A stretch of DNA of 64,000 nucleotides from Brucella sp. BE17. GTDB lineage: Bacteria > Pseudomonadota > Alphaproteobacteria > Rhizobiales > Rhizobiaceae. The DNA is taken from assembly GCF_039545455.1 (NCBI RefSeq), contig NZ_CP154468.1, positions 992,001 to 1,056,000 of the forward strand, written 5' to 3'. This document shows positions 1 to 64,000 of this stretch, piece after piece (position 1 is the stretch's first letter; each line of letters starts with the position of its first letter). The notes under the pieces were generated by a model, which did not search any database, was not told the origin of the DNA, and was given only the letters and a program-made list of their open reading frames with translations. Position numbers and translations under genes: made by a program.

Positions 1-3000
1 AACCGTATCGCCGTTTCTGATCGACTTGACGCCATCGAAAATACCGTAAGCTCCCATGGCAGCGCCTGCCGCACCGCCAAGCCCCTTGGCACCCTCCTCG
101 AATTTCTTGGCAAGACTCGCCCTCTTGTCATACAAAGGGGACTTGTTGGCCTTGGAATCCTGTGCGGAAAGGTTTTCTGGAGAGACGTCATCCAACAAAG
201 ACCCCACACTATTCATGAGGTCATCGTCAAGCTTGTCCTTCAAACCCTTCAGATACTGCGAATACCCCTTCATTCCCCCTTCAGTCAGTACCGTCGCCGT
301 TTGGACAGAACCGGCGATTATGTTCACATAATCCTTCGGTTGCAGTTCTCCATTGGTTCCGACGCCTCTGGAAATAGTCATGCCTGCCAGAAAAAGACCG
401 CTGACGCCGTGCAGCACGCCCTTATCATAAGCTCCTTTGGCATTCTTGTTCGGATCGAGGTTTTCAAGTGATCCCGTCTTATCCAGCGTTTTCGTGCCTT
501 GGCGATAGACATCCCACGTTGCCCGGAAGCCCCCGAGAATCTGGTCAGGTGTCGCAGCCTTTCCGTTCTCATTGACGAAAAGCTCCGGATTTTCCTTGGC
601 AACTTCCGCGATATATTCCTTTACCTTTTTTTCATCGAGCTCATCACCACCATTGACGCCGAAAGCCTTCTTCATATCATCGAAGGATGCGTCCTTAAGA
701 ATATTCTCATTACCGATCTTGGAGAAGTTCTCTTCCAGCTTGTCATCGAGTTTTCCGGTAAATTCAGAATCAAGCGCGGCGTTATAGAGACCAACCTCCA
801 TGTTGTAGACGCTTGCCGCCGCCTCGAAGGAATTGTCCTTGAGAAGCTCTTTCAGTCGGTCGCCGGAAACAAGCTTGTTCTCGTAGAAATCCTTGAAGTC
901 CCCTTCATGGTCGGATTTCTTGATTGCGTCCTTAATGTCTTCAGGCTTTTTAATATCGAGGGCACCCTGATAGGACTGCGCCGTACCGAGGAATTCAGCA
1001 AGAACGGCCTGCTGCTCAACCTTGCCGTCTTTCATATTCGTATCCCACGACTTGTTAAGAGCCTTTCCGCTCTTGATTTCATCGTCGTAGGTCTTCTGAA
1101 CGGCTTCCTTCAGCCCCTTGTTATCTGCCACAAGGTCCTTCAAAGCGCCCGCGGTTTTCTCGCTCAGGGTCTTGGTGACTTCCTTGTCGTCCTGAAGAAT
1201 CTTTATGTGTTTGTTGAGATCATCGAAAACCTTTTCCTTGTCCGGGTGGACACGGGCACGATTGGCGATGGAAACCTTGGAATAATCATCTTTCCACATA
1301 CCAGCGGAAGCGCCATCAACCATCAATTGCTGGGCCTGCTGCAAGTCCTGAAGAACGGCAGCTTTTTCCTCGTTCGAGTAATTGCCCGGATTTTCAAAAA
1401 CATCATTGCCGAGTTTGCTGGTGTCGATGTCCGAAAGCGCGCTGCGTTGTGCTGCATCGGAAAGGAATGTCATCAGTGAAGAGGCGTCTTTTGGGGCGGA
1501 CTTGCTCAGCCAGCTCTGCAAGTCGCCCTTGCTGAGATCACCATCCGGCCGCTGAGCCAGTGAATGCTTGGCATTATCGATGATATTGAACGCGCCCGAC
1601 TGCGACCAGAAATCGAGTGCTTCCTTGGCCTCATCACTCAGCCCTTTGGCTGTATTCTTATAGCGCTGCAATGCATCAGCATCGAGATTGCCGCCCGCTC
1701 CTGCTTTTTCGCGGATCGTGTCATAGTTTTCTTCCAGGATGGCCGCATATTTTGCGACCTGCTTCGAGCCTTCGTCGGCGTCCTTGTTCGCCTTTATATA
1801 ATCTTTGTAGCTCTTGGCATCTTCGCCCTTGCCCTTGATGGAGGAAACGTCGCCAAGATCGCCCTTGAGAGAGTCAAAACCGTATTTGCCAAAATCCTGT
1901 AGGCGACCCGCTTCGGTATTAGGCTCTGCCTCACGTGATGTGGTGAAACCGTTTATTTTTCCGTTGCCGACACTGCCGCCGGTAATTTCCTTGCCCTTAC
2001 TGTCAAACTGTTCGACATGCCTGAGAACCTGCGTCGCACGATAGGCAGCATCGGCATCATTATAAAAGTCGCCCACCCTCTCCTTTAGCATATCGCGCAC
2101 GCCGCTGTGATCGCCCAGTTCTTTCAAAAGAGGGTCGCCGTTCACAATGTCCTTTGCAGATCGCTTGTCATCTTTCGTGCGCTCCCATTCAATACCGAGG
2201 GCTTCGGCCTTCTTGCGCTCTTCCTTGTTGTTGCCCGCATCCTTGAAATCGTTCAGCTTACCCTTGAGATTGGAAAAACCATATTTGCCGAAATCCTGAA
2301 GGCGACCAGCCTCAGTATTAGGTTCCGCCTCGCCGCTGTTGGTGAAACCGTTGATCTTGTGATCACCGACATCGCCACCAACCTGCCGCTTGCCATCTTT
2401 ATCAAATTTTTCGATATGATCGAGGACCTGCGTCGCGCGATAGGCTGCATTGGCATCCTTCTCGAAATCACCGACCTGTTCCTTGAGCATTGCCTTGACG
2501 TCGCTCTGGTTGCCGAGCCCCTTGAGCAGACGATTACTATCAATGATATCCTTGGCAGAGCGGTCATCGCCTTTTGGGCGCTCCCATTTAATCCCCAAAT
2601 CCTCCGCCTGTTTGCGGGCTTTTGGATCATCCGCAGCTGAAACATTGTTCAGCTTGCCCTTGAGATTGGAAAAACCATATTTGCCGAAATCCTGAAGGCG
2701 GCCTGCTTCCGTGTTCGGCTTTGCCTCTTTACCTTTGGTAAAACCGTTAATCTCGCCGTTGTTGATGTCGTTGCTTGCGAGACGATTTCCCTTGGCATCA
2801 AATTTTTCGACGTGTTCGAGAACCTGCGCGGCACGATAGGCTGCATCAGCATCCTTTTCGATATCCCCTCCGACCCGCTGCTCCAGCGAATCCTTCACGC
2901 CGCTCTGATTGCCGAGGTTTTTCAGAAGTGGCGTATCGTCGATGATCTCCTGAGCGGAGCGCTTGTCATCAGCCGGTTTTTCCCAACGGATACCCGCGTC

Positions 3001-3099
3001 CTTGGCATCCTTTTCAGCCTGTTTCCATGCCTCGGTATTATTCGGATCAACCGATTTCGGATCTACCGGGCTCGAAGCTGACGAATTGACCTTGGCCAT
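1..3099 (-). CDS. Large T3SS translocator/effector candidate, HrpK/HrpF/NolX-like, C-terminus beyond the window
   Basis: The minus frame is open from an ATG at 3099 (preceded by GAGGAG) to the left edge, at least 1033 codons, so the protein is partial. After a short Ser/Pro/Asp-rich start it has three tandem repeats of 132 residues (396 bp), each ending in a block read as AGRLQDFGKYGF; copies of that block are encoded near 1860-1915, 2260-2320 and 2655-2700. Each repeat also holds an acidic helix with AAQVLEHVEKFD-type residues, similar in style to the repeats of Xanthomonas HrpF and rhizobial NolX. The middle is helical and Lys/Asp-rich. The last visible part (KGLGGAAGAAMGAYGIFDGV) matches in pattern the C-terminal domain of the protein encoded at 23903-27040. 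HrpK/HrpF/NolX proteins are secreted by the T3SS and help translocation through host membranes; that role here is inferred from family resemblance and location. Family assignment is moderately sure, function unproven. Confidence 0.75.
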   Translation of the reverse strand, partial: MAKVNSSASSPVDPKSVDPNNTEAWKQAEKDAKDAGIRWEKPADDKRSAQEIIDDTPLLKNLGNQSGVKDSLEQRVGGDIEKDADAAYRAAQVLEHVEKFDAKGNRLASNDINNGEINGFTKGKEAKPNTEAGRLQDFGKYGFSNLKGKLNNVSAADDPKARKQAEDLGIKWERPKGDDRSAKDIIDSNRLLKGLGNQSDVKAMLKEQVGDFEKDANAAYRATQVLDHIEKFDKDGKRQVGGDVGDHKINGFTNSGEAEPNTEAGRLQDFGKYGFSNLKGKLNDFKDAGNNKEERKKAEALGIEWERTKDDKRSAKDIVNGDPLLKELGDHSGVRDMLKERVGDFYNDADAAYRATQVLRHVEQFDSKGKEITGGSVGNGKINGFTTSREAEPNTEAGRLQDFGKYGFDSLKGDLGDVSSIKGKGEDAKSYKDYIKANKDADEGSKQVAKYAAILEENYDTIREKAGAGGNLDADALQRYKNTAKGLSDEAKEALDFWSQSGAFNIIDNAKHSLAQRPDGDLSKGDLQSWLSKSAPKDASSLMTFLSDAAQRSALSDIDTSKLGNDVFENPGNYSNEEKAAVLQDLQQAQQLMVDGASAGMWKDDYSKVSIANRARVHPDKEKVFDDLNKHIKILQDDKEVTKTLSEKTAGALKDLVADNKGLKEAVQKTYDDEIKSGKALNKSWDTNMKDGKVEQQAVLAEFLGTAQSYQGALDIKKPEDIKDAIKKSDHEGDFKDFYENKLVSGDRLKELLKDNSFEAAASVYNMEVGLYNAALDSEFTGKLDDKLEENFSKIGNENILKDASFDDMKKAFGVNGGDELDEKKVKEYIAEVAKENPELFVNENGKAATPDQILGGFRATWDVYRQGTKTLDKTGSLENLDPNKNAKGAYDKGVLHGVSGLFLAGMTISRGVGTNGELQPKDYVNIIAGSVQTATVLTEGGMKGYSQYLKGLKDKLDDDLMNSVGSLLDDVSPENLSAQDSKANKSPLYDKRASLAKKFEEGAKGLGGAAGAAMGAYGIFDGVKSIRNGDTV

Positions 3100-3175
3100 G
3101 GAAAATCTCCTCGAAATTTTTAGTTTTCAATCAGGTTGATAACGTTCTGGCGCACTGCCGTGCCGGGCGATTGCA

Positions 3176-3211
3176 CGAAGTGCTCCCGCCGTCACCGGCA
3201 GGAGCACTTCG
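3176..3211 (-). terminator. Strong hairpin between the 154-aa gene and the large repeat protein gene
   Basis: CGAAGTGCTCC and GGAGCACTTCG form a perfect 11-bp stem around a 14-nt loop, just after the stop of the 154-aa gene. The T-run precedes the stem rather than follows it on the minus strand, so it is not a classical terminator. It may stabilise or attenuate the upstream transcript. A similar hairpin follows the 53-aa gene at 4691. Confidence 0.45.
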
Positions 3212-3216
3212 AAAAA

Positions 3217-3681
3217 TCAGTTCTGAGCACGTTGCTTGGTAGCGTCGAGTTCGGTCTTGCTCTCAGTGGTCAGCTCGGTGATCTTGGCCGATTTCTCGAT
3301 CGCTCGGTTGAAGCTTTCTTCCATATTCGCAATAGCTTCGATGGACGTGCCAGCAAGCCCCCCTTGCGCCGCCCATTCAAAATTCCATGAACCCGAAAGG
3401 CCATCTGCACCGGCCACGTCGTGGGTTTCGATTGCCGTGAATACATCAGGATGACGCTGCATATAGGCCGCAGCGGCTGAAACTTCGGCAGGCACATCCC
3501 CGGAAGCATTACGGGCAAGCGCTGCAAGCTCATCCGCATTAATGGCGGATTTGCCTTTTTCCTTCATGTAATCAACCATGATCTGGCTCGATTTTGAAAT
3601 ATTGAGCTTTTCATCGAAGGTCAGTGCTGACGTATTCTGATTAGCCTGACTTAGATTTGCAGGCGACAAGGTGATGGACAT
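3217..3681 (-). CDS. 154-aa T3SS-associated protein with needle-like C-terminal tail
   Basis: I chose the ATG at 3681 (MSITLSPANLSQ) because it follows GGAAGGGG at good spacing; an in-frame start eight codons or fewer upstream is also open. Residues about 25-105 form an acidic helical module (INADELAALARNASGDVPAE, then AAAYMQRHPDVF) that resembles the calcium-hand-like repeats of NolX/HrpF/HrpK proteins. The last 40 residues (AIEKSAKITE, KTELDATKQRAQN) are nearly the same as the two 53-aa proteins at 4691-4852 and 15104-15265. The gene therefore looks like a fusion of a translocator-type module to the small-protein tail. It lies between the lytic transglycosylase and the large repeat protein in the same orientation. 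No enzyme motif is visible. Likely a secreted T3SS component; the exact role is unknown. Confidence 0.7.
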   Translation of the reverse strand: MSITLSPANLSQANQNTSALTFDEKLNISKSSQIMVDYMKEKGKSAINADELAALARNASGDVPAEVSAAAAYMQRHPDVFTAIETHDVAGADGLSGSWNFEWAAQGGLAGTSIEAIANMEESFNRAIEKSAKITELTTESKTELDATKQRAQN

Positions 3682-3749
3682 GGGACCCCTTCCTTCCATT
3701 TCTGTTGACTGAGATGATCTGTTGATTGCGCCTAAGCCCCTTACGAAGC

Positions 3750-4553
3750 TCAGTAAGTTTCATTGCCAGCCGGGTAACCGTCGGGCATGGAGCTTCCCTG
3801 ATTGAGAAGGTCCTCATAGAAATTGACTTTCTCGACGTAGTTCTTGGTGCCGAAGCCGGTCGTCGATATCGTGTGATCGGATGGATCGACCGAGAGCGGT
3901 CCCGAATTATAGGCACGCAGAGCCAGATCCCAGTCGCCGAACTGGTCGTATTGCTCTTTCAGATAGAGCGCACCAGCCATGATGTTGTTTTTAGGGTCGG
4001 AGGCCTCACCAGTCACCAGATCGGGATGCTGTGCCTTCAAAGCGGCGAAGGTTTCGGAATTGATCTGCATGAGGCCGGAGTCGGTCTGCCCGTTCTCGCC
4101 ATTGATGGTTCCAGCCGAAGCCACGCCCTTGGATTCATCCCAAATGACAGCGGCCAGCAGATTGGCGGGCACACCCGTTGCATCCGAAGCGGCCAGAATA
4201 TCCTGACGATAGGGCTGAAGACTTTCATTCAACCCGGCGCTGAGTGATCCTGACTGCGTTGCCTTGTCGAGCGCATTAGATACTGGCGCACCATCTTTAT
4301 CGACAAATTTCACGTCATTGCCTGGTTTGGGGCCGGGGTCGGTCTCGGCATGGGCATTTGTACTGCCGGGCGTTTCGCTTTTTCTGGCGCTATCTTGCGG
4401 CACCTCAATACCCATTGCCTGCATGGTTATGCGGGCCTGCTGAAGTTCATTATCAAAATGCTCGCGCAATGCCGGATCTGTCGCCGCGTCGCGCCGTTCC
4501 GCACGGTCTGCGTAAAATCCCTCCCAGCCTGAAAGCTGCGATCCCACTTTCAT
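3750..4553 (-). CDS. Lytic transglycosylase (SLT domain), T3SS-associated
   Basis: 267 aa, ATG at 4553 behind GAGGAG. The first ~110 residues are helical and low in complexity; residues about 120-245 form a goose-type lysozyme/SLT domain. The catalytic glutamate is in AVIWDESKG, followed by SGLMQIN, the LYLKEQYDQFGDWDLAL helix and AYNSG, all family hallmarks. Such enzymes cleave peptidoglycan glycan strands and open a passage for the secretion apparatus through the wall. No clear Sec signal peptide is seen, which is unusual for a periplasmic enzyme and fits export through the T3SS itself or an unrecognised signal. It follows the 53-aa gene after an attenuator-like hairpin. Confident on enzyme class, inferred for T3SS role. 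Confidence 0.9.
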   Translation of the reverse strand: MKVGSQLSGWEGFYADRAERRDAATDPALREHFDNELQQARITMQAMGIEVPQDSARKSETPGSTNAHAETDPGPKPGNDVKFVDKDGAPVSNALDKATQSGSLSAGLNESLQPYRQDILAASDATGVPANLLAAVIWDESKGVASAGTINGENGQTDSGLMQINSETFAALKAQHPDLVTGEASDPKNNIMAGALYLKEQYDQFGDWDLALRAYNSGPLSVDPSDHTISTTGFGTKNYVEKVNFYEDLLNQGSSMPDGYPAGNETY

Positions 4554-4654
4554 TGCGTGCTCCTCAATAAGGCGCTTGAATGCCCCTTAACCCACACATG
4601 ATGTTGACGCCCGGCATCTCGCCCGGATCGGCCATTCAATATCAACGAAAGGAA

Positions 4655-4687
4655 AAGTGGCTCGGACGGCAACCGCCCGAGCCACTT
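4655..4687 (-). terminator. Rho-independent terminator/attenuator after the 53-aa gene
   Basis: On the minus strand a GC-rich stem (AAGTGGCTCGG paired with CCGAGCCACTT, loop of about 11 nt) starts just after the stop codon of the 53-aa gene and runs into TTTTCC. This is a good intrinsic terminator. It would let the small gene be transcribed far more than the transglycosylase and effector genes behind it, as expected for an abundant structural subunit. Confidence 0.75.
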
Positions 4688-4690
4688 CAA

Positions 4691-4852
4691 TTAGTTCTGC
4701 GGACGCTGCTTGGTAGCGTCGAGTTCGGTCTTCTTTTCAGTCGTGATTTCAGTGATCTTGGCTGACTTTTCGATAGCGGCATCGAAAGCAGCTTCCATCT
4801 TTGAGATCGCGGCATCAGCACCGCCACCGGATGCAGGAGTAACGCTCGACAT
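4691..4852 (-). CDS. 53-aa putative T3SS needle/pilus subunit, copy 1
   Basis: ATG at 4852, with GGAG eight bases upstream, to TAA at 4691. The protein begins MSSVTPASGGGADAAISKM and ends KTELDATKQRPQN; it is one amphipathic helix after a Gly-rich N-terminus. It differs from the copy encoded at 15104-15265 only in about three N-terminal residues. No sequence match to YscF/MxiH/PrgI or to HrpA can be claimed. Size, helical nature, duplication, an own promoter region and the terminator right behind it all fit an abundant filament or inner-rod subunit of the T3SS. The gene is too short for many automated callers. Existence is sure because the sequence is conserved in three places; function is inferred. 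Confidence 0.75.
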   Translation of the reverse strand: MSSVTPASGGGADAAISKMEAAFDAAIEKSAKITEITTEKKTELDATKQRPQN

Positions 4853-5142
4853 CGTTGTGTCTCCATTCGTTGAGCAAAGTTAAAATATCGCGCAAGCGCG
4901 CTTTGAACCGCAGAGCCTCAAGAAGTCTCCGGCACTGACAATATATAAATACGTTCTCAAAAAATTAAGTGACGATTTAATGAATATATCTATACAGATT
5001 TGCTACATACTAAGTTTACTTTTGCATAATTACTTAATGCCATATGAAGTATATTCACGTATAAATTAAACTTAATGGCCATAAATGTATTTATTTAATT
5101 CAAATTTTGAAATAAATAAATATACATCATGTTTTTTTAATA
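4853..5142. promoter_or_regulatory. AT-rich intergenic region upstream of the 53-aa gene
   Basis: About 290 bp between the stop of the 534-aa gene and the 53-aa gene, both on the minus strand. It is markedly more AT-rich than its surroundings, with many TATATAAAT and ATTTATTTAATT tracts. It must carry the promoter of the 53-aa transcription unit. I could not recognise a tts box or hrp box. Low GC suggests H-NS/MucR-type silencing, which is an inference. Confidence 0.4.
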
Positions 5143-6747
5143 TTATAGCTCTATTAACATGGAACTTGGATCTAGATCATCAAATCCAATGAGAGCGGGC
5201 GAATATTCAATAATATATTGCCCATTCAAGAACGCGAGAAGCTGTTGAAACAGCCGCCCATGCGCCTCCATATGCGCGAAGTTTTCAAGTGCCGTCCAGT
5301 TGTGGGCGAGCATTGCCCCATGATCGATTCGGCTACGATCAGCCAGAAAAGCGGCACGCGGGGCATCGAAGCCAATATCTGTCAGCACAAGCTTTATCGC
5401 GTCTAGTTCGACCTTGGCGTTTTCACCACCCATGCGCAATGCTGCGATCTGGTTAATCTCACGCAGTGCCGTGCGACTGGCAGCGATGGAACCGAAAACA
5501 CTTTCGCTTGCGATAAATTGCTGTTGAACGCTCCGCAGCCCGTCATCAAGCGAAGAAGATGCGAGATCACGCAGCACTCTCAACGCCTCCACGCCAACTT
5601 GCTCGATCCGGTCCAGCCGGGGTGCAAGATTTTCGATCAAGTTCGGCTGCGATCCGACAAAGTCGACCAGCGCAATCAGTGCTGCATCTGTGCGGGCTGC
5701 GCGCCACGATGCCCAGTCCATCAGCAAAGGTCCGAGACATTGCAGAACAGCCCGGTGCGCTTCATCGACCCGTTCCCCAAGGCGTGAAAAGCCCGCGACC
5801 ATCAAAGCACGCAGAGACGGCGCACGGGAGCGGCGCTCCCCTTCTTCATGTGCCAGCGCCGCAGCCACCATCAGCGCCAGCTTGATGCCCGCGCCGGCTC
5901 CGATTGCCTGTGCCAGACCTGTGAAGACAGTATTGTCGTTCGGCGTTGCCGATGCAAGCACGACCGAGCCGATATCCTGCATAAGGCGCATCGTTGAAGG
6001 ACTGCGCGGATCCTTGTCGATGGCTGCTGAAAGATGCGCGACTGCCAGCGCAGTTCGCACAGTGCGCTGCTTCTCGTCCACCTTTCCTGCTGGCAGATCG
6101 CCACAGGATTTTTCAAGAACGCTAGCAACCAAAGCGCTGGAATTATCGAGGAACAGCGAGATTTCACTGGCAGGAAGCGAACGGACAGCAGCGTGCAGTT
6201 CCTGCGCAGCCATCTGTGCACCGGCTGAGACCAGAATACGCTCGACCTTGACCGCTGCGGGGTCACTGCCGCCAATCCGCGCTTGGGATAAAGGAGACAT
6301 ATTGGTGGCTGTCGTCAGGACGGGCCGTATTTGGGTGCGTGCCGGGGGCGCTCCCACCACCGCAGGCGTAGCGAGCTGAACATGGCGCAGCTTTTCTCCA
6401 TTGCGGTTTTCCCTGAGCGCACCAGCAATCGGGGATGCCGGTAGGGGGTAAGGCTGAGCCGAGATTTCACTTTTGGCTGTGTCACCTGTGCCGCTCTTGT
6501 CAGCGGAAACAGGCGCTTTGTTTTCCTTTGCTGGAGGTGGAGAATACGGTGGTTGTTTGGCTCCCGCCTTGGGCTGTGGTTGCGTGTTTTGGGGCGATGG
6601 CCGGTCTGTTCTCGGACGTGCCTCCGGCGGTTCGCGGCCATTGTCGGGATTTTCGATCTGCAACCAGTTGTGCTGGCTGGCATTATCGAGAAGTTCACGG
6701 GTCAATGCCGTCAAACCATCGAGTATGCGCGGAACGAAATCACTCAT
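5143..6747 (-). CDS. 534-aa protein of unknown function, last gene of the sct operon
   Basis: ATG at 6747 overlaps the sctT stop by four bases (ATGA), so it is translationally coupled to the export apparatus. Residues about 35-105 are a Pro/Lys/Gln-rich linker; residues about 165-534 are helical and Ala/Leu-rich with no visible membrane segment or catalytic motif, and the C-terminus is acidic (GFDDLDPSSMLIEL). I do not recognise the family. Because no SctP ruler or SctW gatekeeper was found elsewhere, it could fill one of those jobs or be a cytoplasmic sorting-platform protein or chaperone. That is a guess from what is missing, not from sequence similarity. Confidence 0.8.
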   Translation of the reverse strand: MSDFVPRILDGLTALTRELLDNASQHNWLQIENPDNGREPPEARPRTDRPSPQNTQPQPKAGAKQPPYSPPPAKENKAPVSADKSGTGDTAKSEISAQPYPLPASPIAGALRENRNGEKLRHVQLATPAVVGAPPARTQIRPVLTTATNMSPLSQARIGGSDPAAVKVERILVSAGAQMAAQELHAAVRSLPASEISLFLDNSSALVASVLEKSCGDLPAGKVDEKQRTVRTALAVAHLSAAIDKDPRSPSTMRLMQDIGSVVLASATPNDNTVFTGLAQAIGAGAGIKLALMVAAALAHEEGERRSRAPSLRALMVAGFSRLGERVDEAHRAVLQCLGPLLMDWASWRAARTDAALIALVDFVGSQPNLIENLAPRLDRIEQVGVEALRVLRDLASSSLDDGLRSVQQQFIASESVFGSIAASRTALREINQIAALRMGGENAKVELDAIKLVLTDIGFDAPRAAFLADRSRIDHGAMLAHNWTALENFAHMEAHGRLFQQLLAFLNGQYIIEYSPALIGFDDLDPSSMLIEL

Positions 6748-7571
6748 GGCGTCGGGCCTTCCTTTGTCACGAAAGCACGCAGGGTTTCAAACGTGCCGCC
6801 AAGATCGGCTATCTGGCCGAATAGCAACGGCATAAGGAACACGAGATAAAGAACGATCAGCAATGAAAAGAGAAGATTTTTGACCGCCAATGAGAGGTCA
6901 AACACATGCAGTTGCGGCGCCATGCGCGACAGAAAGGCCAGCATGATGTCGGCAATCAGGATGGCAATGACCAGCGGCGCGATAAGGATAACGCCGATCT
7001 GCATGATACGGTCGAGCACGTGAAGGATCGAGACAAAAGCGCCCGGATCAAGAACCGGCGTAAAACTTGCGGCCGGCCATAATTCATAGCTGCGATAGAA
7101 GCCGTCGAGCAGAAATAGAAATCCGCCCGACATGAAGAACAGCGCGATGAGACAGACGGTGAGAAGCGTGGCCGTTACAGACGATTCACCCGCTGCCAGT
7201 GGGTCAAGCAGCTGCGACATGGTCGAGCCACGTTGAAGGTCAATGAGATCGCCTGCGACTTCCGCCGCCCAGAAGGGGATGCCAAAGGCAAGACCGATAA
7301 GTGCTCCGACCACCATTTCCTTGATGATGAGGCCGGTGAGATCAAAGCTCGTCGGCTGACCGGTCATGGACAGCATGGTGAAGACCTGCGGGATCATCGG
7401 CAGGGAAATGGCAAAGGCGACGGCAGCACGGATCATGCCGGTGAGGCCAAGCCGCATGAAGGCAGGCGTCAGCATGATCATGCCGAGTGCGCGCGCAACG
7501 GCAACGGCGGATGCGGCCAAGAGCGGATAGGCAAATTCGGTAATTGCCGCTGTGATGGCTGCAAGATTCAT
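6744..7571 (-). CDS. sctT: T3SS export apparatus protein SctT
   Basis: 275 aa, ATG at 7571. It has the SctT/FliR/RhcT pattern: several hydrophobic segments, an N-terminal AVAVARALGMIMLTPAF region, the conserved IKEMVVGALIGLAFGIPFW stretch (about residues 83-102) and the DLIDLQRGSTMSQLLDP motif that follows. Length is normal for the family. SctT forms, with SctR and SctS, the helical entry pore of the export gate in the inner membrane. The order sctR-sctS-sctT is standard and the gene lies 7 bp after sctS. Confidence 0.95.
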   Translation of the reverse strand: MNLAAITAAITEFAYPLLAASAVAVARALGMIMLTPAFMRLGLTGMIRAAVAFAISLPMIPQVFTMLSMTGQPTSFDLTGLIIKEMVVGALIGLAFGIPFWAAEVAGDLIDLQRGSTMSQLLDPLAAGESSVTATLLTVCLIALFFMSGGFLFLLDGFYRSYELWPAASFTPVLDPGAFVSILHVLDRIMQIGVILIAPLVIAILIADIMLAFLSRMAPQLHVFDLSLAVKNLLFSLLIVLYLVFLMPLLFGQIADLGGTFETLRAFVTKEGPTP

Positions 7572-7578
7572 CGCTCAT

Positions 7579-7848
7579 CTACCGCGTCAGCGACGGGAAG
7601 GTGTCGAGCGAGTGGCTGGCAAGAGTACCGACCTGTGCTGCCAGAAGCGGGCCTGCGAAGATCAGCACCAGCATCACGGCGACGAGCTTGACCGCCTGTG
7701 GCAGCGTCTGGTCCTGAATCTGCGTCAATGCCTGCAACAGACCAACACTCACACCGATGATGATCGCAATGCCGAGTGCGGGCGCGGAGACGAGAAGCAC
7801 CGTCACCAGCGCCTGGTTCATCTCGTTGAGAAAGACCTCCTGCCCCAT
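7579..7848 (-). CDS. sctS: T3SS export apparatus protein SctS
   Basis: 89 aa with two transmembrane helices, the normal size for SctS/FliQ. The helix-loop-helix contains APALGIAIIIGVSVGLLQAL, then QIQDQTLPQAVKL, a family signature. It forms the pore with SctR and SctT. The ATG at 7848 is 2 bp from the sctR stop, in the conserved R-S-T order. Confidence 0.95.
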   Translation of the reverse strand: MGQEVFLNEMNQALVTVLLVSAPALGIAIIIGVSVGLLQALTQIQDQTLPQAVKLVAVMLVLIFAGPLLAAQVGTLASHSLDTFPSLTR

Positions 7849-7850
7849 CG

Positions 7851-8510
7851 CTAGCCGCCCCCGTAACTCAGAATCAGCCCATGCATCAGCCGCGACCAGC
7901 CTTCAACGGCGACGAACAGAAAAATCTTCAACGGAATGGAGATCAGTGTTGGCGACACCATCATCATGCCCATGGCCATCAGCACATTGGCCACGATCAG
8001 ATCGATCACCAGAAATGGTATATAAAGGAGAAAGCCGATTTCAAAAGCCCGCGTCAATTCAGAAGAGACGAAGGCCGGGATCAGAACGACGAGGTCTTTT
8101 TCGTTGAGACTAGCGCGCGCTTCAGGCGACCAGACGCTTTCGGTAGCCTCGATGAAAAAGGCGCGTTCACGTTCGTTGGCGAACCGCTCCAGATAATCGC
8201 GCAAAGGTACGCTGAGCGCCTCACCCGCCGAGCGTAGACCTTCGACGCTTTCAATATCAATGGGCCGGTTTTCGAGCGCCCGATACATATTGCCGACCAG
8301 CGGCGTCGTGACATAAACCGTCAAAATCAGCGCGATGCCGTAAAGCACGAGATTAGGCGGCGATTGCTGGATGCCGAGCGCATTGCGGATCAGGAACAGC
8401 ACCACCGATATTTTCAGAAAACCCGTCATGGTGACGATGGCCAGAGGCAAAAGGCCGATGGTCGAAACGACAATGATAATGGCGATGAGATTGGGTTGAA
8501 ATTCGTTCAT
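7851..8510 (-). CDS. sctR: T3SS export apparatus protein SctR
   Basis: 219 aa, full length for SctR/FliP/RhcR. It shows the N-terminal IGLLPLAIVTMTGFLKISVV helix, the LIRNALGIQQSPPNLVLYGI signature, a periplasmic helical part and the C-terminal pair with VLMAMGMMMVSPTLISIPLK. Five copies of SctR form the core of the export pore. The ATG at 8510 overlaps the sctQ stop by four bases. Confidence 0.96.
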   Translation of the reverse strand: MNEFQPNLIAIIIVVSTIGLLPLAIVTMTGFLKISVVLFLIRNALGIQQSPPNLVLYGIALILTVYVTTPLVGNMYRALENRPIDIESVEGLRSAGEALSVPLRDYLERFANERERAFFIEATESVWSPEARASLNEKDLVVLIPAFVSSELTRAFEIGFLLYIPFLVIDLIVANVLMAMGMMMVSPTLISIPLKIFLFVAVEGWSRLMHGLILSYGGG

Positions 8511-9529
8511 GTTACCTGTTCGTACGCAGCGCTGGCGGCATTGGGAAGATGTGTGACGCGAATGCCGGTGCCTTCGCCGATTTTGACGATTTCGCCCCGA
8601 CCGATCCGCTTGCCATCGCGGATGATATCGACGCGATCAGTATCGATGATTGCCAGCGGAAGCCGACTGCCCGGCACAAGCGCCTCAACCTCGGACAAAG
8701 AAATCGTGATGCGCCCGAATTCAAAGGCAAGGCAGATCGGGTTGGCTTGTTTTTTCCTGACTTTGCCATTCTTGGACGGCAACGGCTCACGCATCGGCAA
8801 AGGAGCGAGGGGACAGGCAAGAACGACACTGTTGTGATTGAACTCAACGGCCGCCGCCAGCTTGCCCTCGATCACGATTGCTGGCTGGCTGCCTTCAAGC
8901 ATGACGATATCGCCCGGTCGCAGACCATCGAGTTCGTTCAGAAACAGCTCCTGACTGCCAGCCGTGACCACAACCGCGACGCAATGTCCCGACAGATCAG
9001 GTGGTTCAGGTGCCTGCAGACGATCAAGCGCATCGGCCAGCAATCCGCCAAGCTCTTTGGGCATGGCAAGACGGCAGAGATAGCCTTCATCGCCCGAAAC
9101 AATGCGAATGCCTGTGACCAAGGACAACTTACCGGGCTTGCCCTCACCGACACGGACGGTTTCACCAAGCTGTGTTTCAATCTTCTGGCAAAGATCAAGG
9201 CAGGCAAGTTCCAGCAGAAGAGCGCGCTGCATCTCCTGTTCGTCGGCAAGCCTGCCGGAAAGATGCAACGACTGTTGCAGCCAAAAGCCCAATTCGTTCG
9301 GGATATGCAACTGGCAGATCGCATCCCCAATCTGGACGGGGAAGGAAAGCATGTCGCTTTTTGCAGGCGCTTCTTCGAAAGTGACAGAAACAGCCCGCTC
9401 GCCAAGTTTCAGCGTGATCGGCGCTCGCTTCTGCAACAATCTTTCCAAAAAATCGGAGGGCGGCGCTACCCTTTCCGGCGCAAGCAGGTTTGCAAGACGT
9501 GCCGCGCTGCCCATTGTTTCGCTCAGCAT
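8507..9529 (-). CDS. sctQ: T3SS cytoplasmic ring (C-ring) protein SctQ
   Basis: 340 aa. The last ~75 residues form a SpoA (FliN/FliM C-terminal) domain (LAFEFGRITISLSEVEALVP, then IGRGEIVKIGEGTGIRVTHL). The N-terminal two thirds is more variable and fits SctQ proteins, including a second weaker SpoA-like part near residues 200-265. SctQ builds the sorting platform under the export gate and binds SctL-SctN. Start ATG 9529 overlaps the sctO end by seven bases. An internal start that would give a separate SpoA-only product, as in Yersinia, cannot be decided by eye. Confidence 0.93.
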   Translation of the reverse strand: MLSETMGSAARLANLLAPERVAPPSDFLERLLQKRAPITLKLGERAVSVTFEEAPAKSDMLSFPVQIGDAICQLHIPNELGFWLQQSLHLSGRLADEQEMQRALLLELACLDLCQKIETQLGETVRVGEGKPGKLSLVTGIRIVSGDEGYLCRLAMPKELGGLLADALDRLQAPEPPDLSGHCVAVVVTAGSQELFLNELDGLRPGDIVMLEGSQPAIVIEGKLAAAVEFNHNSVVLACPLAPLPMREPLPSKNGKVRKKQANPICLAFEFGRITISLSEVEALVPGSRLPLAIIDTDRVDIIRDGKRIGRGEIVKIGEGTGIRVTHLPNAASAAYEQVT

Positions 9530-10008
9530 GGGGCCTCCGTGCGGGCCACGCTCAACTCCTCGATTTCCAGTTCGGAACGCGCTTCGCTGCTGATACGGTC
9601 GGCCAGATTGAGTTGGCTATGCATGTCAGCAAGCTTGTCACGCGCAAAAAGCCGCTGACGCCATTCACTATGCAGTTCATCCAGTGCTTTTTCGCTTTCG
9701 CATACAGATTTTTCAGCCTGTGCCCGAGCTTCCTGCAAAACCTCGCGCTGCTGATCGGACAGGAATAGCCTGTCACGAACACGCCCCAGTTCACGTTCTG
9801 AAACGGGGCTGATATTCATGGCGTTAAGAAATTTCTGTTCCCGTTCGTCCAGTTCAGTGTCATGGGTCGCTATGGCAGCATTGGCATGACAGAGCGCATG
9901 CTGCTTCTGTTTCAGGCGCGCAGTTTCCACGGCGATTGCCATCCGTGCGTGCTCCTCGCGCAACGCGCGCAAGGCCACAAGCCGGGCTATGTCATCGACC
10001 TGTTTCAT
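9523..10008 (-). CDS. sctO: T3SS central stalk protein SctO
   Basis: 161 aa, almost all coiled coil, rich in Glu, Arg, Gln and Ala. SctO/FliJ/YscO proteins are recognised by this structure and by their place directly after the ATPase gene more than by sequence. SctO fits into the ATPase hexamer and links it to SctV. The ATG at 10008 overlaps the sctN stop by four bases. It corresponds in position to y4yJ of rhizobial systems. Confidence 0.85.
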   Translation of the reverse strand: MKQVDDIARLVALRALREEHARMAIAVETARLKQKQHALCHANAAIATHDTELDEREQKFLNAMNISPVSERELGRVRDRLFLSDQQREVLQEARAQAEKSVCESEKALDELHSEWRQRLFARDKLADMHSQLNLADRISSEARSELEIEELSVARTEAPC

Positions 10009-11339
10009 TGAACAATGTCCCTCATGCGCCGCAGCATCGTGCGCAGATCGGATATTTCGTCAGAGGGTTGGCGCAGAAAAGCCTCGATTGCATCACGGCG
10101 TGAAACCGCCCTGTCGGCACGGGCGTCGCTGCCCGGCCTGTATTCGCCGACGCGTAGCAGAAGCTCGATATCGCGATAGGCTGCCATGTCTTCACGGATC
10201 GTACCCGCCATGTCGCGGTGATCGGATGAAACAACCGTATTCATCAGGCGACTGCGACTTTTAAGGACATCGATGGCCGGGAAATGATTGCGCTCCGCAA
10301 GATCGGCCGATAGAATGATATGTCCGTCGAGAATCGATTTCGCTTCTTCGGCGACCGGATCGAGTGCACCATCGCCTTCGGTCAAAACCGTATAAAGGGC
10401 GGTAATAGAGCCTCCTTTGCCCGGCCCGGCCCGCTCCAGAAGACGCGGTAGTGCTGCAAAAAACGACGGCGGAAAACCGCGCCGTGTCGGCGGTTCGCCC
10501 GCAGCAAGACCGATCTCGCGTTGCGCGCGCGCAAAGCGAGTGATTGAATCCATCAAAAGCAGCACATTATGACCCGCATCGCGGAAATATTCGGCGATTG
10601 CCGTTGCGACATGCGCGGCCTTGACGCGCTCGATTGCCGGACGGTCCGAGGTTGCCACCACGGTCACGGATTTCCGACGTGCCTCGGCACTCAACTGCAT
10701 TTCGACAAACTCGCGCACCTCGCGTCCACGTTCGCCGATCAGCCCGATGATGATGACGTCAGCTTCCGTTCCCGCCACGATGGAGGCGAGCAGCGACGAC
10801 TTGCCGACGCCCGGCTCGCCAAAAATGCCGACGCGCTGGCCGCGCGCCACCGTCATCAACCCGTCAATGGCCCGCACGCCAAGGCGCAATGGATATTCGA
10901 TGATGTCGCGCTCAAGCGGATGTGGCGGCTCGCCATGGACCGGATAGGTCTGCAAGGTTTTAACCGGCGATCCCAAATCCAGCGCGCGGCCCAACGGATC
11001 GATCACGCGCCCAAGGAGGGTTTCACTGACGGGCACCTGCAGGGCCTGCCCCGTCGGTATGACTTCGGCGCGGGGCGACATGCCCTCGAGGTCACCAATG
11101 GGGGAGAGCACAGCGCGCTCATCCTGAAAGCCGATCACTTCGGCAGGCACGAGACGCCCGGTCACCGGATCGCGCAGATTGCATAATTCGCCAATGCGTG
11201 CCGTCGGCAGGCTGGCATGAACGATAACGCCACGGATTTCCCGCACACGTCCACGCACGGGCCGCGGTTCTGCTTGAGACGCCGCACGCGACAGGCGTGA
11301 GAACAGGCCGTCAATATCGGGATTTGCCGTGCTGCTCAT
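10005..11339 (-). CDS. sctN: T3SS ATPase SctN
   Basis: 444 aa counted from the ATG at 11339 (MSSTANPDIDG), which overlaps the sctL stop by four bases; a longer reading to 11438 exists but lies inside sctL and is rejected. Walker A is GEPGVGKSS (near residue 167), Walker B is VLLLMDSITR, and the QREIGLAAGEPPTRRGFPPS and SITALYTVLTEGDG segments are typical of the F1-type rotary ATPases of T3SS. The enzyme unfolds substrates and strips chaperones at the cytoplasmic face. All catalytic elements are present. Confidence 0.97.
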   Translation of the reverse strand: MSSTANPDIDGLFSRLSRAASQAEPRPVRGRVREIRGVIVHASLPTARIGELCNLRDPVTGRLVPAEVIGFQDERAVLSPIGDLEGMSPRAEVIPTGQALQVPVSETLLGRVIDPLGRALDLGSPVKTLQTYPVHGEPPHPLERDIIEYPLRLGVRAIDGLMTVARGQRVGIFGEPGVGKSSLLASIVAGTEADVIIIGLIGERGREVREFVEMQLSAEARRKSVTVVATSDRPAIERVKAAHVATAIAEYFRDAGHNVLLLMDSITRFARAQREIGLAAGEPPTRRGFPPSFFAALPRLLERAGPGKGGSITALYTVLTEGDGALDPVAEEAKSILDGHIILSADLAERNHFPAIDVLKSRSRLMNTVVSSDHRDMAGTIREDMAAYRDIELLLRVGEYRPGSDARADRAVSRRDAIEAFLRQPSDEISDLRTMLRRMRDIVQ

Positions 11340-11938
11340 GCGCCACCTCGGCTTGAACCCATCATCATGGCGCGAATGGCAGCAAGTTGCGTTTCGATCC
11401 CGACATCGATGCTCGCCGACGGCGTTGTCACCGTGCACTGGGTCGCGGAAAGATGCCGGTCAGCCACCACGCGGATGGCCATGTTTTTGAGATCAAAAGC
11501 CGCGCATTGTGTTTTAACGTCGTCAACAATTTCCGGCGCGACATTGATGGTGACGCCGTTTTCATCGCTGAAAGCATTGATCGCCTGACGCGCGGCGCAG
11601 GCTACCAGTTCACCATTGCTGAACGCGCCCAGAACCTGCTGCAAAATCTCCATTGCAAGCGTAATGAGACGCGGTTCCGCTTCATCAAGATAGTTTGCGA
11701 TATCGGCCTGGGTGCGCATCAGCAGTGCAGCCGCCTCCGCTTCACCGGCCTTGCGGCCCTCGATACGCCCGACTTCACGCGCCTTCGCTATTTCCTCACG
11801 CGCTGTGGCGCGGATTGCTTCCGCCTCGGCCTTCGCTCGTTCAAGAAAAGCATAGCCGTCAATCCAGCTATCGGCATCTTCCGCGCGAATGATGCGGGCA
11901 AGCGGGCGGTTTGGCACGGCATCGACCAAATCCGTCAT
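11336..11938 (-). CDS. sctL: T3SS ATPase stator SctL
   Basis: 200 aa, ATG at 11938 overlapping the sctK stop. A long N-terminal coiled coil (residues about 30-80, Ala/Glu/Arg-rich) is followed by a C-terminal globular part, as in SctL/FliH/NolV. It holds SctN to the SctQ ring and regulates its activity. Neighbour order (sctJ-sctK-sctL-sctN) matches nolT-nolU-nolV-rhcN of rhizobia. Confidence 0.92.
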   Translation of the reverse strand: MTDLVDAVPNRPLARIIRAEDADSWIDGYAFLERAKAEAEAIRATAREEIAKAREVGRIEGRKAGEAEAAALLMRTQADIANYLDEAEPRLITLAMEILQQVLGAFSNGELVACAARQAINAFSDENGVTINVAPEIVDDVKTQCAAFDLKNMAIRVVADRHLSATQCTVTTPSASIDVGIETQLAAIRAMMMGSSRGGA

Positions 11939-12519
11939 GACGTCTGCCCTCTATTTTCGCCAAGGCGGCGCATTATAGCCGGTCCACGCGCCAAAATATC
12001 CGCGTCACTTGTTGCAGGAATCGCTGCATCATCAGGCCATTTGAGGCTAAGCTGTTTTGAAAGCGGCTCCGGCAAGGTACGGATCCACGCGCCAAGGCAG
12101 GCTTCCCCCTCCTCGCGAATGGCATTTTCCAGAGCATCAAGATCAAGGATGGGTAATCGCTCACCGGCAAGATCGTGATAAAGCCGCGCGTCCTGCAAGG
12201 CTTCCTCGCCGAAACGCTCCGCAAAGGCCGCCAAGATCGGCCCGCGAATTTCCTGAACAAAGATGCGGGCGCGATAAACAATACCGGCGCGAAAGGCCAG
12301 TGCTTCAAGCTCGCTTAAATCCAGACCGGCAATCATCCGGTCTACAGTGTCATCCGCATCACCATCATCGCTGATTTGATAATGCTGGTGAAGGAGCGCT
12401 TCCAGCCGTCCGGCAAAGCGCGGCTCTTTCATAAGCTTTTTTGCCAGACTGCCCGATGCTTCCGCTCGAAAACAGGCGGCAATCCGTTCGGGATGAACGT
12501 TATCGAGTATGCTGCTCAT
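11935..12519 (-). CDS. sctK: T3SS sorting-platform protein SctK (NolU-like)
   Basis: 194 aa counted from the ATG at 12519 (MSSILDNVHPERIAACF), whose first base is shared with the sctJ stop; a longer reading to 12660 lies inside sctJ and is rejected. Helical, no membrane segment. SctK proteins are poorly conserved; this call rests on size, on its place between sctJ and sctL, and on resemblance in layout to NolU. SctK joins the SctD cytoplasmic domain to the SctQ/SctL platform. Confidence 0.8.
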   Translation of the reverse strand: MSSILDNVHPERIAACFRAEASGSLAKKLMKEPRFAGRLEALLHQHYQISDDGDADDTVDRMIAGLDLSELEALAFRAGIVYRARIFVQEIRGPILAAFAERFGEEALQDARLYHDLAGERLPILDLDALENAIREEGEACLGAWIRTLPEPLSKQLSLKWPDDAAIPATSDADILARGPAIMRRLGENRGQTS

Positions 12520-13295
12520 TACAAGGTTTCCAGCTCGTAGGTTCGCCGACCGCGTTGACGCCAGATCAGCGTTCCAAGTGCGCCACCGAGAACGATCACC
12601 AGAAATGCTAGCCCGCCAACGATCCACTTGGCACGCGAAACACTGGTTTCGAGCATCCACAGGCCGAGGAAACTTGTCATTGGCTGGTCAGCCGCATCCG
12701 AACGCAGCGCAGGTGCTGCCACCGGCACCACCGAAACCTTGTCATAGGAAAGGCCCGCAATCCCATTGGCGACCAGCGTCTTGATCTGCGGGATCAACGG
12801 ATCGATCGCAAGCCCCGCCTCGTGACGGATAAAGACGGAGGCAGAAGACGGTGCCGCCTCACGGCGCAGCGGATCATTATCCGGCAAAACGATATGAACG
12901 CGCGCCGAAAGCACGCCATCGATTTCCGAAACGGTCTTCGACAGTTCTTCCGAAAGAGCATAGAGCATCTGCGCACGCTCCTGTACCGGCGACGCCACCA
13001 GTCCATCGCGCTGAAACACCTCGCCCATGGAGGCGAATTTCTGCTTAGGAAGCCCGGCGTCCTCCAGAACCCGGACCGCTTCGGCGAAACGGTCGCGATC
13101 AACCGTCACCTTCATGCGCCCATCTTCCTGAAGCGTGCGCCCGGCGGGAACGCCGTTTCTCTCCAGCGTGGCGACCATGGAATTGGCTTCCCGCTCGGCG
13201 AGATCGGTATAAAGATCGACGTCGCAACCGGCCAGAAAAAGCGCAACCAGCATCACGCCGATATTGAGACATCTCCGCAATACGGGCATCCTCAT
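12519..13295 (-). CDS. sctJ: T3SS inner-membrane ring lipoprotein SctJ
   Basis: About 258 aa. The start is uncertain among a TTG at 13310, ATG at 13295 and ATG at 13289; the ATGs best fit a short lipoprotein signal peptide with lipobox LFLAGC. The two ring-building motifs follow (DLAEREANSMVATLERNGVP, then KTVSEIDGVLSARVHIVLP), and a C-terminal membrane helix lies at about residues 212-236. Full length for SctJ/YscJ/NolT. It forms the inner ring of the basal body with SctD. Confidence 0.95.
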   Translation of the reverse strand: MRMPVLRRCLNIGVMLVALFLAGCDVDLYTDLAEREANSMVATLERNGVPAGRTLQEDGRMKVTVDRDRFAEAVRVLEDAGLPKQKFASMGEVFQRDGLVASPVQERAQMLYALSEELSKTVSEIDGVLSARVHIVLPDNDPLRREAAPSSASVFIRHEAGLAIDPLIPQIKTLVANGIAGLSYDKVSVVPVAAPALRSDAADQPMTSFLGLWMLETSVSRAKWIVGGLAFLVIVLGGALGTLIWRQRGRRTYELETL

Positions 13296-13341
13296 TCTCA
13301 AAACAAGCAATCAATAGTGATCTGTGGTGATCTGCGCGACC

Positions 13342-13794
13342 CTATTGGCCGCGCAGCAAGGTATTGGCGGCACCGGAAACCTGCGTGGTGCCACGCACCA
13401 CAAGCTGGGTTTCTATTGACTGGTCAAACATCATCCCCAGCGACTGGATGACCTTGTCCATCTGCGTCTGATCGACCGGCGTTGCCGAATTGCGTGTTTG
13501 CGACAGGTCTGTGGGCCCTGCACCGTTGGGGCCGACACTGACCAACTCGCCACCGGTCGCCTGTGGCGTTCTCTGCGTCAGACTGCTTGCGCGTTCGGAA
13601 AAGCTTCCGACACGTCCAAAGAAGCCCTTGAGATTTTGCAGGACTTCTTCACCCAGCTGGGCCGGACTTGCACCCTCGGGCAGAGCCTTCGCCTGCCCCG
13701 CCACATGCTCGAACAGATTTTGCGTTGCCTGCGGCACCACATCCTGAACGGGCGATACAGGCGCAACGCTTGCAGCCACAATTGCTGTCGTCAT
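13342..13794 (-). CDS. sctI: T3SS inner-rod protein SctI (NolB/NopB-like)
   Basis: 150 aa; ATG 13794 behind GGAG. The C-terminal helix, with IETQLVVRGTTQVSGAANTL and ending LLRGQ, is the typical SctI/HrpB/YscI signature; the first ~100 residues are low-complexity. The gene sits just upstream of sctJ, as nolB does in rhizobia, where the product (NopB) is also a surface-pilus component. It likely forms the inner rod that anchors the needle. Confidence 0.85.
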   Translation of the reverse strand: MTTAIVAASVAPVSPVQDVVPQATQNLFEHVAGQAKALPEGASPAQLGEEVLQNLKGFFGRVGSFSERASSLTQRTPQATGGELVSVGPNGAGPTDLSQTRNSATPVDQTQMDKVIQSLGMMFDQSIETQLVVRGTTQVSGAANTLLRGQ

Positions 13795-13830
13795 GAGCCT
13801 TGCTCCAAAAACAATCCAGCCTGACGACGA

Positions 13831-14046
13831 TTATTCGTCGGACATCGCTTCATTGAGAATATCATTGGCGCGCGGCATGATGATCATCTGACCGCCGACG
13901 GTCACTGCACCCTCGACCATCATCTGTTCCAGTTCAGGCGTCATTTCGCCCTGCTGCGCCTTGTCAAGCGCACCGTCAAAGGCGGCTTCGCTCGAATTGG
14001 TGACAAAAGCGGAAGAATCCGCACCGGAAACGGGAGGTATGGCCAT
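13831..14046 (-). CDS. 71-aa T3SS small protein, NopA/HrpF-like candidate
   Basis: ATG at 14046 with a strong AAAGGAG ribosome site seven bases upstream; TAA at 13831. A longer frame to 14322 exists only inside the neighbouring sctC half and is rejected. The protein starts MAIPPVSGADSSAF and ends MPRANDILNEAMSDE, with AAFDGALDKAQQGEMTPELE between. Size and this pattern recall small Rhc/Hrp pilus proteins (NopA, HrpF), but I am recalling the family loosely and cannot confirm it. Lying between the secretin half and sctI, it is a candidate needle or pilus subunit, in competition with the 53-aa proteins. Confidence 0.7.
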   Translation of the reverse strand: MAIPPVSGADSSAFVTNSSEAAFDGALDKAQQGEMTPELEQMMVEGAVTVGGQMIIMPRANDILNEAMSDE

Positions 14047-14089
14047 TGGTATCTCCTTTGGTTTTACCGGCAGACAAAGCCTGCCACGC

Positions 14090-14785
14090 TCAAGGTTTTG
14101 ATTGCGTCGCCCGGTTTGAGCGAGCAACCTCTTCTGCATCGGTTCCCGGCACAGCCGAATGGGGACCGGGCGTGAAAACAACTTCCGGCGCGATGCCGCC
14201 GCGAAAAACACGAACCCGCGGGTCATCACCGGCGACGACCGGTTCGGGCTGCATGCGCTGCACCAACTGATCGACGGCCGCCACATAAGCAGGCGGACCT
14301 GACGCTGTGATGACACGGCCATCGCGGGAGCTGCGAACAGAGAAACGCGTGTCCGCCAGACCGAGTTCGCGCAGTTGCGCGATCATGATCGCACCGTTGA
14401 GCTTGCCGGCATCGAATAGGCGTGTTGCGAATTCCGTATCGGCGCTGACATGCAGAACCGACCCGTCAAAATACCACGTCAAACCATTACCTCTTGCCAG
14501 GCGCTCAAGAAACTCGCCTGCAAACTTCGATTCGACCCGACCGCGAACGCGCCCCTTCACAGCATCTGAAAGCACAACGGGCACGCCCAGATTACGCCCG
14601 AACTCCGTCAATGTGTCGCGCAAATCTTGATCGAGCACGACGTAGTCGTACGGATCGGCAAACCAGCCCGGTTCGGCAGTTGCCGTCTGCACAAGGCAGA
14701 ACAAAGCCGTAGCAAGAGCAATTGCCGCTGCAACCCTTCGATGAACGAACCTTGCCGCCCCAACCGAAAAACAAAAACGCGCCAT
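14090..14785 (-). CDS. sctC1: Split secretin, periplasmic N0-N1 half (NolW/RhcC1-like)
   Basis: 231 aa. A signal peptide (VAAAIALATALFCLVQTATA) precedes the T3SS-type N0 domain (YDYVVLDQDLRDTLTEFGRN, SDAVKGRVRGRV, FLERLARGNGLTWYFDG) and the N1 domain (GPPAYVAAVDQLVQRM). The protein stops there with no secretin barrel, exactly as NolW in rhizobia, where the secretin is encoded by two genes. The other half is at 19330-20688 on the opposite strand. It should form the periplasmic collar of the outer-membrane ring. First gene of the leftward operon. Confidence 0.9.
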   Translation of the reverse strand: MARFCFSVGAARFVHRRVAAAIALATALFCLVQTATAEPGWFADPYDYVVLDQDLRDTLTEFGRNLGVPVVLSDAVKGRVRGRVESKFAGEFLERLARGNGLTWYFDGSVLHVSADTEFATRLFDAGKLNGAIMIAQLRELGLADTRFSVRSSRDGRVITASGPPAYVAAVDQLVQRMQPEPVVAGDDPRVRVFRGGIAPEVVFTPGPHSAVPGTDAEEVARSNRATQSKP

Positions 14786-15103
14786 TACACCCGATCCGAC
14801 AATTCTTGCAGCCGTAAAACAATTGGCAGATGAGAAGTTAAGTTCGAGTATTTCATATGCTGCTTATAACTTATCGCCCAACACGCTTGAAGAACAGCAA
14901 TATGAAATTTTCATGACAGTGTATAAATGAATCCTGTTACCCTCTCATGACGAACAGTGACACAAAAGTTTCACAATTTGCCCGTTGATTTATTTTATCG
15001 CTCAATAAATTGTTCTCCTTCGTTGGCGATAATTCTAATCTTATCCTCCGACGAGCGTGCGAAGTTTTGAGATTGCAATTCTTGATTGAACTGGAGACCA
15101 TCA
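14786..15103. promoter_or_regulatory. Divergent promoter region of the two T3SS operons
   Basis: 318 bp between the starts of the nolW-like gene (minus) and the second 53-aa gene (plus). AT-rich relative to the genes, with tracts such as TTGATTTATTTTATCG and AATTCTAATCTTATCC. It must hold both promoters. I found no convincing tts box, hrp box or other known T3SS operator by eye. No regulator gene for the T3SS is visible in the window. Confidence 0.5.
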
Positions 15104-15265
15104 ATGGCAGCTGTTACACCAACCTCCGGCGGCGGCGCTGACGCCGCGATCAGCAAGATGGAGGCCGCATTCGATGCAGCAATCGAAAAGTCGGCCAAGA
15201 TCACTGAAATCACGACCGAGAAGAAGACCGAACTCGACGCGACCAAGCAACGCCCGCAGAACTGA
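15104..15265 (+). CDS. 53-aa putative T3SS needle/pilus subunit, copy 2
   Basis: ATG at 15104 preceded by GGAG, TGA at 15263-15265. It begins MAAVTPTSGGGADAAISKM and ends KTELDATKQRPQN, almost identical to the protein encoded at 4691-4852 on the other strand. It is the first gene of the rightward operon, upstream of sctD, and is followed by a long imperfect hairpin. Two copies in opposite operons plus the fused tail at 3217-3681 point to a structural or secreted protein needed in quantity. Function is inferred only. Confidence 0.75.
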   Translation: MAAVTPTSGGGADAAISKMEAAFDAAIEKSAKITEITTEKKTELDATKQRPQN

Positions 15266-15308
15266 TTCCTTCGGTTCGGGCGGACAGGCCCGGCCATATT
15301 TGGACTCT

Positions 15309-15354
15309 TTCACGGATACGGCAGCGGATTTTCGGTCGCCGTATTCGCTGTGAA
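15309..15354 (+). terminator. Hairpin between the 53-aa gene and sctD
   Basis: TTCAC-GGATACGGC pairs with GCCGTATTC-(GCT)-GTGAA, an imperfect stem of about 14 bp, 44 bp after the stop of the 53-aa gene. There is no clear T-run. It could act as a partial terminator or RNA-stability element, matching the terminator behind copy 1. Confidence 0.4.
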
Positions 15355-15377
15355 CCGGATCCGATGAGAGGTGACAC

Positions 15378-16346
15378 TTGTCTCTGGCAAAGTTGACTAT
15401 ATCCGCCGCCAAGCCTCGCTTGCCCGCGATTGCGGTATTGAACGCTGCCGCCCCGGGCGCGCTAGCGCTTGAGGTTCTTTCCGGCATTCACAGTGGCATA
15501 CGTGCTCCGATCGAGGGTACGGCATGCGCTATCGGATCAGCGACAGGCTGCGACGTGGTTCTGGTTGACGAGGGTATCGCGCCCGAACATCTGCGGTTGC
15601 GCTTTTATGGTCGGCTGGTTGCAATCGACGCTGTCGGCGGAGTTGTTACGATCGAAGGTCGCTCAGTTCTCGGACATGGATATGGGTGCAAGGTCAATCT
15701 GCCGGTAACGCTTGGTGTCGGCGAAACCCGCTTGCGCATCGGGCGCGGGAGCGGACAAACCCGCGCGCTGCCACGTTGGGCAATCTATACGGGCGGCGCG
15801 CTGGCACTCGTCGCTGTAGCCCTCCTCGCTTTTCAGACAGGGTTTTCCCAACTAATGCCGCGACAAGCCATGGCGCATGGCGAACCGGCTCCGGCTCTTT
15901 TGACCCCAGCTTCGACCAAGCCGGAGACGGCTGAACCCGCCACCGCAGCCTTCTCCGATGAAAGGGTAACAAACGCGCTTCTGCAGGAGCTGGAAAAGGC
16001 AGATCTTGCCACGCTCAAGCTCGATGCAGATGGCCGCAGGATTGTGGTTTCCGGTGAGATTCCGGCCCAGCGCATGGCTGATTGGGGAAAAATCCAGCGC
16101 AGTTTCGACCGAATGCATGGTGGGCGGTATATCCTGACCAGCCTAGTCAACGCCGCAGCCGTCGCCAATGCACCAAGCTTTACGTTTCAGGCCGTCTGGT
16201 TCGGCAAAAATCCCTATGTGATCGATGCCCGCGGCGAGCGTCGCTATCCGGGCGCTGCATTTCAAGACGGCTGGATGCTCAAGTCAATTGAACCCGGTGC
16301 CGTTTCGGTCGTCCGCGGCAATGAAGAATTCAAGCTGACATTATGA
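15378..16346 (+). CDS. sctD: T3SS inner-membrane ring protein SctD
   Basis: 322 aa. The start is a TTG at 15378 with GAGAGG about eight bases before it; no ATG fits better. Residues about 25-125 form an FHA-like cytoplasmic domain, WAIYTGGALALVAVALLAF (about 135-153) is the single membrane helix, and the rest is periplasmic with a BON-like ring domain (DADGRRIVVSGEIPAQRM). This is the SctD/YscD/PrgH layout and corresponds to Y4yQ in rhizobial systems. It pairs with SctJ in the inner-membrane ring and with SctK in the cytoplasm. Confidence 0.88.
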   Translation: MSLAKLTISAAKPRLPAIAVLNAAAPGALALEVLSGIHSGIRAPIEGTACAIGSATGCDVVLVDEGIAPEHLRLRFYGRLVAIDAVGGVVTIEGRSVLGHGYGCKVNLPVTLGVGETRLRIGRGSGQTRALPRWAIYTGGALALVAVALLAFQTGFSQLMPRQAMAHGEPAPALLTPASTKPETAEPATAAFSDERVTNALLQELEKADLATLKLDADGRRIVVSGEIPAQRMADWGKIQRSFDRMHGGRYILTSLVNAAAVANAPSFTFQAVWFGKNPYVIDARGERRYPGAAFQDGWMLKSIEPGAVSVVRGNEEFKLTL

Positions 16347-16365
16347 TGTGTGATCTGCGTTCAGG

Positions 16366-16773
16366 ATGGCTCGCGTGAGCGACGTAATACGGCCAGTGCC
16401 TGTTGAGCGGCCCGGAGAGCGTCAACGCCTCGACCGTGCGCTCACCGAAGCCGGACGGCGCGCGGATGCGGTCAGCCGCGCACAGATCGCAGCTTTCGAG
16501 GCGGCGCTACGGATACGTCGGCGTGGCAGCACGGCACAAGGCGCATCGCTGCGGCGCGAAATCGACGCACTGACCATGCCGGAGATTTCCGATCCCGGCA
16601 TATTCAATGCGCCGCGCACGATGGCGCTGCTCGATCACGTCATCGAAGAAATCCTGCCTTCACTCGACACCAGTGAAGACGTCACCTCCATCGCTATGGC
16701 TATGTTGAAAGAAGAGATCGAGCGCCGACGCGATCTGGAAGAGCGGTTAATAGCCGAGGGAGATCCGGTATGA
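16366..16773 (+). CDS. 135-aa T3SS-operon protein of unknown function
   Basis: ATG at 16366, stop overlapping the next start by four bases. Helical, very Arg/Glu-rich and charged, with no signal peptide or membrane segment. I do not recognise the family. Its place between sctD and a small TPR protein ahead of sctV suggests a cytoplasmic chaperone or export-gate regulator; YscX/YscY-type pairs next to SctV are a possible analogy. That analogy is inference from position only. Confidence 0.75.
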   Translation: MARVSDVIRPVPVERPGERQRLDRALTEAGRRADAVSRAQIAAFEAALRIRRRGSTAQGASLRREIDALTMPEISDPGIFNAPRTMALLDHVIEEILPSLDTSEDVTSIAMAMLKEEIERRRDLEERLIAEGDPV

Positions 16774-17099
16774 AACGCGACAATGCCGATTCTGCCGAGC
16801 TGATGCATTCGCTTGGCTATCTCTATATGCGAAGCCACCAGCAGAGCCGGGCACTGGTTTTTCTGCTCATCGCCAACCGCATTGCACCCGAAGATGCTGG
16901 CATACTGCGAACACTAATTGCCGCTCTCATCGAAAACGGTGCAGGGGAGCGGGCGCTTGGTGCGCTTGATCGGCTAAGTGAACTCGAAGACGCACCATCG
17001 GTGCATCTCCTGCGCGCCCGTGCCTACTGGATTCTCGACGAAAAAAACGAAGCCCGCCGCTGTTTTCGCACCTATGTCGCATTGCGGAGGGCGGCTTGA
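16770..17099 (+). CDS. Small TPR protein, SctY/SctG-type chaperone candidate
   Basis: 109 aa with about two and a half tetratricopeptide-like helix pairs (LMHSLGYLYMRSHQQSRALV, then LLRARAYWILDEKNEARRCF). Small TPR proteins next to sctV act as chaperones for early or middle substrates (YscY, SycD/LcrH classes). It overlaps the gene before it and sctV by four bases each, so all three are translationally coupled. The partner may be the 135-aa protein just upstream or the 53-aa subunit. Domain call is fair; partner is speculative. Confidence 0.8.
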   Translation: MKRDNADSAELMHSLGYLYMRSHQQSRALVFLLIANRIAPEDAGILRTLIAALIENGAGERALGALDRLSELEDAPSVHLLRARAYWILDEKNEARRCFRTYVALRRAA

Positions 17100-19264
17100 T
17101 GAACGGCATTCTCGGCAGGCTGAACGCGCTCGCCCGCGCCGCCTCCTACCGCTCCGACATCGTGGTCGCAAGCTTCATGATGCTGGCGGTCGTGATGATC
17201 GTGATCCCGCTTCCAACCCTTCTCGTCGATGCGCTGATTGCCATCAATATCGCGCTCAGCCTGCTCGTGCTTATCGTTGCCTTCTATATCGGAAGGCCAG
17301 GCGATTTTTCCGCGCTGCCGCCGATCATTCTACTGGCAACACTGTTCAGGCTGGCACTGTCGATCACCACGACAAGGCTCATCCTGCTTCATGCCGACGC
17401 TGGCAACATCGTGGCGACTTTCGGCCGCTTCGTGATCGGCGGCGAGGTGGTGGTCGGCCTTGTAGTCTTTCTGATCATCACGGCCGCACAATTCATCGTC
17501 ATTACCAAGGGTGCGGAACGCGTTGCGGAAGTGGCGGCCCGCTTTACTCTCGACGCCATGCCCGGCAAGCAGATGGCGATCGACAACGATCTGCGCAATG
17601 GCGATATCGACCAGACGGAAGCGCGTGCACGCCGTTCGCGGCTGGAACGCGAAAGCCAGCTTTATGGCGCGATGGACGGCGCCATGAAATTCGTGAAGGG
17701 TGACGCCATCACCGGGCTGATCATCGTTTTCGTCAATCTCGTCGGCGGGCTTCTGATCGGCATGATGAGCAGGGGCATGAGCTTTTCCGACGCAGCGCAC
17801 ACCTATTCTCTTCTGACGGTAGGCGACGGCCTGATCGCACAGATACCAGCGCTTCTGATCTCCATCGGTGCCGGTACGGTCGTCACCCGCGTCGCCTCTG
17901 AAACTGAAAGTGATCTTGGAACAGAGATCTTTCGCCAACTCGGATCAAGCGACCGCGCGCTTGCGCTTGCGGCGGCTATCCTTCTCGCCGCAGCTTTCGT
18001 CCCCGGCTTTCCGACGCTAATCTTCCTTGCAGTCGGTGGTCTTTTTGCGGGCATTGCCTTCATGATCCATCGCAGAAACCGCAAACCGGAAGCCCAGACG
18101 GACTCTACTGCGCTTCAGGCAGTCGACACGCAGGAGGCGGAGGCCGACGATAGCATAGTGATTTCCAGCGGACCGACGCGTTATCGCGTGGTCGCTCATG
18201 TTGGTATCAACCTTGCGCAAGCCATCTGGCCGGAACGGTTCCGGTTGGAAACAGACAGGCTGCGCGATGTGTTAAAAGACGATCTCGGCCTTGAAATACC
18301 GGCGGTCGAAATGCGCGTTGCGCCCGAACTCGCTCCTGAGCGATTCCGCGTTGATCTTGAAGGGGTACCCATCGTTGAGTACGAGCTGCCGCCTGCAAGC
18401 CTGATGCTCGATGACGATCCGATGCATCTCGATCTGCTTCAGATTGCCTATCAGGACGGCCCACCGTTGCCCGGTGGGCGGCGAAGCTTGTGGGTAAGCG
18501 AGGAATACGCCAATACGCTTGAGGAAGCGGGAATTGGTGTTCTCGATCCTGCGGCAGTACTCTCCCGGGCACTTTCCCAACTGCTGCGGCGCTATGCAGC
18601 GCATTTCATCGGCATTCAGGAAACGCGCGAATTGCTGACCCGAATGGAAGGCGAATATGGCGAGCTCGTCAAGGAAGCCACGCGCGCGGTGCCGCTCAAC
18701 AAGCTTTCGGATATTCTGCGCCGTCTGGTCGAGGAAAACGTGCCGGTGGCCAATATGCGCGCCGTTCTGGAAGCGCTGGTCGAATGGGGTGGCCGTGAGG
18801 CCGACACGCTTCTTCTGACCGAGCGGGTGCGCGGCGCGCTTGCCCGCCAGATCTGCCATCGCCATGCCCAGTTCAACCGCGTGGTACCCGCCTATGTCAT
18901 GGCGCGCAGTACCGAGGAAATGGTGCGCGATGCCATCCAGACCACGGGCGTCGGCAAGATGCTGGCCTTGCCCGAAGATGCCTCACGCGCCATCCTGTCC
19001 CAATTACGGCGTGACCGGGATGACAACACGCAATGGCCTGACGCCGTCGTTCTGACATCCATGGATATCCGCCGTGTGGTGCGTAATTTTCTGCTGCGCA
19101 ACGAGATCGACATTCCGGTGCTTTCCTATCAGGAGATCGCCCCGGAATATTCCGTGCAATCGTTGATGTCGATCTCGCTTCATCCACAACCGCGCCAGCG
19201 GGCAATCAAATCTCCGCCGAAAATGGAAGAACTGTCTGGCAGTAGCGCTGCCCGTCTCAACTGA
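17096..19264 (+). CDS. sctV: T3SS export gate protein SctV
   Basis: 722 aa, normal for SctV/FlhA/RhcV. The N-terminal half has about eight membrane helices with the FHIPEP-like signature (GRPGDFSALPPIILLATLFR) and the cytoplasmic loop FTLDAMPGKQMAID then LERESQLYGAMDGAMKFVKG. The C-terminal cytoplasmic half starts near residue 350. The nonameric ring selects substrates and couples proton flow to export. Start is ATG 17096 or 17099, overlapping the TPR gene stop. No defect seen. Confidence 0.97.
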   Translation: MMNGILGRLNALARAASYRSDIVVASFMMLAVVMIVIPLPTLLVDALIAINIALSLLVLIVAFYIGRPGDFSALPPIILLATLFRLALSITTTRLILLHADAGNIVATFGRFVIGGEVVVGLVVFLIITAAQFIVITKGAERVAEVAARFTLDAMPGKQMAIDNDLRNGDIDQTEARARRSRLERESQLYGAMDGAMKFVKGDAITGLIIVFVNLVGGLLIGMMSRGMSFSDAAHTYSLLTVGDGLIAQIPALLISIGAGTVVTRVASETESDLGTEIFRQLGSSDRALALAAAILLAAAFVPGFPTLIFLAVGGLFAGIAFMIHRRNRKPEAQTDSTALQAVDTQEAEADDSIVISSGPTRYRVVAHVGINLAQAIWPERFRLETDRLRDVLKDDLGLEIPAVEMRVAPELAPERFRVDLEGVPIVEYELPPASLMLDDDPMHLDLLQIAYQDGPPLPGGRRSLWVSEEYANTLEEAGIGVLDPAAVLSRALSQLLRRYAAHFIGIQETRELLTRMEGEYGELVKEATRAVPLNKLSDILRRLVEENVPVANMRAVLEALVEWGGREADTLLLTERVRGALARQICHRHAQFNRVVPAYVMARSTEEMVRDAIQTTGVGKMLALPEDASRAILSQLRRDRDDNTQWPDAVVLTSMDIRRVVRNFLLRNEIDIPVLSYQEIAPEYSVQSLMSISLHPQPRQRAIKSPPKMEELSGSSAARLN

Positions 19265-19329
19265 AAAACGCAACGAGATTCAAGCCATGCACGGCAACTG
19301 AATCCGCAAGACTTAAACAGGGTGACTGC

Positions 19330-20688
19330 GTGAGGGAATATCGAAGAATGGCGAGGCGGAACAGTATCATGTCGAGAGCAGGAATCCTGCTGTTGTTTCT
19401 CGCAATCTGGTGCGGGACATCGCCTGGACACGCACGGTCGTTCAAGATCGATGCACAATCGGGTGAATCCCTGACATTACCACTCGGTCAGGGACGGATC
19501 ATCCGCTTCGACCGGCCAGTGGAATCGGTTTTCATGGCCGACGCCAGGATTGCCGATGTGCGTGTTGTCTCCCCCGGTGTTGTCTATGTCTATGCACTGA
19601 AAGCGGGCCGGACCAATCTCATTGCCTTAAGCCCGGAAGGTGGAGCCAAGGCGAGCGTCGATTTCTGGGTCGTATCCGATCCGCGGCCGATCAAGGAAGC
19701 GCAGCGCGCCGCCCAGCCCGACAGCACCATCGATGTGACACTTTTCGGTGATGTTCCGTCCGCCAAAGGCCATGCCCGTACCATGCAGGAAGCAGCCGAC
19801 ACCGAAGCCGCGCTACAGGCCTATGCGCCACCAGCGCGGCCAGCCATCAACAATACCACGATCAATGGCGCAAATCAGGTCAATATCCGTGTGCGCTTTG
19901 CCGAGGTCTCGCGCAATCAGCTTTTGCGATACGGCGTCACCTGGGACGCTTTCGTCAACGCAGGCTCCTTTTCCTTTGGCTTCGTTTCCGGCGGAGCCAT
20001 GGCCGCAAACGCTGCTTCCGGCGCGTCGAATGCGGTTAGCGCCGGTGCAGCATGGAACGGCAACCGTGTTGATGTGCTTCTCGAAGCTTTGCAGGCAAAC
20101 GGTATTCTGACGGTTCTGGCCGAGCCTAACATTACGGCGGTAACCGGAGAAACCGCGAGCTTCCTTGCAGGCGGTGAAATTCCGGTGCCGGTTCCAGTCA
20201 CCAATGAGCAAGTTGGCATCGAATACAAGCAATACGGCGTGTCGCTTCTCTTCACACCAACGCTTCTGCCCAATGGCCGGATATCAATGCGCGTGCGTCC
20301 CGAGGTCAGCAGCCTTTCGGCCAGTGGCATGGTGAACATCGCCAATCTTCAGGTTCCAGCCCTTCAGGTCCGCCGTGCCGATACCATCGTGGAAGTGGGA
20401 ACCGGCCAGACCTTCGCCATAGCAGGGCTTTTCCAACGCAGTGTCTCCAAGGACATAGAGAAAGTGCCGGTTGTGGGCGACATGCCGGTCCTCGGCAACC
20501 TCTTCAAGTCGAAGCGCTTCCAGCGCAATGAAACCGAGCTTGTGATCCTGATCACACCCTATCTTGTCGAGCCGGTGCGCGAACGCAGCCTCAAGACACC
20601 GCTCGACAGCCCGGCAGGTGCCCTCTCTGGTCCCGTTGCCAGTACGCGTACAAAAATCAACAAGGGGTTCGGTTTTTATGTCGATTAA
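19330..20688 (+). CDS. sctC2: Secretin, C-terminal barrel half; resembles Tad-pilus CpaC/RcpA (RhcC2 position)
   Basis: About 446-452 aa; the start may be GTG 19330 or ATG 19348. After a signal peptide (AGILLLFLAIWCG) there is a pilus-assembly-type N-domain (LPLGQGRIIRFDRPVESVFM, SPGVVYVYALKAGRTNLI), then VNIRVRFAEVSRNQLLRYGV, then the secretin core (GEIPVPVPV, LQVRRADTIVEVGTGQTFAI, VPVVGDMPVLGNLFKSKRFQ, ETELVILITPYLVEPV). This order and these motifs are those of CpaC/RcpA secretins of Tad (Flp) pili rather than YscC-type. Together with the NolW-like protein (14090-14785) it should build the outer-membrane ring. The next gene overlaps it and is CpaD-like. Confidence 0.92.
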   Translation: MREYRRMARRNSIMSRAGILLLFLAIWCGTSPGHARSFKIDAQSGESLTLPLGQGRIIRFDRPVESVFMADARIADVRVVSPGVVYVYALKAGRTNLIALSPEGGAKASVDFWVVSDPRPIKEAQRAAQPDSTIDVTLFGDVPSAKGHARTMQEAADTEAALQAYAPPARPAINNTTINGANQVNIRVRFAEVSRNQLLRYGVTWDAFVNAGSFSFGFVSGGAMAANAASGASNAVSAGAAWNGNRVDVLLEALQANGILTVLAEPNITAVTGETASFLAGGEIPVPVPVTNEQVGIEYKQYGVSLLFTPTLLPNGRISMRVRPEVSSLSASGMVNIANLQVPALQVRRADTIVEVGTGQTFAIAGLFQRSVSKDIEKVPVVGDMPVLGNLFKSKRFQRNETELVILITPYLVEPVRERSLKTPLDSPAGALSGPVASTRTKINKGFGFYVD

Positions 20689-21115
20689 GTTCCAGCCAAT
20701 CGTCCGGCACTTTGTTCTGGCTGTTACATTTTGCGCGCTTACAGCCTGTCAGAGCCAGCCAGAACGCGATCCCCTGCCCTATTCGCCCAATTATCACATG
20801 ACGACTGCCGGGAGCGGCAATATGGTGCGCAAGGGATATGACAAGCAGCCCAATACGCATGGTCGCCTTGTTCCCGATGCCTGCGTCAAACCCGACGTCG
20901 TCGAGGACCCGTTATATTTGCCGCCCGGCTGCGCCAACAATCTCAATCTTCAGATGATGGTGGAACGTCAGAGCGATCTTGTTGATGGACGCACGACAGG
21001 TCCGGCCATGGCGGCACCGGTGGTGCGCGCGGCACGCCGTGTCATCGACGGCGAACCGCCAAAGGGCGACGCTGCAACGAGGGAAAGCCTCAATACGACC
21101 GGATCGATGGATTAA
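20678..21115 (+). CDS. CpaD-like lipoprotein in the T3SS operon
   Basis: 145 aa counted from the ATG at 20678 (MSIKFQPIVRHF), which overlaps the secretin stop by 11 bases; a longer frame from 20564 is rejected as it lies inside the secretin gene. The signal peptide ends in a lipobox (ALTACQSQ). The remainder has the CpaD pattern, PPGCANNLNLQMMVERQSDL then a Pro-rich segment and RAARRVIDGEPP. CpaD is an outer-membrane or periplasmic helper of the Tad pilus secretin. Its presence directly after a CpaC-like secretin here suggests it serves as pilotin or ring partner of the T3SS secretin; that role is inferred. Confidence 0.75.
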   Translation: MSIKFQPIVRHFVLAVTFCALTACQSQPERDPLPYSPNYHMTTAGSGNMVRKGYDKQPNTHGRLVPDACVKPDVVEDPLYLPPGCANNLNLQMMVERQSDLVDGRTTGPAMAAPVVRAARRVIDGEPPKGDAATRESLNTTGSMD

Positions 21116-21131
21116 GGATCAGGCGTTTGAT

Positions 21132-21157
21132 ACTTCAGGAACCAACGCCACTGAAGT
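21132..21157. terminator. Possible bidirectional hairpin between convergent genes
   Basis: ACTTCAG and CTGAAGT, 12 nt apart, form a 7-bp stem in the 50-bp gap between the convergent CpaD-like and TPR lipoprotein genes. No T-run; weak candidate. Confidence 0.3.
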
Positions 21158-21165
21158 GTTCGGGA

Positions 21166-21969
21166 TCATCTTGCCCCGGAGGCAAGCAGACCGATGGAGC
21201 GTGCGCGCGCCGATGGCGACCTGATCGCACGCACCTTGCGCGCCTCTGCAAGGAATGCCCGCTTTTCCGCCGCAGGATAATCCGGCATCGCCACATCAGC
21301 CGCCTCCCTGTCCCGCCCCCCAAGCACCAGAACCAGCATCAGATTGCGGAAATGACGCGCCTCGGCACGCGGAGACTGAGTGACGGCGCGCATCGTTGTG
21401 ACGGCGGCGTCAGTCTTGCCCGACAATACCTGCGCCAACGCAAGATTGGATTGCGTGTCGAGGCTGGCGGGATCTTGGTGTCTCGCCTGGCTAAAGGCCG
21501 CTTCCGCGCCACTTCCATCGCCGATCAGGATGAGCGCGGTGCCAAGGCGATTATAGGCGGTCGAGGATTTGACGATGGGGGCCGCGACGGCGAGCGTTCG
21601 CGCAGCACTTTCGACCTCGTTCGACTGCAATTGTGCTGTTCCCAAACCCAAAAGCGCGCGGCCATTATTGGGATCTTTTGCCAGAGCCGTGCGGAACGAT
21701 TTGGCTGCCTGCTCCGGTTGCCCGGATGCAAGCTGCGCGTCACCCAGACGAATATGCGCACCGATCGTATCGCTGGAAACACTCGCCGCCCGCTCATAGA
21801 GCGAAGCCGCCGTGGCCTTGTCGCCGCGCCGGTCGATATCCTGCGCAAGGGCTATGAGACGCGCTTCATCGCCTTTCGGCCCACTGGTCAGTGCGTTGTC
21901 AGAAGCCGTTGTGCAAGCCGCCAGAGCCATACACGTTACAATCATGGCACTGGTGGAACGGTGTCGCAT
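21166..21969 (-). CDS. TPR lipoprotein, TadD-like
   Basis: 267 aa, ATG 21969. A lipoprotein signal (MALAACTT lipobox) is followed by about five tetratricopeptide repeats from residue 37 to 230 (for example AHIRLGDAQLASGQPEQAAK and ALLGLGTAQLQSNEVESAAR). TadD of Tad pilus loci has this same architecture and helps secretin assembly as a pilotin-like factor. The gene is transcribed against the operon and divergently from sctU, so it has its own promoter in the 125-bp gap at 21970-22094. With the CpaC-like and CpaD-like genes it completes a Tad-like outer-membrane trio. Confidence 0.8.
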   Translation of the reverse strand: MRHRSTSAMIVTCMALAACTTASDNALTSGPKGDEARLIALAQDIDRRGDKATAASLYERAASVSSDTIGAHIRLGDAQLASGQPEQAAKSFRTALAKDPNNGRALLGLGTAQLQSNEVESAARTLAVAAPIVKSSTAYNRLGTALILIGDGSGAEAAFSQARHQDPASLDTQSNLALAQVLSGKTDAAVTTMRAVTQSPRAEARHFRNLMLVLVLGGRDREAADVAMPDYPAAEKRAFLAEARKVRAIRSPSARARSIGLLASGAR

Positions 21970-22094
21970 AATACCTCACTAAGAACGCGCTTATTCGTAG
22001 CCTCCGAATCGGAAGCCGACGACTCAAGGCCGTCATCATTCTGTAATCTGTTTTTGTCTCAGTTTTTTAACCGTGATATTTCGGGGGAACAAAC

Positions 22095-23144
22095 GTGAGT
22101 GAAACCAGCGAAGAGAAAAGTCTTCCCGCTTCTGACAAAAAAATCCGCGACGCGCGCGACAAGGGACAGGTTGCCAAAAGTCAGGATCTGGTTGCCGGGA
22201 CGGCGATGATCGCCTCGACCGGCTACCTCGCTGTGGTCCTTCCTGACCAGAAAAGCAAGGTCGAGGCTTTGATAAACGTCATCGCGCAGCGCGTGCATGT
22301 CGACCCCTTTAGGGAAGTGTGGCCCGATGTACTGACCCTTGCAGGGAGCATCATGACCAGCCTTGCCGTGCCGTTGCTTGCAGTAACGGTGGCGGCAATA
22401 GTCCTTACCAATCTCGTGGTCATGCGCGGTTTTCTCTTTTCCACCGAACCGATCACGCCCAATTTTGAACATATCAACCCGATTTCCGGTGCGAAACGCC
22501 TTTTTTCCATGCGCAGCGTGGTCGAGTTCCTGAAATCGCTCGTCAAGATCATTGCACTGGCAACCGCCTTCTTCATCGTCTTTCGTGGCGGCATTCAATC
22601 ATTGCTGCAATCGTCGGCCTGCGGCGCATCCTGCATCACCAATACGTTTTCAGCGATGCTGCAACCGCTGATCGTCACCGCCGTCATCGCCTTCTTTCTG
22701 GTGGGGCTCATCGATGTTCTCGTTCAGCAATGGCTTTTCAAGCGCGATATGAAAATGACCAAGAGCGAACAGAAGCGGGAAAGAAAAGATTCCGATGGAG
22801 ATCCTGCCATTCTCCAGCAGCGCCAGAAACAGCGTCGTGAAATGCAGACATTCGCCACCAAGACGGGGCTACTCAATGCATCGCTTCTTGTGGCCGCGCC
22901 TGATGGCTGGACCGTTGGCATCCGTTATGTGCGCGGCGAAACGCCAGTTCCGATGATTGTCTGCCGTGGCAGCCCCGAGCAATCGCGTACCATGATCACC
23001 GAGGCTCTTCTGACCGATATTCCGGTGATCCGCGACAAAAACCTTGCCGCTACAATCGCCCGCACGGCGCGCACCGGGGAACCGGTTCCCGAAGCGAGCT
23101 TCCAGCGTGTTGCCGATCTTCTTGTGGCAGCAAGGCTTATCTGA
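22095..23144 (+). CDS. sctU: T3SS export apparatus switch protein SctU, lacking the NPTH motif
   Basis: 349 aa, GTG start at 22095 after GGGGGAAC. Four hydrophobic segments occupy residues about 30-210, followed by the cytoplasmic linker (KMTKSEQKRERKDSDGDP) and the C-terminal domain with IRYVRGETPVP. Known SctU/FlhB proteins cut themselves between Asn and Pro of NPTH in the pattern VANPTHIAIG. Here the aligned segment is VAAPDGWTVG: codons at 22896-22907 read Ala268-Pro-Asp-Gly. The reading frame is intact on both sides, so this is not a frameshift. Autocleavage should be impossible by the usual Asn cyclisation. Family identity is certain; consequences are inferred. Confidence 0.95.
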   Translation: MSETSEEKSLPASDKKIRDARDKGQVAKSQDLVAGTAMIASTGYLAVVLPDQKSKVEALINVIAQRVHVDPFREVWPDVLTLAGSIMTSLAVPLLAVTVAAIVLTNLVVMRGFLFSTEPITPNFEHINPISGAKRLFSMRSVVEFLKSLVKIIALATAFFIVFRGGIQSLLQSSACGASCITNTFSAMLQPLIVTAVIAFFLVGLIDVLVQQWLFKRDMKMTKSEQKRERKDSDGDPAILQQRQKQRREMQTFATKTGLLNASLLVAAPDGWTVGIRYVRGETPVPMIVCRGSPEQSRTMITEALLTDIPVIRDKNLAATIARTARTGEPVPEASFQRVADLLVAARLI

Positions 23145-23165
23145 ACCTCATGAACGAGAGCACCC

Positions 23166-23786
23166 ATGTACAGAGATTTTCTCCGACCGCTCGTTTTGCT
23201 CCTATCGTTGTTCTGCGCATTGCCCGCTTACGCGCAATCTTCGGGTGCCGTACCGGCATTCGACAATTCCTATGTGGATTTCCTGTTCTCGCCCACGCAT
23301 CCCGGCGCCGGGTTTCCCACGCGACCAAATCATGCCGAAAAGGCAGATATCAGCACCCGCCAGCGCATCAACTACCCGAGCGATGAAGCACCCGGAACAA
23401 TCCTGATCGATACGACTGCACGTCGCCTTTACTTCATCGAACCGAACGGCACAGCACAGAGCTATGCGGTGGGTGTAGGCCGTGAAGGGTTCGGCTGGTA
23501 CGGCACCGAACGGATCAGCGCCAAGCGCGAATGGCCGGACTGGCGACCGCCCGCATCGATGCGCGCCCGGCGTCCGGACCTACCCGCCCATATGACGGGT
23601 GGCCCTGATAATCCGCTTGGTGCCAGAGCAATTTATCTCGGCAAAACGCTTTACCGCATCCACGGCTCCAATGAGCCGGAAACAATCGGGACCGCAGCCT
23701 CGTCCGGATGTTTTCGCATGACCAACAGTGACGTCATCGACCTTTACCAGCGTGCCAGAATTGGTAGCCAAGTGCGGGTTTTCTGA
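23166..23786 (+). CDS. L,D-transpeptidase (YkuD domain) in the T3SS locus
   Basis: 206 aa with a Sec signal peptide (LVLLLSLFCALPAYA) and a YkuD domain at residues about 75-206. The catalytic motif HGSNEPETIGTAASSGCFRM contains the His and the nucleophilic Cys. Such enzymes make 3-3 peptidoglycan cross-links, or in Hyphomicrobiales attach outer-membrane proteins to the wall. Starting 21 bp after sctU and ahead of the LysM-containing protein gene, it may remodel the wall around the injectisome or be a housekeeping passenger. Enzyme class is sure, T3SS role inferred. Confidence 0.9.
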   Translation: MYRDFLRPLVLLLSLFCALPAYAQSSGAVPAFDNSYVDFLFSPTHPGAGFPTRPNHAEKADISTRQRINYPSDEAPGTILIDTTARRLYFIEPNGTAQSYAVGVGREGFGWYGTERISAKREWPDWRPPASMRARRPDLPAHMTGGPDNPLGARAIYLGKTLYRIHGSNEPETIGTAASSGCFRMTNSDVIDLYQRARIGSQVRVF

Positions 23787-23902
23787 CCATAACTGGTAGA
23801 TTTCATGAAACTGTCATCGGGAAGCCAAGCTAATTTTCTAAAGTCTAATTTGTCCCATTCGCAGTTGACGATTTTTCCTGAACCGACAGTGGAGAGCGTA
23901 GC

Positions 23903-26900
23903 ATGGCCTATCGGATTGACGGAAACGCCCGCAACCGTTTTGACGAAGCGGGTGAAAATGCAACCCCGATACCGGCTGCGCAGGCGGAATCCTTTCGTCG
24001 CGACATTGAGATCGTAAGCCGCGAAAGGGAAGGCGGCGACAATAAGGGAAAGCCTGGTAACGGCGAGCGCGTTTTCATCGTCGAGGCGGGCGATACGCTT
24101 GAAGGCATCGCACTGGAAAATCAGGCCGATATCGGCGAGACAATGGCAATCAACGCCAATGAATCCAATCATAACGGCGATCTCATTCATCCCGGCGATG
24201 TCGTTATTCTGCCCGCGCCCGCCCCCGAGCAGGTAGCCGCATCAAAGCCCGACGCTAGAGGCGAACCTGAGGCAGAAGATGCCTTCGTGCAATCGCTTTA
24301 TGAGCGCGGAAACCAGATCGAATATGCCAAGCCTGAAGACGGCATTGATCATACGGCGGAAACGCAAGCGATACAGGAAGATGTGGCAGCCTACCTCGAC
24401 GCCCTGCCCCCTGAGGCACGGCAGGATGCAGCCATTCGTCTTTCGGAAAAGGATTGGACCGATGCGGGACCCGCGGGTATCGCCATTGACGATGCGCTCG
24501 AGGATGCGGGCTTGCACGACGATGCCGTCGATGCGTTTGCCGATGATCTTTACGCACGTGGTAACGATCTTGAATACGCCGATCCTTTGGCAGATGTGGA
24601 TCATAGCCGCGAAACCACCGCCCTTTCCAAAGATATCGAAGGCTTTTTGAATACTCTACCGGAAGGCAGACGCGCAGATGCGTTGCAAAATCTCTATGAT
24701 CGCAACTGGACCGATGCCGGTCCGGCGCAGATCGCCATCGAGGAAGCGTCCCGGTCGTCCGGCATCGCACTTTTGCTGACCGGACATAATGGTCCTGAAA
24801 TCGAAAGCGAAGTGCGCGCCGTTGTCGATAATGCCTCGGCTACACCCGGTGGAGCCGAAGCACAGTTGACAGCCTTTATCGACGGTTATGGCAAGGCCAG
24901 CCCGGAGGTGCAGCAGGCGCTTCTGCGTCAAGGTTATGTCGATGAATTCATGACGTCGATGGCCGATTATGCCACCGAACCGATGCATGATTTCGATCCG
25001 GCCACGAGTGAGCAGCAAAAGCCGTATCAGACCTTCCTGCGCCTTGAGACGATGACGCAGAATGCACCACCGGAAGTGGCCGCAGACCTCGTATCAACTG
25101 CAATGCCCGAAATTGAACGCGTCAATATCCTTTATCAGCAGCAATCGGGTTACCCCATGCTGGGCTTTGGCGGCGTGGAATCCATGCTCAAGGTTGCCGA
25201 ACGCATCGAAGGCACATCGCAAGGCGACCAGGTCATAGAGCGATGGGCGGAAATGGGCTTTTATGCCCAGAACCAAATACCGAAATCGATTGGAAATGGC
25301 GGTAGCCTGCAATACCCGCTTGAACTTTCTCAAACGCAAGGCTCTAGCACACATCTGCTCGAACAGGACATTCTGCCCGGCGTTCGCCAGAACCAAAGCG
25401 CGACCAACAGTGCAGTAGAAGACTATTCCGTACATATGGAAGAGCTGCGCTGGCTGATCGATAATCACGGCGACACCATGACGCCTGAGCAGCTTGAGCA
25501 GGCCATCGCCGATTATAAGACGGAAAAGGGTGACGAGTGGAACGCTGAAAACGAGCGTCTTGAGAAGGCGGTCAACGAAAAGGGTGAAAGCCTTCTCGAC
25601 CAGATCACGCAGCTTGGCGATTTCCCCGACGAACCGGCAGAGCAAAAGGAGCTCATCAACAAGGAAATCGAAAGCATTCTCAATGATGACCGCTCCTATC
25701 TGGCGATCCAGTCGGCATTACGCACCAATCCCCAACTGCTCGACAGACCTCAAGTTCTGAATTTCCTCGGTGAGGAAGGCCGCTTGACGGATCGCGGTCG
25801 CAAGCTGGCGGAGGAAGTGTTTACGCAGGTCGTGCAGCGCGATGTGCTGCCGAATTTTGAAGATATCAAGGGCGCGGACGCCGACAAAATGCGTGAAATC
25901 CGCGATAGTCTGGCGCAGTTCCGCGACAGCAAATATGCGGCTTTGCTCGGTGTCACCGAGAAGGATATGAACAAGGCCATCGATGCCGTTGAGGCTGCAA
26001 TACCAGCGCCGGGTGAATCCGATGCTGCCATCAAGACCAAGATGGACAAGCTTAACAAAGAGCTCGGCAAACTCGACAGTGGTAAACAGAGCGGTGTCCG
26101 CACTTTCTCGACCTCCACCGTTCCCGGTCAGGTGCTGCGCATGATCGGTGCGACAGGTGCTGCCATGAGCCTTTATAATTCAGCGCGAGCGGCGGGCACC
26201 GAACCCAATCTCGAAAATATCCTTAAGGTAAGTTACGATACTGCCGGTCTCTGGCAGCGCTCGGTTGAAATCCGCAGCGGTTTCGGCATGATGGACCCGG
26301 ACTCTTTTGTCGTTAAAAATTTTGACGGCAGCGTCCGCCCTGGCACCAAAATTCTGGGTGTCATCGGCGCCGTATTCGACGGCGTCAATTCCTATCAGGC
26401 TTTTACTGACGGCAACCCTGAACTGGGCATTACCCATGGATTAACGGCAGCAGGTGGCGTAACTGCTGCACTCGGAACAGGCACTATACTAGGCCCGATC
26501 GGCATCGGCGTGGTTATCGTTGGCACGATCGCATCCATGGTGGTGACAAATGTTCAGGAGAGCAACAAATACGACAATGAATTATCCCAGCATTTTCTGG
26601 AGCACTCCGGCTTGAGCGAGGAGGCCGCCGATGCACTCGTCGACCAAAGCGGCGAGGGCTATAGTCCCGTGCCGATCCTTCTGGAATACGCCGCGTCCAA
26701 AGGTTACGATATGGATAATGCTGGCCATAGGGCGGTCTTTGTCGACTGGATAAACGGCATGTCACAGGAACAGCTCGCGACGTTGCGCGACAATCTCCAT
26801 CACACAATCGATGCGTTCAAAGGCGACCCGTCCCAGTTACAACAGACGGCACCCGACGATGCTGATTACACAGATGATGCCGAATATAACAAGCTGGAGA

Positions 26901-27040
26901 TCAAAGGCAGCTATAATTCAACCATCGGAGAGCGTTACAGCGTTCAGGCTGGCAACGCATCCCCCAGCTCCGTCGTTCAAATCGAGGTTGTTTTGAGAAC
27001 GCTGAAGATAACGGACCTGCCAGCTGTTCCGGTTTCTTAA
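23903..27040 (+). CDS. Large HrpK-like T3SS substrate with LysM domain and internal repeats
   Basis: 1045 aa, ATG 23903 behind GGAG. Residues about 55-104 form a LysM domain (FIVEAGDTLEGIA ... DLIHPGDVVILP). Two copies of an ~80-residue repeat follow at about 125-205 and 208-286, each with LYERGN/LYARGN and NWTDAGP/DWTDAGP blocks. Long helical stretches fill 290-760. The C-terminal part has a hydrophobic, Gly-rich region (VIGAVFDGVNSYQAF, GLTAAGGVTAALG, GPIGIGVVIVGTIASMVV) like HrpK/HrpF translocators and like the end of the protein at 1-3099. No Sec signal peptide, which fits export by the T3SS. Likely a secreted translocator or effector; LysM could bind peptidoglycan or chitin-type sugars. 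Function inferred. Confidence 0.8.
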   Translation: MAYRIDGNARNRFDEAGENATPIPAAQAESFRRDIEIVSREREGGDNKGKPGNGERVFIVEAGDTLEGIALENQADIGETMAINANESNHNGDLIHPGDVVILPAPAPEQVAASKPDARGEPEAEDAFVQSLYERGNQIEYAKPEDGIDHTAETQAIQEDVAAYLDALPPEARQDAAIRLSEKDWTDAGPAGIAIDDALEDAGLHDDAVDAFADDLYARGNDLEYADPLADVDHSRETTALSKDIEGFLNTLPEGRRADALQNLYDRNWTDAGPAQIAIEEASRSSGIALLLTGHNGPEIESEVRAVVDNASATPGGAEAQLTAFIDGYGKASPEVQQALLRQGYVDEFMTSMADYATEPMHDFDPATSEQQKPYQTFLRLETMTQNAPPEVAADLVSTAMPEIERVNILYQQQSGYPMLGFGGVESMLKVAERIEGTSQGDQVIERWAEMGFYAQNQIPKSIGNGGSLQYPLELSQTQGSSTHLLEQDILPGVRQNQSATNSAVEDYSVHMEELRWLIDNHGDTMTPEQLEQAIADYKTEKGDEWNAENERLEKAVNEKGESLLDQITQLGDFPDEPAEQKELINKEIESILNDDRSYLAIQSALRTNPQLLDRPQVLNFLGEEGRLTDRGRKLAEEVFTQVVQRDVLPNFEDIKGADADKMREIRDSLAQFRDSKYAALLGVTEKDMNKAIDAVEAAIPAPGESDAAIKTKMDKLNKELGKLDSGKQSGVRTFSTSTVPGQVLRMIGATGAAMSLYNSARAAGTEPNLENILKVSYDTAGLWQRSVEIRSGFGMMDPDSFVVKNFDGSVRPGTKILGVIGAVFDGVNSYQAFTDGNPELGITHGLTAAGGVTAALGTGTILGPIGIGVVIVGTIASMVVTNVQESNKYDNELSQHFLEHSGLSEEAADALVDQSGEGYSPVPILLEYAASKGYDMDNAGHRAVFVDWINGMSQEQLATLRDNLHHTIDAFKGDPSQLQQTAPDDADYTDDAEYNKLEIKGSYNSTIGERYSVQAGNASPSSVVQIEVVLRTLKITDLPAVPVS

Positions 27041-27131
27041 AGGACCGGCCCCGCAACTCGACCATAACGAAATAGACCCAGTAGCTGGCTTACAGGATCA
27101 TCGATCTGGAGCATCTGACGATTGATAAGTA

Positions 27132-27158
27132 CGGTCGGGCATTATCTATGCCCGACCG
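27132..27158. terminator. Bidirectional terminator hairpin
   Basis: CGGTCGGGCAT and ATGCCCGACCG form a perfect 11-bp stem with a five-base loop (TATCT), between the convergent ends of the HrpK-like gene and the autotransporter gene. It marks the right border of the T3SS region. Confidence 0.7.
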
Positions 27159-27167
27159 CTATTTGCA

Positions 27168-30100
27168 TTAGAATTTTATACTGAGATTTGCGCGGCCTGT
27201 GTTCTGACTGAATCCCGAACCATACTGGCCTGAATATTCAAGCCCCAGCGTCGCGTCATGACCGAGATTTATGTCGAAGCCCGCCTTGACCACGGCGCTG
27301 TCTTCCGCAACCGGAACACCAGCCACTGAGAACGCCGTTCCATTCTCGAAGGATGCGGCCACAGTCGGCGTGGTGTCGCCAAACGAATGTTGCCAGCCAA
27401 GCGCACCGTTAAGCTTCACCTCAGTGCTACCAAGCATAACGGGCGCGGAAGCGCGAAAGCCAAGCGTCGTAAAGGTCGTGGTCGTGGTTTGCTTGTCCAC
27501 CCCCAATGCCGCACTACCGCCCTTCTCGCTGAAACCATCGGTCTGAAGGCGCACGACGGCAAGATTGGCGAAAGGTTCGATGGCAGCGCCGCTCATATCG
27601 AAACGATGCGAGAGCTCGCCGAAGGCCTGGAAGCTGTCGCCGTCATAATTGCCGTCAAGACTTTCGGAAAAGCCCGGATATGCTGCCAGACGATCCGTTT
27701 CGATGCGGTGCCAGCTATAGGCAAGACCCGCCTTGAGCATAGTTGCATCCCATTGCGCGCCACCATAGACGCCCAGATGATAATTGTCGCTATGGCCGGA
27801 AGAATTGCGGTCATCGACATTGAAACTGGTGCGGTTATAGCCTGCAACCGCGCCAAGTCGCCAGTTTTCGACCACTTCCGCATCATAACCAGCAATGAAA
27901 CCGCCTGTCGATTGCTTTAGCTTGCCGGCATTGCCGTTAGAACCGGTCTCACTCCACGAACCAACCGCCTGACCCCAGATCCCAGCCCGCGGTGCGGAGA
28001 GCCCGCCTGCATTCGCATCGGTTGCGACCGTAGATGGAGCAACGCCCTGCCCCGCATTGCCAAACGCAGCACCGATCCGGTCCAGAACAGCGTTGCGAAC
28101 AGTCGCACTTTCGTTGATGAGAGCGGTTCTGGCAGAAGCATGGATTTCGCCCGAAAGCGCATCAAAGGCGCGGCGCACATTGTCCTCACCTTCCTGCATG
28201 ACGACGGTGTCGTAAATGGCATTGCCGGCACCGAGCCCGTCGACGGCAGCGGCAACAGATTTCTGGTTGCGCGTCCCGGCGACCGAAACGAAATCAACAC
28301 CGTTTCTTGCAATGTCGAGATAGACTGCATTGGCGTCATAGGCGAGGCCCATATCGACAAAGGGCATGTTTTGGCTCATGTCGCCGAAAGTGCCTGAAAT
28401 GCCGCCTTCAGCGCTCAGTAGCGTGTAGCGCCTGCCCGGCATATAAGTGCCGACTGCCTTTTCCACATAGACTTTTGCACCGCCAAGCGTCGCTTTCCCG
28501 CCAACATCGATGCGGTCGCTAGCACCGGAACCTTCGATTTCAGCGACATAGGTGGCATCCTTGTCTAAGGACAGATCACCGGCAATGCGTAAACTGCCTA
28601 TGGAATTGCCGGGCGCAATCACGCTGCCTGCACCGGCATGAAGCCCGCCGATGGAACCAGCCCCTCCGATAAAAGCCCCGTTTTCGACGCTGACCGCACC
28701 AATAAGACGCGCATTAGCATGGTCTGCGTCACCGACGACAAGGCCACCCGCCTTGACCGTGGTGGTGCCAGAATAGCTGGCAGCACCATTGAGAACCAGT
28801 GTACCGGCGCCCGATTTGATGAGATTTCCCGTGCCATCGACAGTACCGTCAAAGCTTGTATTAGCGGCTTGATCGATAGTCAGGTTGGCAGCACCAAGAT
28901 CAAGCGTTCCACCCTCACCGGCCAAGGATGCCATGGTGAGATCGTAACCATTGAGCTCGAGCCTGCCGCCATTGACCGCAAAGGCGGAGTTGTTGACGAA
29001 TGCGCCTGCCGTTCCTGCCCGAAGCACACCCGCCTCGACCAGCGTTCCGCCTGTATAGCTGCTGGCCTGGCCAAGAACGAGCGTGCCCGCGCCGCGCTTC
29101 AACAATGCGCCGCCGCCGGTTGCCTCCTGAAGCAGCATCACGCTGTTGCCCGCATCGGCAATGTCGATCCAGCCAAGACCTTCAAGCGACACCTTACGGT
29201 CGAGGCTCGTCATGTCGCTGCCAGCAATGCGCAATCCGCCGCCAATCAGGCGCAGCCGGGCATCGGCATTGCCGAGCGCTGCATCCTCGGTAACGATAAT
29301 GGTACCGCCATCGGCGACTGCCGTTTCGCCAATGAAAGAATGATCATCGATGCAATAATCCTGAATGGCCTGCTGAAAACGCGCATCGGTGCTTTGGCAA
29401 TTCAGAAGCGTCTTTTTCTCGTCGAGCGAGAGGTTGTTGAGAATGGGATTGCCTTCATCGTCCGAAATCTGGCCGAGATAGAGATCGTTGCGATTATTGT
29501 TGCGGGTGAGAACGAACTCCTTGTTCTTCGCCTCGAAACCATAAGCACCCGCGCCCCAGACAAGACGTGTTTTCTCTGCAGTCCCTTCCGTATAGGTCTC
29601 AAGCTGCGGCCCCACCCAGCGCATATCGTGGGCGACGGGTTCATGGTCGGAAATTGCGGTCTTCCTACCTTTTTTGTCGGTGACGTAAATATCCTTGATT
29701 ACACCCGTATAAGGGTTCTTGGGATCATCGACGATCGTGTACCATTTGCCGAACGGGCGCGAGACGAGAAAATGGTCGATCTTGACGCGATCCCAGCTTG
29801 CCCATGTATTGGTGGCATCCTCACCAGCCGAAGGCCATGTGGTGCTGCCATCGTTGAGATCGTGCGGCTTGAAGCCCTCACGGATCGCATCCGTTTGTAG
29901 CAGCATATATTGCTTCTTAAGCACATTCATGGTGACGGGGAGATTGCTGGCGACCGCATAGGTTTCATCCTTCAGACCGACATCCTTTCCAGCCTTGTAG
30001 GCGGTGGAAAGTGCATCACCCCATTGCTTCCATGAGAGCTGGTCGATGTCTTGTCCGGCAAAGGCTTCCTGAATCACAGCGCGGGTTTTGGCCTCATCGC

Positions 30101-30776
30101 CTGCCCGGATATATTCCCACCCAAGGCGGCGGTAGAAGCCGTTACCGCCGATATTCTGAATGAGCCTGATCTGCGCATCGATATGGTGCAATCCACGTTC
30201 CGCCACATCGCCCGCGTTGAAATCGCCCATGAGAATTACCGGCTGACCGACAGCGCCCTTGGCCCATTTGTTGAGCGCCTTCGCTTCATCGATGCGACCG
30301 GACGACGTATCCGCATAATCAAGGTGTATGGTTGCAATCGTTGTCTGTGGGCGGAAACCGGCTGCGGTTACCTGTGTATAAGCAACATTCTTTCCCTGCG
30401 TACCACCACCAAGATTAACCATGCTATAGGAGCCCGGCAAGCGGGATATAACCCCCACATCACCGATCTCGATATTGCCATATGTGCCGCGCCCGCGCGT
30501 CGCCAGCAGGCCCGGCAGGCCACTTACATAGGTGCTGCCATTGGTTTCCTGCATGCCCAAAACGTCGAAATTGGCTGCAGCCATGAAATCAGCAGTCACT
30601 TCGGGATTCTGCTTGAACTTGTTCCAGATGTTGAGTGTCATGACGCGGATGTCATAACTGTCATCCGCTGCCTGTGCCGGAAAGACGGCACTGCCTACAA
30701 GGGCTACGCCACACAGAAGTCGTGTGGTCATCGTCAGAATTCTAGAGTTACGCCTGATTATCCCCGGTCCCATTCC
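27168..30776 (-). CDS. Autotransporter with endonuclease/exonuclease/phosphatase-fold passenger
   Basis: About 1202 aa from the ATG at 30776, chosen for AAGGA upstream; an ATG at 30731 is also possible. After a signal peptide (LLCGVALVGSAVFPAQA) the passenger shows the full EEP catalytic set: VMTLNIWN, GMQETN (Glu), LMGDFNAGD and ISDHEPVAHD. This family includes DNase I-like nucleases, sphingomyelinases and phosphodiesterases. Next come autotransporter-associated beta-helix repeats (LVLNGAASYSGTTTVKAGGL, NSIGSLRIAGDL) and a C-terminal beta-barrel ending in an aromatic residue (LSIKF). The enzyme would be displayed or released at the cell surface. The substrate cannot be told from sequence. 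Divergent from the DeoR-type regulator gene. Confidence 0.93.
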   Translation of the reverse strand, partial: GMGPGIIRRNSRILTMTTRLLCGVALVGSAVFPAQAADDSYDIRVMTLNIWNKFKQNPEVTADFMAAANFDVLGMQETNGSTYVSGLPGLLATRGRGTYGNIEIGDVGVISRLPGSYSMVNLGGGTQGKNVAYTQVTAAGFRPQTTIATIHLDYADTSSGRIDEAKALNKWAKGAVGQPVILMGDFNAGDVAERGLHHIDAQIRLIQNIGGNGFYRRLGWEYIRAGDEAKTRAVIQEAFAGQDIDQLSWKQWGDALSTAYKAGKDVGLKDETYAVASNLPVTMNVLKKQYMLLQTDAIREGFKPHDLNDGSTTWPSAGEDATNTWASWDRVKIDHFLVSRPFGKWYTIVDDPKNPYTGVIKDIYVTDKKGRKTAISDHEPVAHDMRWVGPQLETYTEGTAEKTRLVWGAGAYGFEAKNKEFVLTRNNNRNDLYLGQISDDEGNPILNNLSLDEKKTLLNCQSTDARFQQAIQDYCIDDHSFIGETAVADGGTIIVTEDAALGNADARLRLIGGGLRIAGSDMTSLDRKVSLEGLGWIDIADAGNSVMLLQEATGGGALLKRGAGTLVLGQASSYTGGTLVEAGVLRAGTAGAFVNNSAFAVNGGRLELNGYDLTMASLAGEGGTLDLGAANLTIDQAANTSFDGTVDGTGNLIKSGAGTLVLNGAASYSGTTTVKAGGLVVGDADHANARLIGAVSVENGAFIGGAGSIGGLHAGAGSVIAPGNSIGSLRIAGDLSLDKDATYVAEIEGSGASDRIDVGGKATLGGAKVYVEKAVGTYMPGRRYTLLSAEGGISGTFGDMSQNMPFVDMGLAYDANAVYLDIARNGVDFVSVAGTRNQKSVAAAVDGLGAGNAIYDTVVMQEGEDNVRRAFDALSGEIHASARTALINESATVRNAVLDRIGAAFGNAGQGVAPSTVATDANAGGLSAPRAGIWGQAVGSWSETGSNGNAGKLKQSTGGFIAGYDAEVVENWRLGAVAGYNRTSFNVDDRNSSGHSDNYHLGVYGGAQWDATMLKAGLAYSWHRIETDRLAAYPGFSESLDGNYDGDSFQAFGELSHRFDMSGAAIEPFANLAVVRLQTDGFSEKGGSAALGVDKQTTTTTFTTLGFRASAPVMLGSTEVKLNGALGWQHSFGDTTPTVAASFENGTAFSVAGVPVAEDSAVVKAGFDINLGHDATLGLEYSGQYGSGFSQNTGRANLSIKF

Positions 30777-31037
30777 TCGATCCTTTTCTAAGGAAATCTC
30801 AATTGGTTGAAAGCGTCCAGCATCATGTAGAAAGGAAAGCTCGCTTGACGCCGGAATGACAGAGTTCAATGTCACTTTTATAACATTTTGTGTTAATTAC
30901 CGCAGAACTATCCGGCTTATGTCACTGTAAGGCGTATTAATGTTATTAATTTTACATTCTAACTATTAAGAGCACCCTTGAGGAATGATGTCCGCAAAAA
31001 CGCATTTCTCTTGCCTTTTTCAGTCCGGAAATGAGAA

Positions 31038-31865
31038 ATGAATATCAGCAAGCAATCTTTCAGGGGCGAGATGATCAGCAGCAACCAGTCGAACGGACGC
31101 AAGAAGGAAGTCCGTCAGAGCATACTTCTGGAATGGATTCAGAGCAGCCATTATGTCGCTCTTGAAGAAATAGCGGATCGCTTTTCGGTCACCACCCAGA
31201 CAGCGCGTCGTGATATTGCCGATCTCGAACAGAGGGGCAAGGTGCGCAGGCTTCATGGCGGTGCATCGCAACTGGCACCGATGGACCCACTGACATATCG
31301 CCAGCGCAGACACGACAAGGCCGACGAAAAAGCCTGTATCGCAAAAGCCGTCGCCATGCAGATTCCCGATGGCGCAACGATCTTTCTTGATACAGGCACC
31401 ACATGCGAGGCGATTGCCAACGCGCTGGTCGGAAAAAAGCAACTGCATGTCGTGACATACAGTCTGCGCTCTGCGGCCATAATCAGCGAACAGACAGATT
31501 TCACACTGGCTGTTCCCGGAGGCTTTGTAAGACCCATAGACGGTGGCATGTTTCAGGGGGACACGCCCGAATTCATCCGCCGGTTCAAGTTCGACTACGC
31601 CATTATTTCGGTGAGCGGCGTCGACGACGATGGTGATCTTTGTGACGACGACCACACGGAAGTCGCCGTCGTGTCGGCGGCGCTAGGTCAAGCCGCGCAA
31701 AAATGGCTTGCTGTAGACAGTTCCAAATTTGGCAAAAGGGCCATGGTAAAACTGGGGTCAATCAGCGACATCACCGCCTTGATCACCAACGAAATGCCAT
31801 CCCCCTCCCTGACACGAATTTTGAAAGAGGCCGATGTAAAGGTCACAGTAACTGAGTACGATTGA
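31038..31865 (+). CDS. DeoR/GlpR-family transcriptional regulator
   Basis: 275 aa; ATG 31038, with another possible start at ATG 31071. The N-terminal winged helix has VALEEIADRFSVTTQTARRD and LEQRGKVRRLHGGAS, the DeoR signature, and the C-terminal sugar-phosphate sensor has IFLDTGTTCEAIANAL. These regulators usually repress sugar or sugar-phosphate catabolism until a phosphorylated sugar binds. It points head-to-head into the end of the phosphodiester-uptake operon (31919-45134), the same pairing as AccR with the acc operon of Agrobacterium, so it probably controls that operon; inference. Confidence 0.93.
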   Translation: MNISKQSFRGEMISSNQSNGRKKEVRQSILLEWIQSSHYVALEEIADRFSVTTQTARRDIADLEQRGKVRRLHGGASQLAPMDPLTYRQRRHDKADEKACIAKAVAMQIPDGATIFLDTGTTCEAIANALVGKKQLHVVTYSLRSAAIISEQTDFTLAVPGGFVRPIDGGMFQGDTPEFIRRFKFDYAIISVSGVDDDGDLCDDDHTEVAVVSAALGQAAQKWLAVDSSKFGKRAMVKLGSISDITALITNEMPSPSLTRILKEADVKVTVTEYD

Positions 31866-31918
31866 AAATTTATATCAAACTTCGGTGAGCATACGAGATA
31901 GCGATTTGGGCTAAATGC

Positions 31919-32800
31919 CTACCGTTCCTGCGGATTTAATATATCGCGTAACCAGTCACCAAGAATACTGATTGAGAGTGTAGTGAGGAAGATCACAATT
32001 CCAGCAGGCAAAGCAATCCAACATGCAGTAGCGATATAGCTCCGCCCTTCTCCCAAGGTCAGTCCAAGGCTGGTTTCAGGTGGTTGAACGCCAAGGCTGA
32101 GGAAGGACAGAGACGTTTCTAACAGAATAATATCTGGAAAATTCAGCGTGATCTGCACCACAAGAACGCTGAGAATGTTTGGCAGGACATGCAGCAGATA
32201 GATGCGCCATGGTGCGACCCCCAAAGTGCGGATAGCGCCTGCATAGCCTTGGCTGTTGATGGAAATAACCAGTCCGCGTGCCAGCCGAGCATAGACCTCC
32301 CAGCCGAAAAACCCGACGATCACAATAAACAGGCTAAAGCTGTTGCCCAAAAAGGCCAGCACAGCCAAAGCAATAATCAAATATGGAACACTCGCCTGAA
32401 AATCGACGAGAATCATCACGGCGTCATCGACCCGGCCCCGGAAATGCGCCGCCAGAAACCCCATCAACGTTCCGATGCTGGCCCCGATCAGGGTTCCCAT
32501 TAAGGCGATCAGTACCGACGTGCGGATGCTGTAAAGCAGACGGCTGAGCACATCTCTGCCAAGATGATCCGTTCCAAACAGGAAACTCCAGTTTCCACCG
32601 GCAAAAACCGGCGGCTTTAGACGATTAAGCAGACTTTGATCGGCAAAGCCATAAGGGGCAATAAAGGGAACGAAAATCGCAACAAAAAGCATCAGCAATA
32701 ACCAAGATGCACAAAGCCATACAATCAGCGAGGCCTTTGGCAGACGCATCTTTAGAAAGCGCCGGTAGCGGGGCGTTAATATTTCAGAGACCGCGCTCAT
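31919..32800 (-). CDS. Oligopeptide/opine-type ABC permease (DppC/OppC family)
   Basis: 293 aa with six membrane segments, the N-terminal IVWLCASWLLLMLFVAIFVP helix and the DHLGRDVLSRLLYSIRTS motif typical of DppC/OppC. The EAA-like loop is IRTLGVAPWRIYLLHVLPN. It pairs with the upstream permease gene, overlapping by four bases, and with the ATPases at 35891-37773. Substrate class is inferred from the neighbouring phosphodiesterases rather than from the permease. Confidence 0.93.
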   Translation of the reverse strand: MSAVSEILTPRYRRFLKMRLPKASLIVWLCASWLLLMLFVAIFVPFIAPYGFADQSLLNRLKPPVFAGGNWSFLFGTDHLGRDVLSRLLYSIRTSVLIALMGTLIGASIGTLMGFLAAHFRGRVDDAVMILVDFQASVPYLIIALAVLAFLGNSFSLFIVIVGFFGWEVYARLARGLVISINSQGYAGAIRTLGVAPWRIYLLHVLPNILSVLVVQITLNFPDIILLETSLSFLSLGVQPPETSLGLTLGEGRSYIATACWIALPAGIVIFLTTLSISILGDWLRDILNPQER

Positions 32801-33780
32801 AATGCGTTGCCTTCTTGCGCGTTAGCAATACGCGGATCGAGCCAGCCATAGGCCAGATCCACAAGCAGATTGAAAATGACCATTGTAAAGGCAATGAGCA
32901 GAACGACACCTTGTACCACCGCAAGATCACGTTGGGCGACAGAGCTGACCAAAAGCATACCGATGCCCGGATAACCGAATACGGTTTCCACCACCGTCGC
33001 GCCACCAATAATCGCACCAAGTCGCAGACCCACAACGGTGATTACCGGAATACCTGCATTGGGTAACGCATGGTTCAGGATCATGGCCCGCGCACCGATG
33101 CCCTTGGCGCGCGCCGTTCGCACGAAAGGCTGATCGAGAACCTCAAGCATTGAAGCACGAGTAAACCGGGCAATCGTCCCCGCATAGGCGGTGCCAATCG
33201 TAATCGCTGGCATGACCAGGTGCTTCCATGTCCCGATACCCGAACTGGGCAGCCACCGCAGCACCATTGAAAACAGCAGGATCAAAAGAATGCCAAGAAA
33301 GAAATTGGGCAGGCTGTGGCCAAGTATCGTTGCACTCATCACCACCCGGTCTATCAAGCTGTTCTTGTTGAGTGCCGCAACAATGCCACCTGGAATCCCG
33401 ACCAGCAAGGTAACGAAAAAAGACAGACACCCAAGCGTCAGAGTTGCCGGCAGACGCTCGGCAATTATCGTTGTGACAGGGCGGTTATCGCGAAACGACA
33501 CACCGAAGTCACCGCGCAAAACGCTACTGATATAAAGTGCATATTGTTCCGGGATCGTGCGATCCAATCCCCACATCTCGCGGTAGGCCTCCACGACCGA
33601 TGCGGAAGCGTCATCAGGCAACATGCGCTCGACCGGATCACCCGACATGCGCAGCACCACAAAAACAAATGTCACCGCAAGCAACAGGGTGCTCAGACAG
33701 CGAATGAGTTTGTGAGCAGAAAACGCATGTTCATCCGGCAAAGTCCTCACGCCACGCGCAATCTCCGTCACTCCAGCCAC
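32797..33780 (-). CDS. Oligopeptide/opine-type ABC permease (DppB/OppB family)
   Basis: Up to 327 aa; the start may be as late as a GTG at 33750, since the longer reading overlaps the end of the preceding gene by 50 bases. Family hallmarks are the N-terminal RCLSTLLLAVTFVFVVLRM helix, the FGVSFRDNRPVTTII segment and the loop with FVRTARAKGIGARAMILNHA. Six membrane segments. Forms the channel with the DppC-like partner that follows. Confidence 0.92.
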   Translation of the reverse strand: MAGVTEIARGVRTLPDEHAFSAHKLIRCLSTLLLAVTFVFVVLRMSGDPVERMLPDDASASVVEAYREMWGLDRTIPEQYALYISSVLRGDFGVSFRDNRPVTTIIAERLPATLTLGCLSFFVTLLVGIPGGIVAALNKNSLIDRVVMSATILGHSLPNFFLGILLILLFSMVLRWLPSSGIGTWKHLVMPAITIGTAYAGTIARFTRASMLEVLDQPFVRTARAKGIGARAMILNHALPNAGIPVITVVGLRLGAIIGGATVVETVFGYPGIGMLLVSSVAQRDLAVVQGVVLLIAFTMVIFNLLVDLAYGWLDPRIANAQEGNAL

Positions 33781-35157
33781 AATCTATAATTGCGCGAGAG
33801 CCATGACGCCAGACGGCCAAATGTTGGGAATAGCCCCCAATATTTGTCATTACGATTTCGTGCCGCCAGTCTTTCTCCAGACTGCCGGGCATGGAGGGAT
33901 CACCATGCCAATGATTGAGGCTTTCGACAAGGATGCGTCCCTCGCAGCCATCGAACGTCAAGCCCAGCAAATGTAAAAGTGTCGGAGCAATATCGGTAAG
34001 CGTTGTCGGCGTCCAGCTGACAAAATGGCTGCGGAAGGCCGGGCCGGACGCTGCCAGAACGGTTGATAACTCCCCACGGTTTACGCCACCATGAAAGCCG
34101 CCGCCGGGTTCGATATAGCCCGGAAAGAAACAGGCATCATCTTGTGCGTCAGGTTTTGTTGCGCGCAGGGTAAACGCCAATTTAGGTCCGCGTGGATGAC
34201 CGTTTCCTGTCAGCGACCATGGTAGAGCACCATCCACATTATCGGCAAAAATCAGCCCTGTAAAAGGTTGACGCGCCAATTCAACGACTGCAACAGCAAT
34301 TTCATCAGGATCATTGAGATAAAACCCCGTCATGGCACCGGGAGACATGCGTCCCTTCCATTGAAGCAGGGATGACGGCAGGTCGACTTCTTTTACGCCG
34401 GATATTTGGCCGTGATCGGACATGACCACAAGGTTTTCAGGCCCAAGACCAGCGTGCCACCAGCGCAATATCTGACCAAAACAAATATCGGCATTTTCTG
34501 GGATTGAGCCGTCTCAGGGGCTGTAATACCAAAGGCATGGGCAGTTGTATCGGGCTCCGCCAACCACATGAGGCAAAGGTCCGGGTCTTCTTCTGGCCAG
34601 AGCACCTCAGTCAGAACGCGCGTAACATAGGTCAATCGTGCATGATTCCCCGTTTTCGCGGCCGGCACCTCACCCAGCGCTGCAACAGCTGCACCATATA
34701 ATGGTTCCGTTGCAATCGGTGCGCCATGGACGGAAAAAACCGGATGACCAAGACACCGTGCCTCTGGATGCATCATCCACGTTGCTCCGGGAGAGGCAGT
34801 GGATATAACTGCCATTTTTCGATCCGCATCAGAAAGGCGTTCACCCAGCGAAAGGCGATCAATTAACTGCCCCATTGAAGCCGCAGCGATCAGGTCTTCG
34901 ATCTTCGCCGTCTGCAAAGGGCGCCCAGATATGGCCGGGTGGAGGAACTGGTTGGCTACCAGTCCGTGAGCCGCCGGTGAACAGCCTGTAATGGTCGAGG
35001 TAACCGCCACACGTGTCTCGCTTGGAAACACCGATCTCGAATTGATGAAATCCGAACCCGACCGCATGAATGTGTAGAGATTTGGCATCAGTTCGGGCAG
35101 AACACGATCGCGACGCAATCCGTCGAAGCAGATAACCAAAGTACTGCCGGGCTTCAT
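33731..35157 (-). pseudogene. Alkaline phosphatase/nucleotide pyrophosphatase-superfamily enzyme, frameshifted
   Basis: Two overlapping frames make one protein of about 470 aa. The first part (from ATG 35157) holds the metal/nucleophile region (LVICFDGLRRDRVLPELMPN, SVFPSETRVAVTSTITG, LAEPDTTAHAFG); the second (ending 33731) continues with LVVMSDHGQISG and the HGG... metal site (GGGFHGGVNRGELSTVL). The shift lies near 34490-34505 around CCCAGAAAA, and reading on in the other frame restores ENADICFGQILRWWHAGLGP. So a single-base indel breaks the gene, or it is a sequencing error. The enzyme would hydrolyse phosphodiesters or phosphomonoesters. Its start overlaps the stop of the GDPD gene by four bases. 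Confidence 0.85.
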
Positions 35158-35888
35158 CTCTCACGTCCACCGGAAACAGAGGCTGCCAGTTCCCGACGCG
35201 CCTTGACAGGATCGTTGACCAGAAGTCCCCCAGCGCCAGCATCACGAAACTCATGCAGCATTCCGGAAATATAGTCCCCGCAGATGCGCCCTTCGTCTCC
35301 GGTTTCACCTGTCGATATCCAGACCGGAATATTCATCGCTGTCAGTTTCGCCATACGCTCAGGCGTCGCATCAATTTCCCAAAGACGAATAAGGGTTGCA
35401 CCGCGCGTAACAAATTCCTCTGCTTCATCCGCACAAGGAATGAAACCCAGAATCCGGTCATGACCCAAAGCAGCCAAGTAGCTGACGCTATCTTGAGCAT
35501 GAAGGCCGAGGACAATGTCGACATCGGTTACTTTTTTCACAATCTTATCCAGATGTGAAAGGGCAGCTTCGCTTTCATCCTTGATATCGAGCAGAAGCGT
35601 TATCTGGTCTGGCACAAGCGCCAGCGCCGAGGCAAATGTCGGTGCGACAGGTTCGCCATTGATTGTGACGGACAATATATCCGCCGATATGATTTCGTTA
35701 ATTCTCAACTTCTGCCCGCTCAACCGCTCAAGGCTCGCGTCATGGGAGCAATGGGCAATACCATCCTCAGAAAACCGGATGTCTATTTCAATCGCATCGG
35801 CTCCAGCCTCAATGGCAGCAGACCAGGATTGGAAGGAGTTTTCAGGCCAAAGCGCCGAGTAGCCCCTGTGGGCGATAATCAAGGTCAT
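35154..35888 (-). CDS. Glycerophosphodiester phosphodiesterase-family enzyme
   Basis: 244 aa. The GDPD signature is complete: IIAHRGYSALWPENSFQSW (first His and Arg, Glu-Asn), AGADAIEIDIRFSEDGI (metal-binding Glu and Asp) and CSHDASLERLSG (second His). TIM-barrel, cytoplasmic as there is no signal peptide. It cleaves glycerophosphodiesters or similar sugar phosphodiesters. In the acc operon of Agrobacterium, AccF belongs to this family and splits agrocinopines; an equal role here is an inference from context. ATG at 35888, 2 bp after the upstream ATPase stop. Confidence 0.94.
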   Translation of the reverse strand: MTLIIAHRGYSALWPENSFQSWSAAIEAGADAIEIDIRFSEDGIAHCSHDASLERLSGQKLRINEIISADILSVTINGEPVAPTFASALALVPDQITLLLDIKDESEAALSHLDKIVKKVTDVDIVLGLHAQDSVSYLAALGHDRILGFIPCADEAEEFVTRGATLIRLWEIDATPERMAKLTAMNIPVWISTGETGDEGRICGDYISGMLHEFRDAGAGGLLVNDPVKARRELAASVSGGRER

Positions 35889-35890
35889 GT

Positions 35891-36751
35891 TCAGGCTTTC
35901 AGTAAAGAGTGGTCCTGGTCTTTGCGGGTATTTTTGCGCAAAAGGCGTGCTTGCTGCGCTTCCGCGGGCGTACTGGCGGGAATGGCGGCAAGAAGGCGGC
36001 GGGTATAGTCTTGTCGGGGGTTGGAAAACAGCGCTTCTGTCTGCCCCATCTCGACCAGTTTGCCCTTGTTCATGACCGCGATACGGTCACTAATAAATCG
36101 TGTCACGCCCAGATCATGGGTGATAAAGATGATCGACAACTGGAAGCGCTTGCGCAGGTCCACAAGAAGATTGAGGATTTGTGCCTGCACAGAAACATCG
36201 AGCGCGGATACGGCCTCGTCGCAGATCAAAAGCCGCGGTCGCAAGACAAGGGCACGTGCGATGACGGCGCGCTGCAACTGGCCGCCGGAAAGCTGAGCGG
36301 GCACTTTTTGCCCATATGCTTGCAATCCAACAATCGACAGAAATTCCAAAACCACTCGGTCAATTTCAGCGGACGTCTTTGTTTCATGCGTCGCCAAAAC
36401 CTCCGCGACCTGCTTGTGAACGGTCTGGCGCGGGTCCATTGCGCTGGCCGGGTTCTGAAAAACAAATTGCACGTCACGGCGACCGATGCGCCATTTCCTT
36501 GAACCGATTGCCGGATATGGCTGTCCTTCAAACAGAACTGTCCCTTCACTCGGAGTATCAATCCCGGCTGCGATCCTGCCCAAAGACGACTTGCCGCTAC
36601 CACTCTCCCCCACCACACCCAGTATTTCACCCCGCAACAATGCAAGACTAAGACTGTCAACTGCATGGAAAAGCTCAGCCTGACCAAACCAGGGACTTTG
36701 CTTGCGATAACTGCGGCGAATATCTGCCATCTCCAGAATGGGTGATGTCAT
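35891..36751 (-). CDS. Oligopeptide/opine-type ABC ATPase (OppF/DppF family)
   Basis: 286 aa from the ATG at 36751 ([15 protein letters not shown]), which overlaps the OppD-like stop by four bases; an in-frame extension to 36949 is rejected. Walker A VVGESGSGKSSLGR, signature LSGGQLQRAVIARAL, Walker B LLICDEAVSALDVS. It powers the importer together with the OppD-like partner. The Q-loop and H-loop (FITHDLG) are present. Confidence 0.94.
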   Translation of the reverse strand: MTSPILEMADIRRSYRKQSPWFGQAELFHAVDSLSLALLRGEILGVVGESGSGKSSLGRIAAGIDTPSEGTVLFEGQPYPAIGSRKWRIGRRDVQFVFQNPASAMDPRQTVHKQVAEVLATHETKTSAEIDRVVLEFLSIVGLQAYGQKVPAQLSGGQLQRAVIARALVLRPRLLICDEAVSALDVSVQAQILNLLVDLRKRFQLSIIFITHDLGVTRFISDRIAVMNKGKLVEMGQTEALFSNPRQDYTRRLLAAIPASTPAEAQQARLLRKNTRKDQDHSLLKA

Positions 36752-37773
36752 GATACGCCTCTTGCATGGCAGGCGACCCAATGCATTGGGGCAAGTTCGT
36801 ACAGTCTCACGGGGCGATTGCAAACCGTATGACGCGATGTGCAGCGTGGTGCGAATGCGCAGCCGATAGGACGATCCCGTGGCGAAGGAACGCCGCCCGG
36901 AATTGCCGCCAATTGCTGGCCCGATTGCATCGCCAGTCCAACGCGACAATCCATCAATGCCTCAGTGTAAGGATGCGACGGTGTGTCGAAAAGCTTATCA
37001 ACCGGTGCGATTTCCACTATTCTGCCCGCATACATCACAGCCACACGGTGAGCAATTTCGGCAACCACGCCCAGATCATGTGTCACGAAAACCATTGCCA
37101 TGCCGGTTTCAGTTTGCAGATCGCGTAACAAGTCCAGGATCTGCGCCTGTATTGTCACATCCAACGCCGTCGTCGGCTCGTCTGCGATCAGCAGGCGGGG
37201 ACGACAGGCAATCGCCATGGCGATCATCACACGTTGGCACATGCCGCCCGAGAGCTGGTTTGGGTAGGCCCGCGACCGCAACTGCGGATCGGCTATGCCA
37301 ACTCGCTCTAGAAGGCCCAGCACCTCTTCTTTTCGAGCACGCGCAGACAAATCTGTATGATGGCGCAGAACCTCTTCGATCTGTGGACCGATACGCTGTA
37401 TGGGATTTAGGGCAACCATGGGGTTTTGAAAAATCATGCCGGTATCGCGACCACGGATACGGTTGAGATAAGTCTCTGGGCGACCGATGATCTGCTGATC
37501 GAAGAGTTTGATCGAGCCTGTCGCGACGAGAGGCGCAGAATGCAGGCCCAGCAAGGACATGCAGGTCAGTGACTTACCGCAGCCACTTTCTCCCACAAGG
37601 CAAAGCGTTTCTCCCGCCCGGACAGAAAAAGAAACATTATCCACCAGACGTAGATTGCCTCGCATCACGCTCAGCCCTTGAACGTCAAGCGCCAGATCGA
37701 TCGGTGCAAGCGGCCCGACATTGCGGGACGCGCTGTCAGGGCGTCCCGGCTTGGTTAAAACGGCAACGCTCAC
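36748..37773 (-). CDS. Oligopeptide/opine-type ABC ATPase (OppD/DppD family)
   Basis: 341 aa. Walker [19 protein letters not shown], signature [18 protein letters not shown], Walker [15 protein letters not shown], and the OppD-type C-terminal Cys-rich region ([18 protein letters not shown]). In this subfamily those cysteines can bind an iron-sulphur cluster. Start overlaps the stop of the binding-protein gene by four bases. Confidence 0.95.
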
Positions 37774-39329
37774 TTGGTGTCCTGAAGGTTATAAGCACGC
37801 AAATCCATGTAATAAAAAGTATATGGCTGCCATTTCAATGACTTGCGAACACTATAGGTTTCCAGTGGCTGGTAGAGGATGGTGCCCGGCACTTCATCGT
37901 CCCAGATGGCCAGCATTTCCTTACTGATTTTTTGCCGCTCTGGCAGGTCAATCGTAGTTTCAAGCTGACGACCTAATTCGTTGAAGTGTTCAGGCGCCCA
38001 TACTTTCCATCGCCCCTGGGCCGTACCGTAAGGGCCCCATAAGGCCCACAGGCCACCCAGCGGGTCTGGATAGCGTGTCGAGTTTGACCAGTTGCGGATC
38101 ATCAACTCATCATTGGGAATGCGGTCAACGTCTTCCGTGACGTTCAAACGTATATTGAGCCCCGCCTCTTTCCACATCTCGACCATAATCTGCGCAGCAG
38201 AGAGAGCATTAAGATAATAGGTTGGGTGGAGCGCGTAAACAATCTCTTCCCCTTTGTAGCCAGCATCAGTGAGAAGCTGGCGGGCCTTTTCCAGATTTTG
38301 TTTGTAAGGTGGATGGTTTGGGTCATACATCGCGCCATACTCAGGATATTGATGGCTGAGCGGAATGACGGCCTGATTATTCCAAAGGGCCTGATTGAGA
38401 AGATCACGATCGATTGCGATGCTCAGGGCCTGTCGGATACGCTTGTCCTTCAGCACCGGATGGTTGGTGTTGAAGACCAGCACATGCGAATTGGCCAGCA
38501 CTACACTGCGGGCTTCAATATCGTTGTAGCTGTTGATCTGTGCGATCTGATCGGGGGCTACATTGGTGACCAGATCGAATTCGCCACTCACAAGACCTGC
38601 AATGCGTCCGGCACCTTCAGGCACCTTTCGGAAAGTGACCGTTGCAGCCGTCGGTTTTTCATCCCAGTAAGCATTGAATGCGGAAAGCTTGACGAGCTGG
38701 TCAGCCTTGTAATCATCCAGCCTGTAGGGTCCCGTTCCAACCGGGAAATGCGGTAATCCGCCAGCAGCGGTCTTCTGCTTTTCAAGCCAGTCTTGTTTAT
38801 TGATGATCCATGATGCCCACGACGAAAGGCGAACTTCCATCAGTGGGTCGGGCTTTTTGTTGACGAAATTCACGGTCAGCGGATCAATTGCTTCCACGTG
38901 ATCGAGCACCGAAAAATATGCCTTGCCTTCGGGGATAGGCGCATCTTTGCCAGTCAGACGTTCGGGTGAAAATGTAAAGACGATATCGTCAGCTATCAGA
39001 GGCGCGCCATTGTGAAAGGTGACGCCTGGCCGCAGTTTGACCTGCAACGTTAGTTCATCAAGGCGTTGCCAACTCTCCGCAAGACCCGGCACCAATGCGG
39101 AACCGCCACCGCCTTCAACCGAGAGGAAATCGCGCCGTATCAGAGTGTCAAACATCGAGTAACTGATACGAGTGCCCACATTCGACAATTCCTTGGCAGG
39201 CTCCAGTGTGGGAGGAATATCCGCCACAGCCACGACAATATCTGGACGAGCGGTTTGCGCAAAAGCGGGATGGAATGGACACATCTGCTGGCGTGTCCTG
39301 TTACCAAGCCCATTCACATAGGCAGACAA
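37770..39329 (-). CDS. Periplasmic binding protein, family 5 (oligopeptide/opine type)
   Basis: 519-codon frame, full SBP_bac_5 fold (SNVGTRISYSMFDTLIRRDF, KLRPGVTFHNGAPLIADDIV, RQALSIAIDRDLLNQALW). A normal signal peptide is not visible: the frame opens with a TTG near 39329 and runs through VNGLGNRTRQQMCPFHPAFA before the likely cleavage at AFAQT. In another frame just upstream lies a hydrophobic stretch (FGAVIVCLCEWAW then stop), so a small indel may have separated signal and mature parts. AccA of the agrocinopine system belongs to this family. Mature protein intact, export doubtful. Confidence 0.88.
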   Translation of the reverse strand: MSAYVNGLGNRTRQQMCPFHPAFAQTARPDIVVAVADIPPTLEPAKELSNVGTRISYSMFDTLIRRDFLSVEGGGGSALVPGLAESWQRLDELTLQVKLRPGVTFHNGAPLIADDIVFTFSPERLTGKDAPIPEGKAYFSVLDHVEAIDPLTVNFVNKKPDPLMEVRLSSWASWIINKQDWLEKQKTAAGGLPHFPVGTGPYRLDDYKADQLVKLSAFNAYWDEKPTAATVTFRKVPEGAGRIAGLVSGEFDLVTNVAPDQIAQINSYNDIEARSVVLANSHVLVFNTNHPVLKDKRIRQALSIAIDRDLLNQALWNNQAVIPLSHQYPEYGAMYDPNHPPYKQNLEKARQLLTDAGYKGEEIVYALHPTYYLNALSAAQIMVEMWKEAGLNIRLNVTEDVDRIPNDELMIRNWSNSTRYPDPLGGLWALWGPYGTAQGRWKVWAPEHFNELGRQLETTIDLPERQKISKEMLAIWDDEVPGTILYQPLETYSVRKSLKWQPYTFYYMDLRAYNLQDTK

Positions 39330-39452
39330 TCACCGCGCCAAATCTGCTTCCCAGTCTCGATCCATCTCCAGCCTCCATCAAAGCCAGCTGCCCATGCATC
39401 ATATTTTCTATTCTACTGGAAACCCATAAAATCAATTTCCTGCAAAACCGTG

Positions 39453-40040
39453 CTAAGAATAGTCGGCGAGTTCCGGCAACAGTGTTCTGGCCTGTTTCGC
39501 CAACGCAATCATTCCCGGCAGCGGATGCGTATCGCCCATTTTTCGTAATATGCGGATATGCTTGATAGCCTCATCCAAAGTTGGAAAGCGTGTTTCGTCA
39601 GTCCAGTGCAGGTAAAGGGCGAGTACAGTCAGCGAGCGTGAGCGTCCACCGCGACAATTGACCAGAACATTTCCCCGTTTATGGGCTGGATAATGCGGCT
39701 TTCCCGGGCTTTCCTGATCCAGCACGCCATAAAGAGCCATAACTGCAGCGGCAAAGTGCATCGGATGATTGCCATGCCCATCGATTAAACCGATCTGTGT
39801 GCGCCGAATTGCTGTCCCGTCAGGACGGCTAAGGGGAAGAAGATAGCGATTGACCGCAATATTAATGGTGGAAGTGATGTCAGTCTCTTGTAAGAGGACC
39901 GCGTCATTTGCCGCCACCTCATTGCCGATGAAAAGCGCCAGTTTATGGGGGCCTGCATTTTCATAGACCCGCACGAGCATCGGAAGCCTGTCTTCTTCAC
40001 TCTCGCTTAAACCCTCGGGTGGCAGTATCGATTTATGCAT
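39453..40040 (-). CDS. Dual-specificity/tyrosine phosphatase-like protein
   Basis: 195 aa, cytoplasmic. The CX5R phosphatase loop is present as NCRGGRSRSLT near residue 130 (Cys, then Arg six residues on), with the general acid region GLIDGHGNH upstream. The fold class is that of cysteine phosphatases, which act on phosphoproteins, phosphoinositides or small phospho-sugars. Sitting in an operon for phosphodiester uptake, a small-molecule substrate seems likelier than a protein; inference. The gene lies 27 bp after the MBL-fold gene. Confidence 0.85.
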   Translation of the reverse strand: MHKSILPPEGLSESEEDRLPMLVRVYENAGPHKLALFIGNEVAANDAVLLQETDITSTINIAVNRYLLPLSRPDGTAIRRTQIGLIDGHGNHPMHFAAAVMALYGVLDQESPGKPHYPAHKRGNVLVNCRGGRSRSLTVLALYLHWTDETRFPTLDEAIKHIRILRKMGDTHPLPGMIALAKQARTLLPELADYS

Positions 40041-40066
40041 TGGTTATTCTTTCAGAGATGACGATT

Positions 40067-41149
40067 TCATGCATGGAGACAGGCGCGGCTTTCAAGCTCA
40101 TGCAACAGACTTTCGGCTTTCCTGTAATCAACAAATGCCGGCACAACAATGCGTGCGTTAAGGAAACGAGCCTGTTCGATGATGTCGCGTTTACGCGGAT
40201 GTACATTCCATGGCAGCCACCGGGCTTTTTTCGCGGAAAGAAGGCGATGTGCCGGGGTGTTTTCAGGTACATGACCCGTAAAGATAAAGCGGGCATCATC
40301 GCCCCATTGATGCAGAATTTCGCGCGCATGCCCGCTTTCAGCATTGGCATCGGTGGTAATGATGATTTCATGTGGCAGATAAGGTGCATCGGACATAGGT
40401 TGCCGATCAATAATATCATTCAAAACCATATACGCTTCATCAGCGATAACCTGCTCTGTCGCCAGCAGATAGTGAATTTCCTTGATCAATTCGGGTCCAA
40501 GTCGAACAATCATATCTTTTTGCTGGAAGGCGATTGCCATTTCAGGACCACGCCCCATGGCAGGCACACTTAGCACCGCACCATTTTGTGCAGCCTGTGC
40601 GATATCTTCAAACTGCTCGATCAAAGCCTGATCGCGGTCGCCATAGGATGCGTCCGTAACGAGTACATCGCTTTTCGGCGGCACGTCATAAGGCAGGAGA
40701 TTGGATTCAAGGCTCCAGTCACCCGTATAGGTGATACCACCCTTCATAGGCATATGGACCCATATGCCGCCCGGCGCATGCCCGCACCGTCCGGTCAGGA
40801 CCGGCAGACCCGCAATGACGCTTTCGCCTTTGATAGGCAGAATGCGTCTTCTATCGACAGGAACGCTTTGAGAAGAAACCGCTGAAAACGTTACCGCCGT
40901 TGCATAGACGGGTGGATTTCCCACATGATGCGCAAGATGCAAACCACCAATATGATCGATATGCGCATGAGACAAAACGATGGCATCGACGTGGCCCACT
41001 TCGGAAAGATCAGGGAAAACGCCGGGCTCCGGGCCTTCACCGAGATCAAACATGATACGTTTTCCCGCGATCTCCAATACGAAACAGGCGGGTGCCTTGC
41101 CACCCAGCCCGCTAATGGCTGTCAACGTGATGCGGTCTAGTTCTGCCAT
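40067..41149 (-). CDS. MBL-fold metallo-hydrolase
   Basis: 360 aa. Metal-binding HAHIDH in LSHAHIDHIGGLHLAHHV, further ligands in GRCGHAPGG and TYTGDWS, and a C-terminal IIITTDANAESGHAREIL with FTGHV. The layout is like RNase J/beta-CASP or PhnP-type phosphodiesterases, but I cannot place it in one group. Likely hydrolyses a phosphodiester. Start ATG 41149 overlaps the permease stop by 13 bases, so it belongs to the same operon. Confidence 0.87.
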   Translation of the reverse strand: MAELDRITLTAISGLGGKAPACFVLEIAGKRIMFDLGEGPEPGVFPDLSEVGHVDAIVLSHAHIDHIGGLHLAHHVGNPPVYATAVTFSAVSSQSVPVDRRRILPIKGESVIAGLPVLTGRCGHAPGGIWVHMPMKGGITYTGDWSLESNLLPYDVPPKSDVLVTDASYGDRDQALIEQFEDIAQAAQNGAVLSVPAMGRGPEMAIAFQQKDMIVRLGPELIKEIHYLLATEQVIADEAYMVLNDIIDRQPMSDAPYLPHEIIITTDANAESGHAREILHQWGDDARFIFTGHVPENTPAHRLLSAKKARWLPWNVHPRKRDIIEQARFLNARIVVPAFVDYRKAESLLHELESRACLHA

Positions 41150-42861
41150 GGCAAGGCTCCCTTGGGCATTTTATGCGAGAAGGCATTCGCCATGAGCATC
41201 ATGACGAATATCGCCAGAACGATCAGACAGCCAACAGCTGAAGCGAGAGCGGAGGAACCGCCTTCTTCAAGAAAGACGATCATTGGTCCGATTGTGCGGG
41301 TGGATGATGAAACCAGCAGGATCGATACCTGAATTTCATTCAGGGCGCTCATAAAGACCAGAACACCACCCGCCACCAGCGACGGCGCAATCAGAGGGCC
41401 GATAATCGTTGCCATGCGCCGCAAGAAGCTTGCTCCGCTGATCTGCGCTGCTTCATCAAGTGCACGATCAATCTGGGCAAAGCCCCCCAGTGTCGGGCGC
41501 AGTGCGAGGGCCAGAAAATTGGATATATAGGCAAAGAATATAATCCATGCCGAACCATAGATGCTCACGCCGATAAAGGGCAGCGGCTTGAGGAAGAACA
41601 AGATCATTGCCACGGCAAGTACGATCCCCGGCAGAGCATAGGTCAGCTCACTGACTGCCTGTAGCGAGCGCACCAGAAATCCGTTTTTCCAAGTGAGGAA
41701 GTAAGCAAGAAACAGGGAAAGCACCATAATAACCAGCGTGGCCGCTGTGGTCAGCATGAAACTCGTGGCAAATGCGTTGCGGATCGCTTTTTGTGCAAAA
41801 ACTGCCTGATAATAATTATCGAGTGTCATTGTATGCCAGTTCAGGTCCTGCCCTACCCCGCTGACCAATGACGCGATGATGAGAGCCGAAATGGGCAGAA
41901 CAAGCGTCACGACGTGAAAACCCCATGCAAAAAACTGCACGGGAAGGCCCCACTTACCAAGTTGCCATATGACGGCCTGCCCGACGCCGGATACACGGAC
42001 ATCGCTGCGGCGTGAGAGCCAGCTATTTGCCATCAGAACAATGCTTGTTATCAACGATAGGAACAGCGCCAGCAGCGCCATTTCACTCAGTGCACTGGTG
42101 CCGTAACTGTTGAGCTTCTGATAGATCAGCGTCATCAAGGTCGGAAAGCGTGCAGGGATGCCAAGCATCGCCTGAATGCCGAAATTGCCAATGGCGGAGA
42201 CAAATGCAAGCGCTCCGCCTGCCAGCAATCCGGTTCGTGCCAGTGGCAATATGATCGTCGTCAGGACGGTAAAAGGATTTGCGCCTGAACCGCGTGCGGC
42301 TTCCAGAAGGTCTGCCGGAATTTTACGCAAGGTTGCACGCAAGGTGAGATAGACCAAGGGTGCATTATAAAGACCGAGCAAGACAATGATACCGGTCGCA
42401 GAATAAAGCGGGTGCCGACTGCCATTGCCGATTGCAATGTTGAAAAAGGATAAGACAGGACTGCTTGGTGATAGCGCCTGCATCCATGCCAGTGCCGTCA
42501 CCTGTGGCGGGATCATCAAAGGCAACACAAAGGCAAAGACCCATGCCTGCTTGAACCGCAGCGAGGTGAAAACTGTCATGATGCCCGCCATCGTTCCAAT
42601 GACAAGGGCAAGAATGGTGGAGAGAGAAGCAATATAAAGCGTGTTTAGTGTAGCCGTGACAGTCTGCCTGCGCGCAAGCAGAGAGCCAATGCGTTCAAGA
42701 TCAAGCGCGCCATCCGGCATCAATGCCGTGGCACCAAGCCGAATGACCGGTGCGAGAGAAAGCGTGGCAATCAGCAAGGTCAATGCTGCCAGTATAAGCC
42801 ATTCGCTTCGCACAGAAAGCGCCGCCAGAAAGCGGACCTTGATTGTCGTTACCGGTGTCAC
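41137..42861 (-). CDS. ABC permease with two fused BPD-type domains (iron/2-aminoethylphosphonate type)
   Basis: 574 aa from the GTG at 42861 (VTPVTTIKVRF), preferred because the upstream extension to 42984 would run into a terminator region and starts without a good ribosome site. Twelve predicted membrane segments; two EAA loops, LLEAARGSGANPFTVLTTII and ALDEAAQISGASFLRRMATI, show the duplicated domain as in FbpB/ThiP/PhnV-like importers. Works with the binding protein at 43041-44006 and ATPase at 44031-45134. Confidence 0.92.
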   Translation of the reverse strand: MTPVTTIKVRFLAALSVRSEWLILAALTLLIATLSLAPVIRLGATALMPDGALDLERIGSLLARRQTVTATLNTLYIASLSTILALVIGTMAGIMTVFTSLRFKQAWVFAFVLPLMIPPQVTALAWMQALSPSSPVLSFFNIAIGNGSRHPLYSATGIIVLLGLYNAPLVYLTLRATLRKIPADLLEAARGSGANPFTVLTTIILPLARTGLLAGGALAFVSAIGNFGIQAMLGIPARFPTLMTLIYQKLNSYGTSALSEMALLALFLSLITSIVLMANSWLSRRSDVRVSGVGQAVIWQLGKWGLPVQFFAWGFHVVTLVLPISALIIASLVSGVGQDLNWHTMTLDNYYQAVFAQKAIRNAFATSFMLTTAATLVIMVLSLFLAYFLTWKNGFLVRSLQAVSELTYALPGIVLAVAMILFFLKPLPFIGVSIYGSAWIIFFAYISNFLALALRPTLGGFAQIDRALDEAAQISGASFLRRMATIIGPLIAPSLVAGGVLVFMSALNEIQVSILLVSSSTRTIGPMIVFLEEGGSSALASAVGCLIVLAIFVMMLMANAFSHKMPKGALPWQN

Positions 42862-42996
42862 GAGAAAACCTTGCAGTTCACTTCTGACGAACAAGTCTGC
42901 CCGCCAGAAGAACAAGTATGAAGGGCAATGCACTCCAGGAAGCCGTTGCATGCTCAAGAAGAGAACCAACAGCAGCTTCGCCATCCCATTTTTAAA

Positions 42997-43019
42997 AAAT
43001 CAGTCCAATGGACTGATTT
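42997..43019 (-). terminator. Intrinsic terminator/attenuator behind the binding-protein gene
   Basis: AAATCAGTCC and GGACTGATTT form a perfect 10-bp stem with a 3-nt loop, and on the minus strand the stem is followed by a T-run. It lies between the binding-protein and permease genes, a common way to make much more binding protein than permease. Confidence 0.75.
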
Positions 43020-43040
43020 CTGACTTTTGACTTGACGTGA

Positions 43041-44006
43041 TCAGCCGCCAAAGATTTCGGAAAACTTTTGACGCACAGCCTGATCATTTTCGACCGCCTT
43101 ATCCGCATCCATAGGAATGAGCTTGATTTCGCTACGCTTGGGAAAGCCTTCAGGAACGGGAAGCGACGGATCGAGCGGCAGATTACCCTGTTCGAGAACG
43201 AGTTTCTGGCCATCCTGAGAAAGCAGGAAATCGACGAATTTCTTCGCGGCCTCGGGATTTTTGGAGTTCTTCATGATAGCCACCGGCTCGGTAATGAAGC
43301 TTACCCCTTCGCTTGGGAAAACAATATCGACCGGCGAGCCTTTCGCCTTGGCGCGGATGACATCGGCATCCGCGATAATGCCGTATTTGACCATGCCGCC
43401 AGCAACCGCTTTCAAGGCTGGGCCATTACCACCCTCAGGCGCGATATTGAGCTTTGCCAATCCTTCGTAGAAATCCCAGCCAATAGCGTTATTGTTGATC
43501 ACGGCATGCAGATGGTTCAGCGCCGCACCGGAATATAACGGGCTTGGCACGGCAATCTGTCCGTCATTTTCAGGCTTTAGCAAATCGGCCCATGAATTGA
43601 CCGGTTGTGCATTCTTGGCGTTGTAGGCAATCGCGGTTGTCAGAAGCTTGGTTCCGAAAAAGGTCTTGTCCTTGTCATAAGTCCCTTCGTCAAAGCTCGC
43701 GACGGGCGCTTGCGGATAAGCCAGAAGCAATCCTTCTTTCTTGAGGCTGCCCAGATTGATCGTGTCCGCCACCAGCAGAAGGTCTGGCTTGATTTGCCCG
43801 GCTTCTATTTCAGCGCGCAGAATATTCATCAACTGGCTCGTGCCATTACGCATCCACTCTACTTTAATGTCGGGATATTTTGCCTGAAAGGCATCGACGG
43901 TCTGCTGCGCAATTTCCGGCGACTGCGATGTATAGAGCTGCAATGTCTCGGCGTGGGCGGCTGTGCTCAGCAGCAATGCGACGGCGACGGATGTCATGAA
44001 ACGCAT
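43041..44006 (-). CDS. Periplasmic binding protein, iron/2-aminoethylphosphonate class
   Basis: 321 aa, signal peptide MRFMTSVAVALLLSTAAHA. The mature protein has the type II binding fold: LQLYTSQSPEIAQQTVDAF, VEWMRNGTSQLMNILRAEIE, and the late SEGVSFITEPVAIMKNSKNP segment. This class binds ferric iron, thiamine, putrescine or 2-aminoethylphosphonate. No iron-binding Tyr pair (YY) is obvious, so an organic phosphate ligand is favoured by context. Followed by an attenuator. Confidence 0.9.
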   Translation of the reverse strand: MRFMTSVAVALLLSTAAHAETLQLYTSQSPEIAQQTVDAFQAKYPDIKVEWMRNGTSQLMNILRAEIEAGQIKPDLLLVADTINLGSLKKEGLLLAYPQAPVASFDEGTYDKDKTFFGTKLLTTAIAYNAKNAQPVNSWADLLKPENDGQIAVPSPLYSGAALNHLHAVINNNAIGWDFYEGLAKLNIAPEGGNGPALKAVAGGMVKYGIIADADVIRAKAKGSPVDIVFPSEGVSFITEPVAIMKNSKNPEAAKKFVDFLLSQDGQKLVLEQGNLPLDPSLPVPEGFPKRSEIKLIPMDADKAVENDQAVRQKFSEIFGG

Positions 44007-44030
44007 GGGAGTTTCCCTTTCGTGGCGTTG

Positions 44031-45134
44031 TTAAACCATGGATGAAGAAAATGCCTTGTGCGAAACGGCGACAGGCAACAGCCAAGCGTCTGAAATGCCA
44101 AGGTTGACGGTCTGTCCTGCTTGCAAATTATCATTTGTGGCAGCGTGGAAAGTGATCTGCCGTCCGGGAAAGCGCACCGGTTCTGCCTCGACACGCACAT
44201 GGCTGCCGCGAAATACCGTGCGGGTAATTCCGGCACGCAGACAAGCTTCGTTTTCAGAGGAAAGAACAAGATTTTCGGGGTGCAAGGCGATTATGCCGCC
44301 GCTCCGCCGGCTTTCTGTTGCAGCACAACGAACAACTACGTCGTGACCTTCAAACTTGACGACGGCATGGCGCTCATCCTGTCTTGAAACATGCCCCACC
44401 GGCAGCGTGAAACCCTCGCCAATAAAATTGGCAACCATTTCATTGAACGGCTCACGATAAAGCACATCCGGCGTCGAAAACTGCTGGATGACACCCTTAT
44501 CCATCACGGCAATGCGGTCCGCCAGCGCCATGGCTTCCGCCTGGTCGTGGGTGATATAAAAAAGCGATGCGCCTGTGGAGCGATGGAATTTGGAGAACTC
44601 CTCTTCCATGGCCGAGCGCAGATTGACGTCGAGATTGGCCAGAGGCTCGTCGAGCAATACAATTTTGCTATCCTGCGCCAGGCATCGTGCCAGCGCGACG
44701 CGCTGTCTTTGCCCGCCGGAAAGATCGGCAGGACGCCGATGGGCCAAATGCTGCATCTCGACGGTTTTCAGAGCTTCTGTAACGCGCCGATTACGATCCT
44801 GGGCGGGAATTTTTCTGATCTTGAGGCTATAGCCGACATTGTCGGCAACATTCATATGTGGCCATAAAGCGTAATTCTGAAACACGATACCCAACCCGCG
44901 TTGCTCGGGAGCGATATGAGTGGCAGCCGATGAGACCGTTTTACCGCTAATCCTGATCGTTCCCCGGTCAAGATGTTCAAATCCGGCAATCATGCGCAAC
45001 AGGGTAGTCTTGCCACATCCAGATGGGCCCAGAACAGCTACAAATTCGCCCGGCTCAATTGCAAGATCAACATTCGACAGCACCTGATTGCTGCCAAATG
45101 ATTTATTAAGCTGGTTTATCGCTATGCTGGACAT
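44031..45134 (-). CDS. ABC ATPase, iron/spermidine/phosphonate importer class
   Basis: 367 aa. Walker A LGPSGCGKTTLLRMIAG, signature LSGGQRQRVALARCLA, Walker B IVLLDEPLANLDVNLR and a C-terminal TOBE domain (about residues 280-350). First gene of the leftward operon; its start faces the IS21 relic. Substrate unknown, most likely a phosphorylated organic compound given the phosphatases downstream; inference. Confidence 0.95.
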   Translation of the reverse strand: MSSIAINQLNKSFGSNQVLSNVDLAIEPGEFVAVLGPSGCGKTTLLRMIAGFEHLDRGTIRISGKTVSSAATHIAPEQRGLGIVFQNYALWPHMNVADNVGYSLKIRKIPAQDRNRRVTEALKTVEMQHLAHRRPADLSGGQRQRVALARCLAQDSKIVLLDEPLANLDVNLRSAMEEEFSKFHRSTGASLFYITHDQAEAMALADRIAVMDKGVIQQFSTPDVLYREPFNEMVANFIGEGFTLPVGHVSRQDERHAVVKFEGHDVVVRCAATESRRSGGIIALHPENLVLSSENEACLRAGITRTVFRGSHVRVEAEPVRFPGRQITFHAATNDNLQAGQTVNLGISDAWLLPVAVSHKAFSSSMV

Positions 45135-45239
45135 ATGCGGGACGTGTCACTCTTCACCGTGGCTCTCAGATTTTGAGCCTCTTTGAAGTAAATATGTGAC
45201 ACACAGATTTCAGTGGTGTGATATCAGCATGACATCTGT
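45135..45239. promoter_or_regulatory. Promoter region of the phosphodiester-uptake operon
   Basis: About 105 bp between the ATPase start and the IS21 left end. It has inverted GTGTCAC (45145) and GTGACAC (45196) and a further GTGATATCAG/CATGACATC stretch, which could be operator half-sites. The IS21 relic begins right beside it, so the natural upstream promoter may have been cut. Weak evidence. Confidence 0.3.
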
Positions 45240-45803
45240 GTGTTGATTGCCATTGAGAACTGGCCCAGTTTGGGTAGATATTTCCATTTAGACTTGACCC
45301 ATGTTTCAATCTTCCCTCGTTTGTTTTTCAACGATTGCTGTGGAGTGATCGACATGGCATTATTGAATGGTATCCCACGCTAGCATTACCGGGACAATCT
45401 ATCGATCCGCGAGATTGTCTGACGCACTGGATTATCGCAGAACACCATCCGCAAGTATTTGCGGCTCACTTACGTTGAGCCAAAATATCATGTTCGGGAC
45501 AGGCCAGGCAAACTCGACCCATTTTCTGACCGACCGACCACGTGGTTAAAGTCGGAAAATTGCACGGTGAAGCAGATGCAAACCGACCTTGTCGCTCTGG
45601 GCTATAAGGGGGCACACAGTCGCGTTGCTACCTTTGCCCGCGAGTGGAAGGCTGATCTTCACATGCACAACCAGACATCAGGTCGGGATACGTTTGTCCC
45701 TTTGAGCTTTGAGCCTGGTGAAGCATTTCAATTCGACTGGTCAGAAGACTGGGCAATTATCGGCAATGAACGGGCAAAGCTTCAGGTAGCACATACAAAG
45801 CTA

Positions 45804-46855
45804 GAGCACGTCCATTGAACGCGGAATCGGGTTGAGGATTCCCCTGGCTTCCGAATTCTGATTCTATCGCTTCGACTGGTGATTTGGTCGGAGGCAATAT
45901 GACCCGAGCTTTCAGTGATGATTTGCGTAGCCGCGTTCTGGCTGCGTCACGCGATGGCATGTCGGCGAGATCGGCGGCAGCCAGATTTGGAATTGGCATT
46001 TCAACGGCCATCGCCTGGATTGCCAGCGCACGGGCGGCCCAGTTGACGCCTGCCAAGCAGGGCCGACGCGGTGGTTCACGCCTCGATGCTCACGAGGACT
46101 TCATCATCCGCATAATCGAAGAGGAAAAGGATATCACGCTCAACGAGATGGTTCTGCGATTGCGCGAGGACAGAGCCGTATCGATCGGCCGCAGCGCGCT
46201 TGACGTCTGGCTGCGAAAGCGCGGTTGGACTTTCAAAAAAAGACCGCGCATGCACTGGAGCAGGAGCGTCCTGACCTGCTGAAACGTCGTCAGGATTGGT
46301 TCGACGACCAACTCGATCTCGATCCGGCGCGGCTCGTCTTCATCGATGAAACCGGCCTGAGCACGAAGATGTCCCGGCTTCGTGGACGGGCCCCTTGCGG
46401 AGATAGATGCCGCTCACCGGTCCCGCACGGCCATTGGAAGACGACGACGTTTACCGGAGCCCTCAGGCTATCTGGAATGACCGCACCCATGGTTTTGGAC
46501 GGCGCGATGAACGGGGTAGCATTCCAGGCCTATGTCCAGCAGGTTCTCATTCCAACCTTGGTGCCGGGCGACATCGTCATCATGGATAATCTGCCTGCAC
46601 ACAAAGCGGAAGGAGTACGTCACGCAATCGAAGACGCCGGATGCCGGTTGCTTTACCTTCCTCCATACAGTCCCGACTTCAACCCAATCGAGAAGGCATT
46701 CGCGAAGCTCAAGGCCGTCTTGCGCGCAAAAGCCGAGCGAACGGTCGACGGCTTATGGAATACCGTTGGCCAAATCGTTACGCTGTTCGAACCACAAGAA
46801 TGCGCCAACTACTTCAAATCGTGCGGATATGACCCCCAGTAAAGCGGACACGCTC
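45804..46855 (+). mobile_element. IS630-family insertion sequence
   Basis: About 1052 bp. Ends GAGCACGTCC (left, 45804) and the inverse of GAGCGTGTCC (right, to 46855) are imperfect inverted repeats of about 17 bp, the left one preceded by TA. It carries one transposase gene in two frames and interrupts istA. Both frames are free of stops, so the element may still be active. Confidence 0.85.
45899..46842 (+). CDS. IS630-family transposase (OrfA+OrfB by frameshift)
   Basis: OrfA runs from ATG 45899 to 46282 (helix-turn-helix: RDGMSARSAAARFGIGISTA) and OrfB continues to 46842. The change of frame falls at a run of seven A near 46236-46243 (TTCAAAAAAAGACC), a usual programmed -1 slippage site in this family, so it is not decay. 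The DDE triad is visible as VFIDETGLS, IVIMDNLPAHK and PPYSPDFNPIEKAF. Full-length product about 315 aa. Confidence 0.9.
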
Positions 46856-47303
46856 GAAGTTATTCTAGAGCCTTTATCGTTCGCGCTTATCTCACACACT
46901 CCCATGACATGCTGTTGGACACGCATATGACTGGCGGCACTACTGGTCGGCCGTTCAACAAAAGCCCGGCGCATTGCGCAATGGCGCTCCTTTCACTTTG
47001 CGTCCTGATACGTTTCGCACACTCCAGCTACATCTTCTAAAGAAGCCGGGCGGCGATAGGGAGATGGTCGACATCCTTTCGCTCGTTTTATAGCACGATG
47101 AACAGGCCGTACTTATGGCAGTCGATATGGCGTTGAAGTCGGGAGTGCCGACAAAAAATACATATCCTCAATTTGCTTCAACATTTGGTCGACGGAAAAG
47201 CTCTCTTTCCACCCCGATTCATGCGCTGCAGGCACTAACCCTCGATAATGAGCCCAAGGCAATGTCGAACGCTATGACACCTTGAGAAAAGCGGAGGCAC
47301 GTC

Positions 47304-47438
47304 ATGCGCCACAGTCCAGCGAGTGGTGCTATCGTTATTATGCTGCGGCAACTGAAGATGCATGGCATGGCACAAGCGGCCAGTGAACTTACCGAACAAG
47401 AGTCACCAGCATCCGAGGTAGCTATTCCAGTTCTGTGA
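47304..47438 (+). pseudogene. istB: istB (IS21 helper ATPase) N-terminal remnant
   Basis: 44 codons starting MRHSPASGAIVIMLRQLKMH and GMAQAASELTEQE, the normal IstB beginning, then a stop at 47436. The ATP-binding part is gone. Lies where istB should follow istA. Confidence 0.65.
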
Positions 47439-47455
47439 CAGCTGCCTAGGTCGTG

Positions 47456-48145
47456 TTGACGAATTTGATCAGGTATAGGCCGGCGGCAAAGCTAAAGTTG
47501 CCATGGAAAATGGCCGGACGATTCTTGAAGGTTTTTTACAGTGACCTTGTTTCTCCGTTTCAACGGGCTGCGGGATTGCTATCAGTTGCGACCGCGGCAG
47601 GCGGCGTTGCTGGAGTCTTTACCGATGCATGAGCAAGTTTTCTGAACATTACGAAGAAACAACAGGTTATAAGATTTCTCTAGTGTCGCGAACTCACAGC
47701 CCCGATATCTTTCGGTTTCGTTTCTTTACTCACGGATTATGATCGCTGCCCGGTTGTGTTCCGAGCAGGCTTAAACGTTGCAGCGGCAGCGATCTTCTGG
47801 ATTGGCGAGGAATGAGACTTGAGCTGACCGAAGACGCCGCGTAGCCGCTTGCAAAACGCATTTTCGCTGCGCCAACAGCCTCCTTCCGCCTGCCTTGAGT
47901 GCGAATAAAATCAAGGAGGCGCTGGAAGACGAGAACGACTAACCCGGACCCAATAAACGAAGACGGCAACCATGGGGACCTACTGACGATCTGCTCAGTT
48001 TAGGTTCGATTTCTGGCAGCCACCAAAAGGCTTTCTGAAAGGCTGGAGAGAGGTTGGGAGCGCCAGGCAACCATCGGGAAGCCGTAGTGCTGAAAAGCGC
48101 TTGCTCCACCCCCATCCGATAAAAGTATAACAATAGGCCAAACAT
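47456..48145. other. Degenerate intergenic DNA, no intact gene
   Basis: About 690 bp with no convincing coding frame on either strand. The segment near 47450-47520 (GGTCGTGTTGACGAATTTGA onwards) recalls the end of an IS5-type element, but only weakly. Nothing else was recognised. The remainder probably represents remnants of mobile elements. Confidence 0.35.
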
Positions 48146-48158
48146 GATAATTATTATC
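48146..48158 (+). promoter_or_regulatory. Fur-like iron-response palindrome
   Basis: GATAATTATTATC is a perfect GATAAT-N-ATTATC palindrome, the core of the classical Fur box, about 66 bp before the iron ABC binding-protein gene. In Hyphomicrobiales iron control is usually by RirA or Irr, with Fur turned into Mur, so the actual regulator is open. Confidence 0.6.
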
Positions 48159-48223
48159 TTGTTTTTTAATGCATGCCTATTTAATGCAGGCGAGTTCCTT
48201 TATGCTGATACGGGAGTGCTGTC

Positions 48224-49252
48224 TTGGGTGTTTTAAAGTCCTTTTTGATCGTTTCTAACTTAGCCACGTTGGTAGGTTTGAGCACACTGCCCGTCGCGGC
48301 GGAAACCACGAAGTATCCGCTCACTCTTGAGAACTGTGGCTCTCAGGTAACATACCACAACGCACCGGAACGTGCTGTCGGGCTCGGCCAGAACAGCGCA
48401 GAAATCATGTTGCTGCTCGACCTTGAAGACAAGATGGTGGGTACGGCCTTTTGGCCGAACAACGTTTTGCCGCAGGTTGCGGAAGCTAACGCTAAGGTTA
48501 AGGTTCTTACAGTCGAATTTCCGACTTTTGAATCCATACTCGCTGAGAATCCCGATTTTGTAGCCGCGGCGTTACCAAGCCTCGTTGGCCCCGCAAGTAA
48601 GGTCGCAAAACGAGAGGATTTTGAGAAGATCAGTATTCCAACGTATATCTCTCCGAGCACATGTGTGACGGAGGGCGGAAAACACGATAAATTCGGTTAC
48701 GGGGACCGTTCCACACTTTGGAATATGGACACCCTATTCAAGGAAATCGAGGACATCGCGCAAATTTTCGATGTCGCTGATAAGAGACAGGCGGTTATCG
48801 CCGATCTGAAAAAACGCGAAGCTGTGCTGCGGGCAGACGCTCCTGAAAAAGGAAAAGACCTTACTTATCTGTTCTGGTTCTCAAGCTCGGCGCCCTCTGC
48901 TGACGCTTATGTCGGCGGCAAGAATACCGCTTCCGGATTCATCGCTGACGTTCTGGGCGGAACCAACGCCATCTCAAACGAGGCTGAATCTCCTGCCATT
49001 GGATGGGAAAGCATTATCGCTTCCAATCCCGATGTTATCGTCGTGACGCAAGTTGATCGCAATCGCTGGGAGCTGGACAACGCTCAGGAGAAGATCAAGT
49101 TTCTGAACAGCGACCCGGCAACGAGCCAGATGAAGGCGGTCAAGAACAAGGCATTGGTGATCATGCCGGCTCAGGCGATGAATCCGAGCGTTCAAACGAT
49201 CTATGGTGCGGAACAAGTAGCTCAGCAGCTAAAGGCTCTTGGTCTAAAGTGA
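48224..49252 (+). CDS. Iron-siderophore ABC periplasmic binding protein (FecB/FepB class)
   Basis: 342 aa. Start TTG 48224 after GGGAG; alternative GTG 48230. Signal peptide ends near STLPVAAETT. The mature part has the type III binding fold: PERAVGLGQNSAEIMLLLDL, ESILAENPDFVAAAL, and WESIIASNPDVIVVTQVDRN. No TonB-dependent receptor gene is beside it, so the outer-membrane step must be encoded elsewhere. First gene of a three-gene operon behind a Fur-like palindrome. Confidence 0.9.
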   Translation: MGVLKSFLIVSNLATLVGLSTLPVAAETTKYPLTLENCGSQVTYHNAPERAVGLGQNSAEIMLLLDLEDKMVGTAFWPNNVLPQVAEANAKVKVLTVEFPTFESILAENPDFVAAALPSLVGPASKVAKREDFEKISIPTYISPSTCVTEGGKHDKFGYGDRSTLWNMDTLFKEIEDIAQIFDVADKRQAVIADLKKREAVLRADAPEKGKDLTYLFWFSSSAPSADAYVGGKNTASGFIADVLGGTNAISNEAESPAIGWESIIASNPDVIVVTQVDRNRWELDNAQEKIKFLNSDPATSQMKAVKNKALVIMPAQAMNPSVQTIYGAEQVAQQLKALGLK

Positions 49253-50307
49253 GCACCGAGGTACCGAGAGGTAAAGCAGGGCGTTCATTTCGCGCCATGC
49301 TGGGGCCAGCGACATATCTTGTTGGTTGCCTGGTCGCGATCGCATTGGTTGTCGGCATCAGCGTTGGGATCGGTGATATGCCGATTCCATTGGCCACAAC
49401 TTATCTCGCCATCAGTAATAAGCTTGGCTGGACCTCTGCAGAGCTCAATCGAATCCATGAGACTATCATATGGGAGTACCGCTTGAGCCGTTCGCTTGTG
49501 GCAGCCTTCTGTGGTGCGGGTCTGGCACTTTGTGGCGCGATCATGCAATCGATGCTCCGCAATCCACTCGCAGAGCCTTACGTTCTTGGTATCTCCGCGG
49601 GTGCTTCAACAGGAGCGGTAGCAGTTGTCATTCTGGGAATTGGTGCCGGCGCAGTCTCTCTCTCTGCCGGCGCCTTTATTGGAGCCTTCGCGGCATTCTT
49701 TTTTGTTGCGCTTCTGTCAAACGGAGCACGCGGCGGAGCTGATCGAACAATTCTGGCAGGCGTCGCAGCTTCCCAACTTTTCAACGCCGCCACAGCCTAT
49801 ATCGTGACAACGTCGGGTAACGCGCAACAAGCACGAGATGTCATGTTCTGGCTGTTAGGTAGTTTTGGTGGAGTGCGCTGGCCGGAATTCGCGCTATCCT
49901 CTGTTATCGTTGGCCTCGGTCTAGTGATATGCCTTCTATACTCGCGGGTCCTCGATGCCTTTGCGTTTGGCGATGAGAATGCAGCTTCGCTCGGCATAAA
50001 TATTGGACGCACACGGATCATTCTTTTTGCGCTGACAGCCACCATGACTGCTACTATCGTTAGCATGGTTGGCACGATCGGCTTCGTCGGGCTCGTGGTT
50101 CCCCATGCGGCCCGCTTCGTCGTAGGCCCCTTGCATGCAAGGCTTTTGCCAGCTTGCGCGATCGCCGGAGCGATTTTCATGGTTCTGGCCGACATTGCCT
50201 CACGTACGCTCATCCCCCAGCAGGTGCTACCGATCGGCGTCGTGACAGCACTCGTGGGCGTACCATTTTTCTCGGTCATCCTCTATAGGCTCCAGCGCGT
50301 GTCATGA
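49249..50307 (+). CDS. Iron-siderophore ABC permease (FecCD family)
   Basis: 352 aa, GTG 49249 overlapping the previous stop by four bases. About nine to ten membrane helices with the FecCD motifs GAGLALCGAIMQSMLRNPLA, EPYVLGISAGASTGA and the coupling region GTIGFVGLVVPHAARFVVG. It probably works as a homodimer, since only one permease gene is present. Confidence 0.94.
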   Translation: MSTEVPRGKAGRSFRAMLGPATYLVGCLVAIALVVGISVGIGDMPIPLATTYLAISNKLGWTSAELNRIHETIIWEYRLSRSLVAAFCGAGLALCGAIMQSMLRNPLAEPYVLGISAGASTGAVAVVILGIGAGAVSLSAGAFIGAFAAFFFVALLSNGARGGADRTILAGVAASQLFNAATAYIVTTSGNAQQARDVMFWLLGSFGGVRWPEFALSSVIVGLGLVICLLYSRVLDAFAFGDENAASLGINIGRTRIILFALTATMTATIVSMVGTIGFVGLVVPHAARFVVGPLHARLLPACAIAGAIFMVLADIASRTLIPQQVLPIGVVTALVGVPFFSVILYRLQRVS

Positions 50308-51068
50308 GCATTAAAGCAGACAATTTGGTTTGGAAGATAGGGCCTAAAACCATCCTTGACGGAGTGTCTCTTGCCGCAGAATCTGGCAAGATGCTGGGGC
50401 TGCTGGGACCAAATGGATCAGGCAAGACATCCCTTCTGCGTCTGTTGACTGGACTCAAACGACCTCACTCCGGCACAGTCACTTTGGACGATACCAACAT
50501 AGCAAAAATTCGCCGTCGGACAATTGCGCAGCGCGTTGCCTTCATCGAGCAACACGCAACGACGAATGTGAATCTCAAGGTCATCGATGTCGTCAAGCTC
50601 GGCCGCTTCCCACACCGCAGCATGTTTTCAGGCTGGACTAAAGAAGACGACGCAGCGGTGACGACTGCTCTTGAGCGCACGGAGATGACGGCAAAGCGCA
50701 ACGATTTTTGGCAAACCCTCTCTGGAGGAGAAAAACAGCGTGTGCACCTTGCGCGAGCGCTTGCTCAATCTCCGAAGGAACTGATTCTTGACGAGCCGAC
50801 TAACCATCTAGATGTCCATCATCAGATCAGCCTTTTGCGGCTCATATCCAATCTGCCGGTCACCAGTATCATCGCGCTTCATGACCTGAACCACGCGGCG
50901 ATGTTTTGCGACCGTTTGCTCGTGCTGCAAGACGGTAAGATCGTAGCGTTCGGTGCGCCAGAAGAAGTACTCACGCGCGAATTGCTGCGCAACGTTTTTT
51001 CCGTCAAGGCGCACGTCGAAACATCCTCCTATCATTCACGACCGCACATCCATTTCTTGCCCCGATGA
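50304..51068 (+). CDS. Iron-siderophore ABC ATPase (FecE/FepC class)
   Basis: 254 aa, ATG 50304 overlapping the permease stop by four bases. Walker A LLGPNGSGKTSLLRLL, signature LSGGEKQRVHLARALA, Walker B LILDEPTNHLD, H-loop ALHDLNHA. Energises the importer. The genes after it are IS remains. Confidence 0.95.
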   Translation: MSIKADNLVWKIGPKTILDGVSLAAESGKMLGLLGPNGSGKTSLLRLLTGLKRPHSGTVTLDDTNIAKIRRRTIAQRVAFIEQHATTNVNLKVIDVVKLGRFPHRSMFSGWTKEDDAAVTTALERTEMTAKRNDFWQTLSGGEKQRVHLARALAQSPKELILDEPTNHLDVHHQISLLRLISNLPVTSIIALHDLNHAAMFCDRLLVLQDGKIVAFGAPEEVLTRELLRNVFSVKAHVETSSYHSRPHIHFLPR

Positions 51069-51227
51069 TACACGGCATAGACTCATAAACTGAGATACCA
51101 GATATTGGTCTGTTCTCCGAAAACTGAGCTTTCATGAAGTATGGCTTATAAGCCAATGGAAAACATTGAAATGGCAGCGATTGAAGCAGGATCGGCAATC
51201 GATCCAGTGAATCGATTGCCCTGCGGA

Positions 51228-51380
51228 ACACACAAGGCAGAAGAGATCGTCACGAAGCTTCGTTAGGTTAACATGTTGAATGCGCGGGGAAAATTGATGG
51301 CGGAAGCGATCCGTTTGATAGGCGCTACGGAAGTCACATACTACCGGTGGTGGTCGGAATCGGGTAGGCTGAGAAGTTAT
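51228..51380 (+). pseudogene. IS3-family orfA remnant
   Basis: Reading frame with one internal stop: HKAEEIVTKLR, stop, then NARGKLMAEAIRLIGATEVT and YYRWWSESGRL, the N-terminal helix-turn-helix of IS3-type OrfA of the kind starting KAEEIV. No orfB follows. It is unrelated to the intact IS3 element at 53598-54879, whose OrfA begins differently. The rest of 51069-51519 shows nothing recognisable. Confidence 0.65.
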
Positions 51381-51519
51381 AACATTAATAAGCTTGTATA
51401 TTCCCGCTTATAACGCCGAATAAAATATGGCAGTTCCAGAAACCACGCTATATGGTATCGCGGTGGCGAGAGTGTATATGAATCCATACGTGTTATTCAT
51501 GCACTAAGAATACTGATTA

Positions 51520-53037
51520 ATGAAAGATTTAGTTATGAAAACTACGAAATTATACAAGATTATCTCCTTGAATATATTAATATTATTATACTTATACTCG
51601 AGTGCATTCGCAAGTTATGGGTTTTATGTTGGAAAAAACCTAACAGAAGATGGCTCTGTACTAATTGGCGGCACTGGAGAAGAAGTGTCTGGGCACTGGT
51701 TGACAGTAGTACCAGCTAAAAAGCATCCAGAAGGTTCGACAATATCTGTGGGGGCAACTGACAAAGCCGACATGCCAGGCAAACTTATGGAAATTCCCCA
51801 ATCGCCTGAGACTTTCAAATACATAAATATGAATTATAGCGATTTCGAGGGCTTTCCAGCGCCATTAACCAATGGTGGTTTAAACGAGCATGGGGTCGCA
51901 ATTCGGGATATCTGGTCGAACTCACGCGATGAACTGGTCAGCATGACCCCTAATCCACAAACGGGGCCACAATATAGTGATCTTGCACGCATTGCCTTGG
52001 AACGGGCGACAACAGCGCGTGAAGCCGTCGAGATTATGGGGGACCTGATCAATAAGTATGGCTACACTACATATGGTGGAAACTCGCACCTGATTGCAGA
52101 CAAGGACGAAGGCTGGGTGGTGCTACAATTTGCTGGCGGCAAAGGATTGTGGGTTGCCGAACGCTTGGGCCCAGATGACGTGCGCGTCTCTTATCCGGGG
52201 TATATGGGTGATATTCCAGCCGACATCACTGACAACGTGAACTATATGGCGTCACCGAATTTTTATGATTTCGCTATCGAACAGGGGTGGTGGAAACGCG
52301 AAGGCGACAAGCCATTTAATGTTCATGACGTTTATAGTGAACAAAATCGCCCGATGCGTACAGGTCAAAGACACTGGACAATTGAAACAGTGGAAAAAGA
52401 ACTACACGACATGGCACCGGTCACATTGAAGAAGATGATGAAACTAGTGCGCGATCCACGTGTATCAACCGAGCGCTCTGGCTATGGTGAAGTAGCTCAA
52501 CTGCGTAACACAGCTCATTCAGGTCTAAACCTACTGTGGGTTGCCCCAACTGGCTCTGTTACAGCGCCTTTTGTACCTTATCATATTGGTATAAATAAGA
52601 TCATACCGGAATATGGGATTCACAGATACTTGTTTCGCGATGCAGGTTCCAAATTCCTCAATGCCGAATATCAATCTCAGGAAGCCACACAGTTTGCAGG
52701 CCGTTTGTTTAAGCAAGTAATGTATCATACGTGCGCAAATCCTGAAACCTTCATGCCAGAAGTTACCCAAGCTCTTGAAGCTTTCGAAGCGAAGCAGATC
52801 GAGGATATCGCTGAAGTTCAGGCAACGGCTGATATTCTATACAATGCTGAAAAGCCAGAATTGGCTTCAAAATATTTAACTGAATATAGCGTCCGTCAGT
52901 CAGAACGAGCATTGGACCTTGGTAACGCACTGCTTGCTTCAATCGAAGCTCGTGCGAAACTTCTTCACGGCATTGAAACTGTTGAAGGTATAGCTATAAA
53001 TGCTGAAGGTGCTGACATGCCGTGCCGTAAAAAATAA
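51520..53037 (+). CDS. C69-type (U34) dipeptidase, secreted, with Ser in place of the usual Cys
   Basis: 505 aa; ATG 51520, or ATG 51535. A signal peptide (ISLNILILLYLYSSAFA) would be cut before Ser32, leaving SYGFYVGKNLTEDGSVLIGG. The Ntn-hydrolase fold continues with GGLNEHGVAIRDIWSNSRDE, YGGNSHLIADKDEGWV and WVAPTGSVTAPFVPYH, hallmarks of the family. In characterised members the new N-terminal residue is Cys; here it would be Ser. Codons are clearly more AT-rich than in the neighbours (runs of TTA, ATA, AAT at the start) and IS remains lie on both sides, suggesting recent transfer. Enzyme may cleave dipeptides or amide bonds; substrate unknown. Confidence 0.88.
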   Translation: MKDLVMKTTKLYKIISLNILILLYLYSSAFASYGFYVGKNLTEDGSVLIGGTGEEVSGHWLTVVPAKKHPEGSTISVGATDKADMPGKLMEIPQSPETFKYINMNYSDFEGFPAPLTNGGLNEHGVAIRDIWSNSRDELVSMTPNPQTGPQYSDLARIALERATTAREAVEIMGDLINKYGYTTYGGNSHLIADKDEGWVVLQFAGGKGLWVAERLGPDDVRVSYPGYMGDIPADITDNVNYMASPNFYDFAIEQGWWKREGDKPFNVHDVYSEQNRPMRTGQRHWTIETVEKELHDMAPVTLKKMMKLVRDPRVSTERSGYGEVAQLRNTAHSGLNLLWVAPTGSVTAPFVPYHIGINKIIPEYGIHRYLFRDAGSKFLNAEYQSQEATQFAGRLFKQVMYHTCANPETFMPEVTQALEAFEAKQIEDIAEVQATADILYNAEKPELASKYLTEYSVRQSERALDLGNALLASIEARAKLLHGIETVEGIAINAEGADMPCRKK

Positions 53038-53069
53038 TTCATACTACGAATATTCAATTAAATATACCT

Positions 53070-53101
53070 TATGCACGGACCCTACTTACGGTCCGTGCAT
53101 A
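53070..53101 (+). terminator. Terminator hairpin behind the peptidase gene
   Basis: TATGCACGGACC and GGTCCGTGCATA form a perfect 12-bp stem with an 8-nt loop, 33 bp after the peptidase stop, followed by TTAATTT. Confidence 0.7.
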
Positions 53102-53597
53102 TTAATTTAGGCGAAAATTAGAAGTACCGCTTTAAAAATCTATTTCATAAATATATTCGGCAACTTTTTGATAATTCAAGTTAATATTTAATCTATGTTA
53201 TTGCCGAGTATTATTAGACTATAACATAGATCTTGAATCCAGGGACGATTATTGAACTGACAGAGGTCGGCACGTTAATTACGTCATCATGTCCGGTTGC
53301 CGGGTCATAGCTGCGGCGCTTTCCACCCATGATGTCGACCCATAGCAGCCCCTCGCGCCGTAACTCCAGATGGGGCCTTCACCGATGATTATTCGCGTTC
53401 GGACGGCAATCCTAAAATCTGGTTTGGCGGTCATAGCGCGCTCCCTGCCAACGGTCGCCATCTGGTCCCATGCTGTGGCAATGGTGGCCGGAATATCCGC
53501 GCGGGTGCCCCGCAGATTGTGCGGATAATCCCCTAATTGGCCTCAATGTGCGAGCTGCATGAAACTGTCCGTTTATTAATCGGCGTCCAAAAACTAC
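53102..53597. other. Gap with a possible ModE-type regulator fragment
   Basis: About 500 bp, AT-rich in its left half, without an intact gene. On the minus strand at 53279-53461 a 60-codon frame reads KPDFRIAVRTRIIIGEGPIW, which resembles the start of ModE-like winged-helix regulators, then loses similarity. It is probably a broken gene remnant. Confidence 0.35.
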
Positions 53598-53620
53598 CCC
53601 TCTGACGTTGCCCGCAAGTT

Positions 53621-54562
53621 TTATTCAGTTTTGAGTTTGCTCCAGCGGTTTTGGGTTGCTGTATTTGGGGCGGTAGCGGCGGGTTGGGGGGCGGAGTCGT
53701 TCCGGCTGCGCAGCACCGCATCACGTCGCGGGTTGATTGTCTGAGCGAACTCGGCAGGCGTCATCCAGCCGAGTCCAGAGTGTGGTCGATGATCGTTGTA
53801 ATCGCTGCGCCAGTTTAAAAGCGCTGATCGTGCATGGGTCAGTGACGAGAATAGCGTTTCATTCAGGAGCTCGTCTCGTAGCCGTCCATTGAAGCTTTCG
53901 ATGAAGGCGTTCTGGATCGGTTTGCCAGGCGCTATATAGTGCCATTCCACTTTGGTCCGATCCGCCCAATGCAGGATTGCGTTACTGGTGAACTCACTGC
54001 CGTTGTCACTGACGATCATCTTCGGCTTGCCACGTCTTTCGATGATCCGGTCCAACTCACGGGCAACCCGCAAGCCGGAAAGGGACGTATCGGCGACAAG
54101 AGTCAGGCATTCTCTTGTGCAATCATCGACGACCGTAAGCACCCGGAACCTGCGGCTATCGGTGAGCTGATCTGACACGAAGTCCAGCGACCAGTGAACA
54201 TTGGCAGCCGTCGGGATCAACATCGGCGCTCGGGTGCCTATCGCCCGCTTACGCCCGCCACGCTTGCGTACCGTCAGCTTCTCCTCCCGATAGAGCCGGA
54301 AGAGCCGCTTGTGGTTCACAAGGTGACCCTCACGCCTGAGCAGCACATGAAGACGTCTATATCCAAAGCGGCGACGTTCATGCGCCAGCTCCTTCATCCG
54401 CTCGCGAAGGTCATGGTCATCGCTGCGCCTGGTTTCGTAACGGATCGTCATACGGCAAAAGCCCATGGCTTTACACGCCCGCCGTTCGCTCATCTGGTGG
54501 TAATCCATCACATGAGCGACAGCTTTACGCCTTGCTGCGGGCGTCACCACTTCTTTCCCAAA
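53621..54562 (-). CDS. IS3-family transposase OrfB (integrase core)
   Basis: The open frame begins upstream at 54691 inside orfA, but the functional part starts after the frameshift near 54560 ([15 protein letters not shown]). DDE catalytic residues are in [24 protein letters not shown] and [18 protein letters not shown]. About 310 aa, ending in a Pro/Ala/Thr-rich tail. No internal stops, so probably active. Confidence 0.92.
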
Positions 54563-54810
54563 AGGTCTTTCAAAGCGGCGTTGTCGAGCATCGCATCGGC
54601 CAGGAGCCGTTTCAGCTTCGTGTTTTCGTCTTCCAGCGTCTTCAACCGCTTTGCCTCGGACACGTCCATGCCGCCGAACTTGGCTTTCCATTTATAGATA
54701 CTGGCATCGCTGACGCCGTGCTTGCGACAAAGCTCCGCGACAGGCGTGCCCGTCTCGTGCTTCTTCAGAATGCCGATGATCTGTTCGTCTGTAAAACGGT
54801 TGCGCTTCAT
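54544..54810 (-). CDS. IS3-family transposase OrfA
   Basis: 88 aa, [20 protein letters not shown] with the helix-turn-helix [20 protein letters not shown] and a leucine-zipper-like tail. It is read together with OrfB by -1 frameshifting near the end (CTTTTGGGAAAG region around 54560), as usual in the family. Confidence 0.92.
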
Positions 54811-54879
54811 TCTCTGGGCCTCTCAATGAGCCAGAGCTTACTTCAAAATGAATTATTTCAACGGGGCAAGGTCACAGGA

Positions 54880-55211
54880 GCTTTCCGTCTGACGCCTCCG
54901 ATATGCTTCCGGGCTGGTTTTTGTGGAACGCCAAAAGCCTCTTTACGGAGGCTTTAAGTATTTGTATTTGTTTGTTTTTTTGCTTGCGAGGGCTTGCAGC
55001 CACCGATACAGACATTCGCTGCAAGTACCTGTTTAGAAAGACATATCGCTGTTTCTTACCATTTTTTGGCTACGACGATTCTTGTTGGTTCGAACGAATA
55101 TGGCAGATATTCAACTGCCACGGGTTCTTGATAATAAGCGGAATAGGCCTTATCGGAAAACGAACGAAGCACTTAAAGTGTAAAAAGCGTCACGCGCCCA
55201 CGGGATCCCAT
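54880..55211. other. Intergenic DNA with a terminator-like hairpin
   Basis: AAAGCCTC (54934) and GAGGCTTT (54948) form an 8-bp stem; a T-rich stretch (TTTGTATTTGTTTGTTTTTTT) follows about 10 bases on, so it may end transcription on the plus strand. No gene was recognised in the rest. Confidence 0.4.
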
Positions 55212-55358
55212 CTACGCAGCTTTCCAGACTTGGTTTAGGATAAGGGCGACAATCTCGACCTTATCCTGCGGAAGGAAGCGCCCGGAGTGCTCTGCCACTT
55301 TCGTCGCCGTGTCCTGGATGGCATAACTTGCCTGCTCATAGGCGCCGGCTCGCTTTAG
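55212..55358 (-). pseudogene. Fragment of an unrecognised gene
   Basis: A 48-codon minus-strand frame reads LKRAGAYEQASYAIQDTATK and VAEHSGRFLPQDKVEIVALI, with protein-like composition and a stop at 55212. The upstream part is lost. I do not recognise the family; the AYEQASYAI and VAEHSGR parts look like a helical protein tail. Confidence 0.3.
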
Positions 55359-55418
55359 ACTATTCTTGGCCAACATCAATGCCGGTTGTGGCCACCAGAC
55401 CGAGCATGCCCTCGTTGT

Positions 55419-56350
55419 TCAGTCCCGGCATTTTCTGGATTGGGTTAATGTGAAGCGTTCCGGCTGTTTTGTCCCTTGTTTGCAGATGAATTCGTAAGGG
55501 GTGAGGCCCTTGAGGGTCTTGAGCCTTCGTGCAAAATTGTACGCATCACTGAAGTCTGCGAGATGCTTTTTGAATTGGGCATGATCGTCGTAGTCAAAGC
55601 GTTTGACGGTCGCATCCTTGATCGTGCGGTTCATCCGCTCGAGCTGCCCATTGGTCCACGGGTGCTTCACCTTGGTCAGGCGATGCTCAATATAGTTCTC
55701 ATCACAGACCCTGTCGAAGATATGATGAAAGGCTTATAGGTCGTACGCCCGATTGGTGAACTGGATACCATTATCGGTCAAAATGGTATGGATGGTGCAG
55801 GGCACAGCGTTGGTCAGATTGCGCAGGAACTGAGCGACATTCATCTTTCCGGCTTTGGTATGGAGTTCGACAAAGGCGAATTTCGACGTTCCATCAATGG
55901 CAACAAACAGATAGAGCTTGCCCTCTGCGGTCTGCAACTGAGCAATATCGATATGGAAGCAACCAATCGGATAGCTTTTGAACGTTCGTCGGGAAAACGA
56001 TTCACTGGATTGTTTTCTGATCCTTCTCAATTTTTGGCTCCTTGCCGTCTGTCACATCCGGCAGACGGGAGATGCCATGGTGTTGCAGGCATCGGTTCAA
56101 GGATGAACGGGTCAGATGCGGGATCGTTGGCTGGAGCGCATAGAGGCAATCATCAAGCGGCAGCAACGTGTGCCTGCGAAAGGCCACGATGATGGCTTCT
56201 TCTTCCACAGATAAAACCGTCGAATGCGGGCCCTCGGGCTGGTCGAAAGGTCGCCACGCAGGTTCGCTTGTTCCATGTGGCTACTGGCTTTCGGTTGATC
56301 CCGTCACGCTTCTAAAGTGCTCTCAGGCGCTCTTGACTATGCTGTATTGC
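55419..56350 (-). pseudogene. IS481-type transposase, broken by frameshifts
   Basis: Three frames make one protein. 56350-56002 gives KRDGINRK and EEEAIIVAFRRHTLLPLDDC and ends after TRSSLNRCLQHHGISRLPDV; 56030-55734 gives FHIDIAQLQTAEGKLYLFVA and ILTDNGIQFTNRAYD; 55733-55419 gives KHPWTNGQLERMNRTIKDAT. These hold the D, D and E of the integrase core. At least two frameshifts and a changed start make it inactive. Confidence 0.8.
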
Positions 56351-56495
56351 TCGACCGATCGCCCCAGTTGTTGCGGCGCTCCCGTGTAAAATCTGGCCCA
56401 GAGTGCTTCCCTCCAAGATTGTGAGAATAATGCTCCAGCAAATGACGGGATCAAACATCTGGGCCATTTGAAACGGATCACCCCACGGGGGCAGG

Positions 56496-57299
56496 TCAGG
56501 AGGCAGCAGGGATACACATCGGTGTACCAGCAACGGGATCTGTAATGATGATAGCGGCAACCCCGAAGACATGCTGTAAGATCCCGGCAGTCATCACAGC
56601 GCTTGGACGGCCGGTGGCCACGATCTTCCCTTTCTTAAGCATGACCATGTGGTCGGCGTAGCGTGCAGCCTGATTGAGATCGTGCAGCACGGCAACGACT
56701 GTCTTGCCGCGCTCAGCAACCAGGCGGCTCACCAACTCCATCACCTCGATCTGATGAGCGAGATCGAGAAACGTTGTGGGTTCGTCGAGCAGTAGGATGG
56801 GGGTCTCCTGCGCAAGCGCCATCGCGATCCACGCTCGTTGGCGCTGGCCGCCGGACAAGCTGTCGAGCGGTTGCCCGGCAAGGTCTTGCATCCCGGTCAG
56901 CAGCAAAGCCTGCTCGCAAACCGCATCGTCCCGTTCGGACCTGCGACCAAACAGGGAAAGGTGCGGATACCGGCCCTGCCGGACCAAATCCAGCACCGAC
57001 AACCCTTCCGGCGCGCCCGGCCCTTGCGCCAGCATGCCTATGCGTCGTGCGATTTCCCTTGTCGAAAATTCGGCTATGGGCCGCCTGTCCAGCCGGACTG
57101 TGCCAGCCATCGGCGCAAGCAGGCCGCCAAGCGCGTGCAGGATGGTCGACTTGCCGCTACCGTTCGGCCCGATCAACGCGGTGAAGGCGCCGCGAGGAAT
57201 GATAAGGTCGAGATCTTTTACGACCACCGCGCGGCCATAGGAGACCGTAACGCCTTCGGCGGCGAGGTCTATGTTTCCGTTTACGTCAGGCCGGGACAT
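56496..57299 (-). CDS. Iron-siderophore ABC ATPase (FecE/FepC class)
   Basis: 267 aa. Walker A LIGPNGSGKSTILHALGG, signature LDSLSGGQRQRAWIAMALA, Walker B ILLLDEPTTFLD, H-loop AVLHDLNQAARYADHM. Last gene of the fecI-fecR-receptor operon. Its start overlaps the permease end by 14 bases. An IS481-type relic lies 150 bp downstream. Confidence 0.95.
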   Translation of the reverse strand: MSRPDVNGNIDLAAEGVTVSYGRAVVVKDLDLIIPRGAFTALIGPNGSGKSTILHALGGLLAPMAGTVRLDRRPIAEFSTREIARRIGMLAQGPGAPEGLSVLDLVRQGRYPHLSLFGRRSERDDAVCEQALLLTGMQDLAGQPLDSLSGGQRQRAWIAMALAQETPILLLDEPTTFLDLAHQIEVMELVSRLVAERGKTVVAVLHDLNQAARYADHMVMLKKGKIVATGRPSAVMTAGILQHVFGVAAIIITDPVAGTPMCIPAAS

Positions 57300-58272
57300 G
57301 ACGACGCCCCCATAGCAGATATGCGAAAAAAGGTGCGCCGATCAGCGCGGTTACGATTCCAGCCGGAAGCTGGGCGGGGGCAATGATCGAGCGACCCGCA
57401 AGGTCCGCCGCCACAACCAGCGTTGCGCCGATCAAAGCCGACACGGGGATCAGTCTTGCATGGGCCGGACCGACAATTCGGCGGGCCATATGCGGCGCGA
57501 CCAACCCGACGAAGCTGATCAACCCGGCGGCGGCGACGGCCGCGCCGGACAGAAGCACGCAAAGCAGGATCATCAATCCTCGAACGAAGTTGACGCGCTG
57601 TCCAAGGCTCCGCGCGGCATTGTCGCCAAAACGGATCAGGTCGAGTTGCCGACTCGACATCATCGTCAAGGCCAGGGGCGTGACAAGCCAGAGTGTGAGG
57701 ACGTGCACTGCCAGCCAATCCGCGTGATAGACGCTGCCAGAGAGCCAGATCATGGCACGCTGCACGTCTCCAACCTCGCCGAAGGCGGTGAGAAAGGTCG
57801 TGGCCGCGCCCGCGAGGGCGGAAAGCCCGATGCCTATCAGGATAATGCGCAGCGACGAGGTGCCACCATTGCGCCATGACAGCATGTAGATTGCAGTTGC
57901 CATCCCGCCAGCGCCGGCAAAGCCAGCCCAGGGCAAAAGCTGGATCGGTGCCTTGCCGAGCCCCACGAAGACGATCATGGCCGCAAGAGCCGCGCCGGCA
58001 TTGATGCCGAGGATACCGGGTTCGGCGAGCGGGTTGCGCATCACAGCCTGTGCTATTGCCCCGGCCACAGCGAGAGCTGCGCCGACCAGTGCGGCCAGTA
58101 ACGCGCGTGGCATGCGCAGGTCGAGTACGATCATCTCGACCTGAGGATTGATGCCCGCGGGCTGTGTCAGAACCGACAACAGATCGCTGAACGATACGGT
58201 ATGATCGCCATAAGCCAGAGAAGCGGAAATACTGACCAGCAGCAGCAACGAGAGAGAGATGATGCGGATCAT
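57286..58272 (-). CDS. Iron-siderophore ABC permease 2 (FecD class)
   Basis: 328 aa from the ATG at 58272 (MIRIISLSLLLL), which overlaps the preceding permease stop by four bases; the extension to 58305 is rejected. FecCD motifs: GAALAVAGAIAQAVMRNPLA, EPGILGINAGAALAA, GLISFVGLVAPHMARRIVG. Forms a heterodimer with the product of the preceding gene. Confidence 0.94.
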   Translation of the reverse strand: MIRIISLSLLLLVSISASLAYGDHTVSFSDLLSVLTQPAGINPQVEMIVLDLRMPRALLAALVGAALAVAGAIAQAVMRNPLAEPGILGINAGAALAAMIVFVGLGKAPIQLLPWAGFAGAGGMATAIYMLSWRNGGTSSLRIILIGIGLSALAGAATTFLTAFGEVGDVQRAMIWLSGSVYHADWLAVHVLTLWLVTPLALTMMSSRQLDLIRFGDNAARSLGQRVNFVRGLMILLCVLLSGAAVAAAGLISFVGLVAPHMARRIVGPAHARLIPVSALIGATLVVAADLAGRSIIAPAQLPAGIVTALIGAPFFAYLLWGRRHVPA

Positions 58273-59303
58273 GAGGCACCGTCCACGCGGCGGCGAGTGA
58301 TCCATATGAAAAAGGGGGCTCCGACAAGCATCATCGTCACCCCAACCGGAAAACTCTGGCTGGTGAAAAAGGTCCGGCCCACGGTGTCCGCAACCAAAAT
58401 CAGCAGCGCGCCGCCAGCCGCGCTGAACGGGATGATCCAGCGGTAGTCAACGCTGACCATCATCCGTGCAATGTGCGGGACGACCAGCCCGACAAAACCG
58501 ATGGGACCGGCGAGCGATACCGCACCGCCGGCAAGCAGAATGACTATAACAACGGCGAGACCACGCCACATGACTGGGTTCTGCCCGACAGATTGGGCGA
58601 GCGTTGTTCCGAGGCTTAATGTCATGAGATGGCGGCGAAAGATCAGGGCCGCGGTCAGGCCCACGAGAATATAGGGTGCTACGGCGGTCACGTGAGCCAT
58701 AGTGCGGCCGGTAAGCGAACCGGCCGTCCACAGCCTCACCGCGTCGAGTGTGGTCTGGTCGAAAATGAGGATCGCGGTGGTCAGCGAGGTCAGGAAAGTA
58801 GACAGCACTGCCCCGGCCAGCACCAGCTTGAGAGGGGTCGCGCCGGCAACTCCGGCCGAGGCCAACGCATAGACCACAACGGCTGCCAAGCCCGCGCCGC
58901 CGAAGGCGAACCAGATATGGGTGTTGCTCGATCCTGCCCCGAGCACGGATATCGCCAACACCACGGCGAAGGACGCCCCGGCATTGATGCCAAGCAGACC
59001 GGGCGAAGCGAGCGGGTTGTTCGTCACAGCCTGCATGATCGCACCTGCTACCGCCAGTGAGGAGCCGGCCAGGAGCCCGGCCAGCACGCGTGGCAGGCGC
59101 AGCGTCGTCACCACCAGATGTTCGCGCGAGCCATCGAACGCAAAGAGCGCCGCAAGCACATCCGCAACCGCAATGCGCGACGTGCCGAGCATCACTGACC
59201 AGACCGCCAAACTCGCCGTGGCAAGACACAGCGCCGCCAGCGATGAGGCGCGCATTGCATCCACGCGGCTATTGTGACAGCCGATCACCGTGGTTCCTGT
59301 CAT
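58269..59303 (-). CDS. Iron-siderophore ABC permease 1 (FecC class)
   Basis: 344 aa from the ATG at 59303 (MTGTTVIGCHNSRVDAM), 11 bp after the binding-protein stop; a longer frame to 59393 would start inside that gene. Motifs: LLAGSSLAVAGAIMQAVTNN, SPGLLGINAGASFAVVLAI, GPIGFVGLVVPHIARMMV. About ten membrane helices. Confidence 0.94.
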   Translation of the reverse strand: MTGTTVIGCHNSRVDAMRASSLAALCLATASLAVWSVMLGTSRIAVADVLAALFAFDGSREHLVVTTLRLPRVLAGLLAGSSLAVAGAIMQAVTNNPLASPGLLGINAGASFAVVLAISVLGAGSSNTHIWFAFGGAGLAAVVVYALASAGVAGATPLKLVLAGAVLSTFLTSLTTAILIFDQTTLDAVRLWTAGSLTGRTMAHVTAVAPYILVGLTAALIFRRHLMTLSLGTTLAQSVGQNPVMWRGLAVVIVILLAGGAVSLAGPIGFVGLVVPHIARMMVSVDYRWIIPFSAAGGALLILVADTVGRTFFTSQSFPVGVTMMLVGAPFFIWITRRRVDGAS

Positions 59304-59314
59304 CCGCCCCCCGC

Positions 59315-60244
59315 TCACGGCCTGGTCAGGACATAGCGTTCGATGTCGTCGAGAACCCGATGGGCAGAGGCGATGCTGTTGAAACCAAACCATGCCCCCT
59401 TCTCAACACGATACGCATGTCCCTCCTGCACCGCAGGAAGCATCTGCCAAAACGGATTTCCAATGGTCAGCGCATTCAGTGCCTCGTCCTGGCCGGGCAC
59501 ATTTCCCGCAGCAACCACGTAGAGTAGAATATCGCTGTTCAAGGCGTCCAACTCCTCCCAATCCGGGCGCTTTAGCACCGCGTCACCCTCAGTCGTTTCA
59601 TAGACGGTGCGCCTTATACCCGCCTCCCGAAGGACAGCGTAGGGCGCATAGGCCGAAGGACCGTCAAGATAGACATGAAAGCCATGCGGTGCGACTCTGA
59701 TGACCGACACTTCGACGTCAGCAGACACGCGAGTGCGGATAGCGGACGCACGGGCCTCGTAGGCTTTCAAAAGCGTGGCACCCTCATCTGGCCGATCCGC
59801 AACATCTGCCAGCAGAAGGAAGTGCTGCTTCCAATTCGCCGCGTCGATCAGGGCTGTCGGTGCGATCAGAGCCAGTTTGTCGTAGAACTGGCCATGGAAT
59901 TGCGCTTCGCCGACAATAAGGTCTGGCTTGAGGCTGATTATCAACTCTAAATTGGGCTGACGCGCGTCACCGATGTCCGTGATCGAGGCATCTGTCGCAC
60001 GCTCGCGCAATTCTGCGTCCGGTGCCGCCATCAGCGGCGCACCAACGACCGGAATATTCAGTTCGAGAGCCATCCCCAGATTATAGAATTGATCGAGGAC
60101 AACCACGCGTTGCGGCTTTTCGGGCAGACAAACCGGGGCTTCATAAACATTCTTGGCTATTGTTCTCCCATCGCACGATGCCCACGCTGGAATAGCTGCC
60201 AACAACATGACCAAACTCACAAGAAGCGGCCTAAAAATTTCCAT
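59315..60244 (-). CDS. Iron-siderophore ABC periplasmic binding protein (FecB class)
   Basis: 309 aa with signal peptide LLVSLVMLLAAIPAWA. Typical type III fold: PQRVVVLDQFYNLGMALELN, LELIISLKPDLIVGEAQFHG, and the C-terminal GNPFWQMLPAVQEGHAYRV. Two cysteines near the mature N-terminus and residue 38 (ASCDGRT, PVCLPEKP). It follows the receptor gene after a terminator-like hairpin, so it is probably transcribed at a lower level. Confidence 0.93.
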   Translation of the reverse strand: MEIFRPLLVSLVMLLAAIPAWASCDGRTIAKNVYEAPVCLPEKPQRVVVLDQFYNLGMALELNIPVVGAPLMAAPDAELRERATDASITDIGDARQPNLELIISLKPDLIVGEAQFHGQFYDKLALIAPTALIDAANWKQHFLLLADVADRPDEGATLLKAYEARASAIRTRVSADVEVSVIRVAPHGFHVYLDGPSAYAPYAVLREAGIRRTVYETTEGDAVLKRPDWEELDALNSDILLYVVAAGNVPGQDEALNALTIGNPFWQMLPAVQEGHAYRVEKGAWFGFNSIASAHRVLDDIERYVLTRP

Positions 60245-60273
60245 ATTAACTCACACAATCCTGGCTGCGGGAA

Positions 60274-60303
60274 ACATCGCCATGCTGGACAGCATGGCGA
60301 TGT
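60274..60303 (-). terminator. Terminator/attenuator hairpin behind the receptor gene
   Basis: ACATCGCCATGCT and AGCATGGCGATGT form a perfect 13-bp stem with a 4-nt loop, directly after the receptor stop; on the minus strand the stem runs into TTTCCC. It lies between the receptor and the binding-protein gene and may give partial termination. Confidence 0.7.
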
Positions 60304-60305
60304 CT

Positions 60306-62687
60306 TCAGAACTTCGCCTTGACATTCAATCCGAAACTACGACCCTGGCCCAGGGTCGCCATTCTGTCTGCTTCGAGATAGGTCAGGTATTCTTCGTCAA
60401 GAAGGTTTTCAGCAAATGCATTGATTTCCCAACCGTCCAGCTGGTAGCCAGCCTGCGCGTTTACGATCGTTCTGGAACCGACGAAACTGTTGGGCGTATT
60501 TGCCGAGAACCGAGCCATGTACGAAGAGGTGTATTTTGCGTCTCCGCCGACGTAGAAGCCGTTCTCGAACTCGTAGCGACCACCCAGGCCAATGGACCAC
60601 TCCGGGGCTTCCGGGAACGGAAAGCCGGGTAGATCGATCGTGCCGGCCTCACTTTCCCGGTCAAACTTCGTGTCGAGATAGCCGAGTGCAAGGAATGTGG
60701 AGAGCTGATGCGTAACCTGCCAGGTTGGCTCGATTTCGAAGCCATAGGCGCGCGCGCCTGCGGCATTCGCGATCCTGTTGGTAAGGTTCGCGAAGTCTTC
60801 AATGTCCACCTGCTGGTCTCTGTACTGGATATAGAAGAAATTGGCGTTCAACCTGAGACGATCGTCCAGCCAGCTTCCCTTGTAGAAGATTTCGTAGCTA
60901 TGCGAGCTTTCCGGATCATAGTTATACATGACCCGGTTGACCGTATCGTAAGCAATTCCGCCATTGCGAAAGCCCTGCGAATAGGAAAACCCAGCCGTAT
61001 GATCGTCGCCGAAATCCTTTGATATTCCAATCTTCGGAACAAAATTCGTTTCCTTACCGCTCCCTGAATAATCAGTTATACGGGGACTATTCGGAGACCG
61101 TGAATCGCGCATTCGATAGAAATAGTCCGTCGACTGCTTCGTGTAATCGATACGGCCTCCGGCTGTAAGGTGCCAACTCGGCAAAAATTCATATGTAGCC
61201 TCACCGAACGCGGCAAGATTTGTAATTTTCCTGTGATCATCCTGAAACTGGTTATAGAAGCCAAGTGTTCCATCATAGGTGTTGCTATAATTCTGATGGC
61301 TTCCAAAGACGCCGCCGACCCATTTCCATCTTTCGCTCTCATAGTTCAAGCGAGCTTCCTGGGTAAACAACGTATTCTTTCGATCTCCATTCAGTGTGTT
61401 GACTTCGCCTGACGTGCCCTCATTGATGGAAGGGCGCTGATGAATGTCATGCGTTACGCCGGATTGAGAGGTGAACCGCAACGCATCGGAAAAGTCATGC
61501 GTGATTTCCAGACCCACATTGTGGACTTTGGTAGAGCGAACCTCTGTGTAGATCGGCAGATAGTAGTCCGCCCTTTTGTCCTCCCATCGGAAGCCCTGAC
61601 CCGGCCCGCCAATATTTCGTTCGGTGGGCGCGTCATGTGCGAAGGAGTAGCTGAGCAGGGCTTTTGTGTCGGGGAGTTCAGCGGGCGTGAACAACATCTT
61701 GCCACGGATGTTGTAGGTAAGGTTCGTCATGTAATCGTCGTAGCGATCGAAGCCTGTGAAGGATGGGGCAGTGAGATTACTCTTGCTGCGCTCGAACGAG
61801 CCGGCGATGCGCATGGCGATCTGGTCTTCAAGAAGCGGCGTGTTTACCATGAAGGCGGTTCCAGCCAGATGATCGTTGCCGACGGTTGCAGAAACTTCAG
61901 CCTCCTTTTCGAAGGTCGGGTCCTTGGTCTTGATATAAATTGCGCCCGCCATCGCAGCGCGACCGCTCAGTGTCGATTGAGGTCCACGATAGACCTCCAC
62001 CTGCTCGACATCCCATAGACCACGTGCGCCGCGTCTGGTTCCTTCGGTCGACTGCAATACCCCGTCGACATAAAGAGACCCGATAGGATTTGCGCCGGTA
62101 TTAAAGCCCTCCGAGTTCACGCCGCGAATGACGAAGCCGCCGTTAACCCAGTCGGCGTCCATGACATTCGCCATGCGACGAAAGGAATCGCGGAAGTTGC
62201 GGATCTGGCTGTCCTCAATTTCTTCAGCCGTAACGATCCCTACGCTTGCGGAGGTGTCGTTCAAGCTCGTCGCATCTCTCGCACCATAGATGGTGATGGG
62301 GTCGAGCATCGTAGCGCCGTCAGCCGATAAAGGCGCAACGTTTTCGGCCGCCACCTCGAAGACTTGTACAGTCGTCGGATTGCTGAAACTGTAGCCCAGG
62401 CCGGTTCCGGCGAGCATGGTTGCCAGTGCCTGCTCGGCGGTCATCGAGCCCCGAACGAGATTGCCGGTAGCGGATATCGGCCGGTTTTCGCGGAACACGA
62501 CAGAAAGTCCGGCAATGCGACCAATATCGTTAACAGCCTGCGGCACGGGCTTGGCCTTGATGTCGAAGGGGAATTGTCCCTGCGTGATTTGCTGCGCTTG
62601 TGCTGCCGCGATTGAAGCACTGCTCGCCGCCATCAGCAGCGCCGCCGCCAGCGCAAATGTTGCCCCTCGTACCCCTTGAGCCGTCAT
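60306..62687 (-). CDS. TonB-dependent siderophore receptor with STN signalling domain
   Basis: 793 aa from the ATG at 62687 (MTAQGVRGATFALAAALL). Signal peptide ends near SIAAAQAQQ. The STN domain (residues about 48-105: FPFDIKAKPVPQAVNDIGRI, MTAEQALATMLAGTGLGYSF) passes the iron signal to FecR. The plug follows (VGIVTAEEIEDSQIRNFRDS, FVIRGVNSEGFN, VEVYRGPQSTLSGRAAMAGA), then the 22-strand barrel ending LGQGRSFGLNVKAKF with terminal Phe. The plug residues YIKTKDP and the IVTAEEI TonB-box area are present. The siderophore cannot be named. Confidence 0.95.
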   Translation of the reverse strand: MTAQGVRGATFALAAALLMAASSASIAAAQAQQITQGQFPFDIKAKPVPQAVNDIGRIAGLSVVFRENRPISATGNLVRGSMTAEQALATMLAGTGLGYSFSNPTTVQVFEVAAENVAPLSADGATMLDPITIYGARDATSLNDTSASVGIVTAEEIEDSQIRNFRDSFRRMANVMDADWVNGGFVIRGVNSEGFNTGANPIGSLYVDGVLQSTEGTRRGARGLWDVEQVEVYRGPQSTLSGRAAMAGAIYIKTKDPTFEKEAEVSATVGNDHLAGTAFMVNTPLLEDQIAMRIAGSFERSKSNLTAPSFTGFDRYDDYMTNLTYNIRGKMLFTPAELPDTKALLSYSFAHDAPTERNIGGPGQGFRWEDKRADYYLPIYTEVRSTKVHNVGLEITHDFSDALRFTSQSGVTHDIHQRPSINEGTSGEVNTLNGDRKNTLFTQEARLNYESERWKWVGGVFGSHQNYSNTYDGTLGFYNQFQDDHRKITNLAAFGEATYEFLPSWHLTAGGRIDYTKQSTDYFYRMRDSRSPNSPRITDYSGSGKETNFVPKIGISKDFGDDHTAGFSYSQGFRNGGIAYDTVNRVMYNYDPESSHSYEIFYKGSWLDDRLRLNANFFYIQYRDQQVDIEDFANLTNRIANAAGARAYGFEIEPTWQVTHQLSTFLALGYLDTKFDRESEAGTIDLPGFPFPEAPEWSIGLGGRYEFENGFYVGGDAKYTSSYMARFSANTPNSFVGSRTIVNAQAGYQLDGWEINAFAENLLDEEYLTYLEADRMATLGQGRSFGLNVKAKF

Positions 62688-62856
62688 ATCTGCCTGTCCC
62701 TGTTGCTCTCGAACGTTGGAGAGCACGGGCGGCTATTTGCCACTCTTCATCATGCTCCTACTGCGTTCACGCTCGGGACGAGCAATCGGGGAACCTCCGA
62801 ACGCATTTTTTTGCGCGGAGGTTTGAACCGCGCCTGGATTCCCACCGGAAGTGGCG

Positions 62857-63858
62857 CTAGGGTCCAATGATCGTAAGGCGTCCGGCAACCGTCGTCATGC
62901 GGAAGCCGAGACTGGCCTGGAGCGAGGCAAGCGCGGCGTCGGTGTCGGCAAGCGAGATGCTGCCGGTCACATGCTCTTCCGCCAGTCGCGACGTGGCTAT
63001 AACGATCCGCCCGCGACGATAGCGCTGGATTTCGCTGACTACGTCTGCGAGACTTGCGCGATAGAAGACGAAGCGTCCGTCGCGCCACGCAAGCTCGTCA
63101 TCAACGTTTACGTCCTCGACGGAAGCGATGCCAGCGGTATTGAAATGGACCTGCTGCCCCGGTGCGAGCATCGTGGTTTCGGGACGTTCGTTGGTTGTCA
63201 CCTCGACGACACCACGTTCCAGCGTCACAATGCCGCCGCCATTCTCCAGCAAGTGAACACCGAAGGCGGTGCCATGAACGCGCACCTCGGCGTATCCTGT
63301 CTGGACGACAAAGGGAACATCTGAAACGGCAACATCGAAGAACGCACTGCCGCGCAGAAGACGAACGCGCCGCTCCGTGCCCGTAAAGTCCTCGTCAAAG
63401 GCGCTGTCGGCGTCGAGCAATACGGACGACCCATCCGAAAGCGTGATGCTGCGGCGCTCGCCACGCGCAGAGTTATAGTCGGCGCGCATGTCCTCAAAAA
63501 CATTCGGACGCTCCAGCCATATGCCGCCGGCGAGTATGGCGACGAGGAGGACGCTCAGAGCCGAGAGCCGACGAAAAGTCTTCTTATGCGCCTTGGCCTG
63601 ATCCATCGCCTCCAGATAGATGGCGAGTTGGTCAGCCTCCCGCTCGGCGAGACGCCGACCGGGGCCTTCCGCCGCTTGCCAGGTGGTCTCGACAGCCCGA
63701 TAGGCGTCATAGTGGGCGGAATCGGCCCGAACCCACTTCTCGAACGCAGCCCGCCTTGCGGCGGTTGGCTGCTCCAGCAGCGAGACGAACCACTGTCGGG
63801 CTTCCTCGTGAAGCTCGGCTTCGGATCGGTTCTGCGGTGGCTGGTTGGCTATACGCAT
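62857..63858 (-). CDS. fecR: FecR-family anti-sigma factor/signal transducer
   Basis: 333 aa from the ATG at 63858 (MRIANQPPQNRSEAELHEEA) behind CCGGAAG; the extension to 63936 would overlap the intergenic region. A DUF4880-type N-terminal part (ARQWFVSLLEQPTAARRAAF) binds the sigma factor, ALSVLLVAILAGGIWL (about residue 105) is the membrane helix, and the periplasmic FecR domain follows (GERRSITLSDGSSVLLDADS, VQTGYAEVRVHGTAF). The C-terminal STN-like part (VVSEIQRYRRGRIVIATSRL) touches the receptor. Second gene of the operon. Confidence 0.94.
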   Translation of the reverse strand: MRIANQPPQNRSEAELHEEARQWFVSLLEQPTAARRAAFEKWVRADSAHYDAYRAVETTWQAAEGPGRRLAEREADQLAIYLEAMDQAKAHKKTFRRLSALSVLLVAILAGGIWLERPNVFEDMRADYNSARGERRSITLSDGSSVLLDADSAFDEDFTGTERRVRLLRGSAFFDVAVSDVPFVVQTGYAEVRVHGTAFGVHLLENGGGIVTLERGVVEVTTNERPETTMLAPGQQVHFNTAGIASVEDVNVDDELAWRDGRFVFYRASLADVVSEIQRYRRGRIVIATSRLAEEHVTGSISLADTDAALASLQASLGFRMTTVAGRLTIIGP

Positions 63859-63957
63859 ATATCTTCCGGGGTCGCTTTCCACATGCCGCGCGCTTGGCGG
63901 GCCTCGCATATTGCCTACTATCCGTATCCGATACACAAAGCAAAGCCTGAGGGAAAT

Positions 63958-64000
63958 CTATTTGGTCTCTTCACAAGCAGCGACAGCGCGTGCCATGTGC
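63958..64000 (-). CDS. fecI: FecI-type ECF sigma factor, only the C-terminal tail
   Basis: The minus frame entering from the right edge reads HMARAVAACEETK and stops at 63958-63960. Many FecI proteins end this way (a basic HxARAxxxCE tail), and fecI normally lies just upstream of fecR. Only 13 codons are visible, so this is a context-based call. Confidence 0.5.
   Translation of the reverse strand, partial: HMARAVAACEETK

What the first reader, a model, noticed from the sequence alone, without database searches (positions are those of the whole stretch)
14090..21969. T3SS outer-membrane ring seemingly built from a NolW half plus a Tad-pilus-type secretin, CpaD-like and TadD-like lipoproteins
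The N0-N1 half (14090-14785) is T3SS-type, while the barrel half (19330-20688) has the motif order of CpaC/RcpA secretins (RADTIVEVGTGQTFAI, VVGDMPVLGNLFKS, ETELVILITPYLVEPV). The next gene overlaps it and encodes a CpaD-like lipoprotein, and 50 bp further lies a TadD-like TPR lipoprotein. No tadA, tadB, tadC, flp or cpaB gene is present, so this is not a pilus locus. It looks like capture of a CpaC-CpaD-TadD module by an injectisome. Separate recruitment of secretins by T3SS lineages, with a Tad link for Rhizobiales, has been proposed in comparative work as I recall; the co-captured lipoproteins are the less familiar part.
Basis: partly seen in the sequence, partly recalled or inferred. Interest (0 to 1): 0.8.

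Follow-up and report, generated by a model that had tools for sequence, protein, structure and literature searches.

The report
Injectisome wearing a pilus outer ring
This is a bacterial protein-injection machine whose outer-membrane pore and two helper lipoproteins come from a different machine, the Tad pilus; the swap is largely published, but the helper in this branch and the tail that probably docks it were not described in the papers we found.

Summary
Within a T3SS cluster lie a NolW/RhcC1-type half (14090-14785), a Tad-type secretin RhcC2 (19330-20688), a short CpaD-type lipoprotein overlapping it by 11 nt, and a TadD-type TPR lipoprotein. Profiles, trees and context support the Tad origin. 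Genome searches found no second Tad-type secretin and no ordinary CpaD or CpaB, so this is not a pilus locus.

Most of the idea is published: RhcC2 from Tad (Abby and Rocha 2012), a CpaD-like lipoprotein and the TadD-like, RhcC2-supporting Y4yS in Mesorhizobium loti (Mercante 2015). The window is a further Rhc-II member, in a probably Brucellaceae genome.

What I did not find in print: (1) Rhc-II, said in 2015 to lack y4yS, carries its own TadD-type lipoprotein; (2) RhcC2 keeps the Tad-like C-terminal tail (..GFYVD; loose motif in 30 of 32 RhcC2-II, 7 of 7 RhcC2-I, 1 of 14 T2SS/T4P, 0 of 7 ordinary T3SS secretins), the part that docks TadD in the solved RcpA-TadD complex; (3) secretin and pilotin trees both separate Rhc-I from Rhc-II (AU p 0.005-0.03 on four secretin data sets with the N-part, but 0.17 and 0.32 on the barrel alone; 0.042 for TadD), suggesting two captures or a swap.

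The parts
14090..14785 (-). RhcC1/NolW (SctC N0-N1 half), 231 aa, signal peptide (by eye)
   Evidence: PF21304 31.4 bits, PF03958 E 8e-4 (below cut-off), TIGR02516 86 bits over model 2-151 of 463; C1 profile in Rhc-II loci
15378..16346 (+). SctD/Y4yQ, inner-ring protein, the expected partner of the N0 ring
   Evidence: PF23893 Y4YQ_C 61.6 bits, Yop-YscD_cpl 47.4 bits
16770..17099 (+). SctY-type T3SS chaperone (TPR), 109 aa, not the TadD-like protein
   Evidence: NF052415 81.4 bits, cut-off 70
17096..19264 (+). SctV/RhcV export gate
   Evidence: homologous to the gene annotated sctV in L018; tree
19330..20688 (+). RhcC2, Tad-type secretin, 452 aa
   Evidence: PF13629 60 bits, PF00263 148 bits; best solved match RcpA 8odn; inside Tad in the tree
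20665..20685 (+). C-terminal tail GFGFYVD of RhcC2, proposed pilotin-docking peptide
   Evidence: conserved tail against a varying linker; docking role taken from RcpA-TadD, PMC10499894
20678..21115 (+). shortened CpaD-type outer-membrane lipoprotein, 145 aa; lipobox Cys24, conserved Cys69 and Cys85
   Evidence: PF09476 E 1.3e-4; Tad-only CpaD profile E 2e-9; 90 proteins incl. the window's own; invariant C24, C69, C85 in 40 sequences
21166..21969 (-). TadD-type TPR lipoprotein, proposed pilotin of RhcC2, 267 aa, Cys19
   Evidence: Tad-only TadD profile 131 bits against 33 with a PilW profile; model pLDDT 90.1, all-helical; PilW/PilF among the best folds
22095..23144 (+). SctU/RhcU export switch
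   Evidence: PF01312 266 bits
9523..13794 (-). T3SS core block: SctO-like, SctN, SctL, SctK-like, SctJ, SctI-like genes
   Evidence: SctJ TIGR02544 221.7 bits; SctN homologous to the annotated FliI/YscN ATPase of L018; SctO, SctL, SctK and SctI names by position, recalled from Rhc clusters
6744..9526 (-). SctT, SctR and SctQ-like genes
   Evidence: PF01311, PF00813, PF01052

Best explanation
This is an Rhc-II type T3SS whose outer-membrane ring is a Tad (type IVc pilus) outer-membrane module: CpaC-type secretin (RhcC2), a shortened CpaD lipoprotein and a TadD pilotin lipoprotein, joined to the T3SS basal body by the leftover N0-N1 half of the old secretin (RhcC1/NolW). Proposed working: the lipid-anchored TadD-type protein binds the last residues of RhcC2 (..GFYVD) in its TPR groove, carries it to the outer membrane and lets it oligomerise; the CpaD-type lipoprotein stays on the barrel as an outer ring partner; NolW couples the barrel to SctD. 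Shown here: homology, conserved order, co-occurrence, tail conservation. Inferred: docking, piloting, ring geometry, NolW as adaptor (the last also proposed by Abby and Rocha).
For: Secretin tree: RhcC2 inside Tad, ordinary SctC apart at 100/100. A CpaD profile from 19 Tad-locus CpaDs, run over 8818 frames, finds the T3SS lipoproteins at E 3e-7 to 2e-25; the next frames are at E 0.021 (behind the Tad-like secretin of L080) and 0.027. A TadD profile from 17 Tad-locus TadDs gives 112-152 bits to 13 of 14 Rhc-II proteins and 64 to the 14th, against 46-78 bits to 7 PilW proteins and at most 26.5 to seven SctY; the best single stretch of five generic TPR proteins is 78 bits against 131 for the window's. 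CpaD-like in 39 of 40 and TadD-type in 37 of 40 C2-bearing loci, both in 0 of 5 C2-less T3SS loci. Tail motif counts. The column of Asn175 is Asn in 36 of 36 TadD-type proteins and 1 of 7 PilW, and the spacing fits P131/D139/V142 of P. aeruginosa TadD at an offset of 36 (residues from PMC10499894). In M. loti loss of Y4yS lowers RhcC2 (PMC4311626). In Caulobacter CpaD is the partner of CpaC (PMC13170226).
Against: Pfam and NCBIfam CpaD matches lie below their curated cut-offs (22.3 against 31.1; 15.3 against 94.45), and only the lipobox region and the C-terminal part match. TPR profiles are promiscuous: two long generic TPR proteins score 144 and 164 bits over their whole length, and the Rhc-II protein of L028 (62 bits best stretch) lies below one of them. 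The basic residue of the TadD groove (R79 in P. aeruginosa; probably the K/R at W111 in 14 of 17 Tad proteins) is Thr, Ser or Val in the 14 Rhc-II proteins. The RhcC2 tail ends in K or R in a sister group (L013, L014, L096-L098, L105, L106, L108). In Caulobacter the TadD orthologue CpaO is dispensable (PMC13170226). One C2-bearing locus (L113) lacks both lipoproteins. The CpaD-like fold could not be modelled (pLDDT 56.2). No experiment.
Confidence: 0.82

Rival explanations
1. One capture only: the common ancestor of Rhc-I and Rhc-II took a Tad outer-membrane module once, and the Rhc-II copies then changed fast (lost the BON match, shortened CpaD, diverged TadD), which makes them look separate.
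For: The published scenario (PMC3459982). SctV puts Rhc-I and Rhc-II together, 89/92, not starred. Barrel-only data do not reject one RhcC2 clade: AU p 0.32 and 0.17, and place RhcC2-I beside other Tad rows than the full-length trees do. Rhc-II sits on a long stem (0.91 and 1.06).
Against: RhcC2-I and RhcC2-II are not one clade in any of six secretin trees (two in 68, 91); AU p 0.015, 0.017, 0.029 (N-part) and 0.0054 (77 rows). The TadD proteins reject one clade at p 0.042, and there too the Rhc-I protein sits with Skermanella/Azospirillum, 91/84.
Confidence: 0.42
2. The two lipoproteins are unrelated to Tad: the CpaD match is a lipobox plus a chance motif and the TPR protein is an ordinary outer-membrane TPR lipoprotein.
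For: Sub-threshold Pfam and NCBIfam matches; generic TPR proteins also score on TadD profiles; no TadD in the rows shown of the solved-structure searches by sequence or fold.
Against: E-value gap with a Tad-only CpaD profile; full-length Pfam CpaD match, 70 bits, for the gene at the same position in the Rhc-I cluster of CCBAU 83666; TadD clade apart from PilW at 100/100; co-occurrence 39 and 37 of 40 against 0 of 5.
Confidence: 0.07
3. A Tad pilus remnant or hybrid that still exports a pilin next to the T3SS.
For: Secretin, CpaD and TadD are the outer-membrane half of a Tad machine.
Against: At E 0.001 no PF09476 or PF16976 match in the whole genome and only two PF00263 places, one of them this gene; the neighbours are T3SS genes. 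Pilin and motor families were not searched genome-wide.
Confidence: 0.03

Closest known systems
Sinorhizobium fredii NGR234 T3SS-II (pNGR234b; Rhc-II)
   Same: Same order of the genes located: C1 divergent, then SctY-SctV-C2-CpaD-like-TadD-like-SctU (L016)
   Different: TadD-like gene on the same strand there, on the opposite strand here; tail GYGFYVE against GFGFYVD
Mesorhizobium loti MAFF303099 T3SS (Rhc-I: RhcC2, mlr8762, Y4yS)
   Same: Tad-type secretin, CpaD-like and TadD-like lipoproteins; loss of Y4yS lowers RhcC2 (PMC4311626, passages)
   Different: In the Rhc-I loci examined here CpaD is long and the Y4yS-type lipoprotein lies beside SctV, mostly away from RhcC2; here CpaD is short and the 267-aa TadD lies beside RhcC2
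Pseudomonas aeruginosa RcpA-TadD (Tad pilus)
   Same: Best solved-structure match of the secretin; C-terminal tail plus TPR lipoprotein
   Different: Part of a pilus machine; no NolW; the binding Arg of TadD has no conserved equivalent in Rhc-II
Caulobacter crescentus CpaC-CpaD outer-membrane complex
   Same: Lipoprotein encoded directly behind the secretin (PMC13170226, passages)
   Different: CpaD there is 225 aa with a predicted OmpA-like N-terminal part; the Rhc-II proteins match only the lipobox region and the C-terminal part
Pseudomonas syringae T3SS-2 (HrcIIC1, HrcIIC2, PSPPH_2523)
   Same: Split secretin and an opposite-strand TPR gene between the halves (PMC3574062), as in L019, L050 and L158-L163
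   Different: The passages read do not call the TPR protein a pilotin or TadD; I did not test PSPPH_2523 itself

Membership tests
Rhc-type T3SS (Rhc-II) | SctC split in RhcC1 (N0-N1) and RhcC2 (barrel) | tested here: met
Rhc-type T3SS (Rhc-II) | SctV groups with Rhc-II including NGR234 pNGR234b | tested here: met
   L016, L021, L030 and W in one group of 20, 93/91
Rhc-type T3SS (Rhc-II) | Rhc-type SctD C-terminal domain (PF23893) | tested here: met
   61.6 bits against cut-off 27
Tad secretin (CpaC/RcpA) | barrel inside the Tad clade | tested here: met
   inside a 47-row Tad plus RhcC2 group, 100/99
Tad secretin (CpaC/RcpA) | PF13629 N-terminal domain | tested here: met
   60.2 bits
Tad secretin (CpaC/RcpA) | BON domain before the barrel (reported by Abby and Rocha) | tested here: not met
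   none at E 1 in W, none at E 0.1 in the four other RhcC2-II scanned; present in 3 of 4 RhcC2-I (one below cut-off) and 2 of 2 Tad. Filed as Tad-derived, not as a CpaC
CpaD | PF09476 above the curated cut-off | tested here: not met
   22.3 against 31.1; filed as CpaD-derived and shortened
CpaD | lipobox and CpaD C-terminal motif, gene directly behind the secretin | tested here: met
TadD | lipoprotein with TPR superhelix nearer to Tad TadD than to PilW | tested here: met
TadD | binds the secretin C-terminus and is needed for its assembly | not testable with these tools
   tail conserved, no binding assay
Tad pilus locus | Tad inner-membrane and pilin genes present (tested for CpaB/RcpC only) | tested here: not met
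   PF16976 0 matches in the genome at E 0.001; CpaF, TadB/C and Flp not searched genome-wide
YscC/HrcC-type SctC | one protein carrying N0-N1 and barrel, barrel in the SctC clade | tested here: not met

The most novel reading that the evidence does not exclude
Within one T3SS lineage the same three-part Tad outer-membrane kit (secretin, CpaD, TadD pilotin) was installed twice from different Tad donors, or installed once and then swapped whole, because the secretin's docking tail and its pilotin must travel together; the kit, not the secretin, is the unit of exchange. Locus L099, with an SctV near Rhc-II but an Rhc-I type secretin and pilotin, would be such a mosaic caught after the swap.
Probability: 0.5. 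Interest if true: 0.68.

Novelty: new member of a known kind. Interest (0 to 1): 0.45.

Why it matters
Gazi (2015, PMC4500985, read whole) asked why a non-conserved, system-specific pilotin serves a conserved secretin, and noted that subgroup II lacks y4yS. The answer suggested here is that Rhc-II carries its own TadD-type lipoprotein, that RhcC2 keeps the matching tail, and that the pair was inherited as a kit. That makes an open question (how Rhc-II secretins reach the outer membrane) testable with one deletion and one truncation, and gives a case of modular exchange between pilus and injectisome.

Tried and rejected
Sequence search of solved structures with the TadD-like protein, a Tad TadD and a TadD alignment showed TPR proteins of other kinds; no TadD entry was in the rows shown there or in the fold searches, which excludes nothing. 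The CpaD-like model was poor (pLDDT 56.2, pTM 0.26) and was not searched. TIGR02516 over 60 genomes gave no match over its cut-off, so ordinary SctC came.

Results against my reading: barrel-only AU tests not significant; in the barrel-only trees RhcC2-I sits beside L026/L047 (94/85) or L044/L045 (69/28), not beside Skermanella/Azospirillum. The CpaD tree keeps Rhc-I CpaD as a group (89/91) but not beside Skermanella/Azospirillum; Rhc-II CpaD is too short and was not placed. Whole-protein TPR scores are not specific. Of 5500 frames of 100 aa or more in the files, 88 end in the loose motif and 63 in the strict one; these include the secretins and their duplicates and were not sorted further.

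Rows dropped before trees: L015 and L019 (interrupted) from all; L007, later also L009, L010, L012, and L159 (near-copies); L025, L026, L027, L040, L080, L086 (long or odd Tad rows) and L113; L091 and L092; L128, L137, L146, L156, L157 (duplicates). The TadD tree used 14 Rhc-II rows, not all that were at hand (the f72 loci L158-L163 came later), and left out the short TadDs L023, L052, L027 and L114; four rows were trimmed. The Tad secretins added were picked by likeness to RhcC2-I.

Asn175 and TadD D139 are equated only by pattern (offset 36: P131 to P167, D139 to N175, V142 to L178); I had no P. aeruginosa TadD sequence to align, and the basic residue does not fit.
Full report
What is there. 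The window (G000:C2:992001-1056000, in one of two contigs of a 3.89 Mb genome) holds a T3SS cluster: SctQ/R/T-like genes, SctJ and SctN on the minus strand, SctD, SctY, SctV and SctU on the plus strand. The four genes of the finding sit in it. The NolW half carries the SPI-1-type N0 domain and the first third of the SctC model. The barrel half carries PF13629 and the secretin domain. The next gene overlaps it by 11 nt and encodes a 145-aa lipoprotein. The third encodes a 267-aa TPR lipoprotein on the opposite strand, tail to tail with it.

Where it is. The nearest RhcC2 proteins listed are in a Hyphomicrobiales MAG (93%) and Ochrobactrum chromiisoli (91%). The host is probably in or near Brucellaceae; I did not prove this.

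Secretin origin. In a 68-row tree of secretin cores, RhcC2 lies within the Tad group and seven ordinary SctC form a separate branch (100/100). The best solved structure is RcpA of the Tad system. At E 0.001 the genome has two secretin-domain places, this one and a 735-aa open frame on the other contig, which falls outside the Tad group, and no match to CpaB/RcpC or to the CpaD family. The locus's own short CpaD is also missed at that threshold, so only excludes ordinary CpaD.

CpaD-type lipoprotein. Pfam places 30 residues on the end of the CpaD profile, under the cut-off. A profile from 19 Tad-locus CpaDs only, run over 8818 open frames, finds the short lipoprotein behind each RhcC2-II then at hand, at E 3e-7 to 2e-12 (W: 2e-9, scored on the frame from 20564); the next frames are at E 0.021 (behind the Tad-like secretin of L080) and 0.027. 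In the Rhc-I cluster of S. fredii CCBAU 83666 the gene in the same place is a full CpaD (profile 1-200, 70 bits) and is annotated so. Rhc-II proteins match the lipobox region and Pfam profile positions about 153-198. In Caulobacter the N-terminal part of CpaD is predicted to be OmpA-like and to bind peptidoglycan (PMC13170226, passages). My inference is that Rhc-II lost the wall anchor and kept the membrane anchor and C-terminal part. Forty aligned proteins share Cys24, Cys69 and Cys85, possibly one disulphide.

TadD-type lipoprotein. A profile from 17 Tad-locus TadDs scores W at 131 bits and the 14 Rhc-II proteins tested at 64-152 bits (13 of 14 at 111.8 or more), five Y4yS-type proteins at 91-172 bits and seven PilW proteins at 46-78 bits. 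Whole-length scores of long generic TPR proteins reach 164 bits, but their best single stretch is 78 or less; three short TPR proteins of Tad loci left out of the profile reach only 52-58. In the tree TadD-type proteins separate from PilW at 100/100. The structure model is confident (pLDDT 90.1) and all-helical; PilF and PilW, the pilotins of type IV pili, are among its best natural fold matches, as are other TPR proteins, so fold alone does not settle function.

The tail. In P. aeruginosa the last four RcpA residues bind TadD and are needed for assembly (PMC10499894, passages). The loose motif G[FYL]x[VILMYF][DEQNKR] at the very end is present in 30 of 32 RhcC2-II, 7 of 7 RhcC2-I, 17 of 19 Tad secretins with a CpaD gene, 21 of 25 further Tad secretins, 1 of 6 other Tad-like, 1 of 14 T2SS/T4P and 0 of 7 SctC. 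With a strict acidic end the counts are 20 of 32, 6 of 7, 9 of 19, 19 of 25, 0 of 6, 0 of 14 and 0 of 7. Many RhcC2-II rows are near-copies; but between the window's group, the Halomonas-like L050 and the f72 loci (L158, L160-L163) the linker before the tail is replaced while FGF[YHN][VML] stays. I read this as selection for pilotin docking. The Arg that holds the RcpA carboxylate has no conserved equivalent in Rhc-II, so details must differ.

Conservation of the kit. Of 45 T3SS loci or genomes with an SctV gene (duplicates L002 and L090 removed, near-copies kept), 40 have a Tad-type secretin. CpaD-like is found in 39 of these 40 and a TadD-type lipoprotein in 37 (interrupted in L015); of the three without the latter, L003 ends behind the CpaD gene, L109 is cut inside SctV, and L113 lacks both lipoproteins. 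The five loci without such a secretin (L049, L110, L111, L112, L165) show neither; L110 and L111 are near-copies and 15-20 kb around each was read. P. syringae T3SS-2 has a TPR gene in the same place (PMC3574062), and the protein searches reach P. syringae-group and other Pseudomonas members.

One capture or two. SctV joins Rhc-I and Rhc-II (89/92). RhcC2 does not: RhcC2-I sits beside Skermanella and Azospirillum Tad secretins in full-length trees (100/99; 99/94 with two further Tad rows; 98/59), RhcC2-II elsewhere, and holding them together is rejected at p 0.015, 0.017, 0.029 and 0.0054, but not on the barrel alone (0.32 and 0.17), where the neighbours of RhcC2-I also differ. TadD proteins show the same split, Y4yS beside Skermanella and Azospirillum TadD (91/84), p 0.042. 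The CpaD tree does not show that neighbourhood. BON is seen in 3 of 4 RhcC2-I and 0 of 5 RhcC2-II. L099 has an SctV at the base of Rhc-II (84/80, long branch) but an Rhc-I secretin and pilotin. This fits two captures, or one followed by a whole-kit swap; a long Rhc-II stem keeps one capture alive.

What is already known. RhcC2 as a Tad secretin and RhcC1 as the T3SS remnant and linker to SctD: PMC3459982 (passages and section 10). CpaD-like mlr8762 and TadD-like Y4yS with a mutant phenotype: PMC4311626 (passages). Commentary, read whole: PMC4500985. y4xK as putative lipoprotein and Rhc-II as then known only in sinorhizobia among rhizobia: PMC3973906 (passages). A TadD-type pilotin in Rhc-II, the shared tail, and two captures did not turn up in searches, which cover open-licence PubMed Central papers only; beyond the papers named I saw listings, and no supplements.

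Verdict. As a locus it is a new member of a known kind. What raises it is the pilotin of Rhc-II with its matching tail, and the case for the kit as unit of exchange.

Noticed in passing
window 23166-23786: An L,D-transpeptidase gene follows SctU; the same neighbour is seen in Phyllobacterium sp. 628 (L029) and Ensifer adhaerens pD (L030), so it may belong to the Rhc-II system.
   Followed up: no
window 27168-30875: A 1235-aa autotransporter whose passenger carries an endonuclease/exonuclease/phosphatase domain.
   Followed up: no
window 23903-27040: A 1045-aa protein with a LysM domain near its N-terminus and no other family match over a cut-off, two genes from SctU; possible secreted or translocator-type protein.
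   Followed up: no
L028: A conjugative Klebsiella aerogenes plasmid carries T3SS genes (SctJ, SctN, a C1 half), an HrpK-domain gene and a TadD-type TPR protein; no Tad-type secretin in the stretch read.
   Followed up: no
L113 (G449): A T3SS with a C1 gene directly followed by a 566-aa secretin only distantly Tad-like, no CpaD or TadD gene found in the stretch, very long branch.
   Followed up: partly
L099 (G623): Apparent mosaic T3SS: SctV near Rhc-II, secretin and TadD of Rhc-I type.
   Followed up: partly
L015 and L019: Secretin (and in L015 SctV and the TadD-type gene, in L019 SctU) reading frames are interrupted in these copies; left as they are.
   Followed up: no
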